Translations under genes and position numbers: made by a program
Notes under the pieces: generated by a model
What the model was told of the DNA's origin: nothing
What the model saw: the letters and a program-made list of their open reading frames with translations, nothing else
Database searches by the model: none
Shown: piece after piece, positions 1-58,522 of the stretch
Layout of the letters: the number at the start of each line of letters is the position of its first letter
Position numbering within the stretch: the first letter of the stretch is position 1
Assembly (NCBI GenBank): GCA_016869735.1
Contig: VGDL01000017.1
Location: forward strand, 1 to 58,522
Length of the DNA stretch: 58,522 bases
From: Alphaproteobacteria bacterium
Lineage (GTDB): Bacteria > Pseudomonadota > Alphaproteobacteria > Acetobacterales > Acetobacteraceae
Direction of reading: 5' to 3'

Positions 1-458
1 TGTGCAAGCGTATTCGCACTCGGCGTCTTGCGCGCTCCGTTTTCCATGCGCCAGTCAAAAAAGCTTGTCACCTCGGCGGATGTGAGTGCCACCGCTTTGC
101 GTTCTGAGAAATATGGAACTGCATAGGTTTTCAAGAATGCAAGGATCGCCTTTACCCGCTTAGTCGTGACACCTGCTCTGCTATTACCAATCTCATATTC
201 AGTAACCAGTTGCTTGAAGCTGGTTGCGCTATTTGATCTCCCAAGCTTCGCGTTAATACGCAGCTCATCAAGTAGATCGTCGGCGAACTTGCGCGCCTCA
301 TACAAATCAGAAGTACCGGTGCCGCGATAAACATATCCCGGTTCATTCGGCAGCTTGATCCGGCAGATCCATAGCTGCTTTGGGCGATCTTCGAGCTGGT
401 AAATGACGATTTTACCGTCGCGAAAGCTCTGCCGATTGATGATTCTGCCGTTAGACAT
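1..458 (-). CDS. Tyrosine-recombinase integrase, N-terminal part (gene runs off the left edge)
   Basis: The frame is open from an ATG at 456-458 to the window edge, about 152 residues, with no stop. It begins MSNGRIINRQSFRDGK and later has a segment of the type T-S-F-K-Q-L-V-T-E-Y-E, then T-T-K-R-V-K-A-I-L-A-F-L, then L-T-S-A-E-V-T-S-F-F-D-W-R. This is the usual layout of the N-terminal region and SAM-like core-binding domain of phage and island integrases. The catalytic domain (R..H-R-Y) would lie outside the window, so activity cannot be judged. The gene points away from the tRNA-Thr 3' end 118 bp away, the classic arrangement for an integrase beside its attachment site. Base composition is visibly more AT-rich than the rest of the window, which supports foreign origin. 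The family call is from motif layout only. Confidence 0.72.
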   Translation of the reverse strand, partial: MSNGRIINRQSFRDGKIVIYQLEDRPKQLWICRIKLPNEPGYVYRGTGTSDLYEARKFADDLLDELRINAKLGRSNSATSFKQLVTEYEIGNSRAGVTTKRVKAILAFLKTYAVPYFSERKAVALTSAEVTSFFDWRMENGARKTPSANTLA

Positions 459-495
459 AACCCCAGGATATCAGGAGCGGCGGTGCAGGGTGAAG

Positions 496-512
496 TGTAA
501 TACTCTGTAATA
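496..512. repeat. Two direct TGTAATA repeats upstream of the integrase
   Basis: TGTAATA occurs at 496-502 and again at 506-512, exactly one helical turn apart, between the integrase start (458) and the tRNA 3' end (577). Tandem heptamers at 10-bp spacing in this position could be arm-type integrase sites or an operator. That role is inferred. Confidence 0.35.
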
Positions 513-576
513 TGCCCAACTTCCGCCACCTCAGCGGAGCGACTTCGGTCTAACTAATTGATTTTATGAGAACAAA

Positions 577-651
<75 letters not shown>

Positions 652-744
652 CAAGGTCTGCTTGGACGCGCTCCCTCTAGCCCCAGCCAGGGGCGTCCCG
701 CAACCCCTTGATGCCAGGCCCGCCCACTACCAATTTTTGCCGGC

Positions 745-909
745 ATGGAAAAGCAAGGCAAAACCCCGCCCAAGCCTGCCCCAACGCGTGAGGAAAGGCT
801 GGCCGCGGCCCTCAGGGAGAATCTTCGCCGCCGCAAGGCGCAGACACGGGCGAGGGATGCCGCGGAAGCGCCCCGGAAGCCGGAAAGCCCGGAAAAGCCG
901 GGGGCATAG
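745..909 (+). CDS. Small basic hypothetical protein (54 aa)
   Basis: The ATG at 745 opens a 54-residue frame ending TAG at 907-909. The product begins MEKQGKTPPKPAPTREERLA, then carries a basic amphipathic stretch (L-R-E-N-L-R-R-R-K-A-Q) and ends in a Pro/Glu/Lys-rich tail. Short alphaproteobacterial proteins with the signature LAAALRENLRRRKAQ are common, which is why I call this coding although it is below usual length cut-offs. The function is not known; a nucleic-acid- or ribosome-associated role would be a guess from charge. The start has only a weak Shine-Dalgarno. It lies 89 bp upstream of accD on the same strand. Confidence 0.6.
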   Translation: MEKQGKTPPKPAPTREERLAAALRENLRRRKAQTRARDAAEAPRKPESPEKPGA

Positions 910-998
910 GCCAGACAGGGCGCTCACTTTCCCCCAGCTACCCATCTGGGCTATTCCCCCCAGATCAAGGCCGTCAGGCCCAAGCTTAAGGATGTGCC

Positions 999-1892
999 AT
1001 GAACTGGATCAGCGATTGGGCCCTGCCGAAGATCCAGGGTCTGTTCAAGCGGGAAGCGCCGGAAAACCTTTGGCATAATTGCCCCGCCTGCCAGCAGATG
1101 ATTTTTCATCGTGATCTGGAAAAGGCGCTGCGTGTTTGCTCCCATTGCGGGCATCACATGCGCTTGGGTGCAGCGCAGCGGCTGGAAGCAACGCTCGAAC
1201 CCGGTTTTTCGCGCATTGAATTGCCCAAGGCGCCGGCTGATCCGCTGCGCTTTCGGGACCAGCGCCGTTACGCGGATAGGCTGCGCGAAAGCCAGACCAA
1301 GACCAGCATGGATGATGCCGTGGCGGTGGCGCATGGGACCATCAATGGCCAGCGCGCCGTCGTGGCTGCTTTCGAATTTGCCTTCATGGGCGGTTCCATG
1401 GGTGCCGGCGTGGGTGAGGCGATTGTCACCGCCGCCAAGCTTGCCGTGTTGCAGGATGCGCCGCTGATCGTGTTTACCGCCTCGGGCGGGGCGCGCATGC
1501 AGGAAGGGGCCATCAGCCTGATGCAAATGCCGCGCACCGTGATTGCAACGCGCCTGGTGAAAGAAGCGGGCCTGCCCTTCATCACGGTGCTGTGTGACCC
1601 AACCACGGGCGGTGTCACGGCCAGCTTCGCCATGCTGGGCGATATCCAAATTGCTGAGCCAGGTGCGATGATCGGCTTCGCCGGCGCGCGGGTGATTGAA
1701 CAGACCGTGCGCGAAAAACTGCCGGAAGGTTTTCAGCGCGCCGAATATCTGCTGGAACACGGCATTCTGGATATGGTGGTGAAGCGGGGTGAGATGCGTG
1801 AAACCCTGGCCCGCGTGATTTCGCTGCTGCGCCAGCCCCTGCTGGAACGCAGCGATGAAGAAGCCGAAGCCGCCGCCGCACCGGCCGAATAA
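999..1892 (+). CDS. accD: Acetyl-CoA carboxylase carboxyltransferase subunit beta
   Basis: AccD pairs with AccA to transfer the carboxyl group from carboxybiotin to acetyl-CoA, making malonyl-CoA for fatty-acid synthesis in the cytosol. The 297-residue length is typical. A four-cysteine zinc ribbon is visible near the N-terminus (C28-x2-C31 and C47-x2-C50). The crotonase-fold carboxyltransferase core contains F-M-G-G-S-M-G and the S-G-G-A-R-M-Q-E-G oxyanion-hole segment. The start is ATG 999 preceded by AAGGA. The next gene, folC, begins 5 bp after the stop; accD-folC is a widespread proteobacterial arrangement and implies co-transcription. Confidence 0.97.
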   Translation: MNWISDWALPKIQGLFKREAPENLWHNCPACQQMIFHRDLEKALRVCSHCGHHMRLGAAQRLEATLEPGFSRIELPKAPADPLRFRDQRRYADRLRESQTKTSMDDAVAVAHGTINGQRAVVAAFEFAFMGGSMGAGVGEAIVTAAKLAVLQDAPLIVFTASGGARMQEGAISLMQMPRTVIATRLVKEAGLPFITVLCDPTTGGVTASFAMLGDIQIAEPGAMIGFAGARVIEQTVREKLPEGFQRAEYLLEHGILDMVVKRGEMRETLARVISLLRQPLLERSDEEAEAAAAPAE

Positions 1893-1897
1893 ATCCC

Positions 1898-3169
1898 TTG
1901 TCCCGCGCTGAAGCGATTGTGGAGCGTCTCCATTCGCTCCATCCCAAGCTTATTGATCTGAGCCTGGGCCGGATGGAGGCTTTGCTGGCGAAGCTTGGCC
2001 ATCCGGAACAGCGCTTGCCGCCGGTCATTCACGTGGCGGGGACGAATGGCAAGGGTTCTACCTGTGCTTTTTTGCGCGCGATTGGCGAAGCGGCAGGCCA
2101 GCGCGTGCATGTCTATACCTCGCCCCATCTAGTGCGGTTTCATGAACGCATCCGCCTTGCGGGGGAGTTTGTGACAGATGAGGCTTTGACCGCGACACTG
2201 GAAGAAATGGAAGCGGTGAATGCCGGCGCGCCGATCACGGTGTTTGAAGTGACGACCGCCGCCGCCTTTGTGCTGTTCAGCCGTGTGCCGGCTGATTTGC
2301 TGGTGCTGGAAGTGGGCCTGGGTGGGCGGCTTGATGCGACCAATGTCGTACCGCGCCCGGTGGCATCGGCGATTACCTCCATTTCCATGGATCATATGGA
2401 TTTCCTGGGCGATACGCTCGGCAAGATTGCGGGGGAGAAAGCCGGCATCATGCGCGCCGGTGTGCCCTGCGCGACAGGCGCGCAAGCGGCCGAAGCGCTG
2501 GAAGTGATCAGCGCCGTTGCAGCCGAACGCGGCGCGAAGCTACTGCGCCGTGGGCAGGACTGGTTTTGTGAGGCAAGGCCAGATGGCTTGCTCTACCGTG
2601 ATGCTGCGGGCGCGCTGAGCCTGCCGCCGCCTGGCCTGATCGGCCCACATCAGGCGGATAATGCCGGCATTGCCATCACCGCCTTGCGCGCCGCTGGCCT
2701 GCCCTGGCTGAATGACGCAGCGATTGCGCACGGCATTGCGCAGGCGTCCTGGCCCGCGCGCTTGCAACGTTTGCATGGGCGCTTGGCAGCGCTGCTGCCT
2801 GCGGGTTTTTCGCTCTGGCTCGATGGCGGACATAATGCCGGCGCGGGGCAGGCGCTCGCCCAGCATTTCACGCAATGGCGCGATCAGCCTTTGCACCTTG
2901 TGATTGGCATGAAGCAGGGCAAGGCGAGTGCGGCATTCCTCCGCCCCTTGCTGCCCTTCGCCAACACCATTCATGCGGTGGCTGAACCTGGCCAGCATCT
3001 CGCGATGAGTGTCGCGGATATCATCACCGCCAGCGGCGGTGTCGCCGAACCAGGCCCCACGATTACGGAAGCGCTCGGCAAGATCGCCGCCAAAGCCAAG
3101 CCGGGGCGCGTGCTGATTGCGGGCAGTCTTTATCTGGCGGGGGAAGTCTTGAAGGCTGAACTTGCTTGA
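1898..3169 (+). CDS. folC: Bifunctional dihydrofolate synthase / folylpolyglutamate synthase
   Basis: FolC adds L-glutamate to dihydropteroate and then to tetrahydrofolates, using ATP, in the cytosol. The protein has the Mur-ligase-like P-loop G-T-N-G-K-G-S at residues ~48-54 and the downstream F.S.DHMDFLGDT region followed by the E-K-A-G-I-M-R segment. The C-terminal domain contains L-D-G-G-H-N. The length of 423 aa is normal. The only start consistent with full length is TTG at 1898, 5 bp behind the accD stop, so translation is probably coupled. It converges on the catalase-like gene with 43 bp between, where I see no clear terminator. Confidence 0.95.
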   Translation: MSRAEAIVERLHSLHPKLIDLSLGRMEALLAKLGHPEQRLPPVIHVAGTNGKGSTCAFLRAIGEAAGQRVHVYTSPHLVRFHERIRLAGEFVTDEALTATLEEMEAVNAGAPITVFEVTTAAAFVLFSRVPADLLVLEVGLGGRLDATNVVPRPVASAITSISMDHMDFLGDTLGKIAGEKAGIMRAGVPCATGAQAAEALEVISAVAAERGAKLLRRGQDWFCEARPDGLLYRDAAGALSLPPPGLIGPHQADNAGIAITALRAAGLPWLNDAAIAHGIAQASWPARLQRLHGRLAALLPAGFSLWLDGGHNAGAGQALAQHFTQWRDQPLHLVIGMKQGKASAAFLRPLLPFANTIHAVAEPGQHLAMSVADIITASGGVAEPGPTITEALGKIAAKAKPGRVLIAGSLYLAGEVLKAELA

Positions 3170-3212
3170 AGGTCAGCCAATCAAACTTCAGCCCGTTTCG
3201 ATAATCAGCTTC

Positions 3213-4223
3213 CTATTGCGTCCGGCGTGACAGCGAAACAGCGTAAGAAGCAGCCCGCGCCTGCAGGACCGGATCATCGCTCATCTCAATGCCTGGCGCT
3301 TGATCCAGGATCATGAAGCTGATCGGATCACATGCCCCGCCGGGGCCGGCGGAAACCTCGGTCACGGTCAGGCGACCTACAATGGCGCGCGGCCGATCAT
3401 CGGGCCAGGCGATGGTCGGGTTCAGCAAATCATCGCCCTGCCCCGGGAATTGCAGCACCATATCGAATTCAACGGGGGCAGACGCAACGCGCCGACGCAG
3501 GTCATCAGCCAGAAAGTTATTGCCCAGACTCTGCATCTGCTCCGCTGTCAGGCGTTCCACACCCGCGCGCGGTTCAAACACCCAGCGCGCTGGGCGAACC
3601 TGGCCATCCTGCCCACGGAACATGAAGGTATTCACCCCCCAGTAAGGCGTAGTGGCAAAGCTCGCCGGTGGTGCATTGGCCGCCAAAAAGCGGCCCTGAT
3701 TGCCAACCGAAGGATTGGCTGCAACGAAGGCGGCGAAGGCCGCTGCACGCTCTGCATTCGGTCGTCCAGTCGCCGGATCATTCGCGCGCGCCAGCAAACC
3801 ATTCACCAACGCTTGCGGCGTGGGCGAACCGAACACCGGCGCCGAGATATTCGCCATTTCAAATAAATCGCCAGAAGGTGCTTCGAAGCGAATAGAAAGG
3901 CCACGCGTGCCGCGCGCGGTGTCTGACGCATTGGGATTGGCGCCCGCCACACCAAAGCGGATCAATGCCGTATTGCGCTGGCCGCTGAAAACGGGCGCCA
4001 CTGAAAGCCGGGTGCCTTCGGCAGTCGCCACGAAATGCCCCGCCGCGCAAAGGCCCTTGGGATGGCTTGGGCGATGGGTGCGCACTGGCCCAAGCACGGC
4101 TTCAAAGGCATCCACAATCGCCTCAGGGCTGGGCTGTGAAAAAGCCGGACCTGATCCGCCGAGAAGTGCCGCCATGGCAGCACCAGCAGCTAGGGCACGC
4201 AAGCTTGGGCGTATGGCGAGCAT
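3213..4223 (-). CDS. Secreted catalase-family peroxidase (SrpA-like minimal catalase)
   Basis: This is a 336-residue catalase-fold protein, much shorter than monofunctional catalases (~480 aa) and therefore of the small catalase-related peroxidase type. It has an N-terminal signal peptide (basic start, then ALAAGAAMAALLGG and a cleavage region near A-F-S-Q). H-P-K-G-x4-G-H, R-G-L-S-I-R-F and A-P-V-F follow, with a C-terminal S-D-D-P-V-L...R-A-A-S-Y-A-V-S-L-S-R-R carrying the expected haem-ligand tyrosine. I chose ATG 4223 because GGAGAG sits 8 nt upstream and the signal peptide starts there; an in-frame ATG 36 nt earlier has no such site. Likely role: haem-dependent peroxide removal in the periplasm. 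Confidence 0.85.
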   Translation of the reverse strand: MLAIRPSLRALAAGAAMAALLGGSGPAFSQPSPEAIVDAFEAVLGPVRTHRPSHPKGLCAAGHFVATAEGTRLSVAPVFSGQRNTALIRFGVAGANPNASDTARGTRGLSIRFEAPSGDLFEMANISAPVFGSPTPQALVNGLLARANDPATGRPNAERAAAFAAFVAANPSVGNQGRFLAANAPPASFATTPYWGVNTFMFRGQDGQVRPARWVFEPRAGVERLTAEQMQSLGNNFLADDLRRRVASAPVEFDMVLQFPGQGDDLLNPTIAWPDDRPRAIVGRLTVTEVSAGPGGACDPISFMILDQAPGIEMSDDPVLQARAASYAVSLSRRTQ

Positions 4224-4342
4224 GAAGCTTTCTCTCCGGCCAGTGATTGATGAAACCAAGCTTCGGGTTCGTGCCTTGGCTTATAATCAGTCTTACACGT
4301 TTCGTTTATCAGAGTCAAAAAATTTCGCTGTAATGCGCTTGG

Positions 4343-5230
4343 CTAAGCTTGCTTGCGTTCAATCAGACTACGCCTAATTTTCCGCCCGCGCTTGATACGA
4401 TCCTCAATGAAACCCGCTTCCCCACGGCGAATGGCACGGCCAAAGGCATGCGCATCCTCAGAAAAGCGCGACAGCATCTCAAGCACCGCTTCGCGATTAT
4501 TCAGAAACACATCGCGCCACATATCAACATCGGATGCCGCGATGCGGGTGAAATCCCGGAAACCCGATGCCGCGAATTTCAGCACCGCTTCCTTGGTTTC
4601 CTCCGCCAGATCATCCGCCGTGCCGCAAATGGTGAAGGCAATCAGATGCGGCAGATGGCTGACAATGGCGACCACCTTGTCATGCGTGATGGGGTCCATG
4701 GTTTCGATCATGGAACCGCAGCGCCGCCACAATTCCTTCACTTTTTCGACCGCTGCCGAGTCACTATCGGGCAGAGGAGTCACGATGCAGTAGCGGCCTT
4801 CAAACAATTCCGGAAAACCTGCATCCGGGCCGGAATATTCGGTGCCTGCCATGGGATGCGCTGGCACCAAATGCACATCCGCCGGCAATAAGGGCGCCAA
4901 ATCACGAAGCACGCTGCCCTTGGTAGAACCAACATCGGTCAGCACCGCACCCGGTGCCAGATGCGGCGCGATATGCCGCATGGCATCGGCATAGGCACCA
5001 ACGGGGATGCAAAAAATCACGCCATCGCAGCCTTCAACGGCGCGCGCGGCATCGGCTTCCACCACATCCGCAAGACCCAATTCGCGCACGCGCTGGAGTG
5101 TCTCAGCCCGCCGCGTGGTGACCACAATGGTCTTCGCGATATCGCCGCGCTTATTGGCGACCCGCGCAATGGAAGACCCGATCAGCCCAATGCCAACCAG
5201 GCACAGCCTATTGAACAGCGGTTCAGCCAT
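4343..5230 (-). CDS. Prephenate/arogenate dehydrogenase family protein (TyrA/TyrC type)
   Basis: NAD(P)-dependent oxidative decarboxylation of prephenate (or arogenate) towards tyrosine is the predicted reaction. A Rossmann motif G-I-G-L-I-G-S-S lies about residues 12-19. Downstream are D-V-G-S-T-K-G, H-P-M-A-G-T-E and V-A-I-V-S-H-L-P-H, all standard in prephenate dehydrogenases. The 295-residue length is normal for a monofunctional enzyme. ATG 5230 is chosen because it overlaps the end of the aminotransferase gene by 8 bp and starts directly at the Rossmann domain; a longer frame would run into that gene. Last gene of a three-gene aromatic amino-acid operon. Confidence 0.92.
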
Positions 5231-6314
5231 GTTGCGCCATGAAGGCTGCAACGGCATCGGCCACCATCTGGCATTCCTCACCCGTGCCAATGCTGATACG
5301 GAGACACGCCGGCAGCCCATAGCTGCCCATGGCGCGCATGATCAGCCCGCGTGCTTTCAGCGCCGCATCGGCCGCCTTGGCCTTTTCCGGAGAACCGAAA
5401 TCCGCCAGCAAAAAATTCCCCTCACTCGGCCAAACCTTCACGCCAGCGGCGGTCAGCGCTGCCGCCAGCTTGCCGCGCCATTCGGTATTATGTGCGATGG
5501 ATTTTTCGATCCAGCCCGCTTCCTTCACCGCCGCAATACCGGCTACCATAGCCGCCGCATTCACATTGAAGGGACCTCGCACGCGCGACAGCACACCCAC
5601 CACCGCTGCCGGCGCATAGGCCCAGCCAAGCCGCATGCCACCAAGCCCGAATATTTTGGAGAAGGTGCGCGTCATCACCGTATTGCCGCCACCCGCATCC
5701 ACCAGCGCCGCACCCGCATCATAATCCGGCCGCGTGACATATTCGGCATAGGCAGAATCAAGCACCAGCAGAATGTCATCGCGCAGCCCCGCGCGCAGGC
5801 GCACAATTTCAGACTGCGGCAGGATCGAACCAGTCGGGTTGTTCGGGTTGGCAAGGCACACCAATTTCGTGCGCGGCCCCACCGCCGCCAGCATCGCATC
5901 CACATCCACAGTCAAGTTGCGTTCCGGCACCTTGATGATGCGGCAGCCGGCCCAACGCCCAGTGATGTCGTACATCATGAAACCATGGGCGGACATCACC
6001 AACTCGGTCCCCTCACCGCCATAGGCAAGGATCAGCAGCGCGAGCAATTCATCGGAGCCATTGCCGCAAACAATCCGCGCGGGGTCGAGGCCAAAGCGCG
6101 CGCCAATCGCTTCCCGCAAGGCAGCGGCACCACCATCGGGGTAGCGATGCGCCTCGGCGGCCATGTTGCAAATGGCTTCAATGGCGCCAGGCGGTGGGCC
6201 GAAGGCGCCTTCATTGGATGAAAGCTTCACCACGCGATTGACGCCGGGGAGTTTCGATTCGCCCCCGACGTAAGGCTCCACCGAAAGGATCGAAGGGCGC
6301 GGCATCACAGTCAT
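5223..6314 (-). CDS. hisC: Histidinol-phosphate / aromatic aminotransferase, HisC family
   Basis: This is a PLP fold-type I aminotransferase of 363 aa. Characteristic elements are S-S-N-E-G-x-F-G-P-P near residue 32, G-N-G-S-D-E-L, N-P-N-N-P-T-G, and the PLP-lysine segment [16 protein letters not shown]. By family it transfers the amino group between glutamate and imidazole-acetol phosphate. Its location between a chorismate mutase and a prephenate dehydrogenase suggests that phenylpyruvate, 4-hydroxyphenylpyruvate or prephenate is a substrate as well, as in other bacteria where this paralogue sits in the aromatic operon. ATG 6314 overlaps the upstream stop (ATGA). The hisC symbol is by family; the physiological substrate is inferred from neighbours. 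Confidence 0.9.
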
Positions 6315-7147
6315 GACACATCTCCAGCAACGGGCACGGCGTAGGCGCCCAGCAGAACGGCATTAAGCCCGGCAAGCCGCGGATCGCCCGCGGCGATAAA
6401 CTCATCAGTTTCAACAAGCGCCAAGCCACGTCCGCCTTGGCGGATAAGGCTCAGTATGCGCCCGGCAAGCCCGGCATCCGTCAGCAAACGCGCAAAGCTT
6501 TCGCGCGAAGCCTCGGCGCTGCCTTCCAGGCGCAATAGGCTGCGATCCTCGCCTGAGGCATCCGGCGGCACCGGTGCCACCACCAGCGCCGCATCGGCGC
6601 GTGTGGCATCGGCCAGGAAGGGCAGGCGCGCCACCACAGAAAGCCGGGGCGCTTCAAGGATTTGCCACCAGGCGCCCTCACCTTCCCCAGCAAGTGTCGG
6701 CAGCACGGCGACCGATGCCTTACCAGCGCTCAACGCCGCCAGCGCCTGGGCAGGTGAGGCAAAGGGCGCGAGCGGCGTGGCTGTGCCGAAATGCTCCCGC
6801 GCCAAAGCCAGCGTTTGGGCCGCTTCGCCAGATGCCGCGACAGCAGCGGTAAAGGCGCCCTGAATGGCGGTATGCGCCATGAAAATATGCCGCCAAATGC
6901 GCACCACAGCCCCACGGGAAAGCGCGCCGGAATGTCGGGTGAGCAGGCGGCGCAGCACCGCCGCTTCCCGCCCTGGCCGAAGCGGAGACCCCCCACCCGT
7001 CTTGGCGCGGCTTGCCGCCATGCGCGCCACCACGGCGGCGCGGCGCATCAGCACATCATGCATGGCGTCATCCAGCGCATCTATTTCGGCGCGGAGCGCA
7101 GCAAGGGCGGGATCAGGGCTTAGCGGGGCGGGGGCTTTATCGTTCAT
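6311..7147 (-). CDS. Chorismate mutase (AroQ type) with degenerate prephenate-dehydratase-like C-terminal domain
   Basis: Residues ~10-95 form an AroQ helical chorismate mutase (L-R-x-E-I-D-A-L-D-D, then helical R-R-A-A-V-V and R-P-G-R-E-A). They convert chorismate to prephenate. The remaining ~180 residues begin [11 protein letters not shown] and continue with an alanine-rich domain. It resembles the substrate-binding lobe of prephenate dehydratase, but the catalytic T-R-F appears only as A-T-R-A (residues ~200). I therefore doubt dehydratase activity. The start ATG 7147 fits the AroQ domain; the longer upstream frame overlaps metX and is spurious. First gene of the operon, with a 114-bp divergent region shared with metX. 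Confidence 0.82.
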
Positions 7148-7200
7148 GCGGGACCAAATCTTCAACGCAGCAATACCCCCCACATCGCTGCGCGCCAAGC

Positions 7201-7243
7201 GCCCCCTCTCGTCACACGCCAAGGTTGCGCCTGGGGAGGGGGC
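7201..7243 (+). promoter_or_regulatory. Hairpin in the metX 5' leader
   Basis: GCCCCCTC (7201-7208) and GAGGGGGC (7236-7243) form a perfect 8-bp GC stem around a 27-nt loop, ending 18 nt before the metX ATG. Leaders of methionine genes in alphaproteobacteria often carry SAM-sensing RNAs, but I could not match this one to the SAM-II or SAM/SAH consensus. It may instead be a simple attenuating stem or chance in GC-rich DNA. Confidence 0.3.
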
Positions 7244-7261
7244 CAGCGTAATAGTCCCTGC

Positions 7262-8416
7262 ATGAGCCAAGCCATTGCCCCGCTGCCCGATGTGGACCAT
7301 CAGGCCGCCCACTTCCCGGATGGGCTTGCGCTGGATTGCGGCGCGGTCGTGGCGCCCCTGACCGTCGCCTATCGGACCTTCGGCAAGCTGAACGCCAAGG
7401 CCTGCAATGCGGTGCTGATCTGCCACGCGCTGACGGGCGACCAATATGTCGCGGAAAATCACCCCATCACCGGCAAGCCTGGCTGGTGGGAGAATATCAT
7501 CGGCCCCGGCAAGCCGCTGGATACGGATCGCTATTTTCTTGTTTGCGCCAATGTGCTGGGCGGCTGCATGGGCACCACAGGGCCACGCAGCGAAATGACG
7601 GATGCGGCGGGGCGCGGGCTTGGCCGGCCCTGGGGGACGGATTTTCCCTCGGTCACCATTCGCGACATGGTGCGCGCGCAGAAGCGCCTGATGGAAAGCC
7701 TTGGCATCAACCGCTGGCTGGCCGTGATTGGCGGGTCCATGGGCGGGATGCAGGTGCTGGAATGGGCAGCAACCTACCCTGAGGCGGTCTATGCCGCGGC
7801 CCCCATCGCCACCGCGGCACATCATTCGGCACAAAACATCGCTTTCCATGAAGTCGGGCGCGCGGCCATTCATTCCGATCCTGATTGGCAGGGCGGGCGC
7901 TATTGGGAAGCGGGCATCATCCCGGCCAAGGGGCTTTCTGTTGCGCGCATGGTCGCGCACATCACCTATTTGTCGGAAAAGGCACTAACCCGGAAATTCG
8001 GCCGGCGGCTGCGCGGTGCCTCGGCACTCACCTTCCTGGAAGATGTGTTTGAGGTGGAGAGTTACCTCCGCCACCAGGGCTCCACCTTCGTGCGGCGCTT
8101 TGATGCCAATTCCTATCTCACCATCACGCGCGCTATGGATTTCTTTGACCTTGCCGCTGATCATGATGGCGATCTGGCCAAGGCGTTTCGCGGCACGGCA
8201 ACGCGGTTTTTTGTGGCGTCCTTCAATAGTGACTGGCTATTCCCCACCAGTGAAAGCCGCACCCTGGTGCGCGCATTGAATATGGCGGCTGCCAATGTCA
8301 GCTTTGTCGAGATTGACAGCGATAAGGGCCATGACGCCTTCCTGCTGGAAGAACCGGATTTCCATCGCGCGCTTGGCGGGTTCCTCGCCGGTTGTGCCGA
8401 ACGGCTTGGGGTGTAG
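7262..8416 (+). CDS. metX: Homoserine O-acetyltransferase
   Basis: Acetylates (or possibly succinylates) L-homoserine with acyl-CoA, the first committed step to methionine, in the cytosol. This is a 384-residue alpha/beta hydrolase. The nucleophile elbow G-G-S-M-G-G places the catalytic serine at residue 159. The C-terminal [10 protein letters not shown] supplies the Asp/His pair. L-T-G-D-Q-Y and [10 protein letters not shown] are family signatures. ATG 7262 is the obvious start. metW follows 3 bp later, the standard alpha/betaproteobacterial pair. Confidence 0.96.
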
Positions 8417-8419
8417 CGC

Positions 8420-9067
8420 GTGAGCATGGATGGCGTTCAATATGTCGCGAAGAATATGCGCCTTGATCTCAGGCTGATTGCCGAAATGATTCCACATGAC
8501 GCGCGCGTACTTGATATTGGCTGCGGTGATGGCGCGCTGATCGAATATCTGGCGCGCGAAAAACGCGCCGATGCGCGCGGCATTGAAATTGACATGGCGC
8601 AGGTGACCAAGGCGGTCTCAGCGGGGTTAGCCGTGATCCATGGCGATGCGGATAATGATCTGGCCTTCTATCCCGATGGCGCCTTTGATTATGTGGTGCT
8701 GTCACGCACGCTGCAGGCGGTTGAAAAACCGCGTGAGGTATTGCGCCAATTGCTGCGCATCGGGCGGCACGCGATTGTGTCCTTCCCCAATTTTGGCCAT
8801 TGGCAGATGCGCTGGCGTTTGTTGTGGGGCGGGCGGATGCCGGATACGGAAACCTGGAACCGGCCCTGGTATGAAACGCCCAACATCCACCCCTGCACGA
8901 TTACGGATTTCACCGCGCTTTGCGCCCTTGATGGCTATGCGGTGGAACGTTGGCTGGCCGTGGATGATCAGGGGTTGAGAGCGCCTTGGCGGCGCTCCCT
9001 TCGGCTCGCCAATATGTTCGGTGAGCAGGCGCTGTTTATGATGCGCCGGGCCGGGTCTGGCAGCTAG
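8420..9067 (+). CDS. metW: Methionine biosynthesis protein MetW
   Basis: This is a 215-residue class I methyltransferase-fold protein that works with MetX in homoserine acylation. V-L-D-I-G-C-G-D-G (SAM-like motif I) is at residues ~30-38. G-I-E-I-D, H-G-D-A-D and F-D-Y-V-V-L-S-R-T-L-Q follow, then S-F-P-N-F-G-H-W and P-W-Y-E-T-P-N-I-H, all hallmarks of MetW. Translation starts at GTG 8420 or at the in-frame ATG 8426; both lie just behind the metX stop. A stem-loop follows its stop at 9073. Confidence 0.95.
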   Translation: MSMDGVQYVAKNMRLDLRLIAEMIPHDARVLDIGCGDGALIEYLAREKRADARGIEIDMAQVTKAVSAGLAVIHGDADNDLAFYPDGAFDYVVLSRTLQAVEKPREVLRQLLRIGRHAIVSFPNFGHWQMRWRLLWGGRMPDTETWNRPWYETPNIHPCTITDFTALCALDGYAVERWLAVDDQGLRAPWRRSLRLANMFGEQALFMMRRAGSGS

Positions 9068-9072
9068 GCTGC

Positions 9073-9090
9073 GATCCGCCAGCGCGGATC
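9073..9090. terminator. Stem-loop between convergent metW and a Bug gene
   Basis: GATCCGC (9073-9079) and GCGGATC (9084-9090) make a perfect 7-bp stem with a CAGC loop, 6 bp after the metW stop and 11 bp after the stop of the opposing gene. There is no U-run on either strand, so it is a candidate bidirectional terminator or mRNA-end stabiliser. Confidence 0.5.
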
Positions 9091-9101
9091 ACAAAGCACC
9101 A

Positions 9102-10061
9102 TTACTCCCGCCAGGGATGCTGATTCCACAGCGCCTGATAGCGCGTGCGTAGCCCAACAAGTTCCGCCCGATAGGCATCAGGCGCCAGGAAGCGCAGCGG
9201 CAGGAATTGCTGATCGGCAAGCTTCTGGAATTCTGGGTTCTCCACCGTCTTTTTCACGGATTCAGCCAAGCGCGTGATGATCTCAGCCGGCATGCCTCCG
9301 GGGGCAGCCATGCCGCGCATGGACCCCTCCACCACATTGAAGCCCAATTCGCGCAAGGTCGGGATGGTCGGCGCACGATCCCAGCGGGTTTCGCCCATTT
9401 GTGCCAGGGGATGCAACGTGCCCTGGCGCCAATCATTCAACCCTTCCGCCACATTCATCACCGCCAGCGGAATTGTGCGCGAAAACACATTCTGTTTCAC
9501 CAGTGACGATCCGGCAAAGGGAATATGCAGGAATTTCGTGCCGGAAGCACGTTCCAGCGCCAGCATCGCCAGATGATCGTCCGAACCAATCCCCGTGGTG
9601 CCATAGCCAATGGTGCCCGGATTGGCCCGCGCCGCCGCGAGCAGATCAGCAAGTGTCTTATACGGGCTGTCAGGCAGCACCCACATGCCGCCCGGATCAT
9701 CCACGATATTCCCGATCAGCGAAAAATCATCCAGCGAGAAACGCGCGCGCCTTTCGATCGGAATGGTGACGATGGTCGGCGTATTGATGAAGCCAATCGT
9801 ATAGCCATCGGGCCTGGCGCGCGCCAATTCAGTAAAGCCGATCTCCCCACCCGCGCCAGGGCGGTTCAGCACCACAACGGGCTGGCCCAGATCCGCTTCC
9901 ATGAAACGCGCAATGGTGCGCGCGGCGACATCCGTACCACCACCGGCGGCGAAGGCGACAATCATGGTGATCTGCCGATCTGGCCGCCAGCCAGCTTGCG
10001 CGCGCGCAATGGCAGGGGTGGCAATTGCGCTGGCGATCAAGGCGCGACGCGATATTTTCAT
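9102..10061 (-). CDS. Bug/TctC-family periplasmic solute-binding protein
   Basis: This is a 319-residue extracytoplasmic receptor of the tripartite tricarboxylate transporter class. The N-terminus has adjacent arginines followed by a short Ala-rich segment and A-R-A-Q, fitting a (Tat-like) signal peptide of ~22 residues. The mature protein has the family's I-V-A-F-A-A-G-G-G-T-D-V-A-A-R ligand loop and P-D-G-Y-T. No TctA/TctB membrane subunits are encoded nearby, as is usual for the large Bug families of Acetobacteraceae and Burkholderiales. The ligand is therefore unknown (dicarboxylates, tricarboxylates, aromatic acids or amino acids are possible). Confidence 0.9.
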   Translation of the reverse strand: MKISRRALIASAIATPAIARAQAGWRPDRQITMIVAFAAGGGTDVAARTIARFMEADLGQPVVVLNRPGAGGEIGFTELARARPDGYTIGFINTPTIVTIPIERRARFSLDDFSLIGNIVDDPGGMWVLPDSPYKTLADLLAAARANPGTIGYGTTGIGSDDHLAMLALERASGTKFLHIPFAGSSLVKQNVFSRTIPLAVMNVAEGLNDWRQGTLHPLAQMGETRWDRAPTIPTLRELGFNVVEGSMRGMAAPGGMPAEIITRLAESVKKTVENPEFQKLADQQFLPLRFLAPDAYRAELVGLRTRYQALWNQHPWRE

Positions 10062-10111
10062 GGTGTCCTCCCGGTTCTTTGCAGCATCAAAGCATAAGCC
10101 GCGCGCATGAG

Positions 10112-10143
10112 AAAGGCCGCTTGGGACACCCCGCGCGGCCTTT
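10112..10143 (-). terminator. Stem-loop downstream of the alpha/beta hydrolase gene
   Basis: AAAGGCCGC (10112-10120) pairs with GCGGCCTTT (10135-10143), a perfect 9-bp stem with a 14-nt loop. On the minus strand it follows the hydrolase stop (10164) by about 20 nt and its 3' arm ends in TTT, resembling a weak intrinsic terminator. It also separates this gene from the Bug gene start at 10061. Confidence 0.6.
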
Positions 10144-10163
10144 GTAGTGAATGGTAGCCCGCT

Positions 10164-10832
10164 TTAATCGGCGGCAAGCGCCATGCGGTTGCGGTTCAGA
10201 ATGCCCATCACGTGATCTTCCGCCGCATCCACGACCTTTTCGGTCTGCTCCGGCGTGAAGACATGGCCGGCGCCGGCCATGACACGATAATCAATACTGA
10301 CGCCCTTCTGCGTGTTCAGCTTTTCCACCAGCTTCTTCACAGAAACTTCCGGTACCAATTCATCATCGGCGCCGTGCAGGATCAGCCCGCCGCAGGGGCA
10401 GGGTGCAAGAAAGCCGAAATCATAATGCGAAGCCGGCGCGCTGATGGAAACAAAGCCGCCCATTTCCGGCCGACGCATCAGCACTTGCATGCCGACATAA
10501 GCGCCGAAGGAATAGCCCAGCACCCATTGTGAAGACGCATTGGGATTGACGGTTTGCAGGAAATCCAAGCCCGCGCAGGCATCGGAGATTTCGCCAATGC
10601 CGCCATCATAGCGGCCCTGGCTGCGCCCCACGCCCCGCATATTGAAGCGCAGCACGGAAAAGCCCAAAGCCTGCATGCGTTGATAAAGCGCATGTATGAC
10701 GCGGTTGTTCATCGTGCCGCCATGCAGCGGATGCGGGTGTAACAACAGCGCGGTGGGGGCATTCGGGCGCTTGGAATGGTGATAGCGTCCTTCAAGCCGT
10801 CCATCAGGGCCGGCGAACATTACTTCTGGCAT
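10164..10832 (-). CDS. Alpha/beta hydrolase (serine hydrolase of unknown substrate)
   Basis: This is a 222-residue single-domain alpha/beta hydrolase. H-P-H-P-L-H-G-G-T-M-N is the oxyanion segment near residue 33. G-Y-S-F-G-A-Y gives the nucleophile serine at about residue 108. H-G-A-D-D-E-L-V-P carries the acid and G-A-G-H-V-F the catalytic histidine. Such proteins, annotated as alpha/beta hydrolase or dienelactone-hydrolase-like, are widespread in Alphaproteobacteria but the substrate is unknown. ATG 10832 is chosen because the family fold starts there; the longer frame to 10883 adds residues without resemblance. Confidence 0.82.
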   Translation of the reverse strand: MPEVMFAGPDGRLEGRYHHSKRPNAPTALLLHPHPLHGGTMNNRVIHALYQRMQALGFSVLRFNMRGVGRSQGRYDGGIGEISDACAGLDFLQTVNPNASSQWVLGYSFGAYVGMQVLMRRPEMGGFVSISAPASHYDFGFLAPCPCGGLILHGADDELVPEVSVKKLVEKLNTQKGVSIDYRVMAGAGHVFTPEQTEKVVDAAEDHVMGILNRNRMALAAD

Positions 10833-11221
10833 GGTCTTCTCGCGTCCATTCCATTCTTGGCCAATGCCGGATCCACGAAGCATCGCCCATGGGGGATGGG
10901 CAGTGCAGAACCCAGCGGCATCAGCGCCACATGTTTTGGGAAACCAAAACCCACGAATAGGGGCCGCGCAAATCGCTCATTCACCAATCGCGGAAATCTT
11001 GACCGCCAAGATCGGCAAACCTAACTTTCATTGCCACGGGAGCACCGCGTTATCCTATCGCCGAGGCAACGCCGAAGCCGCCACCCCGATGCCTCAGAGG
11101 GGTTTCCCGTCCCTCAGAGGAACCCGCAATATAGTGATCAAGACTGGAAATTCCTAATGTTTTCATGCCGGGTGTTGCATTTTTTTTGCACTCCCCTGTG
11201 GGTGTCAGCCTGGGGTGACCC
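10833..11221. other. 389-bp intergenic region between a hydrolase gene and iscR
   Basis: This is the largest gap in the window. I find no convincing gene: the open frames inside it lack codon bias and family resemblance. It holds a stem-loop GTTTTGG-GAAA-CCAAAAC (10933-10950), two identical CCTCAGAGG palindromes (11092-11100, 11112-11120), and an AT-richer stretch from 11125 to 11190 likely to contain the iscR promoter. Confidence 0.6.
11092..11120. promoter_or_regulatory. Paired CCTCAGAGG palindromes upstream of iscR (candidate operator)
   Basis: CCTCAGAGG is found at 11092-11100 and 11112-11120, centres 20 bp apart (two helical turns), about 100 bp before the iscR start. Each copy is itself palindromic (CCTC-A-GAGG). 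The spacing and symmetry are what a homodimeric regulator binding twice on one DNA face would need. IscR autoregulation is known in other bacteria, but this is not the E. coli type 1 IscR consensus, so the assignment is speculative. Confidence 0.35.
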
Positions 11222-11683
11222 ATGAGGCTCTCAACCCGTGGTCGCTATGCTGTCATGGCACTCGCCGAAATGGCGCGGCGGGAGGCCGGGCAGGCCGAAC
11301 CGCTGGAAGCCAAGCCAACATCTATCGCTGAAGTTGCCGCCGCGCAGCACCTATCCGCCGCCTATCTGGAACAGCTTTTTGGCCGGCTGCGCCGGGCGGG
11401 GCTTGTGGAATCGGCCCGCGGACCAGGCGGGGGCTATCGGTTGCTGCCAGCGCCTGATCGTATCTCCATCGCCGCCATCATAGATGCGGTGGAAGAACCG
11501 ATCTCAGCCACGCGGTGCGAGGAAGGCAATCCGGGCTGCCTGGCGGGGCAGCGCTGCGAAACCCATGATCTTTGGGCGGAATTGGGCGGGCAGATTAGGC
11601 TTTTCCTGGCCGGGGTGACGCTGGCCGATGTGCTGGCCGGGCGCGTTCTGGGCCGCGCCGCCGCGCCCCTGCCCCCCGGCTAA
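11222..11683 (+). CDS. iscR: Rrf2-family regulator, IscR-like
   Basis: A 153-residue winged-helix regulator beginning M-R-L-S-T-R-G-R-Y-A-V, the typical Rrf2/IscR start. A central H-L-S-A-A-Y-L-E-Q-L-F and G-P-G-G-G-Y-R-L correspond to the recognition helix and wing. Three cysteines with C-x5-C-x5-C spacing (residues ~99-111) are the expected [2Fe-2S] ligands, so it probably senses Fe-S status and represses its own operon. A cysteine desulfurase gene follows 6 bp downstream. No iscU, iscA, hscBA or fdx follows, so the operon is a shortened version of the usual isc cluster. Confidence 0.9.
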   Translation: MRLSTRGRYAVMALAEMARREAGQAEPLEAKPTSIAEVAAAQHLSAAYLEQLFGRLRRAGLVESARGPGGGYRLLPAPDRISIAAIIDAVEEPISATRCEEGNPGCLAGQRCETHDLWAELGGQIRLFLAGVTLADVLAGRVLGRAAAPLPPG

Positions 11684-11689
11684 CGCGCC

Positions 11690-12778
11690 ATGGCTCGCCT
11701 TTACCTGGATGCCAATGCAACCGAGCCGATGCGCCCGGAAGCGATCACCGCCATGGCCGAGACAATGGCGCTACCTGGCAATCCATCCTCGGTCCATGCC
11801 GAGGGCCGCGCAGCGCGGCGCATCCTGGAAGAAGCACGGGAAGCAATTGCGGCGCGCTTCGGCGCGCGCGGGCGGGACCTTGTTTTCACCTCGGGCGGGA
11901 CGGAGGCCAACGCTTTAGCCATTCGCGGCCTTGCTGCCGGGCGCCGAGTACTGGTGGGCGCGACCGAACACCCCGCAGTGCTGGCGGCGGCGGGGCCAGA
12001 TGCCGGGACGATCCCGGTGCTGGCCGATGGCACGCTTGATCTGGCAGCGCTGGAAGCCGCGTTGCGGGCGGGCGGGCCGGCCCTGGTTGCTGTCATGGTC
12101 GCCAATAATGAAACCGGCGCGCTGCATCCCGTTGAAAAAATTACGGAAATTTGCCAGGCGCATGGCGCGCTGTTGCATCTGGATGCGGTGCAAGTGCCGG
12201 GGCGCTTGCCCTTCATGCTTGGCCCCGCCGATTCCATGGCGCTTTCCGCCCATAAGCTTGGGGGGCCCAAGGGCGTTGGTGCCTTATTGCTCCGCCCCGG
12301 TTTGGACCCCGCACCAATCTTGACCGGCGGCGGGCAGGAAGCTGGCCGGCGCGGCGGCACCGAAGCGCTGCCCGCAATCGCCGGCTTCGCCGCCGCAACC
12401 GCTTGCCCGCAGCCCGAGGGTTTGGCCGGGCTGCGCGATGCGATTGAGGCCGGGATAAAGACTTTGGCGCCCGAAGTGATCATCGCGGGCCGGGATGCGC
12501 CCCGCCTGCCCAATACCACCAGCCTGATCCTACCCGGCGTGGCCGCAGAAACCCAGGTGATTGCGCTTGACCTGGCGGGGGTAGCAGTTTCTGCGGGTGC
12601 CGCTTGTTCATCGGGCAAGGTGCGGCAATCCCATGTGCTGGCAGCGATGGGGTATGGCGCGGACGCCGCCTGCGCAATCAGGGTTTCGCTACCCTGGAAT
12701 GCGTCCGCCGATACGCCCGCTCGGTTTCTGCAAGCTTGGGGGGCTATGCGCGACAAGCTTTGCAGGCTTGGGCGATAG
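11690..12778 (+). CDS. Cysteine desulfurase (IscS/NifS family)
   Basis: This is a 362-residue PLP-dependent desulfurase that takes sulfur from cysteine for Fe-S clusters and thio-modifications. It shows Y-L-D-A-N-A-T near the N-terminus, T-S-G-G-T-E-A-N, V-A-N-N-E-T-G, the PLP-lysine segment S-A-H-K-L-G-G-P-K-G, and the catalytic cysteine in A-G-A-A-C-S-S-G-K. All key residues are intact. It is shorter than E. coli IscS (~404 aa), closer to the NifS-like enzyme encoded directly after iscR in many alphaproteobacteria. A second desulfurase with the scaffold genes may be elsewhere. Confidence 0.93.
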   Translation: MARLYLDANATEPMRPEAITAMAETMALPGNPSSVHAEGRAARRILEEAREAIAARFGARGRDLVFTSGGTEANALAIRGLAAGRRVLVGATEHPAVLAAAGPDAGTIPVLADGTLDLAALEAALRAGGPALVAVMVANNETGALHPVEKITEICQAHGALLHLDAVQVPGRLPFMLGPADSMALSAHKLGGPKGVGALLLRPGLDPAPILTGGGQEAGRRGGTEALPAIAGFAAATACPQPEGLAGLRDAIEAGIKTLAPEVIIAGRDAPRLPNTTSLILPGVAAETQVIALDLAGVAVSAGAACSSGKVRQSHVLAAMGYGADAACAIRVSLPWNASADTPARFLQAWGAMRDKLCRLGR

Positions 12779-12877
12779 CGGAACCGAAGCAAGCCGGAGT
12801 CACAGGGCGGCTCGGGATAATCACGTCAGCAAAACAAGCATTCCCATCTCCCACCCAAACCGGCATAGATTAACGCC

Positions 12878-14038
12878 ATGGCAGCACAACGATCCGCCCT
12901 TGTCCTTGGCGCCGGGATTATGGGGCTTTGCACCGCCTGGGCGCTGACCCGCGCCGGATGGCAAGTGCGCATCAATGAACAAGCGCCCATTCCCAATCCG
13001 CGCGGTGCATCCGTGGATCAACACCGCCTGATCCGCCACGCCTATGGCGCGCAGGCCGGCTATATGCGCATGGTTGATCCCGCCTATGCGGCCTGGGAAA
13101 TGATCTGGGCCGCCCTCGGCGCGCGGCATTACGTTGAAACCGGCGTGCTGGCTTTGGCCAATCATCAGTGTGGTTGGCTTGCCGAAAGCCGCGCCGCGCT
13201 GCTGGCGGATGGGCATGGCTGCGCCGATCTGCCACCGGGCCACATCACCGTGCTCTACCCAATGCTGTCCGATACCGGCATCGCGGCGGCCTTCACCTTG
13301 CCGCGTGGCGGGGTTTTGCTTGCGGAACGCATCGTCGCGGGGCTCGCCGCGCATCTCGCCGCGCAGGGGGTGGTGTTCGAAGCCGCCGAGGTCACCGCCG
13401 CGCTGCCGGCGCAAAAAACCCTGCGCCTTGCCAATGGCGCGGAACGCAGCGCCGATCTGCTGGTGCTGGCCGCCGGCCCCTGGGGGCCAAGGCTGCTCGG
13501 CACCACCCTTGCTGGCCGCGTGGTTCCGTCCCGGCAAATCCTGGTGCGGCTTGAAGCCCCGGCTGGCTTCCGCACCGCCTGGGAAGCCGCGCCCATGCTG
13601 CTTGATCTGGCCGAAGATGGCGGGTTTTACGCCGTGCCGCCGGTGGCGGGCACCGCGCTCAAAATCGGGGATCACCGGTTTTCGCGCCAGGGCGATGCCG
13701 GGGCTGATCCCCGCGCCGCAACGCCCTCAGAAATCGAGGAAATTCTGGCCCTGGCCCGCCCGCGCCTGATCAATGCGGAAGCCTATCGCGTACTCGGCGC
13801 GCAAGCCTGCTATTACGATGTGGAAGACCGGGAGGAATTCATCCTGGAAGCCGCCGCCCCCGGCTGCTTTGTCATGTCAGGCTTTTCCGGCCATGGCTTC
13901 AAATTCGCCCCGCTTTTGGGTCTGGCCCTGGCCGCGGCGGCGGAGGATAATGCGCTCGCCCGCGCCCTACCGGGATGGGCCGCCGGGCGCGATGCGCCCG
14001 CGCCTGGTTTGCTTGCTGCCTTGGAGTCCACGCCATGA
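12878..14038 (+). CDS. FAD-dependent amine/amino-acid oxidase (monomeric sarcosine oxidase-like)
   Basis: A 386-residue DAO-family flavoprotein. The N-terminal dinucleotide fold L-G-A-G-I-M-G-L-C is at residues ~10-18. Residues Q-A-C-Y-Y-D-V-E-D near 308 match the monomeric sarcosine oxidase segment that carries the covalent-FAD cysteine, and G-F-S-G-H-G-F-K-F-A-P near 345 is the matching C-terminal signature. It probably oxidises an N-methyl or secondary amino acid to an imine with O2. It overlaps the next gene by 4 bp (ATGA), so the two are coupled, but that neighbour does not pinpoint the substrate. Confidence 0.86.
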   Translation: MAAQRSALVLGAGIMGLCTAWALTRAGWQVRINEQAPIPNPRGASVDQHRLIRHAYGAQAGYMRMVDPAYAAWEMIWAALGARHYVETGVLALANHQCGWLAESRAALLADGHGCADLPPGHITVLYPMLSDTGIAAAFTLPRGGVLLAERIVAGLAAHLAAQGVVFEAAEVTAALPAQKTLRLANGAERSADLLVLAAGPWGPRLLGTTLAGRVVPSRQILVRLEAPAGFRTAWEAAPMLLDLAEDGGFYAVPPVAGTALKIGDHRFSRQGDAGADPRAATPSEIEEILALARPRLINAEAYRVLGAQACYYDVEDREEFILEAAAPGCFVMSGFSGHGFKFAPLLGLALAAAAEDNALARALPGWAAGRDAPAPGLLAALESTP

Positions 14039-15651
14039 CCACCACCGCCGCTGATGATCTGATTTTCGGCCTGACGCGCCTGGTTGACCTGCCGGGTCTG
14101 ACCAATTCCGCCGGCGCGCCTCTGTCAGCCGATGACATTGCGCAAATCGTGACTGAGGCAAACCGCTTCTGCACCGAAGCGCTGCAACCGAAAGCGCAGG
14201 AAGCGGATAAGCAGGGAGCCCGCTACGCCAATGGCACGGTGACGACGCCCGCGCATTACCCGGCACTTTATGACCAATGGCGCGAAGGCGGCTGGCAGCG
14301 GCTGGCAGCACCGGTGGAACATGGCGGGCAGGGCCTGCCGCTCAGCCTTTGGACCGCCATGGTGGAATTGGGCATGGCAGCCGATACCTCCTTCATGCTT
14401 GGCCCGCTGCTGACGGCCGGGGCGATTGATCTGCTGCGGCATCACGCCACGCCGGATCAGGCAGCGCGCTGGTTGCCGCCCATGATAGCGGGTGAATGGA
14501 CCGGCGCCATGTGCCTGACCGAACCGCAAGCCGGCAGTGATTTGGGCATGCTGCGCGCACGCGCGGAACCGCTCGGCAATGGGCGCTACGCGCTGCACGG
14601 CCAGAAGATTTTCATCACCTGGGGCGAACATGATTGCGCCGGCAATATCCTGCATCTGGTGCTGGCGCGCCTGCCGGATGCGCCGCCGGGCTCGCGCGGG
14701 ATTTCGCTGTTTGCAGCACCGAAAATCCTGCCCGACGGCGCGCGCAATGCCTTCCGCTGCGGTGGCATCGAACGGAAAATGGGCATCCATGGCAGCCCCA
14801 CTTGCATCATGCTGTATGAGGGTGCGGAGGCCGAATTGGTTGGCGAACCCAATCGCGGCCTGCAAGCCATGTTCGCCATGATGAATAACGCCAGGCTTGG
14901 CGTTGGCACCCAGGGTGTGGCGCATGGCGCGGCGGCGATCAGGCTCGCGGAAGCCTATGCCGCGCAGCGCGTGCAGGGCGGGCGCACCATCGCCGAACAC
15001 CCCGATGTGGCGCGCATGTTGATGGAAATGCGCGCCACCACCCTCGCTGCCCGGCTGATCATGCTGGAAGCGGCGGTGGCGGCAGACCGCGCGGAGCTGT
15101 TGGGCGATGCCGCGGCCGGCGCGCGGCTTGCAGTGCTGATCCCGGTGCTGAAGGCTTGGGCCACGGATCGGGGGGTGGAAACCGCCTCCCTCGGCGTTCA
15201 AGTGCATGGCGGCATGGGCTTCATCGAGGATACCGGCGCCGCCCAGGTGCTGCGCGATGCCCGCATCGCCCCGATTTATGAGGGCACCAACGGCATCCAG
15301 GCGATTGACCTGCTGACCCGCAAGCTCGCCCGCGATGGCGGGGCGGAGATGCGGGCCCTGATCGCGGAGATCGCGGCGCTCCCCGATGCCAGGCTGCGCG
15401 CGGCGGCCGAGGGGCTGGCCCGGACCACCGAAGCGATACTTTCCGAACAAGGCCGCGATGCAGAGGCTGGTCAAGCGCTGGCGACTGCCTATTTGGATGC
15501 GGTGGGCTGGGTCCTGGGGGGTGCTCTCCTCGCGCGGGCGGCTGCGGCGGATGGCGCGGCTTATGGGGCGGTGGCGGATTTCTATCTGCGGCGGCTTCTG
15601 CCGCGTGCTGGGGCGCGCTTCGCGGAAATTGAGGGGGCGATGGCGGCTTAG
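14035..15651 (+). CDS. Acyl-CoA dehydrogenase (long form with C-terminal extension, DmdC-like subfamily)
   Basis: FAD-dependent alpha,beta-dehydrogenation of an acyl-CoA thioester is predicted. The 538-residue length (classical ones are ~380) and the extra ~90-residue C-terminal helical domain match the subfamily that includes 3-methylmercaptopropionyl-CoA dehydrogenases. Visible signatures are C-L-T-E-P-Q-A-G-S-D, K-I-F-I-T-W-G, G-V-G-T-Q-G and Y-E-G-T-N-G-I-Q. The glutamate in the last of these is the predicted base. I use ATG 14035, which overlaps the previous stop; an earlier in-frame ATG lies inside that gene. The actual acyl chain is not predictable from sequence. Confidence 0.9.
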   Translation: MTTTAADDLIFGLTRLVDLPGLTNSAGAPLSADDIAQIVTEANRFCTEALQPKAQEADKQGARYANGTVTTPAHYPALYDQWREGGWQRLAAPVEHGGQGLPLSLWTAMVELGMAADTSFMLGPLLTAGAIDLLRHHATPDQAARWLPPMIAGEWTGAMCLTEPQAGSDLGMLRARAEPLGNGRYALHGQKIFITWGEHDCAGNILHLVLARLPDAPPGSRGISLFAAPKILPDGARNAFRCGGIERKMGIHGSPTCIMLYEGAEAELVGEPNRGLQAMFAMMNNARLGVGTQGVAHGAAAIRLAEAYAAQRVQGGRTIAEHPDVARMLMEMRATTLAARLIMLEAAVAADRAELLGDAAAGARLAVLIPVLKAWATDRGVETASLGVQVHGGMGFIEDTGAAQVLRDARIAPIYEGTNGIQAIDLLTRKLARDGGAEMRALIAEIAALPDARLRAAAEGLARTTEAILSEQGRDAEAGQALATAYLDAVGWVLGGALLARAAAADGAAYGAVADFYLRRLLPRAGARFAEIEGAMAA

Positions 15652-15676
15652 GCCGGCTAAGCCCCTCTGACCGGCC
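15651..15676 (+). terminator. Possible stem-loop between the acyl-CoA dehydrogenase and the carotenoid operon
   Basis: GGCCGG (15651-15656) pairs with CCGGCC (15671-15676) over a 14-nt loop, followed by CGGTTTG. It is short and has no long U-run. The AT-rich 15677-15725 stretch after it (including TTGGAC at 15693) is where the carotenoid-operon promoter should lie, but I cannot fix a -35/-10 pair. Confidence 0.35.
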
Positions 15677-15734
15677 CGGTTTGTAATTGCTTTTGGACAT
15701 TTGCTACCGTTAAAACGTAAAGACAGATCGCCGG

Positions 15735-17369
15735 ATGAACGCATCACCGCCCTCCCTTTCGCAAACCCGCCCCCATGTCGCCGTAATCGGCGCCGGACCT
15801 GGGGGGCTGGCGGCTGCCATGCTGCTCGCTTCCTCCGGCGTGCGGGTGACCGTGTATGAAAAGGATGGCGTAGTTGGCGGGCGCACGCGCACCGTGACGG
15901 CGCCCGGCGGATATCGTTTCGATATCGGGCCGACCTTCTTTTTGTATCCGCGCATTCTGGCGGAAATCTTCGAAGCCTGCGGCGCACGGCTTGAGGATGA
16001 GGTGGATTTGATCCGCCTTGATCCGCAATATCGGTTGATCTTCGAAGGTGCCAATCCCGTCACGATAGATGCATCGCCCGACCTGGCGCGCATGGAAGCG
16101 GAAGTGGCGAAGATCAATCCCGCCGATGCGCCAGGCGTGCGCAGCTTCATGGCGGAAAACCGCGTGAAGCTGGAAGCCTTCCGCCCCGTGCTGGAACGGC
16201 CCTTTCATGGCGTGATGACCTATCTGGCGCCGGAAGTGATGAACGGCCTCCGGCATTTGCGGCCCTGGCTTTCGCTTGATCAGGAATTGCAAAGGCACTT
16301 CTCGGACCCGCGCACGCGCTTGGCGTTTTCCTTCCAGTCCAAATACCTCGGTATGAGCCCCTTCCGCTGCCCGAGCATGTTCTCCATCCTGTCCTTCCTG
16401 GAATATGAACATGGCGTGTTTCATCCGCGCGGCGGTTGCGGCATAATATCTGAAGCCATGGCGCGCGTTGCTGAAAGCGTGGGCGTGGATATCCGCCTGA
16501 ATACCAAGGTTGATCGCCTTGTTTTCGAAGGCCGCCGCGCTGTCGGTGTTGAAGTGGGCGGGCGGCTTCATGCGGCGGATGCGGTGGTGGTGAATGCGGA
16601 TTTCGCGCATGCCATCCCTGAGCTGATGGAAGAAGAACAGCGCCCGCAATGGCCCGATAAGAAAATCGCCGAGGCGCGGTATTCCTGTTCAACCTTCATG
16701 CTTTATCTGGGCATTGAAGGGCCGCTTGATCTGGCGCACCACACAGTGCTGCTCGCGGAAGATTACGAGAATAATCTGGCGCAGATTGAAGCCGGGATCA
16801 TTCCGCAAAATCCTTCGCTTTATGTTCAGGCAGCGGCGGGTACTGATCCTTCCATGGCGCCGCCTGGGCATTCCACGCTGTATATGCTGGTGCCCGTGCC
16901 AAATTTGTTGGGCGGTGCTGATTGGGCCGCTGAGGCACCACGCTATCGGCGCCTTGCGCTGGATCGGCTGAAGGCGCTTGGTCTGCATGATATTGAAAGC
17001 CGCATCCGGTATGAGAAAATCATCTCGCCGCAGGATTGGCAGGATGATTATGCCGTGGGCTATGGGGCCACCTTCAATCTTGCGCATAATGTGCGGCAGA
17101 TGATGCATTTCCGCCCGCGCAACCGCTTCGGCAGGGCAAAGGGTGTGTATCTGGTGGGCGGCGGCACGCATCCGGGTAGTGGCTTGCCGGTGATCTACGA
17201 AGGTGCGCGCATCAGCACCGATTTATTGTTGCAGGATCTGGGCCTCGCGCGGAGCGAGCGCAGCCCGCGCCATATGCGGGCTGATGTGTCCGTATCTGGA
17301 GCATTTTCAAGCCAGGCGGACTCACTTGGCGGCTCGGAAAATGCGACCAAACATTCTGCTGGCGACTGA
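15735..17369 (+). CDS. crtN: C30 carotenoid desaturase (CrtN-like, dehydrosqualene/squalene desaturase)
   Basis: This 544-residue CrtI/CrtN-family FAD enzyme has G-A-G-P-G-G at residues 19-24, G-G-R-T-R-T, and F-D-I-G-P-T-F-F in the flavin region. The family's C-terminal G-V-Y-L-V-G-G-G-T-H-P-G-S-G-L-P lies near residue 490. It should introduce conjugated double bases of unsaturation into a C30 chain at the membrane. HpnC/D/E in the same operon point to squalene as the substrate. The last ~23 residues are unusual: residues ~522-540 are translated from a dispersed palindromic repeat (17299-17353), giving a Ser/Asp-rich tail. First gene of the operon; the next starts 15 bp on behind GGAGAGG. 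Which of the two desaturases acts first is inferred from gene order. Confidence 0.85.
   Translation: MNASPPSLSQTRPHVAVIGAGPGGLAAAMLLASSGVRVTVYEKDGVVGGRTRTVTAPGGYRFDIGPTFFLYPRILAEIFEACGARLEDEVDLIRLDPQYRLIFEGANPVTIDASPDLARMEAEVAKINPADAPGVRSFMAENRVKLEAFRPVLERPFHGVMTYLAPEVMNGLRHLRPWLSLDQELQRHFSDPRTRLAFSFQSKYLGMSPFRCPSMFSILSFLEYEHGVFHPRGGCGIISEAMARVAESVGVDIRLNTKVDRLVFEGRRAVGVEVGGRLHAADAVVVNADFAHAIPELMEEEQRPQWPDKKIAEARYSCSTFMLYLGIEGPLDLAHHTVLLAEDYENNLAQIEAGIIPQNPSLYVQAAAGTDPSMAPPGHSTLYMLVPVPNLLGGADWAAEAPRYRRLALDRLKALGLHDIESRIRYEKIISPQDWQDDYAVGYGATFNLAHNVRQMMHFRPRNRFGRAKGVYLVGGGTHPGSGLPVIYEGARISTDLLLQDLGLARSERSPRHMRADVSVSGAFSSQADSLGGSENATKHSAGD
17299..17353. repeat. Dispersed palindromic repeat, copy 1 (inside the crtN 3' end)
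   Basis: These 55 bp match 26860-26914 at 49 of 55 positions by my alignment. The ends GCATTTTC and GAAAATGC are inverted repeats, continued inwards by AAGCC and GGCTC with one bulge, giving a ~12-bp imperfect stem. This copy lies within the crtN reading frame. GCRTTTTC...GAAAAYGC elements of this kind are familiar dispersed repeats in alphaproteobacterial genomes. Confidence 0.82.
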
Positions 17370-17384
17370 GAAGGAGAGGGCGCG

Positions 17385-18968
17385 ATGGGTGCCAAGGTAG
17401 TTGTCATCGGCAGCGGTTTGGGTGGGCTTGCAGCGGCCGCCACCGCGCAGGCGCGTGGGCATCAGGTCACGGTCCTTGAGCGTAATTCCTGGCTGGGCGG
17501 CAAAGCCGCGGTGCTGAACCTGCCATCGCCGGGTGGGCGCGGGAATTTCCGTTTCGATATGGGCCCCACCATCCTGACCGTGCCGCGCGTGTTGCGCCGT
17601 ATCTTTGCCGAGGCCGGGCGCAATCAGCAGCAGGAAATGCCGCTGATCCGCCTTGATCCGCAATGGCGCTGCTTCTTCGATGGCAGCAAGCAGATTGATC
17701 TGATCGAAAACGTCCAAGACATGGCGCGTGCCATGGATGCTTTCGCGCCTGGCGGGCCGAATGGCGCGGGGTATGAACGCTTCCAGCGCGTTGCTCGCCA
17801 TTTGCACAAGGTTTCCGAGAAATTCTTCTTCTGGAAGCCAGTAGAAGGCATTGGCGATACGCTGAACTTTGGCGATAACTTCAAGCCTGAGGTGCTGCGC
17901 GATGTCATGGCCTTGCGCATGGGCCAGACGGTGGCGAAAGTCATTCGCGGCCATGTGCCGAATGAACAATTGGCGCAGATGCTTGATCATTTCACGCAAT
18001 ATGTTGGATCAAGCCCTTACCTTGCGCCGGCGGTGCTTTGCAGCATTGGTGATATGCAGGCATCCGAAGGTATCTGGTATCCGGTGGGCGGCACGCGCGC
18101 CACGGCGGAAGGGCTTGCCAACCTCGCGGCCTCACTCGGCGCTGATCTTCGCACCAATGCCGAGGTGACGGATATTGAAATCGTCAACGGCGCGGTGCGT
18201 AGTGTCACCGCCAATGGCGAACGCATTGCCTGTGATGCGTTGATTTCCAACATGGATGCGATCCGCACCTATACGGAGTTGGTGAAGGGCAATGCGTCGC
18301 AGCGCTATGCGAAGAAGTATGAACCCGCCTGTTCTGGTGTGGTACTGTATCTTGGGCTCAAGCGCCGCTATGAGCATTTGGCGCATCATGATTTCGTCTT
18401 CTCCCGCGATGCGGAAGAAGAATTCGATGCGATTTATCGCAAGGGCGAACCGGCGCCGGACCCGACTGCCTATTTGGCGGCGCCATCGGGCACTGATCCT
18501 TCGGTAGCACCCGAAGGCGGCGAAGCACTTTATGTGCTGGTGCACACGCCTTACCTTCGCCCGCATCATGACTGGTCCAAGATGTTCCCGGCCTATCGCC
18601 AGAAGATCCTGGATAAGCTGAAGCGCACAGCGGGGCTGGAAGATATCGAAAGCCGGATTGTTTGCGAAAGCCAATTGACGCCGGTGGATATCCATAACCG
18701 CTACAAGGTTTTGAATGGCGCGATTTATGGCCTGGCATCGCATGGCTCCTTCACCGGCGCCTTCAAGCCAAGCAATCGCAGCAAGGCGATCAAGGGGCTC
18801 TATTTGGCCGGCGGTGCCGCGCATCCCGGCCCCGGCATGCCGATGGTGATGATGTCCGGCTGGATCGCTGCCGATGCGCTGGACCGTGATCATGGCGGGC
18901 GCGGCATGTCGCCTGAGGCGGAATTGGCCGGCCGGCGAGAGGCCGAATTGTCTGCCGCGGCGGAATGA
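17385..18968 (+). CDS. C30 carotenoid oxidase/desaturase (CrtP/CrtNb-like)
   Basis: A second CrtI-family flavoprotein, 527 aa. It has G-S-G-L-G-G at residues 9-14, F-D-M-G-P-T-I-L, and a C-terminal G-L-Y-L-A-G-G-A-A-H-P-G-P-G-M-P. In this superfamily the H-P-G-x-G-x-P segment is conserved between desaturases and the mixed-function oxidases (CrtP/CrtNb) that oxidise the terminal methyl group of C30 chains. The aldehyde dehydrogenase at the end of the operon makes a terminal-methyl oxidase the most economical reading. A second desaturase with a different step number is the alternative. It has a strong Shine-Dalgarno (GAAGGAGAGG) and overlaps the next gene by 4 bp. Confidence 0.8.
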   Translation: MGAKVVVIGSGLGGLAAAATAQARGHQVTVLERNSWLGGKAAVLNLPSPGGRGNFRFDMGPTILTVPRVLRRIFAEAGRNQQQEMPLIRLDPQWRCFFDGSKQIDLIENVQDMARAMDAFAPGGPNGAGYERFQRVARHLHKVSEKFFFWKPVEGIGDTLNFGDNFKPEVLRDVMALRMGQTVAKVIRGHVPNEQLAQMLDHFTQYVGSSPYLAPAVLCSIGDMQASEGIWYPVGGTRATAEGLANLAASLGADLRTNAEVTDIEIVNGAVRSVTANGERIACDALISNMDAIRTYTELVKGNASQRYAKKYEPACSGVVLYLGLKRRYEHLAHHDFVFSRDAEEEFDAIYRKGEPAPDPTAYLAAPSGTDPSVAPEGGEALYVLVHTPYLRPHHDWSKMFPAYRQKILDKLKRTAGLEDIESRIVCESQLTPVDIHNRYKVLNGAIYGLASHGSFTGAFKPSNRSKAIKGLYLAGGAAHPGPGMPMVMMSGWIAADALDRDHGGRGMSPEAELAGRREAELSAAAE

Positions 18969-19783
18969 CGAAGACGCAGGGACAACAAATGCCTGATCCG
19001 GTGGCGCTACGTTCGTCGCGCCATCTGGATTTTTTCGATTTCATGTTCACGCGTTTCTTTCAGAAGCACATGCGCGCGCTGCGCGTCGCACGCTGGGGCC
19101 TGCCTGAATTGCCGGAAGGCAAGCCTGTGGTGATCTTCGCCAATCATCCATCCTGGTGGGATGGTGTTGCCTTCATGCTGCTCTATCGCAGGCTTTTGCC
19201 GCATCGGCCGCTTTTTACGCCGATGGATGCGAAGGCCATTGAGAAATATCGCTTCATGACGCGGCTTGGCGTTTTCGGGATCGAAACCGGCTCCGCGCGC
19301 GGTTCGGTTGCCTTTTTGCGCGTGGTAGAAAAGGTGCTGGCCAATCCTCGGCATATTCTCTGGATCAATGCGCCAGGGCGTTTCAGTGACCCGCGCGAAA
19401 GGCCGGTACCGATTGCGCCTGGCATGATCCGCCTGCCGGAAATCGCCCCCAATGCGGTGTTTGTGCCGCTTGCTTTGGATTATCCGTTCTGGAGTGAGCG
19501 CAATGCGGAAATGCTCGCCGCTTTCGGCGCGCCCATCCCCGCTGCAACGCTGCTGGAAGCGCCGCGAGAGGCACGTAGCGCTATGCTGTCCGATGCCTTG
19601 GCAGGCGTGCTGGAAAAGCTCAGCGCCGATGCCATTGCGCGTGATCCCTCGGCCTTTCAAACCCTGGTGCAGGGGCGCGAAGGCATGGGCGGCATTTATC
19701 AAGCCTGGCGCCGCGCCAAGGCACTGCTGCGCGGTGAACGCTTCGACCCCCGACATGAACAACGCGCGGAGACAGCGCCATGA
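18965..19783 (+). CDS. Lysophospholipid-type acyltransferase (putative carotenoid acyltransferase, CrtO-like role)
   Basis: This 272-residue PlsC-superfamily acyltransferase carries the H-x4-D catalytic motif as N-H-P-S-W-W-D-G (H61, D66). It lacks the multiple membrane spans of staphylococcal CrtO and so is not a simple homologue of it. By context it should esterify a sugar or hydroxyl on the C30 carotenoid with a fatty acyl group, the last step of staphyloxanthin-type pathways. A role in general phospholipid synthesis is the alternative, made less likely by its position in the middle of the operon. It starts at ATG 18965 and overlaps the glycosyltransferase gene by 4 bp. Confidence 0.8.
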   Translation: MTKTQGQQMPDPVALRSSRHLDFFDFMFTRFFQKHMRALRVARWGLPELPEGKPVVIFANHPSWWDGVAFMLLYRRLLPHRPLFTPMDAKAIEKYRFMTRLGVFGIETGSARGSVAFLRVVEKVLANPRHILWINAPGRFSDPRERPVPIAPGMIRLPEIAPNAVFVPLALDYPFWSERNAEMLAAFGAPIPAATLLEAPREARSAMLSDALAGVLEKLSADAIARDPSAFQTLVQGREGMGGIYQAWRRAKALLRGERFDPRHEQRAETAP

Positions 19784-20883
19784 CAGATTTCCTGCCCTGG
19801 ATTGCGCTGGCCTTGGCGCTGTTTCCGATTGGCTTCGCGCTGGATAACCTCCGGCGCATGGCGAAGGCAGAAGGGCCAGCGCCCAAGGATGCGCTGGTGT
19901 CCATCCTGATCCCCGCCCGCAATGAGGAAGCGCATATCAGCGCCTGCCTGGATGCCGCACTCGCGCAACAGGGTGTCGCGATTGAAGTGCTGGTCATGGA
20001 TGATGGGTCGAAGGATCGCACGGCGCAGATTGTCAGCGCCTATGCGGCGCGGGATGCGCGGGTGCGCCTGCTGGTTTGCCCGCCCCTGCCGCAGGGTTGG
20101 ACCGGCAAGGTGCACGCCTGCGCACGCTTGGCGGAAGCAGCGCGAGGGTCGCATTTCCTGTTCATTGATGCCGATGTGCGCCTCGCACGTGATGCTGCAG
20201 CGCGCATGTCCGGCCATGCCGCGCGGCAGAATCTTGCCATGGTGACCGGCGTGCCGCGTCAGATTATCGGCACCTTGGGCGAAGCGCTGACTGTGCCCAT
20301 GATTAATCTGTTGCTGATCGGCTATCTGCCCGGCGGTGGGCGGGCAGAGACTGAACGCGCGGAGCTTGGCGCCGCTTGCGGGCAATTGATTCTGTTTGAA
20401 CGTGGCGCTTACGAATCCCTTGGCGGTCACGGGGCAATCCGCGGGTCGCTTCATGATGGATTGCAGCTTTCGCGTAAGCTGCGGGGGGCGGGCTTGCGCA
20501 CGGAAATGGTGGAAGGCGCAAAGCTTGCGGAATGCCGCATGTATGATGGGCTACGCGCAAGTTGGAATGGCTTCATCAAGAATGCGCATGAAGGCATGGC
20601 GACACCCATCGGCCTGCCGATTTGGACCACGCTTTTGGCGGGCGCGCATATCTGGCCTTTTTTTCTGTTGCCGGATTGGCAGGTAGCGCTGGCCATTCTG
20701 CTGGTCTTTGGCTTGCGCGCAGCCATCACCTTCAAAACCCGCGAAGCCTGGTGGACCGTGCCGCTGCATCCCTTGGCCGTGCTGGTTGGGCTCGCCATTC
20801 AATGGACCGCGCTGGTGCGCGTGCTGATCGGGCGCCCTGCCGGCTGGAAGGGCCGCGCCTATTCCGCCAGCGGCACGGCATGA
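19780..20883 (+). CDS. Family 2 glycosyltransferase (CrtQ-like)
   Basis: This 367-residue GT2 enzyme has a membrane anchor at residues ~5-22. Its catalytic GT-A domain shows S-I-L-I-P-A-R-N-E-E, M-D-D-G-S-K-D-R-T and the metal-binding D130-A-D132. Two or three C-terminal hydrophobic segments (about 280-345) follow, so it works at the inner membrane. The organisation matches CrtQ and HpnB-like glycosyltransferases. In this operon it most likely glycosylates a diapocarotenoid carboxylic acid or hydroxyl, although hopanoid or lipid glycosylation cannot be excluded. The gene ends with TGA overlapping the ATG of the synthase fusion. Confidence 0.82.
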   Translation: MTDFLPWIALALALFPIGFALDNLRRMAKAEGPAPKDALVSILIPARNEEAHISACLDAALAQQGVAIEVLVMDDGSKDRTAQIVSAYAARDARVRLLVCPPLPQGWTGKVHACARLAEAARGSHFLFIDADVRLARDAAARMSGHAARQNLAMVTGVPRQIIGTLGEALTVPMINLLLIGYLPGGGRAETERAELGAACGQLILFERGAYESLGGHGAIRGSLHDGLQLSRKLRGAGLRTEMVEGAKLAECRMYDGLRASWNGFIKNAHEGMATPIGLPIWTTLLAGAHIWPFFLLPDWQVALAILLVFGLRAAITFKTREAWWTVPLHPLAVLVGLAIQWTALVRVLIGRPAGWKGRAYSASGTA

Positions 20884-22568
20884 TTGCGGAAAGCGCTGCC
20901 TCCCGCGCGCCGACGCAAAGCGCTGCCTCCCGCACACCGACGCGTGACGCAGGGTCTGAGAATTTTCCAGTAGCGTCACGCCTGCTGGCGCCGGAGATGC
21001 GCCCCAAGGTCATGGGGTTTTATCGCTTTGTGCGCACCGCTGATGATATTGCCGATGACCCGTCACTGGACGCGCCGGAGAAGCTGCGCCGCCTGGCAAC
21101 GCTTGAAGCAGCGCTTGATGATCCCGCAACGGCGGAACCTGCCGCGACGGCCTTGCATAACGCTGGCAGCGGCACGGATGAAGCGCGGCTGATGCTCTCG
21201 GCCTTTCGCCAGGATGCAACGCAAACGCGCTACGCAGATTGGGCAGCGCTTGAAGATTACTGCGCGCGATCCGCCAATCCTGTCGGACGCATGTTGCTCC
21301 GCCTGCATGATGAGGCAAAGCCTGAGGCCATCACCGCGGCCGATGCGCTTTGCACTGCTTTGCAAATCCTCAATCATGTGCAGGATCTGGTGCCGGATCG
21401 GCGCGACATTGGGCGCGTCTATCTGCCCGAAACCTGGATGGGCTTGGCCGGCGGTGAGGTGCGCTTCTTCGATCCTGCCAATACTGAAGCACGGCGCGCG
21501 GTGCTGGATGCCGCGCTGGATCAGGTGGAAGAAAGGCTTGATGCCGCTGCGGCCCTGCCACGACTGATTTCGGCCAAGCGCCTGGCGCGTGAAAGTGCTG
21601 TCACCATCGCTCTTGCGCGCCGCTTGCTGGCACGGTTGCGCGCGGCGGATCCGGTGCTGGGGCGTGTTGCCCTATCGCGGCTTGATTTCTTGCATGGCTT
21701 TCGTGCCGCACTCGGCACGGGGCCAAGCGATGCGGCTTTGGTCAGTGCGCGGGTTGGGCGCGCGGGGTCCTCCTTTGCGCGTGGCATGTCGGCGCTGAAG
21801 GGCGAAAGGCGCCGCGCCCTTTGGGCAGTTTATGCCTTTTGCCGCGCGGTGGATGACATTGCCGATGGGGCGATGCCGGAAGCCGAAAAGCGCCGCTTCC
21901 TGGCTGATTGGCGCAGCAAGCTCCGCGCACCGAATTGCGCGCTGTCGCGTGAATTGGCGCAGGCGCGCAGCGCTTTCGCACTCCCCATTGAAGAATGCGA
22001 AGCGATGATCGCGGGGATGGAAACCGATGCCACGCCAAGGCTCCGCATCGCCGATACGGAAGCGCTGAACCTTTATTGCCGTCGCGTCGCCGGCAGTGTC
22101 GGCGCCATGGCGGTGCGGATTTTTCGTGCGCCTGAAGCGGCTGATTTCGGCCTCGCGCTTGGGCGCACACTGCAATTGGTGAATATCCTGCGCGATTTGG
22201 ATGAAGATGCAACGCGCGATCGCGTCTATCTTCCGCTTGATTTGCTGGCGGCGGAAGGTGTGGCTGATGCGCCCGCCGCAACGCTGATCGCAAGCCCAGG
22301 CTTCGCGCGTGCCGCGGCACATTTGGCACAGCAAGCCGAAGCCGGTTTCGCGCGGGCAGCGGCTGAACTACGCCACTTGGATCAGCGCGCCCTTCTGCCG
22401 GCCCGCATCATGATGTGGGGCTATCAGCGGCTGTTTGAACGGCTGATGGCGCGCGGCTTTGAGTTGCCTCGGCCACGTCCAAGTCTGACACGCGGCGAAA
22501 AGCTCGGCATGGCGGCCTATGCCATGGGGATCATGCCCGTGCCGCAAGCAAGCTCCAGCCGCGCGTGA
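20880..22568 (+). CDS. Fused squalene synthase HpnC-HpnD (hydroxysqualene synthase + presqualene diphosphate synthase)
   Basis: One uninterrupted 562-residue frame holds two complete squalene/phytoene-synthase domains. Residues ~25-285 are HpnC-like: S-E-N-F-P-V-A-S-R-L-L, F-V-R-T-A-D-D-I-A-D with D55/D59, S-A-N-P-V-G-R, and N-H-V-Q-D-L-V-P-D with D169/D173. Residues ~295-562 are HpnD-like: S-S-F-A-R-G-M, Y-A-F-C-R-A-V-D-D-I-A-D with D325/D329, R-V-A-G-S-V-G, and N-I-L-R-D-L-D-E-D with D439/D443. Both aspartate-rich metal-diphosphate sites are intact in each half. HpnD joins two farnesyl diphosphates to presqualene diphosphate and HpnC converts that to hydroxysqualene, so the fusion couples both steps. 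In most bacteria these are separate genes. ATG 20880 overlaps the previous stop; a longer frame lies within the glycosyltransferase gene. Confidence 0.9.
   Translation: MIAESAASRAPTQSAASRTPTRDAGSENFPVASRLLAPEMRPKVMGFYRFVRTADDIADDPSLDAPEKLRRLATLEAALDDPATAEPAATALHNAGSGTDEARLMLSAFRQDATQTRYADWAALEDYCARSANPVGRMLLRLHDEAKPEAITAADALCTALQILNHVQDLVPDRRDIGRVYLPETWMGLAGGEVRFFDPANTEARRAVLDAALDQVEERLDAAAALPRLISAKRLARESAVTIALARRLLARLRAADPVLGRVALSRLDFLHGFRAALGTGPSDAALVSARVGRAGSSFARGMSALKGERRRALWAVYAFCRAVDDIADGAMPEAEKRRFLADWRSKLRAPNCALSRELAQARSAFALPIEECEAMIAGMETDATPRLRIADTEALNLYCRRVAGSVGAMAVRIFRAPEAADFGLALGRTLQLVNILRDLDEDATRDRVYLPLDLLAAEGVADAPAATLIASPGFARAAAHLAQQAEAGFARAAAELRHLDQRALLPARIMMWGYQRLFERLMARGFELPRPRPSLTRGEKLGMAAYAMGIMPVPQASSSRA
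20890..20943 (+). repeat. 27-bp tandem duplication at the 5' end of the HpnC-HpnD gene
   Basis: 20890-20916 is repeated at 20917-20943 with two differences. Each unit keeps the reading frame and encodes the nine residues (E/Q)-S-A-A-S-R-(A/T)-P-T, forming a short linker-like N-terminal extension before the HpnC domain begins near residue 25. Confidence 0.85.
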
Positions 22569-23791
22569 ACAGCACCGCCACATGCCATGTCATTGGCGCA
22601 GGTGTCGCGGGCCTGGTGGCAGCGCTCAGGCTGGCGCAGCGTGGCCGGGCCGTGATGCTGCATGAAGCAACACCAGTGGCCGGCGGGCGCTGCCGCGCGC
22701 TGCCGGGTGGCACGGATAACGGCACGCACGCGCTGATGGGCGCCAATCGCGCTGCGCTGCGCTTCCTTGGCGATATCGGCGCGCGTGAGGGTTGGGTGGA
22801 AGCCGAACCGGAGGGGCTGCCTGTTTTCGATCTGGCTGATGGCAGCGCGCGGCGCATTGCGGCGAGCCCGCTTGATTGGCGCGATCCCGCCAAACGACCA
22901 CCAGGCTTGAATGCTTCTGCCTTTGCCACGCTGCTGCGCCTTGCTTTGCCCATTGGTGATCGGCCCGTCGCGGAAATGATGGCAGCGCATCCTGCGCTGT
23001 ATCGCGCATTGATCGAACCGCTCACGGTGGCAGCACTGAATACGCCGGGGCATGAGGCATCTTCCGCGCGGCTTGGCGTGGTGCTGCGTCGGCTTGGGCG
23101 GCCAGGGGCTGGCGCGGTGCTGGTGGCGCGCGAAGGGCTCGGGCCGGATTTGATTGCGCCTGCCTTGCGCGCGCTGGCGCATACGGGGGTCAGCATACGC
23201 ATCGGGGCGCGGTTGCGCGCCATGACAGAAGCAGAAGGGCGCATCATTGCGCTGCATTTCGGGGATGACAGTATCGCGCTTGAAGCGCGCGACCAGATCG
23301 TGCTGGCGCTGCCGCCCTGGGAAGTGGCGCGGTTGATCCCGAAGCTGCGCGTACCGGAACGCCATGCGCCGATTCTCAATCTGCATTTCGCGCACCAAGC
23401 GGCGGGGGCAGTGCGCTTCATCGGTGTGCTTGGTGGGCTGACGCAATGGGTCCTGGTGCGCCCAAGTGGTGTCAGTGTCACCGTGAGTGCCGCGGATGCG
23501 GAAGTCGAAGAACAGGCGCCGGATTTGGCACCGCGCGCCTGGGCGGAAATCCGCGCTGCGGCCAAGGCGTTTGGTTTGCCCGGCGATTGGCCCGAAGCAC
23601 CGCCGGCGATGCGCGCGGTGAAGGAACGCCGCGCCACGCCACGCCACGCGGTTGGCATGCCGCCGCAACCGCCGCGCCAAGTGCATCGCAATCTGGTACT
23701 GGCCGGTGATTGGACCTGGCCGCGCCTGCCCGCCACCATTGAAGCAGCGGTGCTGTCTGGTGAGGCCGCGGCGAAGGCTGTGCCGTCATGA
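22565..23791 (+). CDS. hpnE: Hydroxysqualene dehydroxylase (HpnE)
   Basis: A 408-residue FAD-dependent amine-oxidase-fold protein with I-G-A-G-V-A-G-L-V at residues ~10-18, G-G-R-C-R, and D-N-G-T-H-A-L-M-G, an HpnE hallmark. The C-terminus carries L-A-G-D-W-T-W-P-R-L-P-A-T-I-E-A-A-V, the usual flavin-closing segment. HpnE reduces hydroxysqualene to squalene, completing the pathway begun by the upstream fusion. It starts at GTG 22565, overlapping the fusion's stop (GTGA), and ends in an ATGA overlap with the next gene. Confidence 0.92.
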   Translation: MNSTATCHVIGAGVAGLVAALRLAQRGRAVMLHEATPVAGGRCRALPGGTDNGTHALMGANRAALRFLGDIGAREGWVEAEPEGLPVFDLADGSARRIAASPLDWRDPAKRPPGLNASAFATLLRLALPIGDRPVAEMMAAHPALYRALIEPLTVAALNTPGHEASSARLGVVLRRLGRPGAGAVLVAREGLGPDLIAPALRALAHTGVSIRIGARLRAMTEAEGRIIALHFGDDSIALEARDQIVLALPPWEVARLIPKLRVPERHAPILNLHFAHQAAGAVRFIGVLGGLTQWVLVRPSGVSVTVSAADAEVEEQAPDLAPRAWAEIRAAAKAFGLPGDWPEAPPAMRAVKERRATPRHAVGMPPQPPRQVHRNLVLAGDWTWPRLPATIEAAVLSGEAAAKAVPS

Positions 23792-25128
23792 CGCCCGCCG
23801 AAGCCCTTGCGGCCTTACGTGCTGCCGAAGCGCGGGATGGCGCGCCTGATCTCAAGCAACGCCGAGCGCTATTGGCGGCGCTGGCGCGCGCCGTGATGGC
23901 ACGCTCGCATGAGATCATGGCGGTGCTGGATGCCGAATATGAAGGCCGCGCGCCGATTGAAACCCTGCTTGCGGATGTGCTGCTGGTTGCGGATATGGCG
24001 CGCTATGTGCGGCGCAATTTGTGGCATTGGATGCGCCCGCGCCGCGTGAGTGTGCCCTATCCCTTCTGGCCGGCGCGCGCGCGGGAAGAATTCGCCCCCA
24101 AAGGCGTGGTCGGCATTATGGCGCCGTGGAATTACCCGGTGCAATTGGCGCTGCTACCCGCGATTGATGCCATTGCCGCCGGTAATCGCGTATGCGTGAA
24201 ACCATCGGAAGCTCTGCCGCGTACCTCCGCACTGATTGCCGAGATTCTGCGCGAAGCCTGTGGCGATGACATCGCGCTGTGTGTGCAAGGCGGCGCGGAA
24301 GTGGGCGCAGATTTCGCCGCCCAGCCCTGGGATCATCTGGTCTTCACCGGCAGTACTGCCACGGGGCGCAAGATTATGGCCGCCGCTGCGCCTAATCTTA
24401 CGCCACTCACGCTTGAACTCGGCGGCAAATGCACGGTGCTGATACTGCCGGGGGCGGACCTCAAACGCGCCGCACGCGATATTCTGGCGGGCAAGGCCTT
24501 CAATGCAGGACAGACCTGCGTCGCGCCGGATACTGTCCTGCTGGTTGGCCATAGCACACAGGCCTTCATTGATGCCTGCCACGCCACCGGCATTGGCCTG
24601 CCGGAGACTGGCGTCATCAACGCCCGCCAATATGCGCGGCTTCAGCGGCTTACAGGGGACGCGACCCTGACGCAGCTGGCAGAGGATGGTCCGGGGCGTC
24701 GCATGGCGCTGCGCCTTGCCGAAGCGCCGCCCGAAGCCGCGATCTGGCATGAGGAAATCTTCGGCCCGATACTACTTATGCGCGAAGAAAAATCCCTCGC
24801 AACAGCACTCGCCTGGGTTGCGGGGCGCCCCAGCCCCTTGGCCCTTTATGTGTTTGGCGCAACTTCCGAGGAAGAAAATCAGCTTGCAATTATAGCCAAA
24901 GGCAGCGCCATAATCGCCGGGCGCACGGTGGAATTCGCCGGATTTCAAGCTTTAGGCTTTGGCGGGTCTGGAGAATCAGGCTTTGGCCGGCGCAATGGCC
25001 TGGCCGGCTTTCTGGAGTTTTCCCACCGCCGCGCGCGTGTGCATCATGGGATATTTTCCCTGTCGCGCCTATTTGATCAACCTCGCGGAAAAGCTGTGGA
25101 AAGGTTAAAGAATTTACTATCCAAATAG
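23788..25128 (+). CDS. Aldehyde dehydrogenase, C30 carotenoid aldehyde type
   Basis: NAD(P)-dependent oxidation of an aldehyde to a carboxylic acid. The 446-residue length is in the ALDH3-like class. The catalytic cysteine is C244 in G-Q-T-C-V-A-P and the general base E210 lies in L-E-L-G-G-K. P-W-N-Y-P and G-S-T-A-T-G-R mark the cofactor site. As last gene of the carotenoid operon, its natural role is turning the terminal aldehyde made by the oxidase into a diapocarotenoic acid, which the glycosyltransferase could then glycosylate. A general fatty-aldehyde role is the alternative. It starts at ATG 23788 in a 4-bp overlap. Confidence 0.88.
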   Translation: MTPAEALAALRAAEARDGAPDLKQRRALLAALARAVMARSHEIMAVLDAEYEGRAPIETLLADVLLVADMARYVRRNLWHWMRPRRVSVPYPFWPARAREEFAPKGVVGIMAPWNYPVQLALLPAIDAIAAGNRVCVKPSEALPRTSALIAEILREACGDDIALCVQGGAEVGADFAAQPWDHLVFTGSTATGRKIMAAAAPNLTPLTLELGGKCTVLILPGADLKRAARDILAGKAFNAGQTCVAPDTVLLVGHSTQAFIDACHATGIGLPETGVINARQYARLQRLTGDATLTQLAEDGPGRRMALRLAEAPPEAAIWHEEIFGPILLMREEKSLATALAWVAGRPSPLALYVFGATSEEENQLAIIAKGSAIIAGRTVEFAGFQALGFGGSGESGFGRRNGLAGFLEFSHRRARVHHGIFSLSRLFDQPRGKAVERLKNLLSK

Positions 25129-25152
25129 ATTCTCACCATCTATATACATCTT

Positions 25153-25764
25153 ATGGTTGTTTTTCTCCCATCTGCTCCCGTAGCAGAAACGCCTCGCCTT
25201 CGGTTGCGCTGCGTCGAAGGTCGCGATGCCCCGGCCATTGCGGAGATGATGACCGAAGCGATCAGCAAGCGCCTCGCCTCCTGGCCCGTACCCTTCTCCC
25301 CCCCCATGGCGGAGGAGAAGATCAGCTCGGCCCGCGGCGCGGCGGCACAAAGCCGGTCACTGCCCCTGGTGCTGGAGGCTAAATCTGATGGCGCGATTTG
25401 CGGCTGGGTCAGCCTGGTCTGCCCACCGGGCGATGATAAGGTGGCGCTGACGACTTATTGGCTGGGCGAACAATACCAGGGCCAGGGCCTGATGCGCGAA
25501 GCAGGGCCGGTCGCCATGGAGCTCGGCTTCAAGCATATGGACATTGATTGCCTGCGCGCGGCTGTGCAGCCGGATAACGCCGCCTCACTGGCCGTGGTCC
25601 GCCTTTTGGGCTTCTGCCCCATGGGGGAAGGGCGCATCTGGTGTCCTGCCCGGGGTGTGGAAGAAACCTGTCTATGGTTTGAAAAGCCCCGACCTCTTGT
25701 GCCGGCCTGGGCGGCGGGCGCAGCACTCGGCAAGCGGGATTTGGTAAGGCACGTTTCAGCCTGA
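25153..25764 (+). CDS. GNAT N-acetyltransferase, RimJ/RimL-like
   Basis: A 203-residue acetyl-CoA-dependent acetyltransferase. It has an N-terminal T-P-R-L-R-L-R-C, Y-W-L-G-E-Q-Y-Q-G-Q-G-L-M-R-E-A (the acetyl-CoA pyrophosphate loop) and V-Q-P-D-N-A-A-S-L-A-V, all usual for RimJ/RimL-type enzymes. The substrate is unknown; ribosomal-protein N-termini, amino acids or small molecules are all used in this family. It begins 24 bp after the carotenoid operon on the same strand. That DNA is more AT-rich and might hold a promoter, so membership in the operon is uncertain. Confidence 0.8.
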   Translation: MVVFLPSAPVAETPRLRLRCVEGRDAPAIAEMMTEAISKRLASWPVPFSPPMAEEKISSARGAAAQSRSLPLVLEAKSDGAICGWVSLVCPPGDDKVALTTYWLGEQYQGQGLMREAGPVAMELGFKHMDIDCLRAAVQPDNAASLAVVRLLGFCPMGEGRIWCPARGVEETCLWFEKPRPLVPAWAAGAALGKRDLVRHVSA

Positions 25765-25813
25765 AGCGCGCCTTTTTCAAACTTATAGACGGCGCAGCTT
25801 CTCCACGTTTAGG

Positions 25814-25868
25814 CTCCCCCTGAAGCGCTGGGGTTTCACCCACCAGCGCCATTAAAAACATCGGGGAG
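25814..25868 (+). promoter_or_regulatory. Leader that could mask the Shine-Dalgarno of a Bug gene
   Basis: CTCCCC (25814-25819) is complementary to GGGGAG (25863-25868), which is the Shine-Dalgarno of the gene starting at 25877. Nested between them is a perfect 7-bp hairpin GCGCTGG/CCAGCGC (25825-25831, 25843-25849). Such a leader could hide the ribosome site. A regulatory role is inferred from geometry only; the inner hairpin may alternatively mark the end of the GNAT transcript. Confidence 0.3.
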
Positions 25869-25876
25869 AGATTGCC

Positions 25877-26860
25877 ATGAATGAATTGCCTTCACGGCGA
25901 CGGGTTATGCTGGGGGGCGTGGCCCTGGCCGGGGCCGCTGCTTCGGGTCGCGCTTTCGCACAAACCAATTGGCCGGAACGCCCAGTGCGGCTGGTTGTCG
26001 GCTTCACAGCCGGCAGCGCCACAGATGTGACCGGGCGCATTTTCGCGCAACGTTTCAGCGATGCCTGGGGTCAGCCCGTGGTGGTGGAAAATATAGCCGG
26101 TAATTCGGGTGCCATTGGCGTTGATCGTGTCGCGAAATCGGCGCCTGATGGCTATACGCTGATGTGGGCGGCGAGTGCGGCTCTCACTATCCTGCCCAGC
26201 CTGCAACGCCTGCCCTTTGACCCGCTCAAGGATCTGGCGCCAATCGGCATTGCCTTCGCCATGCCATCGCTCTTTGTTTCGAACCGCGACTTCCCGCCGC
26301 GCAGCATCCAGGAACTTGTCGCCTATGCGCGGGCCAATCCGGGCAAGGTGTCCTATGGCACGCCAGGCGTGGGCACGCCGCAGCACATTGCGGGTGAATT
26401 GTTCTGCCATCAGGCCGGCATCAAGATGGAACACATCCCCTATCGCGGGGCGAATATGGCGGATGTGCTGAATGGCAGCGTGCAGATCGGCATCCAGAAT
26501 ATCGGCGCCGTGCTGCCCATGGTGCGCAATGGGCAATTGCGCAGCCTGAGTATCACCACCCTGCAACGTTCGGCCAATGCACCCGAAATGCCGACCATGG
26601 TTGAGCAAGGCTTCCCGGATTTTGAGGCAAGTTCCTGGTTCGGCACCATGGCGCCAACCGGCACGCCGCAACCCATCCTGGACAAGGTGCATGCGACATC
26701 TCAAGCCATTCTGGCGGACCCGGCTATGCGTCAGCGGTTCAACGGGCTTGGGCTTGATATCATCGCCGGCAATGGTGAACAGATGCGCGCCACCATCGCG
26801 AGCAATATCGAAAGATGGGCGAAGGTGATCAGGGATTCAGGGATCAAGGTGCAAAGCTAG
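25877..26860 (+). CDS. Bug/TctC-family periplasmic solute-binding protein
   Basis: A 327-residue receptor with a signal peptide (R-R-R-V-M then A-G-A-A-A-S-G-R-A-F-A-Q). The mature start is L-V-V-G-F-T-A-G-S-A-T-D-V-T-G-R, then P-D-G-Y-T. The length and the glycine-rich loop after strand 1 fit the family. No permease genes accompany it. Its stop codon TAG (26858-26860) is the first base of a dispersed palindromic repeat, so the repeat is immediately adjacent to its 3' end. The ligand is unknown. Confidence 0.9.
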   Translation: MNELPSRRRVMLGGVALAGAAASGRAFAQTNWPERPVRLVVGFTAGSATDVTGRIFAQRFSDAWGQPVVVENIAGNSGAIGVDRVAKSAPDGYTLMWAASAALTILPSLQRLPFDPLKDLAPIGIAFAMPSLFVSNRDFPPRSIQELVAYARANPGKVSYGTPGVGTPQHIAGELFCHQAGIKMEHIPYRGANMADVLNGSVQIGIQNIGAVLPMVRNGQLRSLSITTLQRSANAPEMPTMVEQGFPDFEASSWFGTMAPTGTPQPILDKVHATSQAILADPAMRQRFNGLGLDIIAGNGEQMRATIASNIERWAKVIRDSGIKVQS

Positions 26861-26914
26861 AGCGTTTTCAAGCCACGTGAAATCACTTGGCGGCTCGGAA
26901 AACGCGACCAAACA
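26860..26914. repeat. Dispersed palindromic repeat, copy 2
   Basis: GCGTTTTC and GAAAACGC form the outer inverted repeat, and the inner GTGA/TCAC is also self-complementary here. It lies just behind a Bug gene and matches copy 1 at 17299-17353. A second weaker inverted repeat, AGAACGGTT versus AACTGTTCT, extends to about 26961 and may belong to the same element. Confidence 0.82.
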
Positions 26915-27017
26915 AAGGTTGAGAACGGTTCCCGTGAACGCATGTGAACGAAAACTGTTCTAGCCATTGATTGGCCCATCTATCCCGATCATGGCAGGCG
27001 GCGTGAGACCCTTATGG

Positions 27018-27094
27018 ATCCCCTCATCATTTTCATGAGGGGATGCGCCGTGAAGCGCGATGAACTGACGGGGCGGATGGGTTTCAATCCATCC
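27018..27094. terminator. Two stem-loops downstream of kdsA
   Basis: ATCCCCTCAT (27018-27027) and ATGAGGGGAT (27035-27044) form a perfect 10-bp stem with a 7-nt loop. Closer to kdsA, GGATGG (27075-27080) and CCATCC (27089-27094) make a second stem just after its stop at 27102-27104. Neither is followed by a U-run on either strand. The region 26915-27101 otherwise shows no gene. Confidence 0.5.
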
Positions 27095-27101
27095 TCGCCT
27101 T

Positions 27102-29620
<2,519 letters not shown>

Positions 29621-29698
29621 TTAGATAATTCTTGCGATTTGTCGGCTTTATTGCGTCTCAGGCAGCCCTTCCCCGCGACGCGAAGCAGGAAAATCCTC

Positions 29699-30028
29699 AT
29701 GCAGATAGATACAAGGCCTGATGGCTCGCAAATAACGATCCCTGAGGTGGGCGATTTGGTGCGCCTGACCCGTGATGAGGCAGGCCCGATAGTGACCGCC
29801 TATGCCGGGGAATGGGGCCGCATCCTGCGGGTCAGCAGCCGCAATACCCTTGATATCCAGCTTGCCGGCTTTTCACGCCCGCGCGGAGTCGCGATGGCAT
29901 TGGTCAGTGATTTCCCTGCCATCAGTGTGGTGCCCTGCGATGGCCGCGGGCTGCCAACCGATGGAAGGCATTGGGGGTCTTGGGAAGAACGCCGCGGCGG
30001 GGCCAGGCCCAACGGACAAAGACGTTGA
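29699..30028 (+). CDS. Hypothetical protein (109 aa, possible SH3-like fold)
   Basis: I do not recognise a family with confidence. The product has G-D-L-V-R-L-T-R-D-E-A and G-E-W-G-R-I-L-R-V, a beta-rich pattern that resembles small SH3/KOW-like domains, then a glycine- and arginine-rich tail ending G-Q-R-R. It lacks a signal peptide and membrane segment. ATG 29699 is preferred over a TTG 60 nt upstream because AGGA lies ~7 nt before it and the domain begins immediately after. It is divergent from pyrG, with 141 bp between them containing small GC stem-loops but no gene. Confidence 0.6.
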   Translation: MQIDTRPDGSQITIPEVGDLVRLTRDEAGPIVTAYAGEWGRILRVSSRNTLDIQLAGFSRPRGVAMALVSDFPAISVVPCDGRGLPTDGRHWGSWEERRGGARPNGQRR

Positions 30029-30044
30029 GATGGTTCCGGGCGGA

Positions 30045-31307
30045 CTACGCCGGCTTCAGTAGCACATGACGCTTCTTGCCGATGGAAAGCCTGATCACAC
30101 CATCCTGCACATCCGCTTCGCTCAGCACGCGATCAATCGCGCCAACGGGCTCATTATTGGCGTAAATGCCGCCATTGGCGATCAGGCGTCGCGCCTCACC
30201 TTTGCTTGGCACCAGCTTGTGTTCCACCAGAACGTCAACAATGCCGGCCGGCAGCGCTGACACCACGGTGGGCAGGCTGGTCGCATTCAGCCCTTCCTCA
30301 AAAGCCTTGCGCGCGGTCTCGGCTGCTGCTTCAGCTGCCGCGCGGCCATGCAGCAATGCGCAGGCTTCGGTCGCCAGCACTTTCTTTGCCTCATTTACCT
30401 CAGCGCCTTGCAGCGCGGCGTAGCGGGCGACCTCATTCATCGGCAGTTCCGTGAACAAGCCCATGAAGCGCGCCACATCGGCATCTTCCGTATTGCGCCA
30501 GAATTGCCAGTAATCATAAGGCGAAACGCGATCAGCATTGAGCCAAACGGCACCCTTCGCCGTCTTGCCCATCTTGGCACCTGATGCGGTGGTGATCAGC
30601 GGTGTCGTCAGGCCAAAGGCTTCCGCCTGATCCATGCGCCGGATCAGATCGGTGCCCATGACGATATTGCCCCATTGATCGGACCCGCCCATTTGCAGCA
30701 CCACACCATGGCGCCGGCGCAATTCCAGGAAGTCATAGGCCTGGAGCAGCATGTAGTTGAATTCAAGGAAGGTCAGCGGCTGATCACGTTCCAGGCGCTG
30801 CTTGACGCTTTCCATCGTCAGCATGCGATTGACACTGAAATGCCGCCCGACATCGCGCAGGAATGGAATGTAGAGCAGCCTATCAAGCCACTCCGCGTTA
30901 TCGAGCATGATGGCATCGGTCGGGCCGTCACCAAAGGTCAGGAAGGCATCGAATACCTTGCGAATACCGGCCTTGTTGGTTTCGATCTGCGCATCCGAAA
31001 GCAAGGGCCGCGCCTCATCCCGGAAGGAAGGATCGCCCACCTTCGTTGTGCCTCCGCCCATCAGCACCACGGGGCGATTGCCGGTGCGCTGCATCAGCCT
31101 TAGCAGCATGATCTGCACCAAGGACCCAACATGCAGGCTATCGGCGGTCGCATCAAAGCCGATATAGCCGGCCAAGGGGCCAGCCTGCAGCCGCGCTAGA
31201 AAGGCGCCTTCTTCGGTGGTTTGGTGAATATAGCCGCGTTCCCGCGCCACATGCAGGAAATCGCTTCGCGCGCTGTTCATGATGCTATCCGGTTTGTCGA
31301 AACTCAT
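30045..31307 (-). CDS. tyrS: Tyrosyl-tRNA synthetase
   Basis: Charges tRNA-Tyr with tyrosine. The class I catalytic core contains [13 protein letters not shown] (HIGH-type signature, H-V-G-S) and S-G-A-K-M-G-K-T (KMSKS-type). [12 protein letters not shown] is diagnostic for TyrRS, and the C-terminal ~65 residues form an S4-like RNA-binding domain. I take ATG 31307 (420 aa), which follows GGGAG very closely; a start 27 nt further in (31280) is equally possible. A longer frame to 31391 would run into anmK on the other strand. The intergenic space with anmK is ~50 bp of GC-rich DNA. Confidence 0.95.
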
Positions 31308-31359
31308 CTCCCGCCGGGGGCTTCCACCGACAGGCGGGCGGGGGTAGCACGTCCCCATC

Positions 31360-32457
31360 ATGCTGAGAACCATCGGCCTCATGAGCGGCACGTCACTGGA
31401 TGGCGTGGATGCTGCCTATCTGGAAACGGATGGGGAGGCGATTGCGCGCTTCGGCCCGCGCCAGACCGTGCCCTATGACCCGGCGCTCCGCCGCGCGCTG
31501 CGGTCCCTGCTGGACCGCGCCGAGACCCTGACGCCGGATGACCCCGCCCTGCTGGACGCCACGCGCCGCCTGACCGAACGCCATGCCGAGGCGGTGGAAG
31601 CCATTGGCCTGCCGGCAGATTTGGTGGGCTTTCACGGCCAAACCATCCTGCATCGCCCGGCGGCACCGGGGCGCAGCGGCACGCCCTTCACTTGGCAGAT
31701 CGGCGATGCCGCGATGCTCGCGCGCCGCACGGGCATGAGTGTTGCTTATGATTTCCGCAGCGCTGATGTCGCCGCCGGCGGCCAGGGTGCGCCCCTGGTC
31801 CCGGTGTTTCATCGCGCCCTTGCCGCGCCCCTACCGAAGCCACTCGCCATTCTGAACCTTGGCGGCGTTGGAAATGTGACCTGGCTGGGCCCGGAAGGCG
31901 AGATGCTGGCCTTTGATACCGGCCCGGCCAATGGGCCTTTGGATGATTGGGCGCGCCAGCACACCGGCAAGGATTATGACGCGGCGGGTAAGCTTGCCCT
32001 TGCCGGGCAAGCCGATGGTGCGGTTTTGGGGCGCTTGATGGCGCATCCTTATTTGGCCGCACCGCCGCCAAAATCGCTCGATCGGTTGGATTTTGACCGG
32101 GCCCTGCGTGAGGCCGGGGCGGGCAGCCTTTCCGCCGCCGATGGTGCCGCGACCTTGGTTGCTTTCTGCGCCGTATGCGTGGCCGCCGCCGCGCGCCACT
32201 TCCCGGAACCGCCGTTGCAATGGCTGGTCGCGGGCGGCGGGCGGCGCAATCCGGCGCTGATGAAGGCGCTAGGTGGTGCGCTAGAAGAACCGGTGCGCCC
32301 CGTTGAGGTCGCGGGCTGGGATGGCGACGCGCTGGAAGCCCAGGCTTTTGGCGTTTTGGCGGCCCGAGTCGCGCGTGGCCTGCCGCTGAGCTTCCCCGGC
32401 ACCACCGGGGCACCGCGCCCGCTGACGGGCGGGCGGATTATCGGCGCGCTGTTGTAG
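31360..32457 (+). CDS. anmK: Anhydro-N-acetylmuramic acid kinase
   Basis: Phosphorylates and opens 1,6-anhydroMurNAc released in cell-wall recycling. 365 residues, the usual length. It starts [16 protein letters not shown], the ATP-site signature. G-F-H-G-Q-T near residue 89 and [10 protein letters not shown] and F-D-T-G-P-A follow. V-A-G-G-G-R-R-N-P is near the C-terminus. It is transcribed divergently from tyrS, a pairing seen in several alphaproteobacteria. Confidence 0.95.
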
Positions 32458-32506
32458 CTAACTGTATCGGCCTTGCCGCCGGCTTCAGGCGCATTACCTG
32501 GGGTGC

Positions 32507-32869
32507 ATGACCCCCGCCCAGCTTACCGTCTGGTTCGATGGCGCCTGCCCGCTCTGCCTCCGCGAAATCGCGCTGATGCGCCGGCTGGATCAGCGGGGCG
32601 CGATTGACTTCATTGATATCGGTGCAGAGGGCTCATCCTGCCCGATTGATCCCGCTTTGCTGCTTAAGCGCTTCCATGCCCGCGAAGCGGATGGCCCCTT
32701 GCTGGATGGCGCGGCAGCCTTCGCCGCCATGTGGCGCGCCATTCCGGCGCTCCGCCCGCTTGGCCTCGCGGCGCGATTGCCGCCTTTGCTGTGGCTATTG
32801 GAACGCGCCTATCGCGGCTTTCTCCGCATCCGCCCCCGCTTGCAGGCCTGGGTGCGGCAAGGCGGCTGA
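32507..32869 (+). CDS. DCC-family (DUF393) thiol-disulfide oxidoreductase-like protein
   Basis: A 120-residue protein with the defining W-F-D-G-A-C-P-L-C motif near the N-terminus, where the C-P-L-C pair resembles a thioredoxin active site. Hydrophobic helices near residues 75-105 suggest membrane association. The DCC family is named for this D-x-x-C-x-x-C signature and its partners are not established. It follows anmK by 49 bp and converges with the next gene, with only 2 bp between their stops. Confidence 0.85.
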   Translation: MTPAQLTVWFDGACPLCLREIALMRRLDQRGAIDFIDIGAEGSSCPIDPALLLKRFHAREADGPLLDGAAAFAAMWRAIPALRPLGLAARLPPLLWLLERAYRGFLRIRPRLQAWVRQGG

Positions 32870-32871
32870 TG

Positions 32872-33231
32872 TCACCGCCTGGGCTCGCGGCTTAAACCCT
32901 TCGCCGCAAGCGCCGCCAGATATTCTGCCCAGCGGCTTTCCTGTTCCTCACCCAGGCGGCGGAGATATTCCCAGGTAAAAATCCCCGTATCATGCAAATC
33001 ATCGAAGCTGATGCGGAGCGCGTAGTGGCCCACAGGCTCCAGCCCCATGATCCCAACATGGCGCCGGCCCGCCACAATCACCTTCTGCCCCGGCCCATGG
33101 CCCTGCACTTCCGCGCTTGGGCTTTCCACGCGCAGATATTCAGCGGGCAACGCGAAGCGCGCGCCATCCGCAAAGGCTACATCCAGGATCTTTTCAGCCT
33201 TGCGCAGACGTATTTCGGTGGGGGCGCTCAT
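32872..33231 (-). CDS. DUF971 (gamma-butyrobetaine-hydroxylase-like N-terminal domain) protein
   Basis: A 119-residue stand-alone DUF971 domain: [18 protein letters not shown], then [24 protein letters not shown]. This is the pattern in which His and Asp residues may contribute a metal site. Free-standing DUF971 proteins are often linked to Fe-S protein assembly, but the function here is not settled. It overlaps the Trm112-like gene by 4 bp and is the last gene of a four-gene group (thioredoxin, LON domain, Trm112, DUF971). Confidence 0.88.
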
Positions 33232-33425
33232 GCGTTCAGTTTACGCGCCTCATCCGGCAGCATGATCGGAATGCCATCACGCACGGGATAGGCAAGCCCC
33301 GCGGCATCGCTGATCAATTCGCCCTTGTCGCGATCATAGCGCAGCGGCTTCTTGGTCACGGGGCAGACCAGGATTTCAAGCAGCTTGGGATCAAGCGCGC
33401 CGCCCTTTGGTTGCGGTTCGGTCAT
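33228..33425 (-). CDS. Trm112-family small protein
   Basis: A 65-residue protein of the YcaR/Trm112 type: [18 protein letters not shown] at the N-terminus, and a conserved C-terminal half with [11 protein letters not shown]. Only one cysteine remains of the zinc-ribbon pattern, as in many bacterial members. In eukaryotes and archaea Trm112 activates methyltransferases; whether bacterial ones do is not established. The start 33425 is 16 nt after the LON-domain stop. Confidence 0.88.
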
Positions 33426-33441
33426 GCAGCAATTTCCTTCT

Positions 33442-34104
33442 TCAACTCAAGCTGCCAGGGCTCGGCATATTGGCTGCCGCCCCCATACGCAGCAGCGCAA
33501 CCAGCATTTCTGCTCTTTCCGGGCCCTCAGACGCTTCAAGCAGCGCCTGTTTTTCTGGCGGTTCAAAGGGGCAAACCATGGCAAGCATCGTCACCAGCAG
33601 CGCATCGGGTGTTTGTTCCACCGCATCCCAATTCGCCTCAATCCCGCGCGCCTGGAAATAGGGCTTGAGCGCCCCAAGAAGCGCCGGACGATCAAGCGGC
33701 GGCGGTTCGGCTTCCAGCAAATCGGTCACGAAATCCGCATAATCGGCGCGCACGCGGCGATAACCGCCGGCTGCCTGCGGCAATTCCTCAAGAATTCTGA
33801 AGCGCGCCACGCCGATCAACGTGATCAGCAGCCGCCCATCATCAGTTTCGCTGAAGGACGAAATGCGCCCAAGGCAGCCAATGCGATAAAGCCCTGGCCC
33901 TTCCGCGCCCGGCTTGCCGCGCGCATCGGGCTGCACCATCCCGAAAAGCCGCCCTTGGCCCAAAGCATCCTGCGTCATCGCCAGATAGCGCGGCTCAAAA
34001 ATATTGAGCGGCAGGCGCCCGCGCGGCAGCAGCAGCGCCCCGGTCAGGGGGAAGACTGCAATTTCCGCCGGTAAATCCGCAAGGCGCTGCTGAAACAGGG
34101 CCAT
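33442..34104 (-). CDS. LON peptidase substrate-binding-domain protein
   Basis: A 220-residue protein made of a Lon N-terminal domain only: [26 protein letters not shown] at residues ~15-40. An arm with [17 protein letters not shown] follows. It has no ATPase or protease domain. Stand-alone Lon-N proteins next to thioredoxin and Trm112 genes are a stable alphaproteobacterial arrangement and are often assumed to bind substrates for quality control. ATG 34104 gives 20 bp spacing from the thioredoxin stop; the longer frame overlaps that gene and has no family match. Confidence 0.88.
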
Positions 34105-34124
34105 GTCAGGTGAAGCCGCCAACC

Positions 34125-35060
34125 TCAACGGAACAGCACGGAAGAAAGCTTGCGCCGCCCCGCGGCACTCGCCGCATCGCCAAAGCCCCAAGCTTCGAAG
34201 AATTTAAGCAATTGCTTGCGCGCCGCTTCCTCATTCCAGGCGCGGTCACGCTTGATAGCTTCAATCAGCGCATCCACGGCGCCTTCACGATCATCCATGG
34301 CGTTCAGCGCAACAGCCAAATCAATCCGCGCCGCGTGGTCATTGGGGTCGGCGGCCAGGCGAGTTTCAAATTCAGCAAGCTTGGCCCGCGCTTCGCGGCC
34401 TTCCGAGGCCAATTCAAGCGCGCTTCGGATGGAAGCGATTTCGGCATGGGCGCGGAGCTTTTCCGGCACGCTTTCAATTACCTGCAACGCCTGGTCTTCC
34501 TGACCCAGCGCCATCAGGCAGCGCGCGACCCCGGCCAGCGCATCCGCATTTTCCGGTTCCTGCTGCGCCAAGGCTCCGAACATTTGCAAGGCCGTGGTGG
34601 CATCGCCTTCTTCCAAGGCGGCCTTGGCTTCGCCGAGCAGATCGGCTGTCGGCATTTGCCCGCCCGCCTGCTTGAGCAAGCCTTCAATGAAGCGCTTCAC
34701 TTCCGATTCCGGCAGCGCGCCCTGGAACAGATCAAGGATTTGCCCCTTCCAGAACGCCACCACCGTTGGCACGGATTGCAGCGGCAGGCCCATTTGCACG
34801 AGCTGCTGCACAAGGCCGCGATTCTGATCAATATCAATCTTCACCAACCGCACGCGCCCGCCGGCGGCGGTCACAACCTTTTCAAGCGCGGGGGTCAGTT
34901 GCTTGCAGGGGCCACACCAGGTGGCCCAGAAATCCACCAGCACCGGCACGTCATTGGATGCCTGCACCACATCCTGCATGAAGGTGGTTTGGTCACCATC
35001 CTTGATGGCACCTGCAGCGGCGGCTTGCGGTGGGCGATTGGGGTCGAAGATCACTTCCAT
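34125..35060 (-). CDS. Thioredoxin-domain chaperone (CnoX/YbbN-like)
   Basis: A 311-residue protein with an N-terminal thioredoxin domain and C-terminal helical (TPR-like) repeats from about residue 125. The active site is a genuine W-C-G-P-C (C49, C52), unlike E. coli CnoX (S-Q-H-C), so it may be redox-active. P-T-V-V-A-F-W-K-G near residue 95 supplies the cis-proline. YbbN/CnoX proteins act as holdases that pass clients to GroEL and protect them from oxidation. First gene of the four-gene group that ends in DUF971. Confidence 0.9.
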   Translation of the reverse strand: MEVIFDPNRPPQAAAAGAIKDGDQTTFMQDVVQASNDVPVLVDFWATWCGPCKQLTPALEKVVTAAGGRVRLVKIDIDQNRGLVQQLVQMGLPLQSVPTVVAFWKGQILDLFQGALPESEVKRFIEGLLKQAGGQMPTADLLGEAKAALEEGDATTALQMFGALAQQEPENADALAGVARCLMALGQEDQALQVIESVPEKLRAHAEIASIRSALELASEGREARAKLAEFETRLAADPNDHAARIDLAVALNAMDDREGAVDALIEAIKRDRAWNEEAARKQLLKFFEAWGFGDAASAAGRRKLSSVLFR

Positions 35061-35132
35061 AGCGGCACTTCCTGGTCTTGCTGGGGCATAAATGCGCCCT
35101 ATTGCGGCAGAAGCAAGCCACCCCGTCGCAGA

Positions 35133-35636
35133 TCAGTCGCCATCCAGTTCCAGTAGGCGTGCTTCATGCCCAAGCCCGACCAGAAACCTCAGCAAATCCT
35201 GGGGAGCAAGGCCCGTGGAAGCCGTATTCACCAAGGGATGCACCCAAATCCGCGCATGGCGCATCAGCCCGGCATCCATGACAAAGCGAATCCGCGCCGG
35301 CGACGCATTCACCAAGCCAAAGGGCGTGACCGAACCAGGCGTCAGACCCAATATCGCCATCAATTCCTCGGCACTGCCCATGGAGATCTTGCCAGCTTCC
35401 GCCATGCGGGCGAGCGCATTGATGGAAACCTGGCGGGATTCCTCAAGCGTTGCCAGCAGAAAGGGGCCATCACCCTTGGCCGGGCGCAGGAACAGGTTTT
35501 TGGTATGGCCGCCCGGCAGCGTGCCGCGCAAATCCTGGCTTTCGGCGACCGTGAAAACTGCCGGGTGATGGCGCGTTTCAGCGTCAATCCCGGCTGATTC
35601 CAACAGGGCGAGGAGGTTTTCCGGGGTCACCGGCAT
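35133..35636 (-). CDS. YbaK/ProX-family aminoacyl-tRNA deacylase (ProXp-ala type)
   Basis: A 167-residue INS-superfamily editing domain in trans: E-T-R-H-H-P-A-V-F-T-V-A-E-S then G-G-H-T-K-N-L-F-L, where the lysine of H-T-K-N is the conserved catalytic lysine of this family. L-G-L-T-P-G-S-V-T-P-F-G-L marks the substrate pocket. Members such as ProXp-ala hydrolyse Ala-tRNA(Pro) mischarged by prolyl-tRNA synthetase. Its start codon overlaps the stop of the next upstream gene (TAATG), so it is translationally coupled to a Bug gene, an unusual pairing with no obvious functional link. Confidence 0.86.
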   Translation of the reverse strand: MPVTPENLLALLESAGIDAETRHHPAVFTVAESQDLRGTLPGGHTKNLFLRPAKGDGPFLLATLEESRQVSINALARMAEAGKISMGSAEELMAILGLTPGSVTPFGLVNASPARIRFVMDAGLMRHARIWVHPLVNTASTGLAPQDLLRFLVGLGHEARLLELDGD

Positions 35637-36604
35637 TAGTCGAGTTTGATGTTGTTGGCGCGCACCACGCGGCCCCAGACCTCAATTTCGTTGTCCAGCC
35701 AGCGGCGGAAGGATTCCGGGCCCTCGGCGCGGTTTTCCCCGCCAATGGCGGTAATACGTTCGGCCACACTCGGCACCGCCATGGCAGCGCGAAGGTCGCG
35801 CGACAGGCGTTCCACCATCGCGGGCGGGGTACCGCCCTGCACCAACACGCCCTGCCAGGTGCCGCTTTCGGCCGCCGGCCAGCCGAGTTCCTTGAAGGTC
35901 GGCACATCCGGGAAATCCGGCAGGCGGCGGGGTCCAGTTACGGCAATGGCGCGCAATTGCCCCTGCTTGCAGAAAGGCGCGGTAGCGGTCGCGCCATTGA
36001 TCAGCATTTGCGCTTCGCCCGAGGCAACCGCGGTGAGTGCCGCCGCCCCGCCGCGATAGGGCACTTGCGTCAGATCAGCGCCCCAATGCTGCGTGACCAA
36101 AAGCCCGGTCAGGTGATTACCCACGCCAATGCCGGCATGGCCGACATTCACCTTGGTAGGATTGGCCTTGGCATAGGCCACCAATTCAGCAGCGTTGTTC
36201 ACCGGCACGGAAGGATGCACCGCCAGAATATAGGGCGCGTAGATCAGCATACTTACCGGCGCCAAATCGCGCTTCAGATCGAAGGGAAAACGCGTATAAA
36301 GCGAAGGTGCGGTGGCGAGGGTCGAGACATCAATGATCAACATGGTGTGACCATCGGGCTGGGATTTCGCTACCAGATCAGCGCCGATATTGCCACTGGC
36401 GCCAGTGCGGTTTTCCACCACAACATTCTGGCCGAAGGATTTGGTAAGCTCTGGTGAGAGCAAGCGCGCGATAATATCGGAAGTGCCGCCCGGGGCGAAG
36501 GGCACGACAAAGCGCACCGACCGATCGAGATTCTGCGCAACAGCAGGCAGGGCAGTCAGGCTTGAAAGGGCAAGCGCGCCCTTTAGCGTGTCACGGCGAT
36601 TCAT
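35636..36604 (-). CDS. Bug/TctC-family periplasmic solute-binding protein
   Basis: The third orphan Bug receptor in this window, 322 aa. The signal peptide starts N-R-R-D-T-L-K-G-A-L-A-L-S, containing a twin-arginine-like pair. The mature part begins V-R-F-V-V-P-F-A-P-G-G-T-S-D-I-I-A-R, followed by P-D-G-H-T. The ligand is unknown. Coupled to the downstream ProXp-like gene by overlapping stop/start. Confidence 0.9.
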   Translation of the reverse strand: MNRRDTLKGALALSSLTALPAVAQNLDRSVRFVVPFAPGGTSDIIARLLSPELTKSFGQNVVVENRTGASGNIGADLVAKSQPDGHTMLIIDVSTLATAPSLYTRFPFDLKRDLAPVSMLIYAPYILAVHPSVPVNNAAELVAYAKANPTKVNVGHAGIGVGNHLTGLLVTQHWGADLTQVPYRGGAAALTAVASGEAQMLINGATATAPFCKQGQLRAIAVTGPRRLPDFPDVPTFKELGWPAAESGTWQGVLVQGGTPPAMVERLSRDLRAAMAVPSVAERITAIGGENRAEGPESFRRWLDNEIEVWGRVVRANNIKLD

Positions 36605-36664
36605 GGATTTCCTCCCGTTAAGTTACCTGATGCTTGCGCTGTTTGGTCACGCTGTCCAGCGCAA

Positions 36665-37375
36665 TCAGTTACGCGGGCAGGTGGCAAGCGCGGCCTGGGC
36701 AAAGCCGCGCAATTCGCTGGCGGTAACGCTAAGGTCCAGTTCCAGATTACCCATCGGCAGCATCAAGCGCTGTGGCAAGCCGGTCAGGCTTTCCGTGCGG
36801 CCGTTCCAGGTGGTGGTGATGGTGACATTGGCAAGCCGCGCCACGTCCTCAGCGCCGGCGGGAATGGTTGCGGTGATGCGCATCAATCCTTCCATGAAGC
36901 CGGTGCCATCATCGGCGCTGGGCGCGCCACCAAAGCGAATGGCGAAGCGGCGGATGATGGGGCGGCCTTCACAGCGGCGCGGATTATCGGCCAGGCGCAA
37001 CGCATCCTTCAGCCGTTCGGGTGCAATACCGGAACCGACACGCTGCGCGGCGATGGCGAGCATTTCCGTAAAGGGCGGGCGCGGCACTTCCTGATCATGA
37101 CGCGCACGCCAGGTGCCGGCCTCAGCGCGTGCCTGCTCAACTTCAGTGACCAGCCGTGCCTTCTCACCAGCGGCAGCGCTTTCGCGTTCCGCCGCCGCTG
37201 TGAGCCGTGCTTCAAGCGCCGAGACTTCGGCACGCGCGATTTCCTCGGCCCCGCGATAGGTGACAATGCCGAAGCCCAGGAAGACCAGCAGAATCATCAC
37301 GGCCTGGGACAGGCACCACAGCCAACGCGTGGCGCGTTGGCGGCGTTCCCGGCTGCGTTTTCTGCCAAGCGCCAT
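36665..37375 (-). CDS. Hypothetical membrane-anchored coiled-coil protein
   Basis: 236 residues that I cannot place in a family. A strongly basic start (K-R-S-R-E-R-R-Q-R) is followed by one transmembrane segment at ~18-40. An Ala/Glu/Arg-rich coiled-coil-like region runs to ~95, with a soluble C-terminal domain of ~135 residues beyond. The predicted topology is type II, C-terminus in the periplasm. It ends 7 bp upstream of the molybdenum-hydroxylase start region on the same strand but need not be functionally linked. Confidence 0.65.
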   Translation of the reverse strand: MALGRKRSRERRQRATRWLWCLSQAVMILLVFLGFGIVTYRGAEEIARAEVSALEARLTAAAERESAAAGEKARLVTEVEQARAEAGTWRARHDQEVPRPPFTEMLAIAAQRVGSGIAPERLKDALRLADNPRRCEGRPIIRRFAIRFGGAPSADDGTGFMEGLMRITATIPAGAEDVARLANVTITTTWNGRTESLTGLPQRLMLPMGNLELDLSVTASELRGFAQAALATCPRN

Positions 37376-37382
37376 CGCCGTT

Positions 37383-39701
37383 TCAGGCTTGCAGCAGCGC
37401 CCAGATGCGGGGCGGTGTTAGCGGCATTTGCACGCTATCCGCGACCGCACCGCGCCCATGACGCGCCAGCGCATCCGAAACGGCATTCACCAAAGCGGGT
37501 GTTGCGCCGATGGTGCCAAGCTCCCCAACACCCTTCACGCCCAAAGGATTGGTGAGGCAGGGGATGGATTGATCAAGCAGCGTGGTCGCGGCAGGCAGCA
37601 TATCCGCGCGCGGCAGGGTGTAATCCATGAAACTTGCCGTCAGCGGCTGGCCAGTCGCGGGATCATAGATCACCGCTTCACACAATGCCTGACCAATCCC
37701 TTGCAGCGCGCCACCCACTACCTGGCCTTCGACGATCAGCGGATTGACAACACACCCGGCATCATTGGTGGAAACATAAAGCGGAATGGCGACCTCACCA
37801 GTATCGGGGTCAATTTCCACTTCCGCGATATGGCAGCCATTCGGCCAGGTGGGGCCAGAAACCGAGCTGGTCGAATCAATGAAAATCCGTCCCTCCGGCT
37901 GCTTCGCCGCCAATTCGAAAAGCCCAATGCGCCGATCCGTGCCCGCCACCTGGAAGGCGCCGGCCTGATATTCCAAATCCACCGGCGCCACTTCCAAGGC
38001 ATCGGCGGCCAAATCGCGCGCTTTGCCCACCGTTTTATCGGCGGCGACCTTCACGGCGGAACCGGCAGTAAACAGCGAACGCGACCCCGCGCTTCCAAAG
38101 CCGCTGCCCCGATCCGAATCACCCATGACGATTTTAATATTATCGAATTCCACACAAAAAACATCCACGGCAAGCTGCGCATAGCTGGTGGCGATACCCT
38201 GCCCCATGGCTTGTGTGGTGGCGTAAATCTCAATCTCACGATTCGCCTTCACCGCGACCGTCACGCGTTCCTCAAACACATTCCCACCAGTCCATTCCAG
38301 GAAGGTCGCAATGCCGCGTCCACGAATCTTACCCGCCTTGGCTGATTCCGCAGCACGGGCAGCGAAGCCCTGCCAATGCGCGGCAACCAAAGCCTGATCC
38401 ATGATTTTTTCAAAGCTGCCGCTGTCATAGCTCTGCCCCATGGCGTTCTTGTAGGGCATTTGCTCTGGCCGGATCATATTGCGCCGGCGGAGTTCGGCAG
38501 GATCAAGCCCAAGCTTCCGCGCCGCCGCATCCATCAGGCGTTCGATGATATAAATGGCTTCAGGCCGGCCAGCGCCACGATAAGGACCAGTGGGCGCAGT
38601 ATTGGTCAGGACAGCAGTGAATTGGAAATCGATATTCGTGATGTCGTAAATGCTGGTGGAAACCCAAGGCCCGATCAGCAATTGAATCGCAACACCGGAA
38701 TTGCGCGTATAGCCGCCCATATTGGCCAGCGTGCGGACGCGCAGCCCCAGCACCTTGCCCGCTTCATCCAGCGCCAATTCCGCCTTGCTATCCGTATCGC
38801 GGCCATGCAGCGCGGCGAGGAAATCTTCCATGCGCTCAGCCGCCCAGCGCACCGGGCGGCCCACGCGCCGCGCGGCAAAAGCCACCACCGCATCTTCGGC
38901 ATAAAGCCCGGTTTTCATGCCAAAACCGCCGCCAACATCGCCCACCAACACGCGCACGCGATCGGTCGGGATATCCAGCACTTCCTTGCACAGCTGATCC
39001 CGAAAACCTGATGGCATCTGCGTGCTCATGCGAATGGTGAAGCGATCACTCGCACCATCATAATCAGCCAGCACCACGCGCGGTTCCATCGAAACTGGTG
39101 CCAGGCGCTGGTTCACCAGATCAAGCGCCACAACATGCGCTGCCTTCGCGAAGGTGGCTTCCACCGCTGCCTGATCGCCATAGTGGGTTTCGGCGACGAT
39201 GTTATTGCCGGCAGCGGGCCAAAGCTGCGGCGCGCCGGGGGCGATGGCTTCCCGCAGGTTGGTCACGGCGGGCAGTTCTTCGTAATCCACCATGATCGCT
39301 TCGGCCGCATCACGCGCCGCCGCGGCGCTTTCGGCGATGATGGCGGCGACGGGTTCGCCCACAAAACGCACCAACCCATGCGCCAAAATGGGGCGCGGTG
39401 GCGCGGCCAAATCCGACCCATCCGGGCGCTTGAAGGGCAGGGCAACGCCGAGCGATTTCAGCCCCGCCGCCACCACATCATCCCCGGTGAGGATCGCGAC
39501 CACGCCCAGCATGGCCCGCGCAGCGCTGGTATCAATGGAGGCGATGCGCGCATGGGCATGGGGGGAGCGTAAAAACACCAGATGCGCCTGACCCGGTAGA
39601 GCCTCGTCATTCGTGAAACGGCCCGCACCTGCCAGAAGCGGCTCATCTTCCAGCCGCCGCACCGCTTGGCCACTACCGAAGCGGCCGACCGTGTCATTCA
39701 T
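37383..39701 (-). CDS. Molybdenum hydroxylase large subunit (xanthine dehydrogenase/CoxL family)
   Basis: A 772-residue molybdopterin-cytosine-dinucleotide-binding subunit. It starts R-R-L-E-D-E-P-L-L-A-G-A-G-R-F and contains G-D-V-G-G-G-F-G-M-K, A-M-G-Q-G-I-A-T and the C-terminal G-V-K-G-V-G-E-L-G with the catalytic glutamate. The loop is P-Y-R-G-A-G-R, not the A-Y-x-C-S-F-R of true form I CO dehydrogenase, so CO oxidation is unlikely. Normally such a subunit needs small [2Fe-2S] and medium FAD partners, but neither is encoded next to it. ATG 39701 is preferred over two nearby upstream starts. The substrate is unknown. Confidence 0.88.
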   Translation of the reverse strand: MNDTVGRFGSGQAVRRLEDEPLLAGAGRFTNDEALPGQAHLVFLRSPHAHARIASIDTSAARAMLGVVAILTGDDVVAAGLKSLGVALPFKRPDGSDLAAPPRPILAHGLVRFVGEPVAAIIAESAAAARDAAEAIMVDYEELPAVTNLREAIAPGAPQLWPAAGNNIVAETHYGDQAAVEATFAKAAHVVALDLVNQRLAPVSMEPRVVLADYDGASDRFTIRMSTQMPSGFRDQLCKEVLDIPTDRVRVLVGDVGGGFGMKTGLYAEDAVVAFAARRVGRPVRWAAERMEDFLAALHGRDTDSKAELALDEAGKVLGLRVRTLANMGGYTRNSGVAIQLLIGPWVSTSIYDITNIDFQFTAVLTNTAPTGPYRGAGRPEAIYIIERLMDAAARKLGLDPAELRRRNMIRPEQMPYKNAMGQSYDSGSFEKIMDQALVAAHWQGFAARAAESAKAGKIRGRGIATFLEWTGGNVFEERVTVAVKANREIEIYATTQAMGQGIATSYAQLAVDVFCVEFDNIKIVMGDSDRGSGFGSAGSRSLFTAGSAVKVAADKTVGKARDLAADALEVAPVDLEYQAGAFQVAGTDRRIGLFELAAKQPEGRIFIDSTSSVSGPTWPNGCHIAEVEIDPDTGEVAIPLYVSTNDAGCVVNPLIVEGQVVGGALQGIGQALCEAVIYDPATGQPLTASFMDYTLPRADMLPAATTLLDQSIPCLTNPLGVKGVGELGTIGATPALVNAVSDALARHGRGAVADSVQMPLTPPRIWALLQA

Positions 39702-39791
39702 GCCATCCATGGCCCTGCACCCATTCATCCCGGCGGGCGGATTTGCCCCTGCCTTTTTCAGGGCTTCATCTGCGACGGAAAGGCCCGCGCA

Positions 39792-40976
39792 TCAAGCCTC
39801 TCGCCTGCGCAGCAGGATGAAGATGATGCAGCAGATCAGCACCGCGACCACAAAGGTCATCAGCGCCGCGCCAATCCCGCCGATGCTGGCTGCCACACCA
39901 GAAGCCGCCTGCATGATTGCGGCCCCGCCGAAAAAGGCGACATTCATGGCCGAAAGCGCGCGGCCCACGCGTTCCGGCGGCGTTGCGGCGCGCACCAGGG
40001 CGAAGCAGATGACCTGGGTTGAGATCAAAAGCCCGAATAGCGCAAGCAGCACGGCATCAACAGCGACAGGCCAGGCAAGCGCGCCCCCAAGCACCATCAG
40101 CGCCACCGCCGCCACCGCGCCGACATGCCCAGCAGCCAGGATACCGCCGCGATGCTTCTGAAAGCGCCGTTCCAGAATACCGGCAAGCAAAGGGCCAATG
40201 ATCAGCGCAACAGTGCATAGCAGCAGCACATGCCCTGCCTCGACCCGCGATAACCCCCGTTCGTCCATAAGCCAAGGCCCGCCCCATAGGCCACGCACGC
40301 CCAGCACCACGGCGAAGGAGGTCAAGGCCATCACAATCGGTGCACGCAATTCGCGCGAAAAGCCAAGCCTGATGACATCGCGCGCATCTTCTTTAAGGCT
40401 GCGGCGATTTGCGGCATCGGGCGGCGTTTCACGCACCAGGAAAGCAACCGAAAGGGCCGCAAAAATCGCGAGCCCTGCACAGGCGATAAAGCCCGCGCGC
40501 CAGCCGCTATATTCCACCAAAAACGCCAGAGGGCTTGCGGAAATCACCATGCCCGTATTGCCCACCGCCTGAATGATACCACCCCAAAGCCCAAAGCGCT
40601 GCGCCGGCATATTCTTGGCGGCATAAGTGACCGGACACATCAGCATGCCCGAACAGCCAATGCCCAAGACCATTTGCGCAATCAGCATGGACCAGGCGCT
40701 ATCGGCATAAGCACCCAGCACCGCGCCAATCGCAGCAATCGTCAGCAGGCAAAGCGCGGTGGGCTTCACGCCCCAGCGATCCAGCGCAACACCCACGGGC
40801 AGCATCGCAAGCGCAAAAGTTGCCGGAAAGGCGCCGGTCAGCACAGCCAGCCCATCGGCGGTGACACCCAAATCGCGTTGCAGCACATCAGCGGCAATCG
40901 CGGGCAGGGTGCGGACCGCATTCGAAAACACATGCCCCATCGCCAAGGCGATGATGGAAAGCGCGATCAGGTTCAT
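39792..40976 (-). CDS. Major facilitator superfamily transporter
   Basis: A 394-residue protein with about twelve hydrophobic segments. A G-V-A-L-D-R-W-G-V-K-P motif A-type loop after helix 2 marks it as MFS. The substrate is not apparent. It follows a D-lactate-dehydrogenase-like gene on the same strand (16 bp gap), so the two could be co-transcribed and the transporter might bring in that enzyme's hydroxy acid. That link is inferred. Confidence 0.87.
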   Translation of the reverse strand: MNLIALSIIALAMGHVFSNAVRTLPAIAADVLQRDLGVTADGLAVLTGAFPATFALAMLPVGVALDRWGVKPTALCLLTIAAIGAVLGAYADSAWSMLIAQMVLGIGCSGMLMCPVTYAAKNMPAQRFGLWGGIIQAVGNTGMVISASPLAFLVEYSGWRAGFIACAGLAIFAALSVAFLVRETPPDAANRRSLKEDARDVIRLGFSRELRAPIVMALTSFAVVLGVRGLWGGPWLMDERGLSRVEAGHVLLLCTVALIIGPLLAGILERRFQKHRGGILAAGHVGAVAAVALMVLGGALAWPVAVDAVLLALFGLLISTQVICFALVRAATPPERVGRALSAMNVAFFGGAAIMQAASGVAASIGGIGAALMTFVVAVLICCIIFILLRRREA

Positions 40977-40992
40977 GGAGTGCGCGCGTTCT

Positions 40993-42384
40993 TCAATTCC
41001 GGAATATCTTGCCTGGGTTTAAAATTCCCTTGGGATCAAGCGTTGTCTTCAGCGCGCGCATGACCGCGAGCGCTTCCGCGCCATGTTCCTGTTCCAGAAA
41101 TTCGCGCTTGCCAAGGCCGATGCCGTGCTCCCCGGAACAGGTGCCACCCAGCGCCAAGCCGTGCGCCACGATTTCACGATCCAAAGCCCAAGCCTTTTCC
41201 AGCGCGGCCTGATCATTATCGGGAAACAGAATCAGGCAATGGAAATTGCCATCGCCGACATGACCCACAATACAGCTGGTCTGCCCGGATGCCTGGGCAG
41301 CTTCCTTGGCCTTCACCACAGCCTCGGTAAGGCGCGAGATGGGCACGCAAACATCCGTGGTGATGCCGCGATGGCCGGGCTTCAGCGCAATCGCGGCCCA
41401 ATAGGCATCATGCCGCGCCTTCCAAAGCTGGTTGCGGGTTTCAGCATCGGTTGCGGCTTCAAAGCTGGTGGCGCCGAAATCCCGCGCGACAGCCTCCACC
41501 GCTTCCGCCTGTTCCACGACACTGGCGGAGGAGCCGTGAAATTCCAGGAAAAGCGTTGTGGTGGCGGCGAAGCCTTCCAGCTTGGAATAGCGGATACAGG
41601 CTTCCATCTGATCCTCATCCAGCAATTCAATGCGCGATACGGGGATGCCGCTTTGCATGACGGTGCTGACCGTCTCCACCGCGGCGGCGAGCGTTGGAAA
41701 TTGGCAGACGGCGGCGCTCATCGCCTCAGGGATACCATGAAGGCGGAGCCGAATTTTGGTGATGACGCCGAGCGTGCCTTCGGATCCAATGAAAAGCCGC
41801 GTCAGATCATAGCCATTCGCGGCCTTGCGCGTGCGCCCACCGGTTTGAATGACGCGCCCATCCGCCAGCACAACCTCAAGCCCCAGCACATTTTCGCGAA
41901 TGGTGCCGTAGCGCACCGCATTGGTGCCGGAAGCGCGCGTGGCGCACATGCCACCAATGGTGCAATGGCTGCCGGGATCAACCGGAAAGAACAGGCCCTC
42001 AGCGCGCAGAAAATCATTCAAGGCCTGGCGCGTGACACCGGGTTCAATCAGACAATCCATATCCTCAGTGTTCAGTTCCAACACCGCTGTCATGCGCGAA
42101 AGATCGAGCGATATGCCACCGCGCACCGGATTGACATGGCCTTCCAGCGATGTGCCGGCACCGAAGGGCACCACGGGCACGCCATGCTGATGGCATAGCG
42201 CCATGATACGGCTGACTTCATCCGTGGTCTGCACAAAGGCCACCGCATCGGGCAGCGTGGGCGGCGTAGTATCCTCACCCCGGCTATGCTGTTCACGCAT
42301 GGCCTGGGCAGTGCTGAGCCTTTCGCCCAGAAAGCCGCGGATATTGGCAATGACCTGTTCTATGGCAGAGGCGCTGGCATTCAT
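40993..42384 (-). CDS. FAD-linked 2-hydroxyacid dehydrogenase (D-lactate dehydrogenase / GlcD-like)
   Basis: A 463-residue flavoprotein of the FAD_binding_4 plus FAD-oxidase C type. The FAD region has V-P-F-G-A-G-T-S-L-E-G-H near residue 70 and C-A-T-R-A-S-G-T-N near 150. The C-terminus carries G-T-C-S-G-E-H-G-I-G-L-G-K-R-E-F, diagnostic for D-lactate and glycolate oxidases. It probably passes electrons from a D-2-hydroxyacid to the respiratory chain. It stands alone (no GlcE/GlcF), more like a eukaryotic-type D-lactate dehydrogenase than the three-subunit glycolate oxidase. Confidence 0.9.
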   Translation of the reverse strand: MNASASAIEQVIANIRGFLGERLSTAQAMREQHSRGEDTTPPTLPDAVAFVQTTDEVSRIMALCHQHGVPVVPFGAGTSLEGHVNPVRGGISLDLSRMTAVLELNTEDMDCLIEPGVTRQALNDFLRAEGLFFPVDPGSHCTIGGMCATRASGTNAVRYGTIRENVLGLEVVLADGRVIQTGGRTRKAANGYDLTRLFIGSEGTLGVITKIRLRLHGIPEAMSAAVCQFPTLAAAVETVSTVMQSGIPVSRIELLDEDQMEACIRYSKLEGFAATTTLFLEFHGSSASVVEQAEAVEAVARDFGATSFEAATDAETRNQLWKARHDAYWAAIALKPGHRGITTDVCVPISRLTEAVVKAKEAAQASGQTSCIVGHVGDGNFHCLILFPDNDQAALEKAWALDREIVAHGLALGGTCSGEHGIGLGKREFLEQEHGAEALAVMRALKTTLDPKGILNPGKIFRN

Positions 42385-42536
42385 GATGTTTCCTCATGCC
42401 GGCGGCGCAGGGCTGGCGGCGGGTTTCATCCTTTTTGCCGCTTACTGGGCAGCCCGTCCAGCCAGGGCATCTTCCGGCCCAGCCCTTTCTGGCCTAGCCT
42501 TATTCCCATCAGTGTCCCCAAGGAGGAAACAGGGCA

Positions 42537-43298
42537 ATGCCGAATAAGGTGAAACAGATGTGGAAGGCCGGCCAGGCCGTCGCCAATGGGTGGCTTGCCA
42601 TCCCCAATGCCTTTTCGGCGGAAATGTTCGCCCAATCCGGCTGGGATAGCCTGACCGTGGATATGCAGCATGGCGTTCAGGATTACCTTTCCTGCGTGGC
42701 GTGCTTTCAGGGCATGCAGCCGCATCCCGTGACCCCCATGGTGCGCGTGCCCTGGAATGAACCCGGCATCATCGGCAAGGTTTTGGATGCCGGCGCTTAC
42801 GGCGTGATCTGCCCCATGGTGAATACACCCGAAGAAGCCCGCGCTTTGGTGCAATACTGCAAATACCCGCCGCATGGCACGCGTTCCAACGGCCCAATCC
42901 GCGCTGGGCTTTATGGCGAAGGCGGTTCCTATCAAAAGACCGCGAATGACGAAATCCTCGTTATTCCCATGATCGAAACCAAGCAGGCCATTGAAAATAT
43001 CAGCGCCATCCTGGATGTACCGGGGATTGACGGCATTTATGTCGGACCTTCGGATCTTTCGCTCTCCTACGGGATGGAAGCGAAGCTGGATGTGGAAGAT
43101 CCCTTCATCCTCGGCATTTATGAAAAGCTGCTGGCGGAATGCGGCAAGCGCGGCATCTCAGCTGGGCTGCATTGCGGGTCGCCCGACTATGCCAAGCGCA
43201 TGATCAAGATGGGCTTCAAGCTTGTCACCATCGCCAATGAAGTTGCCATCATGGTCAATGCTGCCAAGGCCATTGTGAAAGACATCAAGTCTGCCTGA
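42537..43298 (+). CDS. HpcH/HpaI-family aldolase
   Basis: A 253-residue class II metal-dependent pyruvate aldolase. It shows G-W-D-S-L-T-V-D-M-Q-H-G near residue 35, then R-V-P-W-N-E-P near 70 and I-E-T-K-Q-A near 147. Y-V-G-P-S-D-L-S near 170 provides the metal-ligand region. It should cleave or form 4-hydroxy-2-oxoacids with pyruvate as one partner, as in aromatic or sugar-acid degradation. The adjacent downstream thioesterase is frameshifted. It is divergent from the D-lactate-dehydrogenase-like gene. Confidence 0.9.
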   Translation: MPNKVKQMWKAGQAVANGWLAIPNAFSAEMFAQSGWDSLTVDMQHGVQDYLSCVACFQGMQPHPVTPMVRVPWNEPGIIGKVLDAGAYGVICPMVNTPEEARALVQYCKYPPHGTRSNGPIRAGLYGEGGSYQKTANDEILVIPMIETKQAIENISAILDVPGIDGIYVGPSDLSLSYGMEAKLDVEDPFILGIYEKLLAECGKRGISAGLHCGSPDYAKRMIKMGFKLVTIANEVAIMVNAAKAIVKDIKSA

Positions 43299-43300
43299 AC

Positions 43301-43728
43301 ATGGAACGAAGCAGCTTCCGCTACTTCTTCCCCCTGAGCGTTCGCTACAATGAAGTGGATGCTCAGGGCATTGTCTTCAATGCACATTACTAACCTGGTA
43401 TGATATGGCGGTATCCGCCTATATCCGTGCTGCCGGCTGGGATAATCGCGCTGAAATCAAGGCAAGTGGCGCGGATTTTCACGTTGTGCGCGCCCTTGTG
43501 GAATATAAGGTCGGCATCGGCCATGATGAGGAATTGGCGATTGGCGTGCGCACCACGCGGATTAGTAATTCTTCCATCGCCTTTCAGCCGGCGGTCTTTC
43601 ATGCCGATGGCGATAGGTTGCTCGCGACCGGTGAGATTGTCTGGGTTTGGACTGATCAAACAACCAAGCGACCCATTCCCGTACCGGATCGGCTACGCGC
43701 GCTGCTGATGCGTTTTGATGCAGGTTAA
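43301..43728 (+). pseudogene. Frameshifted 4-hydroxybenzoyl-CoA-thioesterase-family gene
   Basis: The ATG at 43301 opens a hotdog-fold thioesterase: F-P-L-S-V-R-Y-N-E-V-D-A-Q-G-I-V-F-N-A-H-Y. It then hits a stop (TAA, 43394-43396). The continuation T-W-Y-D-M-A-V-S-A-Y is readable in the -1 frame from there to the TAA at 43726. Adding a single base before TAACC would give H-Y-L-T-W-Y-D-M and restore a ~142-residue protein, so one base is missing. It starts 2 bp after the aldolase stop, so it was co-translated with it. It is either a natural recent pseudogene or a sequencing error; there is no nearby homopolymer of note. Confidence 0.85.
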
Positions 43729-43802
43729 GGCCGCGCGGGCTTTTCAAGCGCCCTGGATGGGTTAGGCTTCACCCAAAGATAGATCCAGGCGAGAGAAACA
43801 CC

Positions 43803-45587
43803 ATGAACCACATGAGCAATAATGCACTCGGCACCCAAGCCGATGATGCGGCCTTGGTGCGCGCCTGGCTCACGCGCTTTGAAGCAGCACTGAAGGTGGC
43901 TGATGCCCAAGCCCTCGCTGCGCTTTTCGCGCCGGAGAGCCATTGGCGCGATCTGCTCGCCTTCACCTGGAACATCACGCCCCATGTCGGCGCCAGCGAA
44001 ATCGCGACGGCGCTGGCCAAGACTGCGCCTGCCACTGGCGCGCATGATTTCTCCTTGGCGGAAGCGCGCACCGCACCGCGCCGCGTCAAGCGGCTTGGGA
44101 TTGAGGTGATTGAGGCGATCTTCACCTTCGCCACAAGGCTTGGGCGCGGCGATGGCGTGCTGCGCCTGCCAGTTGAAAATCCTGCTCAAGCCTGGGTGCT
44201 GCTGACCACGCTTGAAGAACTGAGCGGCTTTGAAGAAAAAACCGGCAAGCGCCGGCCGAGCGGTGAAGCCTATTCGCGCAATTTCGGCGGCGATAATTGG
44301 CTTGATCAACGCGAAAAGGCAGAAGCCTTCGCGGATCGTGACCCCGTGGTGCTGGTGATTGGCGCGGGTCAGGCGGGGCTTGGTATCGCAGCGCGGCTTG
44401 GCCAGCTTGGGCTCGATACGCTGGTGGTCGAAAAGCATGACCGCATCGGGGATAATTGGCGCAAGCGCTATCATTCGCTGGCGCTGCATAACCAGGTGCA
44501 TGTGAACCACCTACCCTATATGCCTTTCCCGCCGACTTGGCCGAAATATATCCCCAAAGACATGCTCGCCAATTGGTTTGAGCATTACGCCTGGGCGCTG
44601 GAAATTAATGTCTGGACCAGCACGGAATTCCTGGGCGGCGATTATGATGCCAAGGCCGGGCATTGGCGCGTGCGGCTGCGCCGCGCCGATGGGTCAATAC
44701 GCGAAATGGCGCCGCGCAATGTGATTTTTGCCAATGGCGTCAGCGGTATTCCCAAAGTGCCAAAGCTGCCAGGCCTGGATGCCTTCACGGGCGATGTGAT
44801 CCATTCCCACAGCTTCAGCAGCGGCGCGGCCTGGCGCGGCAAGCGCGCGCTGGTGCTGGGCACCGGCAATAGCGGGCATGATGTGGCGCAGGATCTGCAT
44901 AGCCATGATGTGACCACCACCATCATCCAACGCGGTTCCACGACTGTGGTCAGCATAGACCCAAGTGCCAAGATGAATTACGCACTTTATGATGAAGGTC
45001 CATCTTTGGAAGACTGCGATCTGATCGCAACTTCTGGTACGCCGCCCCTGATCATCCGCGGCTATCAATTGGCCGTGCAGCGCATGGCGGAATTGGATAA
45101 GGATCTGATCGCGGCGCTGAAGGCGCGTGGCTTCAAATATGATTTGGGTGAGGATGGCACCGGCCATCAGATGAAATACCGCAGGCGCGGCGGTGGTTAT
45201 TACCTCGATGCCGGCTGTTCCGGCCTGATCATCAATGGCGAGATCGGCCTGCTGCAATTTGACGATATCGCTGAATTCGTCGCGGAAGGTGCCAAGCTGA
45301 AGGATGGGCGGATGGTGCCCGCGGATTTGCTCGTGCTCGCGACCGGCTATTACACGCAGCAGGAATTAGTGCGCCAGCTGATGGGCGATGCCATTGCCGA
45401 TAATGTTGGGTCCATCTGGGGTATCGGTGAGGATGGCGAATTGGCCAATATGTGGAAGCCCACCGCGCAGGAAGGGCTCTGGTTTATGGCCGGCAGCCTG
45501 GCGCAATGCCGCATTTACTCAAAATATTTGGCACTACAGATCAAGGCGCGGGAAGAAGGCATGATCCCGCGCGGCGGCGTGTCCTAA
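43803..45587 (+). CDS. Flavin-dependent monooxygenase with N-terminal SnoaL-like domain
   Basis: A 594-residue protein. Residues ~15-150 look like a SnoaL/NTF2-type domain (W-L-T-R-F-E-A-A-L...A-L-F-A-P-E-S-H-W-R-D-L). The flavin monooxygenase core begins with V-L-V-I-G-A-G-Q-A-G-L-G near residue 180. Y-H-S-L-A-L-H-N-Q-V-H-V-N-H and P-F-P-P-T-W-P-K-Y-I-P-K follow, then a second nucleotide motif L-G-T-G-N-S-G-H-D near 350. This fused arrangement is found among bacterial NAD(P)/FAD enzymes annotated as monooxygenases; the substrate is unknown. It ends overlapping the convergent dehydratase gene by 4 bp. Confidence 0.87.
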   Translation: MNHMSNNALGTQADDAALVRAWLTRFEAALKVADAQALAALFAPESHWRDLLAFTWNITPHVGASEIATALAKTAPATGAHDFSLAEARTAPRRVKRLGIEVIEAIFTFATRLGRGDGVLRLPVENPAQAWVLLTTLEELSGFEEKTGKRRPSGEAYSRNFGGDNWLDQREKAEAFADRDPVVLVIGAGQAGLGIAARLGQLGLDTLVVEKHDRIGDNWRKRYHSLALHNQVHVNHLPYMPFPPTWPKYIPKDMLANWFEHYAWALEINVWTSTEFLGGDYDAKAGHWRVRLRRADGSIREMAPRNVIFANGVSGIPKVPKLPGLDAFTGDVIHSHSFSSGAAWRGKRALVLGTGNSGHDVAQDLHSHDVTTTIIQRGSTTVVSIDPSAKMNYALYDEGPSLEDCDLIATSGTPPLIIRGYQLAVQRMAELDKDLIAALKARGFKYDLGEDGTGHQMKYRRRGGGYYLDAGCSGLIINGEIGLLQFDDIAEFVAEGAKLKDGRMVPADLLVLATGYYTQQELVRQLMGDAIADNVGSIWGIGEDGELANMWKPTAQEGLWFMAGSLAQCRIYSKYLALQIKAREEGMIPRGGVS

Positions 45588-46510
45588 ACCACACTCCCCG
45601 GATCGCAATTCGCCCCACAAAGAACAATGCCAATGCGCGCGCCGGCAGGCGCGCACCAAGCGCCTGATAGCAGCGCGGCCAGCGCCGCAGCACCGCCCGG
45701 TTCGGCCACGATGCGCAGCTTGTCCCACAGCCAGCGCCGCGCGGCATTAATCGCCTCATCAGGCAGCATCACGCAGGTGGCCTTGGTGGCGCCCAGCACT
45801 TCGAAAGCCAAGCGCCCGGCGCGGCGTGCGCCCAGGCTATCGGCCGCAATGCCGCCCACCGGCACATCCACCGGCGCGCCCGCCTTTTGCGCCATGGTCA
45901 GGGTCGCGCAGGCTTCCGGTTCCACCACCACAAGGCCGGCGCGGCCCGCATACCAGGCGCCAATGCCGCCAAACAAACCGCCACCGCCCGCCGCGATCAG
46001 CACATGCGTGAGTTCCGGCGCATCCTGTTCCAATTCAAGCCCAATCGTGCCCTGACCCGCCAGAACCTCCTGCTGGTCATAGGCATGGACCAGCATGGCG
46101 CCGGTCTCAGCCGCGCGGGTTTCGGAGGCGATGCGCGCTTCCTCATAACTCGCCCCGCCGACAACAAGCCGCGCACTAAAGCCTTCAATCCGCGCGCGTT
46201 TCACTGCCGGTGTTGGCGCGGGGACGAAGATTTCCGCGGGCACCCCAAGGCTTTGCGCGGCATAGGCGACTGCTGCGCCGTGATTGCCGCCAGACGCCGC
46301 CACCACGCCCGCCGGTGGCACCGTATTAGACAGTAGCCGATTAAAGGCCCCGCGCGGCTTGAAGGACCCCGTCACTTGCAGGAATTCCAGCTTGAGCGTG
46401 ACCGGATGTTCCGTCCCCAATTCCTGTGGTGCGAGGCGCAGCACCGGGGTACGGCGGATATGGGGGGCAATGCGCGCCATGGCGGCGCTGATGTCGCTTT
46501 GTGCAATCAT
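45584..46510 (-). CDS. Threonine/serine dehydratase-like PLP enzyme
   Basis: A 308-residue fold-type II PLP enzyme: L-K-L-E-F-L-Q-V-T-G-S-F-K-P-R-G-A holds the Schiff-base lysine (~residue 50). A-S-G-G-N-H-G-A-A-V-A-Y, and A-A-G-G-G-G-L-F-G-G for phosphate binding, are all present. It is shorter than the biosynthetic IlvA (no regulatory domain), fitting catabolic threonine/serine deaminases, hydroxyaspartate dehydratases or serine racemases. The sequence does not decide among them. Confidence 0.86.
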   Translation of the reverse strand: MIAQSDISAAMARIAPHIRRTPVLRLAPQELGTEHPVTLKLEFLQVTGSFKPRGAFNRLLSNTVPPAGVVAASGGNHGAAVAYAAQSLGVPAEIFVPAPTPAVKRARIEGFSARLVVGGASYEEARIASETRAAETGAMLVHAYDQQEVLAGQGTIGLELEQDAPELTHVLIAAGGGGLFGGIGAWYAGRAGLVVVEPEACATLTMAQKAGAPVDVPVGGIAADSLGARRAGRLAFEVLGATKATCVMLPDEAINAARRWLWDKLRIVAEPGGAAALAALLSGAWCAPAGARIGIVLCGANCDPGSVV

Positions 46511-46647
46511 GGGCTGAGCCTGCCCCGCCCGCCCCGCCCCGGCAAGCGCTTCCCGCGCCCTGACCTTTCTGGCATGATCCCATCAGGCAAAGGCGCCAGT
46601 TAGGGCGCTGCCTCGGGAAGGGGCCGGCGCGATGGTGCCGGCAGACA

Positions 46648-47085
46648 ATGCTCATCCACGCAAGTGCAGCAGCTTGGGGATCAGAGGCGGTGCTGTTCCG
46701 CGGCCCATCCGGTGCAGGCAAATCCGATCTGGTGCTGCGCCTGATCGGGCGCGGCTGGCATTTGGTGGCGGATGATCAGGTGATGCTCGAAGGCACAGAA
46801 GTCAGCGCGCCGCCCGCATTGCTCGGTATGTTGGAAATTCGCGGCCTTGGGATTTTGACCGCGCTGCCTTTTGCTGAAAATGTACAGCTTCGCCTGGTGG
46901 TGGATTTGGCCGCGCGCGCCGATGTGCCGCGCCTGCCAGAACCAGCCTTCTGGCAAGGCCCGGCCGGCGCAGTGCCGCGCATCACGCTGCACGCTTTTGA
47001 AGATTCGGCCTGCGATAAGGTGATTTACGCGCTTGGCGCCGCCACCGGGCGTCTGCACCTAAAGGCCGGGGCCTTCGCCGCATGA
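46648..47085 (+). CDS. hprK: HPr kinase/phosphorylase, short alphaproteobacterial form
   Basis: A 145-residue kinase domain only: Walker A G-P-S-G-A-G-K-S at about residues 19-26, and V-A-D-D-Q-V near 44. It lacks the N-terminal domain of Gram-positive HprK. In alphaproteobacteria it phosphorylates HPr on a serine (here in V-S-I-M-G-L-M) and links PTS state to metabolism and exopolysaccharide. First gene of an operon with rapZ, an EIIA, HPr and EI, joined by 4-bp overlaps. Confidence 0.93.
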   Translation: MLIHASAAAWGSEAVLFRGPSGAGKSDLVLRLIGRGWHLVADDQVMLEGTEVSAPPALLGMLEIRGLGILTALPFAENVQLRLVVDLAARADVPRLPEPAFWQGPAGAVPRITLHAFEDSACDKVIYALGAATGRLHLKAGAFAA

Positions 47086-48017
47086 CCACCCCGACGCGCG
47101 ATATTGTCCTAGTCACCGGGCTTTCCGGCGCAGGCAAGGCTTCCATCCTGCGCGTGCTTGAAGATTTGGGGTTTGAGACAGTGGACAACCCGCCCATTTC
47201 CATCCTGGAATCGTTGGTGGGTGATGGCGTGCTGCCTCTGGCTGCCGGAATTGATGCGCGCACGCGCGATTTCGATGCCGCCGCTGCGCTGCGCGTTCTG
47301 GAACGCTTGCGGCTGCGCTCCGACATCAACGTCTCTCTCATTTTCGCAACCGCCGAGGATGAGGCGCTGCTCCGCCGCTATACCGAATCCCGCCGCCGTC
47401 ACCCGCTGGCGCCAGGTGGCCCCATGGGATCGCGCGTGCTGGATGGCATTGCGCGCGAAAAGGCGCTGCTGGAGGCGCTGCGCGATACCGCGGACCTGAC
47501 GATTGATACCTCGGACCTGCCGCTCGCGGATTTGCGCCGCATGATTGAAGGGCGCTTTGCCCCGGATGCCGCGGCGGGGCTGGCGGTTTCGCTGCTGTCC
47601 TTCGCCTATCCCAAGGGCCTGCCGCGAGAAGCCGATTTGGTTTTTGATGTACGCTTTCTGCGCAACCCGCATTATGACCCGGTGCTGCGCCCCATGACCG
47701 GCCAGACCGCGCCTGTGGCAGCCTTCATTGAAGCCGATCCGGATTTTTCCGCCTTTTGGGATAGGTTACGGGATTTTCTTGAGCTTTTGCTGCCGCGTTA
47801 TGCTGCCGAAGGAAAAAAATATTTCACCATCGCGGTCGGCTGCACGGGGGGCAAGCATCGGTCTGTCCTTGTCGCGGAACGCCTGGCGGGGCATCTTCAG
47901 GCTTCCGGGTGGCGAGTAGACCTCGCGCATCGGGAATTGAAAATTAACGGCGGACAGGCTAGCCCCTCCGGCGCTTCTACCGCTTCGGGCCAGGAGGCCC
48001 TTTCGCAAGCATCATGA
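47082..48017 (+). CDS. rapZ: RapZ-family RNase adapter / nucleotide-binding protein
   Basis: A 311-residue member of the RapZ (YvcJ/YhbJ) family. The N-terminal P-loop reads G-L-S-G-A-G-K-A-S-I-L (residues ~13-23), then D-N-P-P-I-S-I near 40, A-T-A-E-D-E-A-L-L-R-R and the C-terminal G-C-T-G-G-K-H-R-S-V signature. In E. coli RapZ steers RNase E to GlmZ; in alphaproteobacteria this is established only by analogy. The last Walker A residue is alanine instead of serine/threonine. It overlaps hprK and the EIIA gene by 4 bp on each side. Confidence 0.92.
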   Translation: MTTPTRDIVLVTGLSGAGKASILRVLEDLGFETVDNPPISILESLVGDGVLPLAAGIDARTRDFDAAAALRVLERLRLRSDINVSLIFATAEDEALLRRYTESRRRHPLAPGGPMGSRVLDGIAREKALLEALRDTADLTIDTSDLPLADLRRMIEGRFAPDAAAGLAVSLLSFAYPKGLPREADLVFDVRFLRNPHYDPVLRPMTGQTAPVAAFIEADPDFSAFWDRLRDFLELLLPRYAAEGKKYFTIAVGCTGGKHRSVLVAERLAGHLQASGWRVDLAHRELKINGGQASPSGASTASGQEALSQAS

Positions 48018-48439
48018 TTGGTCTTGTTCTGGTTTCCCATGGCAGGTTGGCCGAAGAATTGCGGCTGGCGATGGAGCATGTTGTCGGCCCGCAGCAAGCG
48101 GTAGCCACCGTCTGCATCGGCCCCGATGATGATATGGATTTGCGTCGGCGCGAAATACGCGGCTGCATCGCAAGCGTGGACCAGGGTGATGGCGTTGTTG
48201 TGCTGACCGATATGTATGGCGGCACGCCTTCAAACCTGGCTATGCAAATGGTGGAAAAAGGCAAGCCGGTGGAAGTGCTGGCCGGCGTGAATCTGCCGCT
48301 ACTGGTCAAACTTGCGAAGGTGCGCGGCAGTGAACCGCTGCACGAAGCACTGGATCACGCCAAGGCAGCAGGGCGGAAATATATCGCACTTGCCCGCGAT
48401 GTTGCCGGCGCCAAGCCCAATGGCAGCGCCAAGGAATGA
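48014..48439 (+). CDS. PTS EIIA component, mannose (ManX) family, regulatory
   Basis: A 141-residue EIIA-Man-like domain: V-L-V-S-H-G-R-L-A-E-E-L carries the phosphorylated histidine (H9). D-M-Y-G-G-T-P-S-N and L-A-G-V-N-L-P-L-L-V-K are conserved. No EIIB, C or D permease components are in the window, so it should act as a regulatory phosphate carrier in a PTS relay, as in other alphaproteobacteria where this gene lies between rapZ and ptsH. Confidence 0.92.
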   Translation: MIGLVLVSHGRLAEELRLAMEHVVGPQQAVATVCIGPDDDMDLRRREIRGCIASVDQGDGVVVLTDMYGGTPSNLAMQMVEKGKPVEVLAGVNLPLLVKLAKVRGSEPLHEALDHAKAAGRKYIALARDVAGAKPNGSAKE

Positions 48440-48741
48440 ACGAAGCTGCCCCGGCCCCTTCTTCCGAAGGCATGGTGCTGCGCCGCAGCGTTGTCATTCC
48501 GAATAGCCGTGGCCTGCACGCCCGCGCAGCAGCCAAGCTTGTTGCATTGGCAGAACGCTATTCTGCTTGCGTGAATGTGCTGCGTGATGGGCAGAGCGTG
48601 CCAGCCGTTTCCATCATGGGGTTGATGATGCTGGGTGCCGGGCGCGGTGCCGAAATTGTGATCGAAGCTGAAGGCTGGGACGCCAAGGAAGCTTTGGACG
48701 CGGTGGCTGGCTTGGTCGAAGCAGGCTTCCATGAAGAGTGA
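48436..48741 (+). CDS. ptsH: HPr phosphocarrier protein
   Basis: A 101-residue HPr with R-G-L-H-A-R-A-A-A-K (phosphorylated H28) and the serine of V-S-I-M-G-L-M that HprK can modify. A start 36 nt downstream (M13) would give a standard ~89-residue HPr. I keep ATG 48436 because it overlaps the EIIA stop, as the other genes in this operon do. HPr receives phosphate from EI and passes it to the EIIA. Its end overlaps the EI start by 11 bp. Confidence 0.93.
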   Translation: MNEAAPAPSSEGMVLRRSVVIPNSRGLHARAAAKLVALAERYSACVNVLRDGQSVPAVSIMGLMMLGAGRGAEIVIEAEGWDAKEALDAVAGLVEAGFHEE

Positions 48742-50557
48742 AACGCCCGCCCGCCCGCGCGCGGCAAAATCCCCGCGTCGGCGCGAAACGCAGCTTCGCG
48801 GCATTGCGGTTTCGCCCGGCATTGCTATTGGCCCTGCTTTTGACACCAGCGAAGCACCCGCCGAAGCACCGCGCCGGCGCATCACCACTGAAGCGATTGA
48901 AGCGGAACGCCTGCGCCTGGCCGATGCGGTCGCGTTTTCGCGCAAGCAGGTCACCAAACTCAAAACGCGCATCGCCATCCTGCCTGAAGAAGCGCAGGAG
49001 GAAATCGCGCCCTTGCTTGATGCGCATCTGCTCATGCTCGGCAATTCGCGCCTGATCCGTGGTGCGCGCAAAAGGATTGAGGGCGAATTGCTGGCCGCCG
49101 AGACCGCCATCACGGATGAGGGGGAAGCGATTGCGGAAGCGATCCTTGCCGCAAAGGATGATGACCGCGCCGGCCTCACGCGCCGTGCAACGGAAGTGCG
49201 TGACATTGCGCGGCGCGTCACGCGCAACCTGACAGCAACGCCCTTTCGCAGCCTGAAGAATCTGCCAGAAGGGTGCATTCTCATTGCTGAGGAACTCACG
49301 CCCTCAGACGCTGCCCTATTGGACCCGGCGCGCATTGCGGGTGTGGCGACAGATGAAGGCGGCGCGGATGGCCATACCGCCATCATGCTGCGCGCGCTTG
49401 GCATTCCTTCAGTGCTTGGCGTGCCGGGGCTGACAGAAAGCGTGCGGCGCAATGACCAGGTGGTGCTGGATGGCGCAGCGGGGAGTATTGCCATCCATCC
49501 TGAAGCGGCGACGCTGTCGGCTGCCAAGGAAAAGCTTGCGGCCTATGCGCGGGAACGCGCGCGGCTTGGGCGCTTGCGCCGGCTGCCCGCCATCACCACT
49601 GATGGCGAAGAAGTGGAATTGCAGGCCAATCTGGAAATTCCGCAGGAATTGCCGCTGATCGCGCAAGCCGGCGCGCAGGGCATTGGTTTGCTCCGCACCG
49701 AATTCCTGTTCATGAACCGCGAGGATTTGCCGGATGAGGAAGCGCAATGCGCTGCCTATCGCCAAATCCTGGAAGCGATGGGCCAGGACCCGGTGACCAT
49801 CCGCGTGCTGGATTGGGGGGGCGAGAAGGATATCGCCGCCCTTGCTGAAGGCGTGGCACCCGTTCATGCCGGCGCCAATCCTGCGCTTGGGCTGCGTGGC
49901 ATCAGGTTATTGCTGCATCGGCCCGAATTGCTGGAAGTGCAATTTGCCGCGATTTTGCGCGTGGCAGCGGAAGCGCCTGATGGCAATGTACGACTGCTGC
50001 TGCCGATGGTGACAATTCCTGAGGAAATGAAGCAGGCGCGCGATATTTTTGACCGCGTTGCACGGCGGCTCCGCCGGCGGGGTGACAAGCTGCCGGAAAA
50101 GCTTCCGCTGCTGGGTGCCATGATTGAAACACCAGGTGCGGCGCTGGCGGCGGATGCGATTGCGCTGGAAGCAGATTTCTTTTCCATCGGCAGCAATGAT
50201 CTGGCGATGTATACGCTCGCCGTTGATCGCGGTGATGCGGAAGTGGCACATCTTTATGACCCGCTGCACCCGGCTGTGCTGCGCCTGATGCAATTCGCGA
50301 CCGAAGCCGCGCTCAGGCTACGCATGCCGGTTTCGATTTGCGGGGAGATGGCAGGTAATCCACAATTGATCCCGCTTTTGCTTGGGCTTGGCATTCGCAG
50401 CTTTTCGATGAATGCATCCGCCATTCCACGCGTGAAGCAGGCGGTGCGCGGGCTTGATATCGGCGATTGCGCGCGCTTTGCGCGCCGCGTGATGGAACAA
50501 AGCGACCCGGCGCGGATACGCGAATTGGTGGCGGGGTTTGCGGCGGAGAAGGCCTGA
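48731..50557 (+). CDS. ptsI: PTS Enzyme I (phosphoenolpyruvate-protein phosphotransferase)
   Basis: A 608-residue Enzyme I: the phosphohistidine domain has G-G-A-D-G-H-T-A-I (H215). The PEP-binding TIM barrel carries G-I-G-L-L-R-T-E-F-L-F near ~320, the active-site G-A-M-I-E-T-P-G near 460, and F-F-S-I-G-S-N-D-L-A near 475. There is no N-terminal GAF domain (as in EI-Ntr, ~750 aa), but no sugar permease either. The ~20 basic N-terminal residues before the domain are unusual. Ends the hprK operon; its stop codon lies in a hairpin shared with azlD. Confidence 0.92.
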   Translation: MKSETPARPRAAKSPRRRETQLRGIAVSPGIAIGPAFDTSEAPAEAPRRRITTEAIEAERLRLADAVAFSRKQVTKLKTRIAILPEEAQEEIAPLLDAHLLMLGNSRLIRGARKRIEGELLAAETAITDEGEAIAEAILAAKDDDRAGLTRRATEVRDIARRVTRNLTATPFRSLKNLPEGCILIAEELTPSDAALLDPARIAGVATDEGGADGHTAIMLRALGIPSVLGVPGLTESVRRNDQVVLDGAAGSIAIHPEAATLSAAKEKLAAYARERARLGRLRRLPAITTDGEEVELQANLEIPQELPLIAQAGAQGIGLLRTEFLFMNREDLPDEEAQCAAYRQILEAMGQDPVTIRVLDWGGEKDIAALAEGVAPVHAGANPALGLRGIRLLLHRPELLEVQFAAILRVAAEAPDGNVRLLLPMVTIPEEMKQARDIFDRVARRLRRRGDKLPEKLPLLGAMIETPGAALAADAIALEADFFSIGSNDLAMYTLAVDRGDAEVAHLYDPLHPAVLRLMQFATEAALRLRMPVSICGEMAGNPQLIPLLLGLGIRSFSMNASAIPRVKQAVRGLDIGDCARFARRVMEQSDPARIRELVAGFAAEKA

Positions 50558-50575
50558 AGTTTTCCTGATCAGGCC
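50551..50575. terminator. Hairpin shared by the ptsI and azlD stop codons
   Basis: GGCCTGA (50551-50557) pairs with TCAGGCC (50569-50575) in a perfect 7-bp stem with an 11-nt loop. The left arm contains the ptsI TGA and the right arm, on the minus strand, the azlD TGA. It may end or stabilise both convergent transcripts. No U-run follows on either strand. Confidence 0.5.
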
Positions 50576-50892
50576 AATAACGCCCGCAAAGCCAGCATCG
50601 CTACCAGCCCAACCACCAGCGCCGGCAGCAGATTGCGCCCGAAGGCAAGGCACACCGCAACCCCCACGCCAAGCCCGCAAAGCCGCGCTGCCAGTGGCAC
50701 ATCCGCCAGCGCCCCGCTTGGTGCGATGATCGCCAGCATCACAAAGGCCGCGAGGGTTGCCTGCGCAATCGCCGTTGCCCAGGCAATGATGGGATGATCC
50801 GCGCCAAGCCCGCCCGCCAGCCAAACGCCCGCGCTGCGCAGCAACAGGCAGGCAAGCGCGGTGAGCGCGAGGGCAAGGTCAGCGGCCTCCAC
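50569..50892 (-). CDS. azlD: AzlD-family branched-chain amino acid exporter subunit
   Basis: A 107-residue membrane protein with three to four hydrophobic segments, typical of AzlD, which pairs with AzlC to export branched-chain amino acids (or related compounds) across the inner membrane. I place the start at GTG 50892, which overlaps the AzlC stop by 14 bp and gives the normal family length. A longer frame to 51138 is an out-of-phase shadow of azlC. Confidence 0.8.
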   Translation of the reverse strand: MEAADLALALTALACLLLRSAGVWLAGGLGADHPIIAWATAIAQATLAAFVMLAIIAPSGALADVPLAARLCGLGVGVAVCLAFGRNLLPALVVGLVAMLALRALLA

Positions 50893-51592
50893 GCGCCCGC
50901 CCCCATAAAAAGGCAGCAGTGCCGCCAATGATTCCCGCCGCCAAGAGCCCCATGGAAGATGGCAGGATGAAAACCAGTCCTGCCGCCGCTGCACCGCATA
51001 GAATGGCGCGGCGCGGTGCGGGCTTATCCAAATCAGCCGCCAGCAGCAGCGCGTAGTAAAGCGGATTGACGAATAGCAACGCGGCGCGCGCGTGATCATC
51101 CAACATGCCGGCGACGTAAAACCCAGCCAGCGCGGCAAGCCCCGCCACTACCCAGCTTGTCAGGCCAAAACCCAAAAACCAAGCGAGCCGCGCCCCCGCC
51201 GCGATTTTGGGAAAGGCGCGCATCGCCGCGGCCCAGGGTGTGACTGCGATGAAGGGAATGGCCGGGATCAGGCGCTTGCGTTCCGCCACGCCGAATAAGG
51301 GCGTGATGGCAATCGCCATGGGCAGAAAACGCGCATTCACCGCAATGGCGCCCATCACCGCAGGCGCGATCCCGCCCACAAAACCCGTACTAGCGGCCTG
51401 CACCAGCACCAATTGCCCGGGCATGCCATAAATCGCCCAGCACGCCACCAGCGCCCAACCTGGCGGCAGCCCCGCTTCACGCACCGCGGCCCCAAAGGCA
51501 AGAAATGTCGCTGCCATGGCAACGCCCGCAGCACCCACCGCATCGCGCGCCCCAAACAGCGCCGCACCGCGCGAGGAGGTGACACTACCCAT
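50879..51592 (-). CDS. azlC: AzlC-family branched-chain amino acid permease
   Basis: A 237-residue protein with about seven to eight membrane segments. S-S-R-G-A-A-L-F-G precedes the first helix; N-A-R-F-L-P-M-A and P-L-Y-Y-A-L-L follow, all standard in AzlC. ATG 51592 has GGAAGG 8 nt upstream; a longer frame to 51664 adds non-homologous residues. It converges on nothing and is followed by azlD, its usual partner. Confidence 0.88.
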   Translation of the reverse strand: MGSVTSSRGAALFGARDAVGAAGVAMAATFLAFGAAVREAGLPPGWALVACWAIYGMPGQLVLVQAASTGFVGGIAPAVMGAIAVNARFLPMAIAITPLFGVAERKRLIPAIPFIAVTPWAAAMRAFPKIAAGARLAWFLGFGLTSWVVAGLAALAGFYVAGMLDDHARAALLFVNPLYYALLLAADLDKPAPRRAILCGAAAAGLVFILPSSMGLLAAGIIGGTAAFLWGRARGGR

Positions 51593-51638
51593 GCGGGCTT
51601 CCTTCCCCGCCTGCGGCTGGCTGGTCTGACTGCATGCC

Positions 51639-54600
51639 CTAAAGCTTGACCACACCCGCGCCAATCAACCCCGCAAGCCGCGCAGCGATGGCAGGTGCAG
51701 CATTGGTATCCAACCCCAATAGGCGATGAATACCGGCGGCGAGTTCAGCTTCCGTCGTCCTTGGCCTGAGTGCCAAAAGTTTTTCAGCAGCAGCGGCGAT
51801 CTCACGCGGCGATACGGCAGCAGCGCGGCGCAAATGGGCGCCCACCGCGCGGCGATCTCGGGCGGAGATGATGGAGGCTTCGGCCAGCAGAAAACCCTGT
51901 TCTTCCTTCACGCCATGCAATTGCCGCGCAAGCGCCAAGGCCTGACGCAGCGCATCGCGTGCCGGCGTGGGCAGCGCTTCCAGCCCCCATAATAACCGCA
52001 CGCGTTCAGCAAGGCTTTCGATCGTAATCGGCGCTTCAACGTTGATGATATCCGCGACAATAGCGGCGAGTGTCGCGAAGGGCACATCCGCAATCGCGGT
52101 ATCCTTCGGCACCTCCGGCGCGGCTTCGCGGTAAGGTTCGGCCAAGCCGGTTGCCGGCGCGGGTATTGCTGCTTCCGGCGCGGCGGTAGCGGGCGCGGCA
52201 CCCAATAGGGCAGCGATGCGCGCGGCCTCAGCCTCTGGCCTGCCATACCAGGAAAGTGACCAGGCGCGCGCCAGTTTCCAGCCCATCCCCTCAAGCGCAC
52301 TGGCGCGGCCCCTTTCGCGATCCCGCGCCGAACGCAACGCCGCCCAATCCCCCGCATCGGCTTCAATACCCAGCACATAATCGCCGGCATCGCGCGCCGC
52401 GACATCTAGGAATAGGCCGGCCATACCCACGCGCGGTACCGCTTCCTTGCCCGCGGCTTCTATCGCCTTGCCAATGGCCGCCGCGATCGGCGCCGGTTGG
52501 GTTTTTGCTGCTGCGGCGCGCGGTTCATCCCCGGCGGCGGCGAAGGCGAGGAAGGATTTGAGAGTCGCGACCCCGCGCCCAGAAGCACGAGCCAAATCAA
52601 TGTCATCCGCACCGATGGATGAAAACACTATGCAGCGCTTCTTCGCGCGGGTGATCAGCACATTCAGCCGGCGTTCGCCACCATCAGCGGAAAGCGGGCC
52701 GAAGCGCATGGCAAGCTTGCCATCAGCGCCACGCCCATAGCCCACCGAAATCATGATCGAATCGCGTTCATCCCCCTGCACGTTTTCCAAATTCTTGACG
52801 AAAAACGGCTCATCCGGATGTGCGCCGAAAAACGCTTCCGTATCCGGATTGTCGCGCCGCGCCGCTTCAACCGCATTCAAGATGGCATCGCGCTGGCGAA
52901 TGGAAAACGCCGCAATCCCCAAGGTATCGCCGGGTGTTTCGCGTGCATGGGCAATGACGGCTTCCGCAACCGCGCGGGCTTCTTCCGCATTGGTCCCCGT
53001 ACCGCCGGTGTCAAACCGCCCTTCAACGCGGCGCAGTGAAAGCCCAAGCGCGGCAGACCGTGCGCGCGGCGATGGCAGAATGAAAAGCCGATTGTCGTAG
53101 AATTCCGCGTTGGATGTCGCGATCAGGCTTTCATGCCGGCTGCGATAATGCCAACGCAGCATGGCCGATGGCAGGCCGCGTGCATTGCAAAGCCCAAGAA
53201 TGCTTTCCACATCCCGCGCCGCGACATCATCAGCGGTGTCCTCGCGGGCTTCATCGCCTTCCTCACCTGTCATGCGTTGGAAGAAGCGTGTAGGCGGCAT
53301 TTGCTTGTCATCACCCACCACCACCACCTGCCGGCAACGCGTGATGGCGCCCAGTGCATCCACGGGCTCCACCTGGCTCGCTTCATCAATCACCAGCAGG
53401 TCAAAGGAAAGCCCGGGCTTCAGCCCATGCGGGGGGGCAAGGAATTGCGCCACCGAAAGCGGGCTCATCATGAAAATCGGCTTGGCCTTTTGCACCGCCT
53501 GGGATGCGCGGAGCATCAATTCGCGCACCGGCAAATGGCCGCGCTTTTTCTCCATCTCACCACGCAGCACCGCCATGCCCGGCGCGCCATCGCGCACTTC
53601 CTTCACGCGCACAGCATGGGCATGGGCCGCTTCCGCACGCGTCAGCGTAATGCGTGCGCGATCGGCTTCGCGGAAATCCGCAACCAGCCGATCCGCCGCC
53701 GCGCCGTCAAAAGCCGCCAATTCCGGGTGCTCAGTCATGGCAGCGCGAAGCAAGGCTTCATGCAGCGCGAAGGCGAAGACATCCTCGGCCGTTTCGGGCG
53801 CTACGCGGCCATCAGCCAGGCGTTCCAGTAACGCCTCAAGCCCATTGGCCGAAGCAGCAGCACGGCGCCATCCCAGCCAGGCATCAAGCGCTTCCGGCGT
53901 CGCCGCCCAATCGCCAAGGCGTTGAGCCAGTGTGGTGAAGGAAGGCTCCTCGGCGCCAAAGGCAATACGCGCATCAAGCTTCGTTGCCTGCTGCAATTCC
54001 TGAAAGGCAGCCAGCGCCGTTTCCAGCGGCGCGGCCTCGACAGGCTTGGCACCGTTCGCAAGCGCGGTCAGCGCCGCCGCGCCATGGGCTTTGCGCCAAC
54101 CGAGCAAGGCGGCCAGCGGCGCGGGATCACTCGCCTCTTGCTGCCAGAGCGTGCCGAAGGCGGCGCGGGCCAGAGCATCGCCGTTGCGCAGCACCTCACG
54201 CGCAGCCTGTCCGGCCAGGGCAGCATCAAGCGTCGGCAGCGGGTTTTCCGCATCACGCGCAACCCGTGCCGCGACCGCCTTGGCATCGCGCCGCGCACCA
54301 GACAGAAAGCCAAAAACACCGCCCGCTTCCGCAAGCGTGGCGCGGGCTTCCGCGATGCTCCCAACATCCAAGGCGCTGGGCAAAAGCTGTGGATCGGCCT
54401 TGGCTTTTTGCAAAGCACCCAGCGCCTGCACCAAGGCTTCCAGCGGCGCTAGATCGCCCGCCCAGGCTACGTGCTTGAGTGCTGCGGCATCATGCGGGGG
54501 CGCAGCGGCCAAGGCAGGGTTCAAGGCAAGCGTATCTTGCGCGGCTTGCGGCCCGGCATCCGCCCCCAGCGCCGCACCCGCCGCGGCAAAGGCACGAACC

Positions 54601-56159
54601 CAGCCAGGCAACCGCCCCAGCAACCGATCCGCATCAGCGGGCCCGATATCAGCCATCACGCCGCGCCAAGGGCTTTGCGCGCCGCCATCCGCCGCATAGC
54701 CCGCCAGTAGCTTGACCGCATCGCGCCGGGCTTCAATCGCCGCCGCATCCCATTCCGATACATTCACGAAAAATTCCGGCGCTGCCACACCGCGCTGCCG
54801 CAAGCCAACCAGCGCGCCAATCACCTGATGCAGCGTCATGCCCGATGCACCGACCGTTGCACGCATCGCCGCCGCATGGCGATTGATCCGCCCACGCAGC
54901 GCCCCAAGGCGCCGCACCACCGAATCCCGATCAGGCTTGGGCGGCATGGGCAGGGAAAGTGTCGCGCGCAATTCATCCAGTACCGCGCGTTTTGATTGCT
55001 TTTCAGAATGCAATTCCAGGCATGCAGCACCAAGGCCGATACTCTCCAGCCGGCGCTTCACAACTTCCAGCGCGGCGAGTTTTTCAGCGACGAATAAAAC
55101 GCTTCGGCCATCCAGCACGGCCTGGGCAATGATATTGCTGATGGTCTGGCTTTTGCCGGTGCCGGGCGGGCCTTGGATCACCACATGCCCGCCGCGCCTG
55201 ACGGCTTCCGCCGCAAGCGCCTGGCTGCCATCCACATCCATCACATGGTCAAGCCGCTCCACCGGGATTTCGGTGTCCACATCAGCTTCATCGGGAAAAA
55301 CTGGCGGTATGGTCAGCGCCTCACCCCCCACCAAAGCGCGCACCATGGGGTGATCGGCAAGGCCGGGATTTTCCTCAGGCCCCAGGTCGCGCCACATCAG
55401 GAATTTGGCGAAAGAGAATAAGCCAATCGCCAGCGCATCCGCCTCAACCCGCCAATGCGCGCGTTCTGCGACCAGTGCTGCGATAGCCTCCGCCCATGCG
55501 GTTGGCGTATAAGCATCCGTATCAAATTCCGGCAGCGCGGTTTTGAAATTCACCTTGAGCATTTCGCGGAGCGACAAATTCTCCGCAATATCCCCCACCG
55601 CGTCGCGCAGCTTGAAGTTTTGCGAAACCCCCTCGCGTTCCAAAGCCACAGGCAACAGCGCGAGAGGCGCGCGGCGTTCCGTTTCGGGTGTCGCGGGATC
55701 ACGCCAGATCAAAGCACCAAGCGCTAGGTAAAGTGTCGGCACGCCGGTTTCTTCACGGGCGGTGCGTGCATCCTGCGTGATATCGCGCAGCCGCCGCACC
55801 AGATCGGACGCCGGCAATTGCACCCGCAGCTTGTCATCGCGCTGATATTCTTCCCGCGTGGCCTCAGCTTTGGCCGTGCCAACACCCTCTGGCTTCACCT
55901 TCACGCTGCGCGCGCGGCGCGGCTTGCCGGCGGTTGTTTCGGCCGGTGCGGCGTCAGGCACCGGCGCAGCAGCAGAAGCTTCAAAACCAAAGGCGCGGCC
56001 CGCTTGCAGCGCGCCAAGCACGAAATCCGCATCCTCATTATCAATGATCATCACGCCGCGAGACGCGCCGGGCTTCGGCAGGGATAGCAGGCGGTTGCGC
56101 GTTGAAAGATCAAGCAGGCCGCGGCGGGCTTCTTCCAATGCTGCGCGAAGATCCTTCAT
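51639..56159 (-). CDS. DUF4011-superfamily 1 helicase-nuclease-DUF3320 protein (probable antiphage defence, Hhe-like)
   Basis: A 1506-residue multidomain protein. Order: DUF4011 at residues ~1-270 (L-L-D-L-S-T-R-N-R-L-L, F-A-K-F-L-M-W-R-D-L). Then a superfamily 1 helicase with Walker A G-P-P-G-T-G-K-S (330-337), a large helical insert to ~870, L-L-V-I-D-E-A-S-Q-V-E-P (Walker B, ~925), G-D-D-K-Q-M-P-P and R-R-L-N-V-L-I-T-R-A-K (late helicase motifs). A Vsr/MTES_1575-like nuclease domain (L-G-I-E-A-D, R-S-A-R-D-R-E-R, L-E-G-M-G-W-K-L-A-R) sits near ~1255-1295. A DUF3320 domain follows from ~1360. Proteins with this order are antiphage-defence candidates (the Hhe type, from memory). A YH of the usual nuclease motif is replaced by W-A. 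ATG 56159 is 4 nt after a small membrane-protein gene. Confidence 0.87.
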   Translation of the reverse strand: MKDLRAALEEARRGLLDLSTRNRLLSLPKPGASRGVMIIDNEDADFVLGALQAGRAFGFEASAAAPVPDAAPAETTAGKPRRARSVKVKPEGVGTAKAEATREEYQRDDKLRVQLPASDLVRRLRDITQDARTAREETGVPTLYLALGALIWRDPATPETERRAPLALLPVALEREGVSQNFKLRDAVGDIAENLSLREMLKVNFKTALPEFDTDAYTPTAWAEAIAALVAERAHWRVEADALAIGLFSFAKFLMWRDLGPEENPGLADHPMVRALVGGEALTIPPVFPDEADVDTEIPVERLDHVMDVDGSQALAAEAVRRGGHVVIQGPPGTGKSQTISNIIAQAVLDGRSVLFVAEKLAALEVVKRRLESIGLGAACLELHSEKQSKRAVLDELRATLSLPMPPKPDRDSVVRRLGALRGRINRHAAAMRATVGASGMTLHQVIGALVGLRQRGVAAPEFFVNVSEWDAAAIEARRDAVKLLAGYAADGGAQSPWRGVMADIGPADADRLLGRLPGWVRAFAAAGAALGADAGPQAAQDTLALNPALAAAPPHDAAALKHVAWAGDLAPLEALVQALGALQKAKADPQLLPSALDVGSIAEARATLAEAGGVFGFLSGARRDAKAVAARVARDAENPLPTLDAALAGQAAREVLRNGDALARAAFGTLWQQEASDPAPLAALLGWRKAHGAAALTALANGAKPVEAAPLETALAAFQELQQATKLDARIAFGAEEPSFTTLAQRLGDWAATPEALDAWLGWRRAAASANGLEALLERLADGRVAPETAEDVFAFALHEALLRAAMTEHPELAAFDGAAADRLVADFREADRARITLTRAEAAHAHAVRVKEVRDGAPGMAVLRGEMEKKRGHLPVRELMLRASQAVQKAKPIFMMSPLSVAQFLAPPHGLKPGLSFDLLVIDEASQVEPVDALGAITRCRQVVVVGDDKQMPPTRFFQRMTGEEGDEAREDTADDVAARDVESILGLCNARGLPSAMLRWHYRSRHESLIATSNAEFYDNRLFILPSPRARSAALGLSLRRVEGRFDTGGTGTNAEEARAVAEAVIAHARETPGDTLGIAAFSIRQRDAILNAVEAARRDNPDTEAFFGAHPDEPFFVKNLENVQGDERDSIMISVGYGRGADGKLAMRFGPLSADGGERRLNVLITRAKKRCIVFSSIGADDIDLARASGRGVATLKSFLAFAAAGDEPRAAAAKTQPAPIAAAIGKAIEAAGKEAVPRVGMAGLFLDVAARDAGDYVLGIEADAGDWAALRSARDRERGRASALEGMGWKLARAWSLSWYGRPEAEAARIAALLGAAPATAAPEAAIPAPATGLAEPYREAAPEVPKDTAIADVPFATLAAIVADIINVEAPITIESLAERVRLLWGLEALPTPARDALRQALALARQLHGVKEEQGFLLAEASIISARDRRAVGAHLRRAAAVSPREIAAAAEKLLALRPRTTEAELAAGIHRLLGLDTNAAPAIAARLAGLIGAGVVKL

Positions 56160-56163
56160 GAGA

Positions 56164-56325
56164 TTATTTTTTCCGGAAAGCAAAAGTGATCAGCAGCACC
56201 AACCCGCCCAGCGCGAGAATGGCCATCATGCCCTGAACAACCTCAAAATTCGGAGAATCAGGATGAAGGAATATGGACGCTGCCTTGGCGCCCATCATCA
56301 TCAGCGTTTGCAGTATCCATTCCAT
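56164..56325 (-). CDS. Small membrane protein upstream of the defence helicase (53 aa)
   Basis: ATG at 56323-56325, preceded by AGAGG with a 7-nt spacer, opens a 53-residue frame ending TAA at 56164-56166, which is 4 nt before the helicase start. The product begins M-E-W-I-L-Q-T-L-M-M-M-G and has one clear membrane segment (~33-50: M-A-I-L-A-L-G-G-L-V-L-L-I) with a positively charged end R-K-K. It has no recognised family. Its tight coupling and the strong Shine-Dalgarno argue for a real gene. It could anchor or sense for the helicase, but that is inference only. Confidence 0.65.
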   Translation of the reverse strand: MEWILQTLMMMGAKAASIFLHPDSPNFEVVQGMMAILALGGLVLLITFAFRKK

Positions 56326-56411
56326 TGAAGCGCCTCTCATCCTTTGGCTTCGGGAGTGCCGCCATTCATTGCCAGTCTTGCATATACCCCGGCATAATCG
56401 AAGGGTGATTT

Positions 56412-56933
56412 TCAGGGCGGTGGCGGCCTGGGCAGAAGGCGGTTTTCCAGGCTTTCGATCCGGGCGAGCGATGTCTTGAGCAGCGAAATCAGCTCCGCCA
56501 CCTGTTGTTCGCGCAGCAAATCTATCTTCTCATGCAGCAGGCTGATTTCTGCCTCGGCCCGGATATTCACCTGATAATCCGCGATGGACCGCAGCCGGTC
56601 TATATCAGCCTGGCGGTTCTGACTCATCATGATGATTGGCGCCGTATAGGCCGCCTGGAAGGACAGCATCAGGTTCAACAGAATGAAGGGATAAGGATCC
56701 CAAGCACCCCCGCCGAGCGCTACATTGACCAATAGCCACGTGAGCAAAAGCCCCGATTGAATCGGGATAAATCGCCAGGAACCAACAATTGCCGCGACAA
56801 GATCGGAAAACCTTTCGCCAAGCGTGGGGCCGGGCGCCGTGCCTACGCCCCGCCGCCTTTCGCGTGCCCGCGACAGGGCCGCGCGCAAATGGGTGTGACG
56901 GCGGTTATTATGAGTTTCGGGATGGCGGGCCAT
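56412..56933 (-). CDS. DUF1003 membrane protein
   Basis: A 173-residue DUF1003 protein. A basic N-terminus leads to G-S-W-R-F-I-P-I-Q, then two adjacent transmembrane segments (about 60-78 and 85-105, ending P-F-I-L-L-N-L-M-L-S). A cytoplasmic helical tail A-D-I-D-R-L-R-S...E-K-I-D-L-L-R-E-Q follows. The family is common and uncharacterised. Its place beside the helicase is probably accidental. Confidence 0.9.
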   Translation of the reverse strand: MARHPETHNNRRHTHLRAALSRARERRRGVGTAPGPTLGERFSDLVAAIVGSWRFIPIQSGLLLTWLLVNVALGGGAWDPYPFILLNLMLSFQAAYTAPIIMMSQNRQADIDRLRSIADYQVNIRAEAEISLLHEKIDLLREQQVAELISLLKTSLARIESLENRLLPRPPPP

Positions 56934-56996
56934 GCGGCATTCCCCCTGGAAAGCCCAAAGCCTGCACCAGCCGGCCCCGCCAAAACGTGCGGAAGA

Positions 56997-58418
56997 TCAA
57001 CTCCGCCCGTAAGTATCCTCAAAGCGGACGATATCATCTTCGCCAAGGTAAGAACCGGACTGCACCTCAATCAGCGTCAGCGGGATCTTGCCGGGGTTTT
57101 CCATGCGATGGATGCAACCCAGCGGCAGATAGACGCTTTCATTCTCCCGCAGCATGATTTCTTCCCCATCGCGCCGCACAATGGCAGTGCCGGAAACCAC
57201 CACCCAATGCTCCGCGCGGTGGAAATGCTTTTGCAGGGAAAGCTTGGCGCCGGGGCGAACCTCGATCTTCTTGACCTGGAAGCGGTCCCCCATGATCAGG
57301 CCTTCGTAATGGCCCCAGGGGCGATAGGCGCGGCGGTGTTCGGTAGCTTCCTTGGCACCGCGCGCCTTCAATTGGTCCACCAGCTTTTTCACATCCTGCG
57401 CATGGTCGCGATGCATGGCGAGAACAGCATCATCCGTCACCACCACCACGGCATCTTCCAGCCCGATCACGCCGGTCAGGATGGTTTCGCTGCGGACATA
57501 GCAATTCCGGGCATTCACCAATTCCACCGGGCCAAGTGTGGCATTGCCGGCGGTGTCCTTTGCTTGAACCTCCCACAAGGCGGCCCAGGAACCGATATCG
57601 GACCAGCCTATGGAAGCCGGCACCACCGCGGCTTTTTGCGTGCGTTCCATCACCGCGTAATCAATGCTGATGGCGGGAGTGGCGGCGAAGGCAGCGGCTT
57701 CAAGCCGAATGAAATCACCATCGCGCGCGGCGCCAGAAACAGCGGAACGCACGCCCTTCAGGACATCCGGCGCATGGGCTTCAAGCTCCGCCAACATGGT
57801 GGCGGCGGTTGCGACAAACATGCCGGAATTCCACAAATGCCGGCCTGTTTTAAGAAACTCCGCCGCACGTGCCGCATCGGGCTTTTCCACAAAGCGCGCA
57901 ATGCGCTGCACGCCATCGCAGCCGGGCAGCGCATCGCCCGCTTCGATATAGCCATAGCCGGTCTCGGGTGCGGTGGGCTGCATGCCGAAGGTGACAATGG
58001 CGCCCGCCCGCGCTGCTGCGGCGGCCTTCATGAGTGCGGCTTGCAGCGCAGCCACATCGCCAATCGCGGCATCGGCGGCCATAAACCACAGTACCGCGCC
58101 GGGCGCGGTTTCCTCGGCAAGCAATGCCGCGGCGGCAATGGCGGGCGCGCTATTGCGGCCAACCGGTTCCAGCACAATGGCCGCGCCCTTATCGCGCAAT
58201 TGCTCGGCCACCAGAAAGCGATGCGCTTCGTTGCAGACAACCATCGGCGGCAGAAAACCAGCGCCGGAACCCCGCGCGGCCGTTTCCGCCAGCATGGTCT
58301 TGTCGGAAGCCAGCTGCCAGAATTGCTTCGGGTAGCTTTCCCGCGACAATGGCCAAAGCCGCGTGCCGGTGCCACCGGATAGGATAATCGGCAGGATCAA
58401 TTGGGGATTGGTGTTCAT
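56997..58418 (-). CDS. manC: Mannose-1-phosphate guanylyltransferase / mannose-6-phosphate isomerase
   Basis: A 473-residue ManC/AlgA-type enzyme making GDP-mannose for exopolysaccharide or LPS. The nucleotidyltransferase domain starts G-G-T-G-T-R-L-W-P-L-S-R-E-S-Y-P-K-Q-F (GTP site), with F-V-E-K-P-D near 150. The C-terminal cupin domain (R-P-W-G-H-Y-E, H-F-H-R-A-E-H-W) supplies the isomerase. Start ATG 58418. Nothing but its leader remains before the right window edge. Confidence 0.93.
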   Translation of the reverse strand: MNTNPQLILPIILSGGTGTRLWPLSRESYPKQFWQLASDKTMLAETAARGSGAGFLPPMVVCNEAHRFLVAEQLRDKGAAIVLEPVGRNSAPAIAAAALLAEETAPGAVLWFMAADAAIGDVAALQAALMKAAAAARAGAIVTFGMQPTAPETGYGYIEAGDALPGCDGVQRIARFVEKPDAARAAEFLKTGRHLWNSGMFVATAATMLAELEAHAPDVLKGVRSAVSGAARDGDFIRLEAAAFAATPAISIDYAVMERTQKAAVVPASIGWSDIGSWAALWEVQAKDTAGNATLGPVELVNARNCYVRSETILTGVIGLEDAVVVVTDDAVLAMHRDHAQDVKKLVDQLKARGAKEATEHRRAYRPWGHYEGLIMGDRFQVKKIEVRPGAKLSLQKHFHRAEHWVVVSGTAIVRRDGEEIMLRENESVYLPLGCIHRMENPGKIPLTLIEVQSGSYLGEDDIVRFEDTYGRS

Positions 58419-58437
58419 GGTTAAGATTCACTCCGAA

Positions 58438-58458
58438 TTCCTCCGCGCTTAGGAGGAA
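58438..58458 (-). promoter_or_regulatory. Hairpin in the manC leader
   Basis: TTCCTCC (58438-58444) and GGAGGAA (58452-58458) form a perfect 7-bp stem around a 7-nt loop, 20 nt upstream of the manC start. On the mRNA, the 3' arm of the stem is GGAGGAA, a Shine-Dalgarno-like sequence too far from the ATG to be the main site. Its role is unknown. 58459-58522 shows no gene. Confidence 0.35.
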
Positions 58459-58522
58459 ATCGGGGCAAAGCCAAGGCAAGGGAGGGCCGGCGTTTCCCAG
58501 GGAGGGCTTCCGGTATAGGGTC

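Follow-up and report, generated by a model that had tools for sequence, protein, structure and literature searches.

Organization of the Operon

The stretch of DNA analyzed here (the window, 58,522 nucleotides, from a bacterium related to Roseomonas) carries on its plus strand, between positions 15735 and 25128, seven genes that follow one another in the list of open reading frames in the order crtN-crtP-acyltransferase-GT2-hpnCD-hpnE-aldH. The first two, encoding a CrtN-like C30 (squalene/diapophytoene) desaturase (15735..17369, 544 aa) and a CrtP-like terminal C30 oxidase (17385..18968, 527 aa), scored 508 and 391 bits against the crtI-family profile TIGR02734 (cut-off 238 bits). They are followed by a putative carotenoid acyltransferase of the lysophospholipid-acyltransferase type (18965..19783, 272 aa; PF01553, 26.6 bits against a cut-off of 23), with an HX4D motif at residue 61, and by a putative GT2 carotenoid glycosyltransferase (19780..20883, 367 aa; PF00535, DAD motif), whose CruG and HpnB profile scores fell under their cut-offs. 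The remaining genes encode an HpnC-HpnD fusion assigned to squalene synthesis (20880..22568, 562 aa), the hydroxysqualene dehydroxylase HpnE (22565..23791, 408 aa, GTG start), and an aldehyde dehydrogenase, AldH (23788..25128, 446 aa; PF00171 (Aldedh), 208 bits; ELGGK and GQTC motifs). An acyl-CoA dehydrogenase gene borders crtN, and a GNAT gene borders aldH.

The initial annotation described these genes as joined almost wholly by 4-bp overlaps, and the coordinates bear this out: five of the six junctions are overlaps (-4 nt), the crtN/crtP junction being a 15-bp gap (+15 nt). The domain profiles likewise agree with the enzyme identities proposed for all seven genes, with HpnC and HpnD in one frame and HpnE below its cut-off. 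Such a layout suggests that all seven genes share one transcript. For the fusion, the mechanically called TTG start at 20622 was dropped, since an ATG at 20880, overlapping the GT2 stop codon, is the most likely start.

The crtN upstream region contains a TGT-N12-ACA sequence, which we take to be the PpsR/CrtJ motif. Control of the operon by PpsR/CrtJ may exist but was not supported: sites were no more frequent than expected in the window (3 vs. 3.57) or at the C40 locus L015 (0 vs. 0.88). Among 65 related upstream regions, 15 bear the motif vs. 1.3 expected from a mononucleotide shuffle; 10 of the 15 come from near-copies of the window (CrtN identity of 95-97%), four further near-copies lack it, and the other five matches have different sequences and, for the most part, different positions. 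Scans for promoters (2 vs. 3.3 expected) and terminators (12 vs. 11.6 expected) gave numbers close to expectation, and the upstream alignment showed no block common to more than near relatives.

The Predicted Squalene Module

The HpnC half (20946..21710) and the HpnD half (21756..22517) of the fusion lie in a single plus-strand frame and scored 338 bits (cut-off 250) and 318 bits (cut-off 279), respectively. Each half has intact aspartate-rich motifs (DDIAD at residue 55 and QDxxxD at 168; DDIAD at residue 325 and RDLDED at 438), and the AlphaFold model of the fusion (pLDDT 88.4, pTM 0.83) retrieved CrtM-like and HpnC structures in Foldseek. HpnE scored 238 bits to TIGR03467, its top family, yet under the cut-off of 283, and is the only near-full-length HpnE match genome-wide. 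HpnC, HpnD, and HpnE are all present with their motifs, HpnE as the sole candidate below a curated cut-off.

Among 80 related loci, 78 have both halves in one open frame, and the remaining two are truncated by contig ends. Fused HpnC-HpnD also occurs in neighborhoods of the squalene-hopene cyclase gene shc (L132, L134, and L137), and on the trees of the two halves the fused label changes 7 and 6 times, three changes being forced by well-supported branches in each; the fusion was therefore rejected as a mark of this pathway. In addition, tblastn alone was a poor test of fusion, since the match in Azospirillum brasilense Sp7 runs through a stop codon, hpnC and hpnD being separate frames in that strain.

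Desaturases, Tailoring Genes, and the Separate C40 Set

CrtN and CrtP of the window are 59 and 63% identical to CrtN and CrtP of Sp7, respectively. In the trees, CrtN falls in a 12-row clade (support 100/100) outside which lie the CrtI and CrtD of the same genome, while CrtP shares a nine-row set with Sp7 CrtP (97/95); when all 12 CrtP rows are taken together, their fork has support of 90/90 as drawn and 100/100 with ungrouped rows removed. Both proteins are orthologs of enzymes from an experimentally tested C30 locus. The acyltransferase is 46% identical to that of the Sp7 crtNPOQ locus and the GT2 protein 51% identical to the Sp7 glycosyltransferase, and both genes adjoin crtP, as would suit the glucosylation and acylation of diapolycopenedioate. 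AldH is 46% identical to the AldH encoded beside the Microvirga ossetica operon and 32% identical to that of Sp7.

Searching the whole genome with PF13243 gave 0 matches to squalene-hopene cyclase at E<=0.001, so that the cyclase expected of a hopanoid cluster was not found. PF00494 had four genome-wide matches, namely both halves of the fusion, one CrtB-like protein (contig C95), and a 270-aa protein on contig C6 in which a search for DxxxD motifs found none; none of the four was a CrtM-type dehydrosqualene synthase, the enzyme expected of a staphyloxanthin-type pathway. The earlier statement that the window lacks CrtM and squalene-hopene cyclase is consequently correct, and for the cyclase it extends to the genome. 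The CrtB-like protein scored 383 bits to NF045921 (cut-off 500) and is adjoined by a polyprenyl-synthase-like ORF, and crtI (620 bits), crtD, and crtC are located on contig C7, all apart from the operon. Since crtB, crtI, crtD, and crtC are present, C40 carotenoids are expected too.

The genome search for crtB, crtM, and shc, suggested in the initial annotation, thus went partly against its reading, by finding crtB, and partly for it, by finding neither crtM nor shc. The substrate of CrtN and CrtP might be C40 phytoene or lycopene made through the CrtB of C95, with hpnCDE serving something else, and crtI-family enzymes can be promiscuous. A separate crtB or crtM supplying the desaturases had been named as what would overturn the C30 reading; however, the C40 genes have their own desaturases, CrtI and, near crtC, CrtD, from which the window CrtN and CrtP are set apart by their grouping with the A. 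brasilense C30 enzymes. Moreover, crtB was not seen at E<=1e-60 in 50 of 90 crtP-bearing genomes of the family, where other crtB types could be missed. We consider a C40 substrate very unlikely.

Conservation Among Related Loci

The HpnCD query found 103 related loci, of which the best 80 were used; 63 of these had enough flank. The complete seven-gene order is kept in 51 of these 63 loci, at about 54-98% protein identity, a proportion conditional on hpnCD because the loci were found with that query; the conserved order exceeds chance. Among the 51 is Roseococcus thiosulfatophilus RB-3 (L057). The single-operon combination had been called unusual, which does not hold among loci found through the fusion, where it is the normal layout, and a Microvirga plasmid carries such a layout as well; it does remain the less usual part of a known route. 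The squalene route itself is already known, and what is less usual is the one-operon layout with the fusion, plus the loss of shc. The literature we surveyed does not tie an hpn-crt operon to either Roseomonas or Roseococcus, although a published account of one may exist.

Proposed Pathway

We propose, with a probability of roughly 0.88, that the operon encodes a self-contained squalene-route C30 carotenoid pathway, leading from FPP to an acylglucosyl C30 dioic acid. In this pathway, HpnD would convert two FPP into presqualene diphosphate, the fused HpnC would turn this into hydroxysqualene, and HpnE would reduce the latter to squalene. CrtN would then desaturate squalene towards 4,4'-diapolycopene, CrtP would oxidize the terminal methyls, and AldH would yield the 4,4'-dioic acid, to which GT2 would attach glucose as an ester, the sugar being finally acylated by the acyltransferase. 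Each reaction, the sugar and acyl chain, and the order of the oxidation steps are predicted from homology, which supports the earlier proposal of terminal oxidation, acid formation, glycosylation, and acylation. What the sequences show directly is the set of genes, with motifs intact and products orthologous to those of tested loci, their conservation, the lack of shc matches, and a separate C40 set. Counted against the proposal are the HpnE score, the low identity of AldH to that of Sp7 (just 32%), and the presence of the C40 set. It also weighs against the proposal that deleting two AldH candidates in Methylobacterium extorquens AM1 was reported to be without effect (PMC10448405).

With HpnE marginal, CrtN might instead use hydroxysqualene or another intermediate, skipping saturated squalene, and at two related loci (L098 and L101) hpnE is missing from its place ahead of aldH. 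Nevertheless, each of these genomes carries one hpnE beside shc, and the A. brasilense crtNPOQ deletion mutant is described as accumulating squalene (PMC13274349), which makes such a bypass highly improbable.

Squalene Use for Pigment and Hopanoids

At E<=1e-20, shc was found in none of the seven sampled genomes of the genus (the window genome and six others), and therefore the earlier suggestion that squalene is dedicated to pigment fits this genus. Neoroseomonas nitratireducens PWR1 belongs to the same genus, its crtP coordinates being equal to those of genome G217. Dedication is not general, since shc accompanies crtP in 72 of the 90 family genomes that bear the latter. One operon-type hpnE occurs with shc elsewhere in 7 of 14 tested relatives (one hpnE being in two pieces), including RB-3, where the single hpnE must therefore serve both. 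These relatives, and Caldovatus, which retains the hpnCD-hpnE module with shc and without crtP, might suggest that hpnCDE is a hopanoid module merely adjoining the carotenoid genes, but the 4-bp overlaps tying the hpn genes into the operon and the lack of shc matches in the window genome and its six congeners render this hardly credible.

In favor of the proposal, HpnC was detected in 231 of the 238 family genomes that have at least one of shc and crtP, compared with 2 of the 11 that have neither; among shc-less genomes it occurred in 16/18 with crtP vs. 2/11 without (raw counts, kinship ignored, with absence scored at a single threshold of 1e-55 that may miss weak matches). The two genomes with HpnC and neither consumer count against the best explanation, as does Neoroseomonas lacus, which keeps an orphan hpnCD-hpnE module although searches detected neither crtP (at E<=1e-60) nor shc (at E<=1e-10). 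All Acetobacteraceae type strains are stated to carry hopanoid-synthesis genes, and an acidophilic group typically to be without one or more of them (PMC8776678); our not seeing shc at E<=1e-20 in 29 of 249 family genomes (species genomes, not all type strains) bears on the former statement.

Tentatively, in several Acetobacteraceae lineages the pigment might have captured a once-shared squalene supply, shc being lost and hpnCDE kept because the carotenoid operon needs it. As part of this speculative scenario, the acylglucosyl C30 carotenoid may partly replace hopanoids in membrane ordering, and within the HpnC-HpnD fusion presqualene diphosphate may be handed straight from one active site to the other. 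Natural gains and losses offer a test of whether carotenoids can replace hopanoids. Furthermore, one portable operon is predicted to yield acylglucosyl C30 carotenoid acids from FPP.

Comparison With Known Systems

A similar layout is that of a Microvirga ossetica plasmid operon (L151), where the crtN, crtP, acyltransferase, glycosyltransferase, hpnCD fusion, and hpnE genes follow each other in this order on a single strand, the fusion falling in the same group as that of the window in both half trees. It differs by a methyltransferase gene between crtN and crtP, ispH in last position, a divergent aldH, and its plasmid location.

For R. thiosulfatophilus, a C30 carotenedioate, together with the corresponding diglucosyl ester, is reported in a review whose sources' titles name strain RB3 (PMC12654162), and the operon offers a genetic basis for the carotenedioate reported in Roseococcus. 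The use of squalene as C30 carotenoid precursor in planctomycetes, mentioned in the initial annotation, is reported for HpnCDE of Planctopirus limnophila (Santana-Molina 2022, as cited in PMC10448405). The staphyloxanthin pathway of Staphylococcus aureus follows the same logic of CrtN, CrtP, AldH, glycosyltransferase, and acyltransferase (PMC10448405), whereas it starts with CrtM and dehydrosqualene and the window has HpnCDE, with no CrtM found.

In M. extorquens AM1, a glycosyltransferase and a lysophospholipid acyltransferase adjoining crtP glucosylate and acylate diapolycopenedioic acid, giving acylglucosyl diapolycopenedioate, whereas the genes do not form one cluster, hpnCDE is clustered with shc, and the aldehyde dehydrogenase was not found (PMC10448405). 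In A. brasilense Sp7, hpnCDE supplies squalene and deletion of either hpnCDE or the crtNPOQ locus is reported to abolish carotenoids (PMC13274349). The Sp7 genes form two loci (PMC13274349), located on replicons p3 and p1, with hpnC and hpnD unfused, a divergent aldH, and a DUF2141 gene after the glycosyltransferase gene, whereas its crtN, crtP, acyltransferase, and glycosyltransferase orthologs keep the same order as in the window.

The seven-gene operon

Open reading frames and domain searches bore out the seven same-strand genes of the initial annotation, at window positions 15735-25128: crtN, crtP, an acyltransferase gene, a GT2 glycosyltransferase gene, a fused hpnC-hpnD, hpnE, and an aldehyde dehydrogenase gene (aldH). 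The junctions had been described as almost all 4-bp overlaps, which held for five of them, whereas the first is a 15-bp gap; the most likely start of the fusion is the ATG at 20880, which overlaps the glycosyltransferase stop codon. Its HpnC half (338 bits) and HpnD half (318 bits) each exceeded the respective curated cut-off, the aspartates in both motifs of both halves were invariant among 12 aligned fusions, and Foldseek returned CrtM-like, dehydrosqualene synthase and HpnC structures as top matches of the fusion, for which the AlphaFold model had a pLDDT of 88.4 and a pTM of 0.83. HpnE scored 238 bits, under its cut-off of 283, and no other near-full-length HpnE match occurs in the genome. 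Family motifs were intact in the acyltransferase, GT2 and aldehyde dehydrogenase.

A 30-row tree united the 12 CrtN rows in a single group (support 100/100), and a CrtP set containing the window and Azospirillum brasilense Sp7 received 97/95. All 12 CrtP rows joined at a fork with 90/90 as drawn and 100/100 without the six ungrouped rows, and the genome's own CrtI and CrtD fell outside both groups.

Elsewhere in the window, a 1514-aa protein (51642-56183, minus strand; DUF4011/helicase/REase_MTES_1575/DUF3320) matched the PADLOC candidate defence family PDC-S37 with 1472 bits. A 549-aa protein (6314-7960, minus strand), encoded beside aminotransferase and prephenate dehydrogenase genes, has a chorismate mutase type II domain confined to residues 289-367 and no Pfam match outside them. 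Three TctC-type solute receptor genes lie at 9105-10061, 25877-26857 and 35639-36604.

Squalene and carotenoid genes in the rest of the genome

The initial annotation had proposed searching the remaining genome (3.25 Mb, 131 contigs, 99% complete) for shc, crtB and crtM. No squalene-hopene cyclase gene (shc) was found genome-wide, and PF00494 gave four matches, two being the halves of the fusion. The third is a CrtB-like protein on another contig (C95; 383 bits to NF045921, below the cut-off of 500), with an adjoining ORF that, by eye alone, has the look of a polyprenyl synthase; the fourth, a 270-aa protein on C6, yielded no DxxxD motif when searched for one. On contig C7 we detected CrtI, CrtD, which passed its cut-off with 694 bits, and CrtC, which at 296 bits fell short of its cut-off of 400; together with the CrtB-like protein these make up a C40 set in addition to the C30 operon. 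The stretch of C7 between crtC and crtD/crtI holds an unnamed ORF and genes for a cytochrome P450 and an ATP-grasp protein.

Conservation and rearrangement among relatives

A scan with the fusion protein gave 103 relatives; we retained the best 80, all titled as Acetobacteraceae genera or as uncultured Acetobacteraceae, Rhodospirillales or Alphaproteobacteria. The fusion was open over both halves in 78 of these 80 (71 directly, and seven whose match overran the stop at the protein end), and the other two end at contig ends. Layout was counted in the 63 loci whose flanks reached 5.5 kb or more upstream and 3.5 kb or more downstream: the gene order, for which a comparison across Acetobacteraceae had been suggested, was complete in 51, while five lacked aldH alone, two hpnE alone, and five the crt block. 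The acyl-CoA dehydrogenase gene directly 5' of crtN (13975-15651) was kept in 55 of the 63; it moved along with the crt block in one genome (G003) and remained next to the fusion in two other loci (L045, L096). A GNAT acetyltransferase gene (25153-25764), 24 bp 3' of aldH and possibly on the same transcript, occurred in 25 of the 63. Three contigs titled as Asaia bogorensis MAGs (L024, L031, L046) carry the operon or parts of it; their HpnCD is 91-93% identical, as in MAGs titled Roseomonas, and the name looks doubtful.

Squalene genes and carotenoid genes were also found apart. Pseudoroseomonas coralli and Roseomonas sp. E05 have the operon without hpnE, and the one hpnE of the genome adjoins shc. 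Another genome (G105) carries the crt block and aldH without hpn genes, with an unfused hpnC-hpnD-hpnE about 4 kb from shc, and in three more (G003, G005, G007) the fusion and the crt genes are on different contigs. The exception is Neoroseomonas lacus, in which searches found neither crtP nor shc, and whose hpnCD-hpnE is apparently an orphan squalene module. Searches detected shc in nine of 14 chosen relatives. Roseococcus thiosulfatophilus RB-3, with the full seven-gene order, has one HpnE and one distant shc, so if both products are made there, its operon module has to supply them both. In this species, a C30 carotenedioate and its diglucosyl ester are said to take part in light transfer, for which the review PMC12654162 cites papers from 1993 and 1994; the title of one describes most polar carotenoids of RB3 as unbound to the bacteriochlorophyll complexes.

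Among 387 genomes of the class, a one-frame fusion occurs in at least 12 besides that of the window, including one truncated by a contig end; the count covers genomes matched by more than the HpnC half. In trees of both halves, Acetobacteraceae grouped with a Microvirga plasmid and family f13 (98/99 and 97/96), and other fusions lay elsewhere, e.g., that of f41 beside unfused Azospirillum. Two of the fused loci in f13 have a crtP relative with divergent aldH as neighbour, and two are near shc.

Squalene supply and its consumers

Among 249 family genomes, HpnC was detected in 233 (E<=1e-55), shc in 220 (E<=1e-20), a CrtP ortholog in 90 (E<=1e-120) and CrtB in 73 (E<=1e-60). HpnC accompanied shc only in 146/148, shc plus crtP in 69/72, crtP only in 16/18, and neither in 2/11 genomes. 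Without correction for relatedness, Fisher tests gave 6.8e-11 for all genomes and 2.5e-4 for those lacking shc. The 18 crtP-only genomes represent six genera and the 11 with neither consumer seven, one genus being common to both. Six of these 11 have crtB and five of the six lack HpnC, so the presence of HpnC is not tied to the C40 pathway. All seven sampled genomes of the window's genus, to which N. nitratireducens belongs as judged by matching coordinates, have crtP and lack shc (E<=1e-20). Identities in the 90 crtP-bearing genomes ranged from 58 to 100%, and some of them may lack the full seven-gene operon.

Comparison with known systems

The mutant-tested Sp7 locus has crtN-crtP-acyltransferase-glycosyltransferase in the window's order, and the window proteins share 51% (glycosyltransferase) and 46% (acyltransferase) identity with their Sp7 counterparts. 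In Sp7, deletion of hpnCDE or of crtNPOQ is reported to abolish carotenoids, and squalene accumulates in the crtNPOQ mutant (PMC13274349). In M. extorquens AM1, the glycosyltransferase and acyltransferase encoded beside crtP are described as glucosylating and acylating diapolycopenedioic acid (PMC10448405).

Similar layouts were observed on plasmids. That of Microvirga ossetica has crtN, crtP, acyltransferase, glycosyltransferase, fused hpnCD and hpnE in order, but with a methyltransferase gene between crtN and crtP and ispH at the end. On Limimaricola and Palleronia plasmids, separate hpnC, hpnD and hpnE are divergent from crtN-crtP-acyltransferase-glycosyltransferase, whereas a predicted conjugative Gluconobacter plasmid has these four genes followed by DUF2141 and aldH, with no hpn genes nearby. 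A DUF2141 gene adjoins the four genes in Azospirillum, Gluconobacter and Palleronia loci, and the Palleronia cluster also includes a sulfotransferase gene.

Judged by its sequence features, the window's operon is a squalene-route C30 carotenoid operon. The pathway itself is already known; the layout, the fusion and the absence of shc are what set this variant apart.
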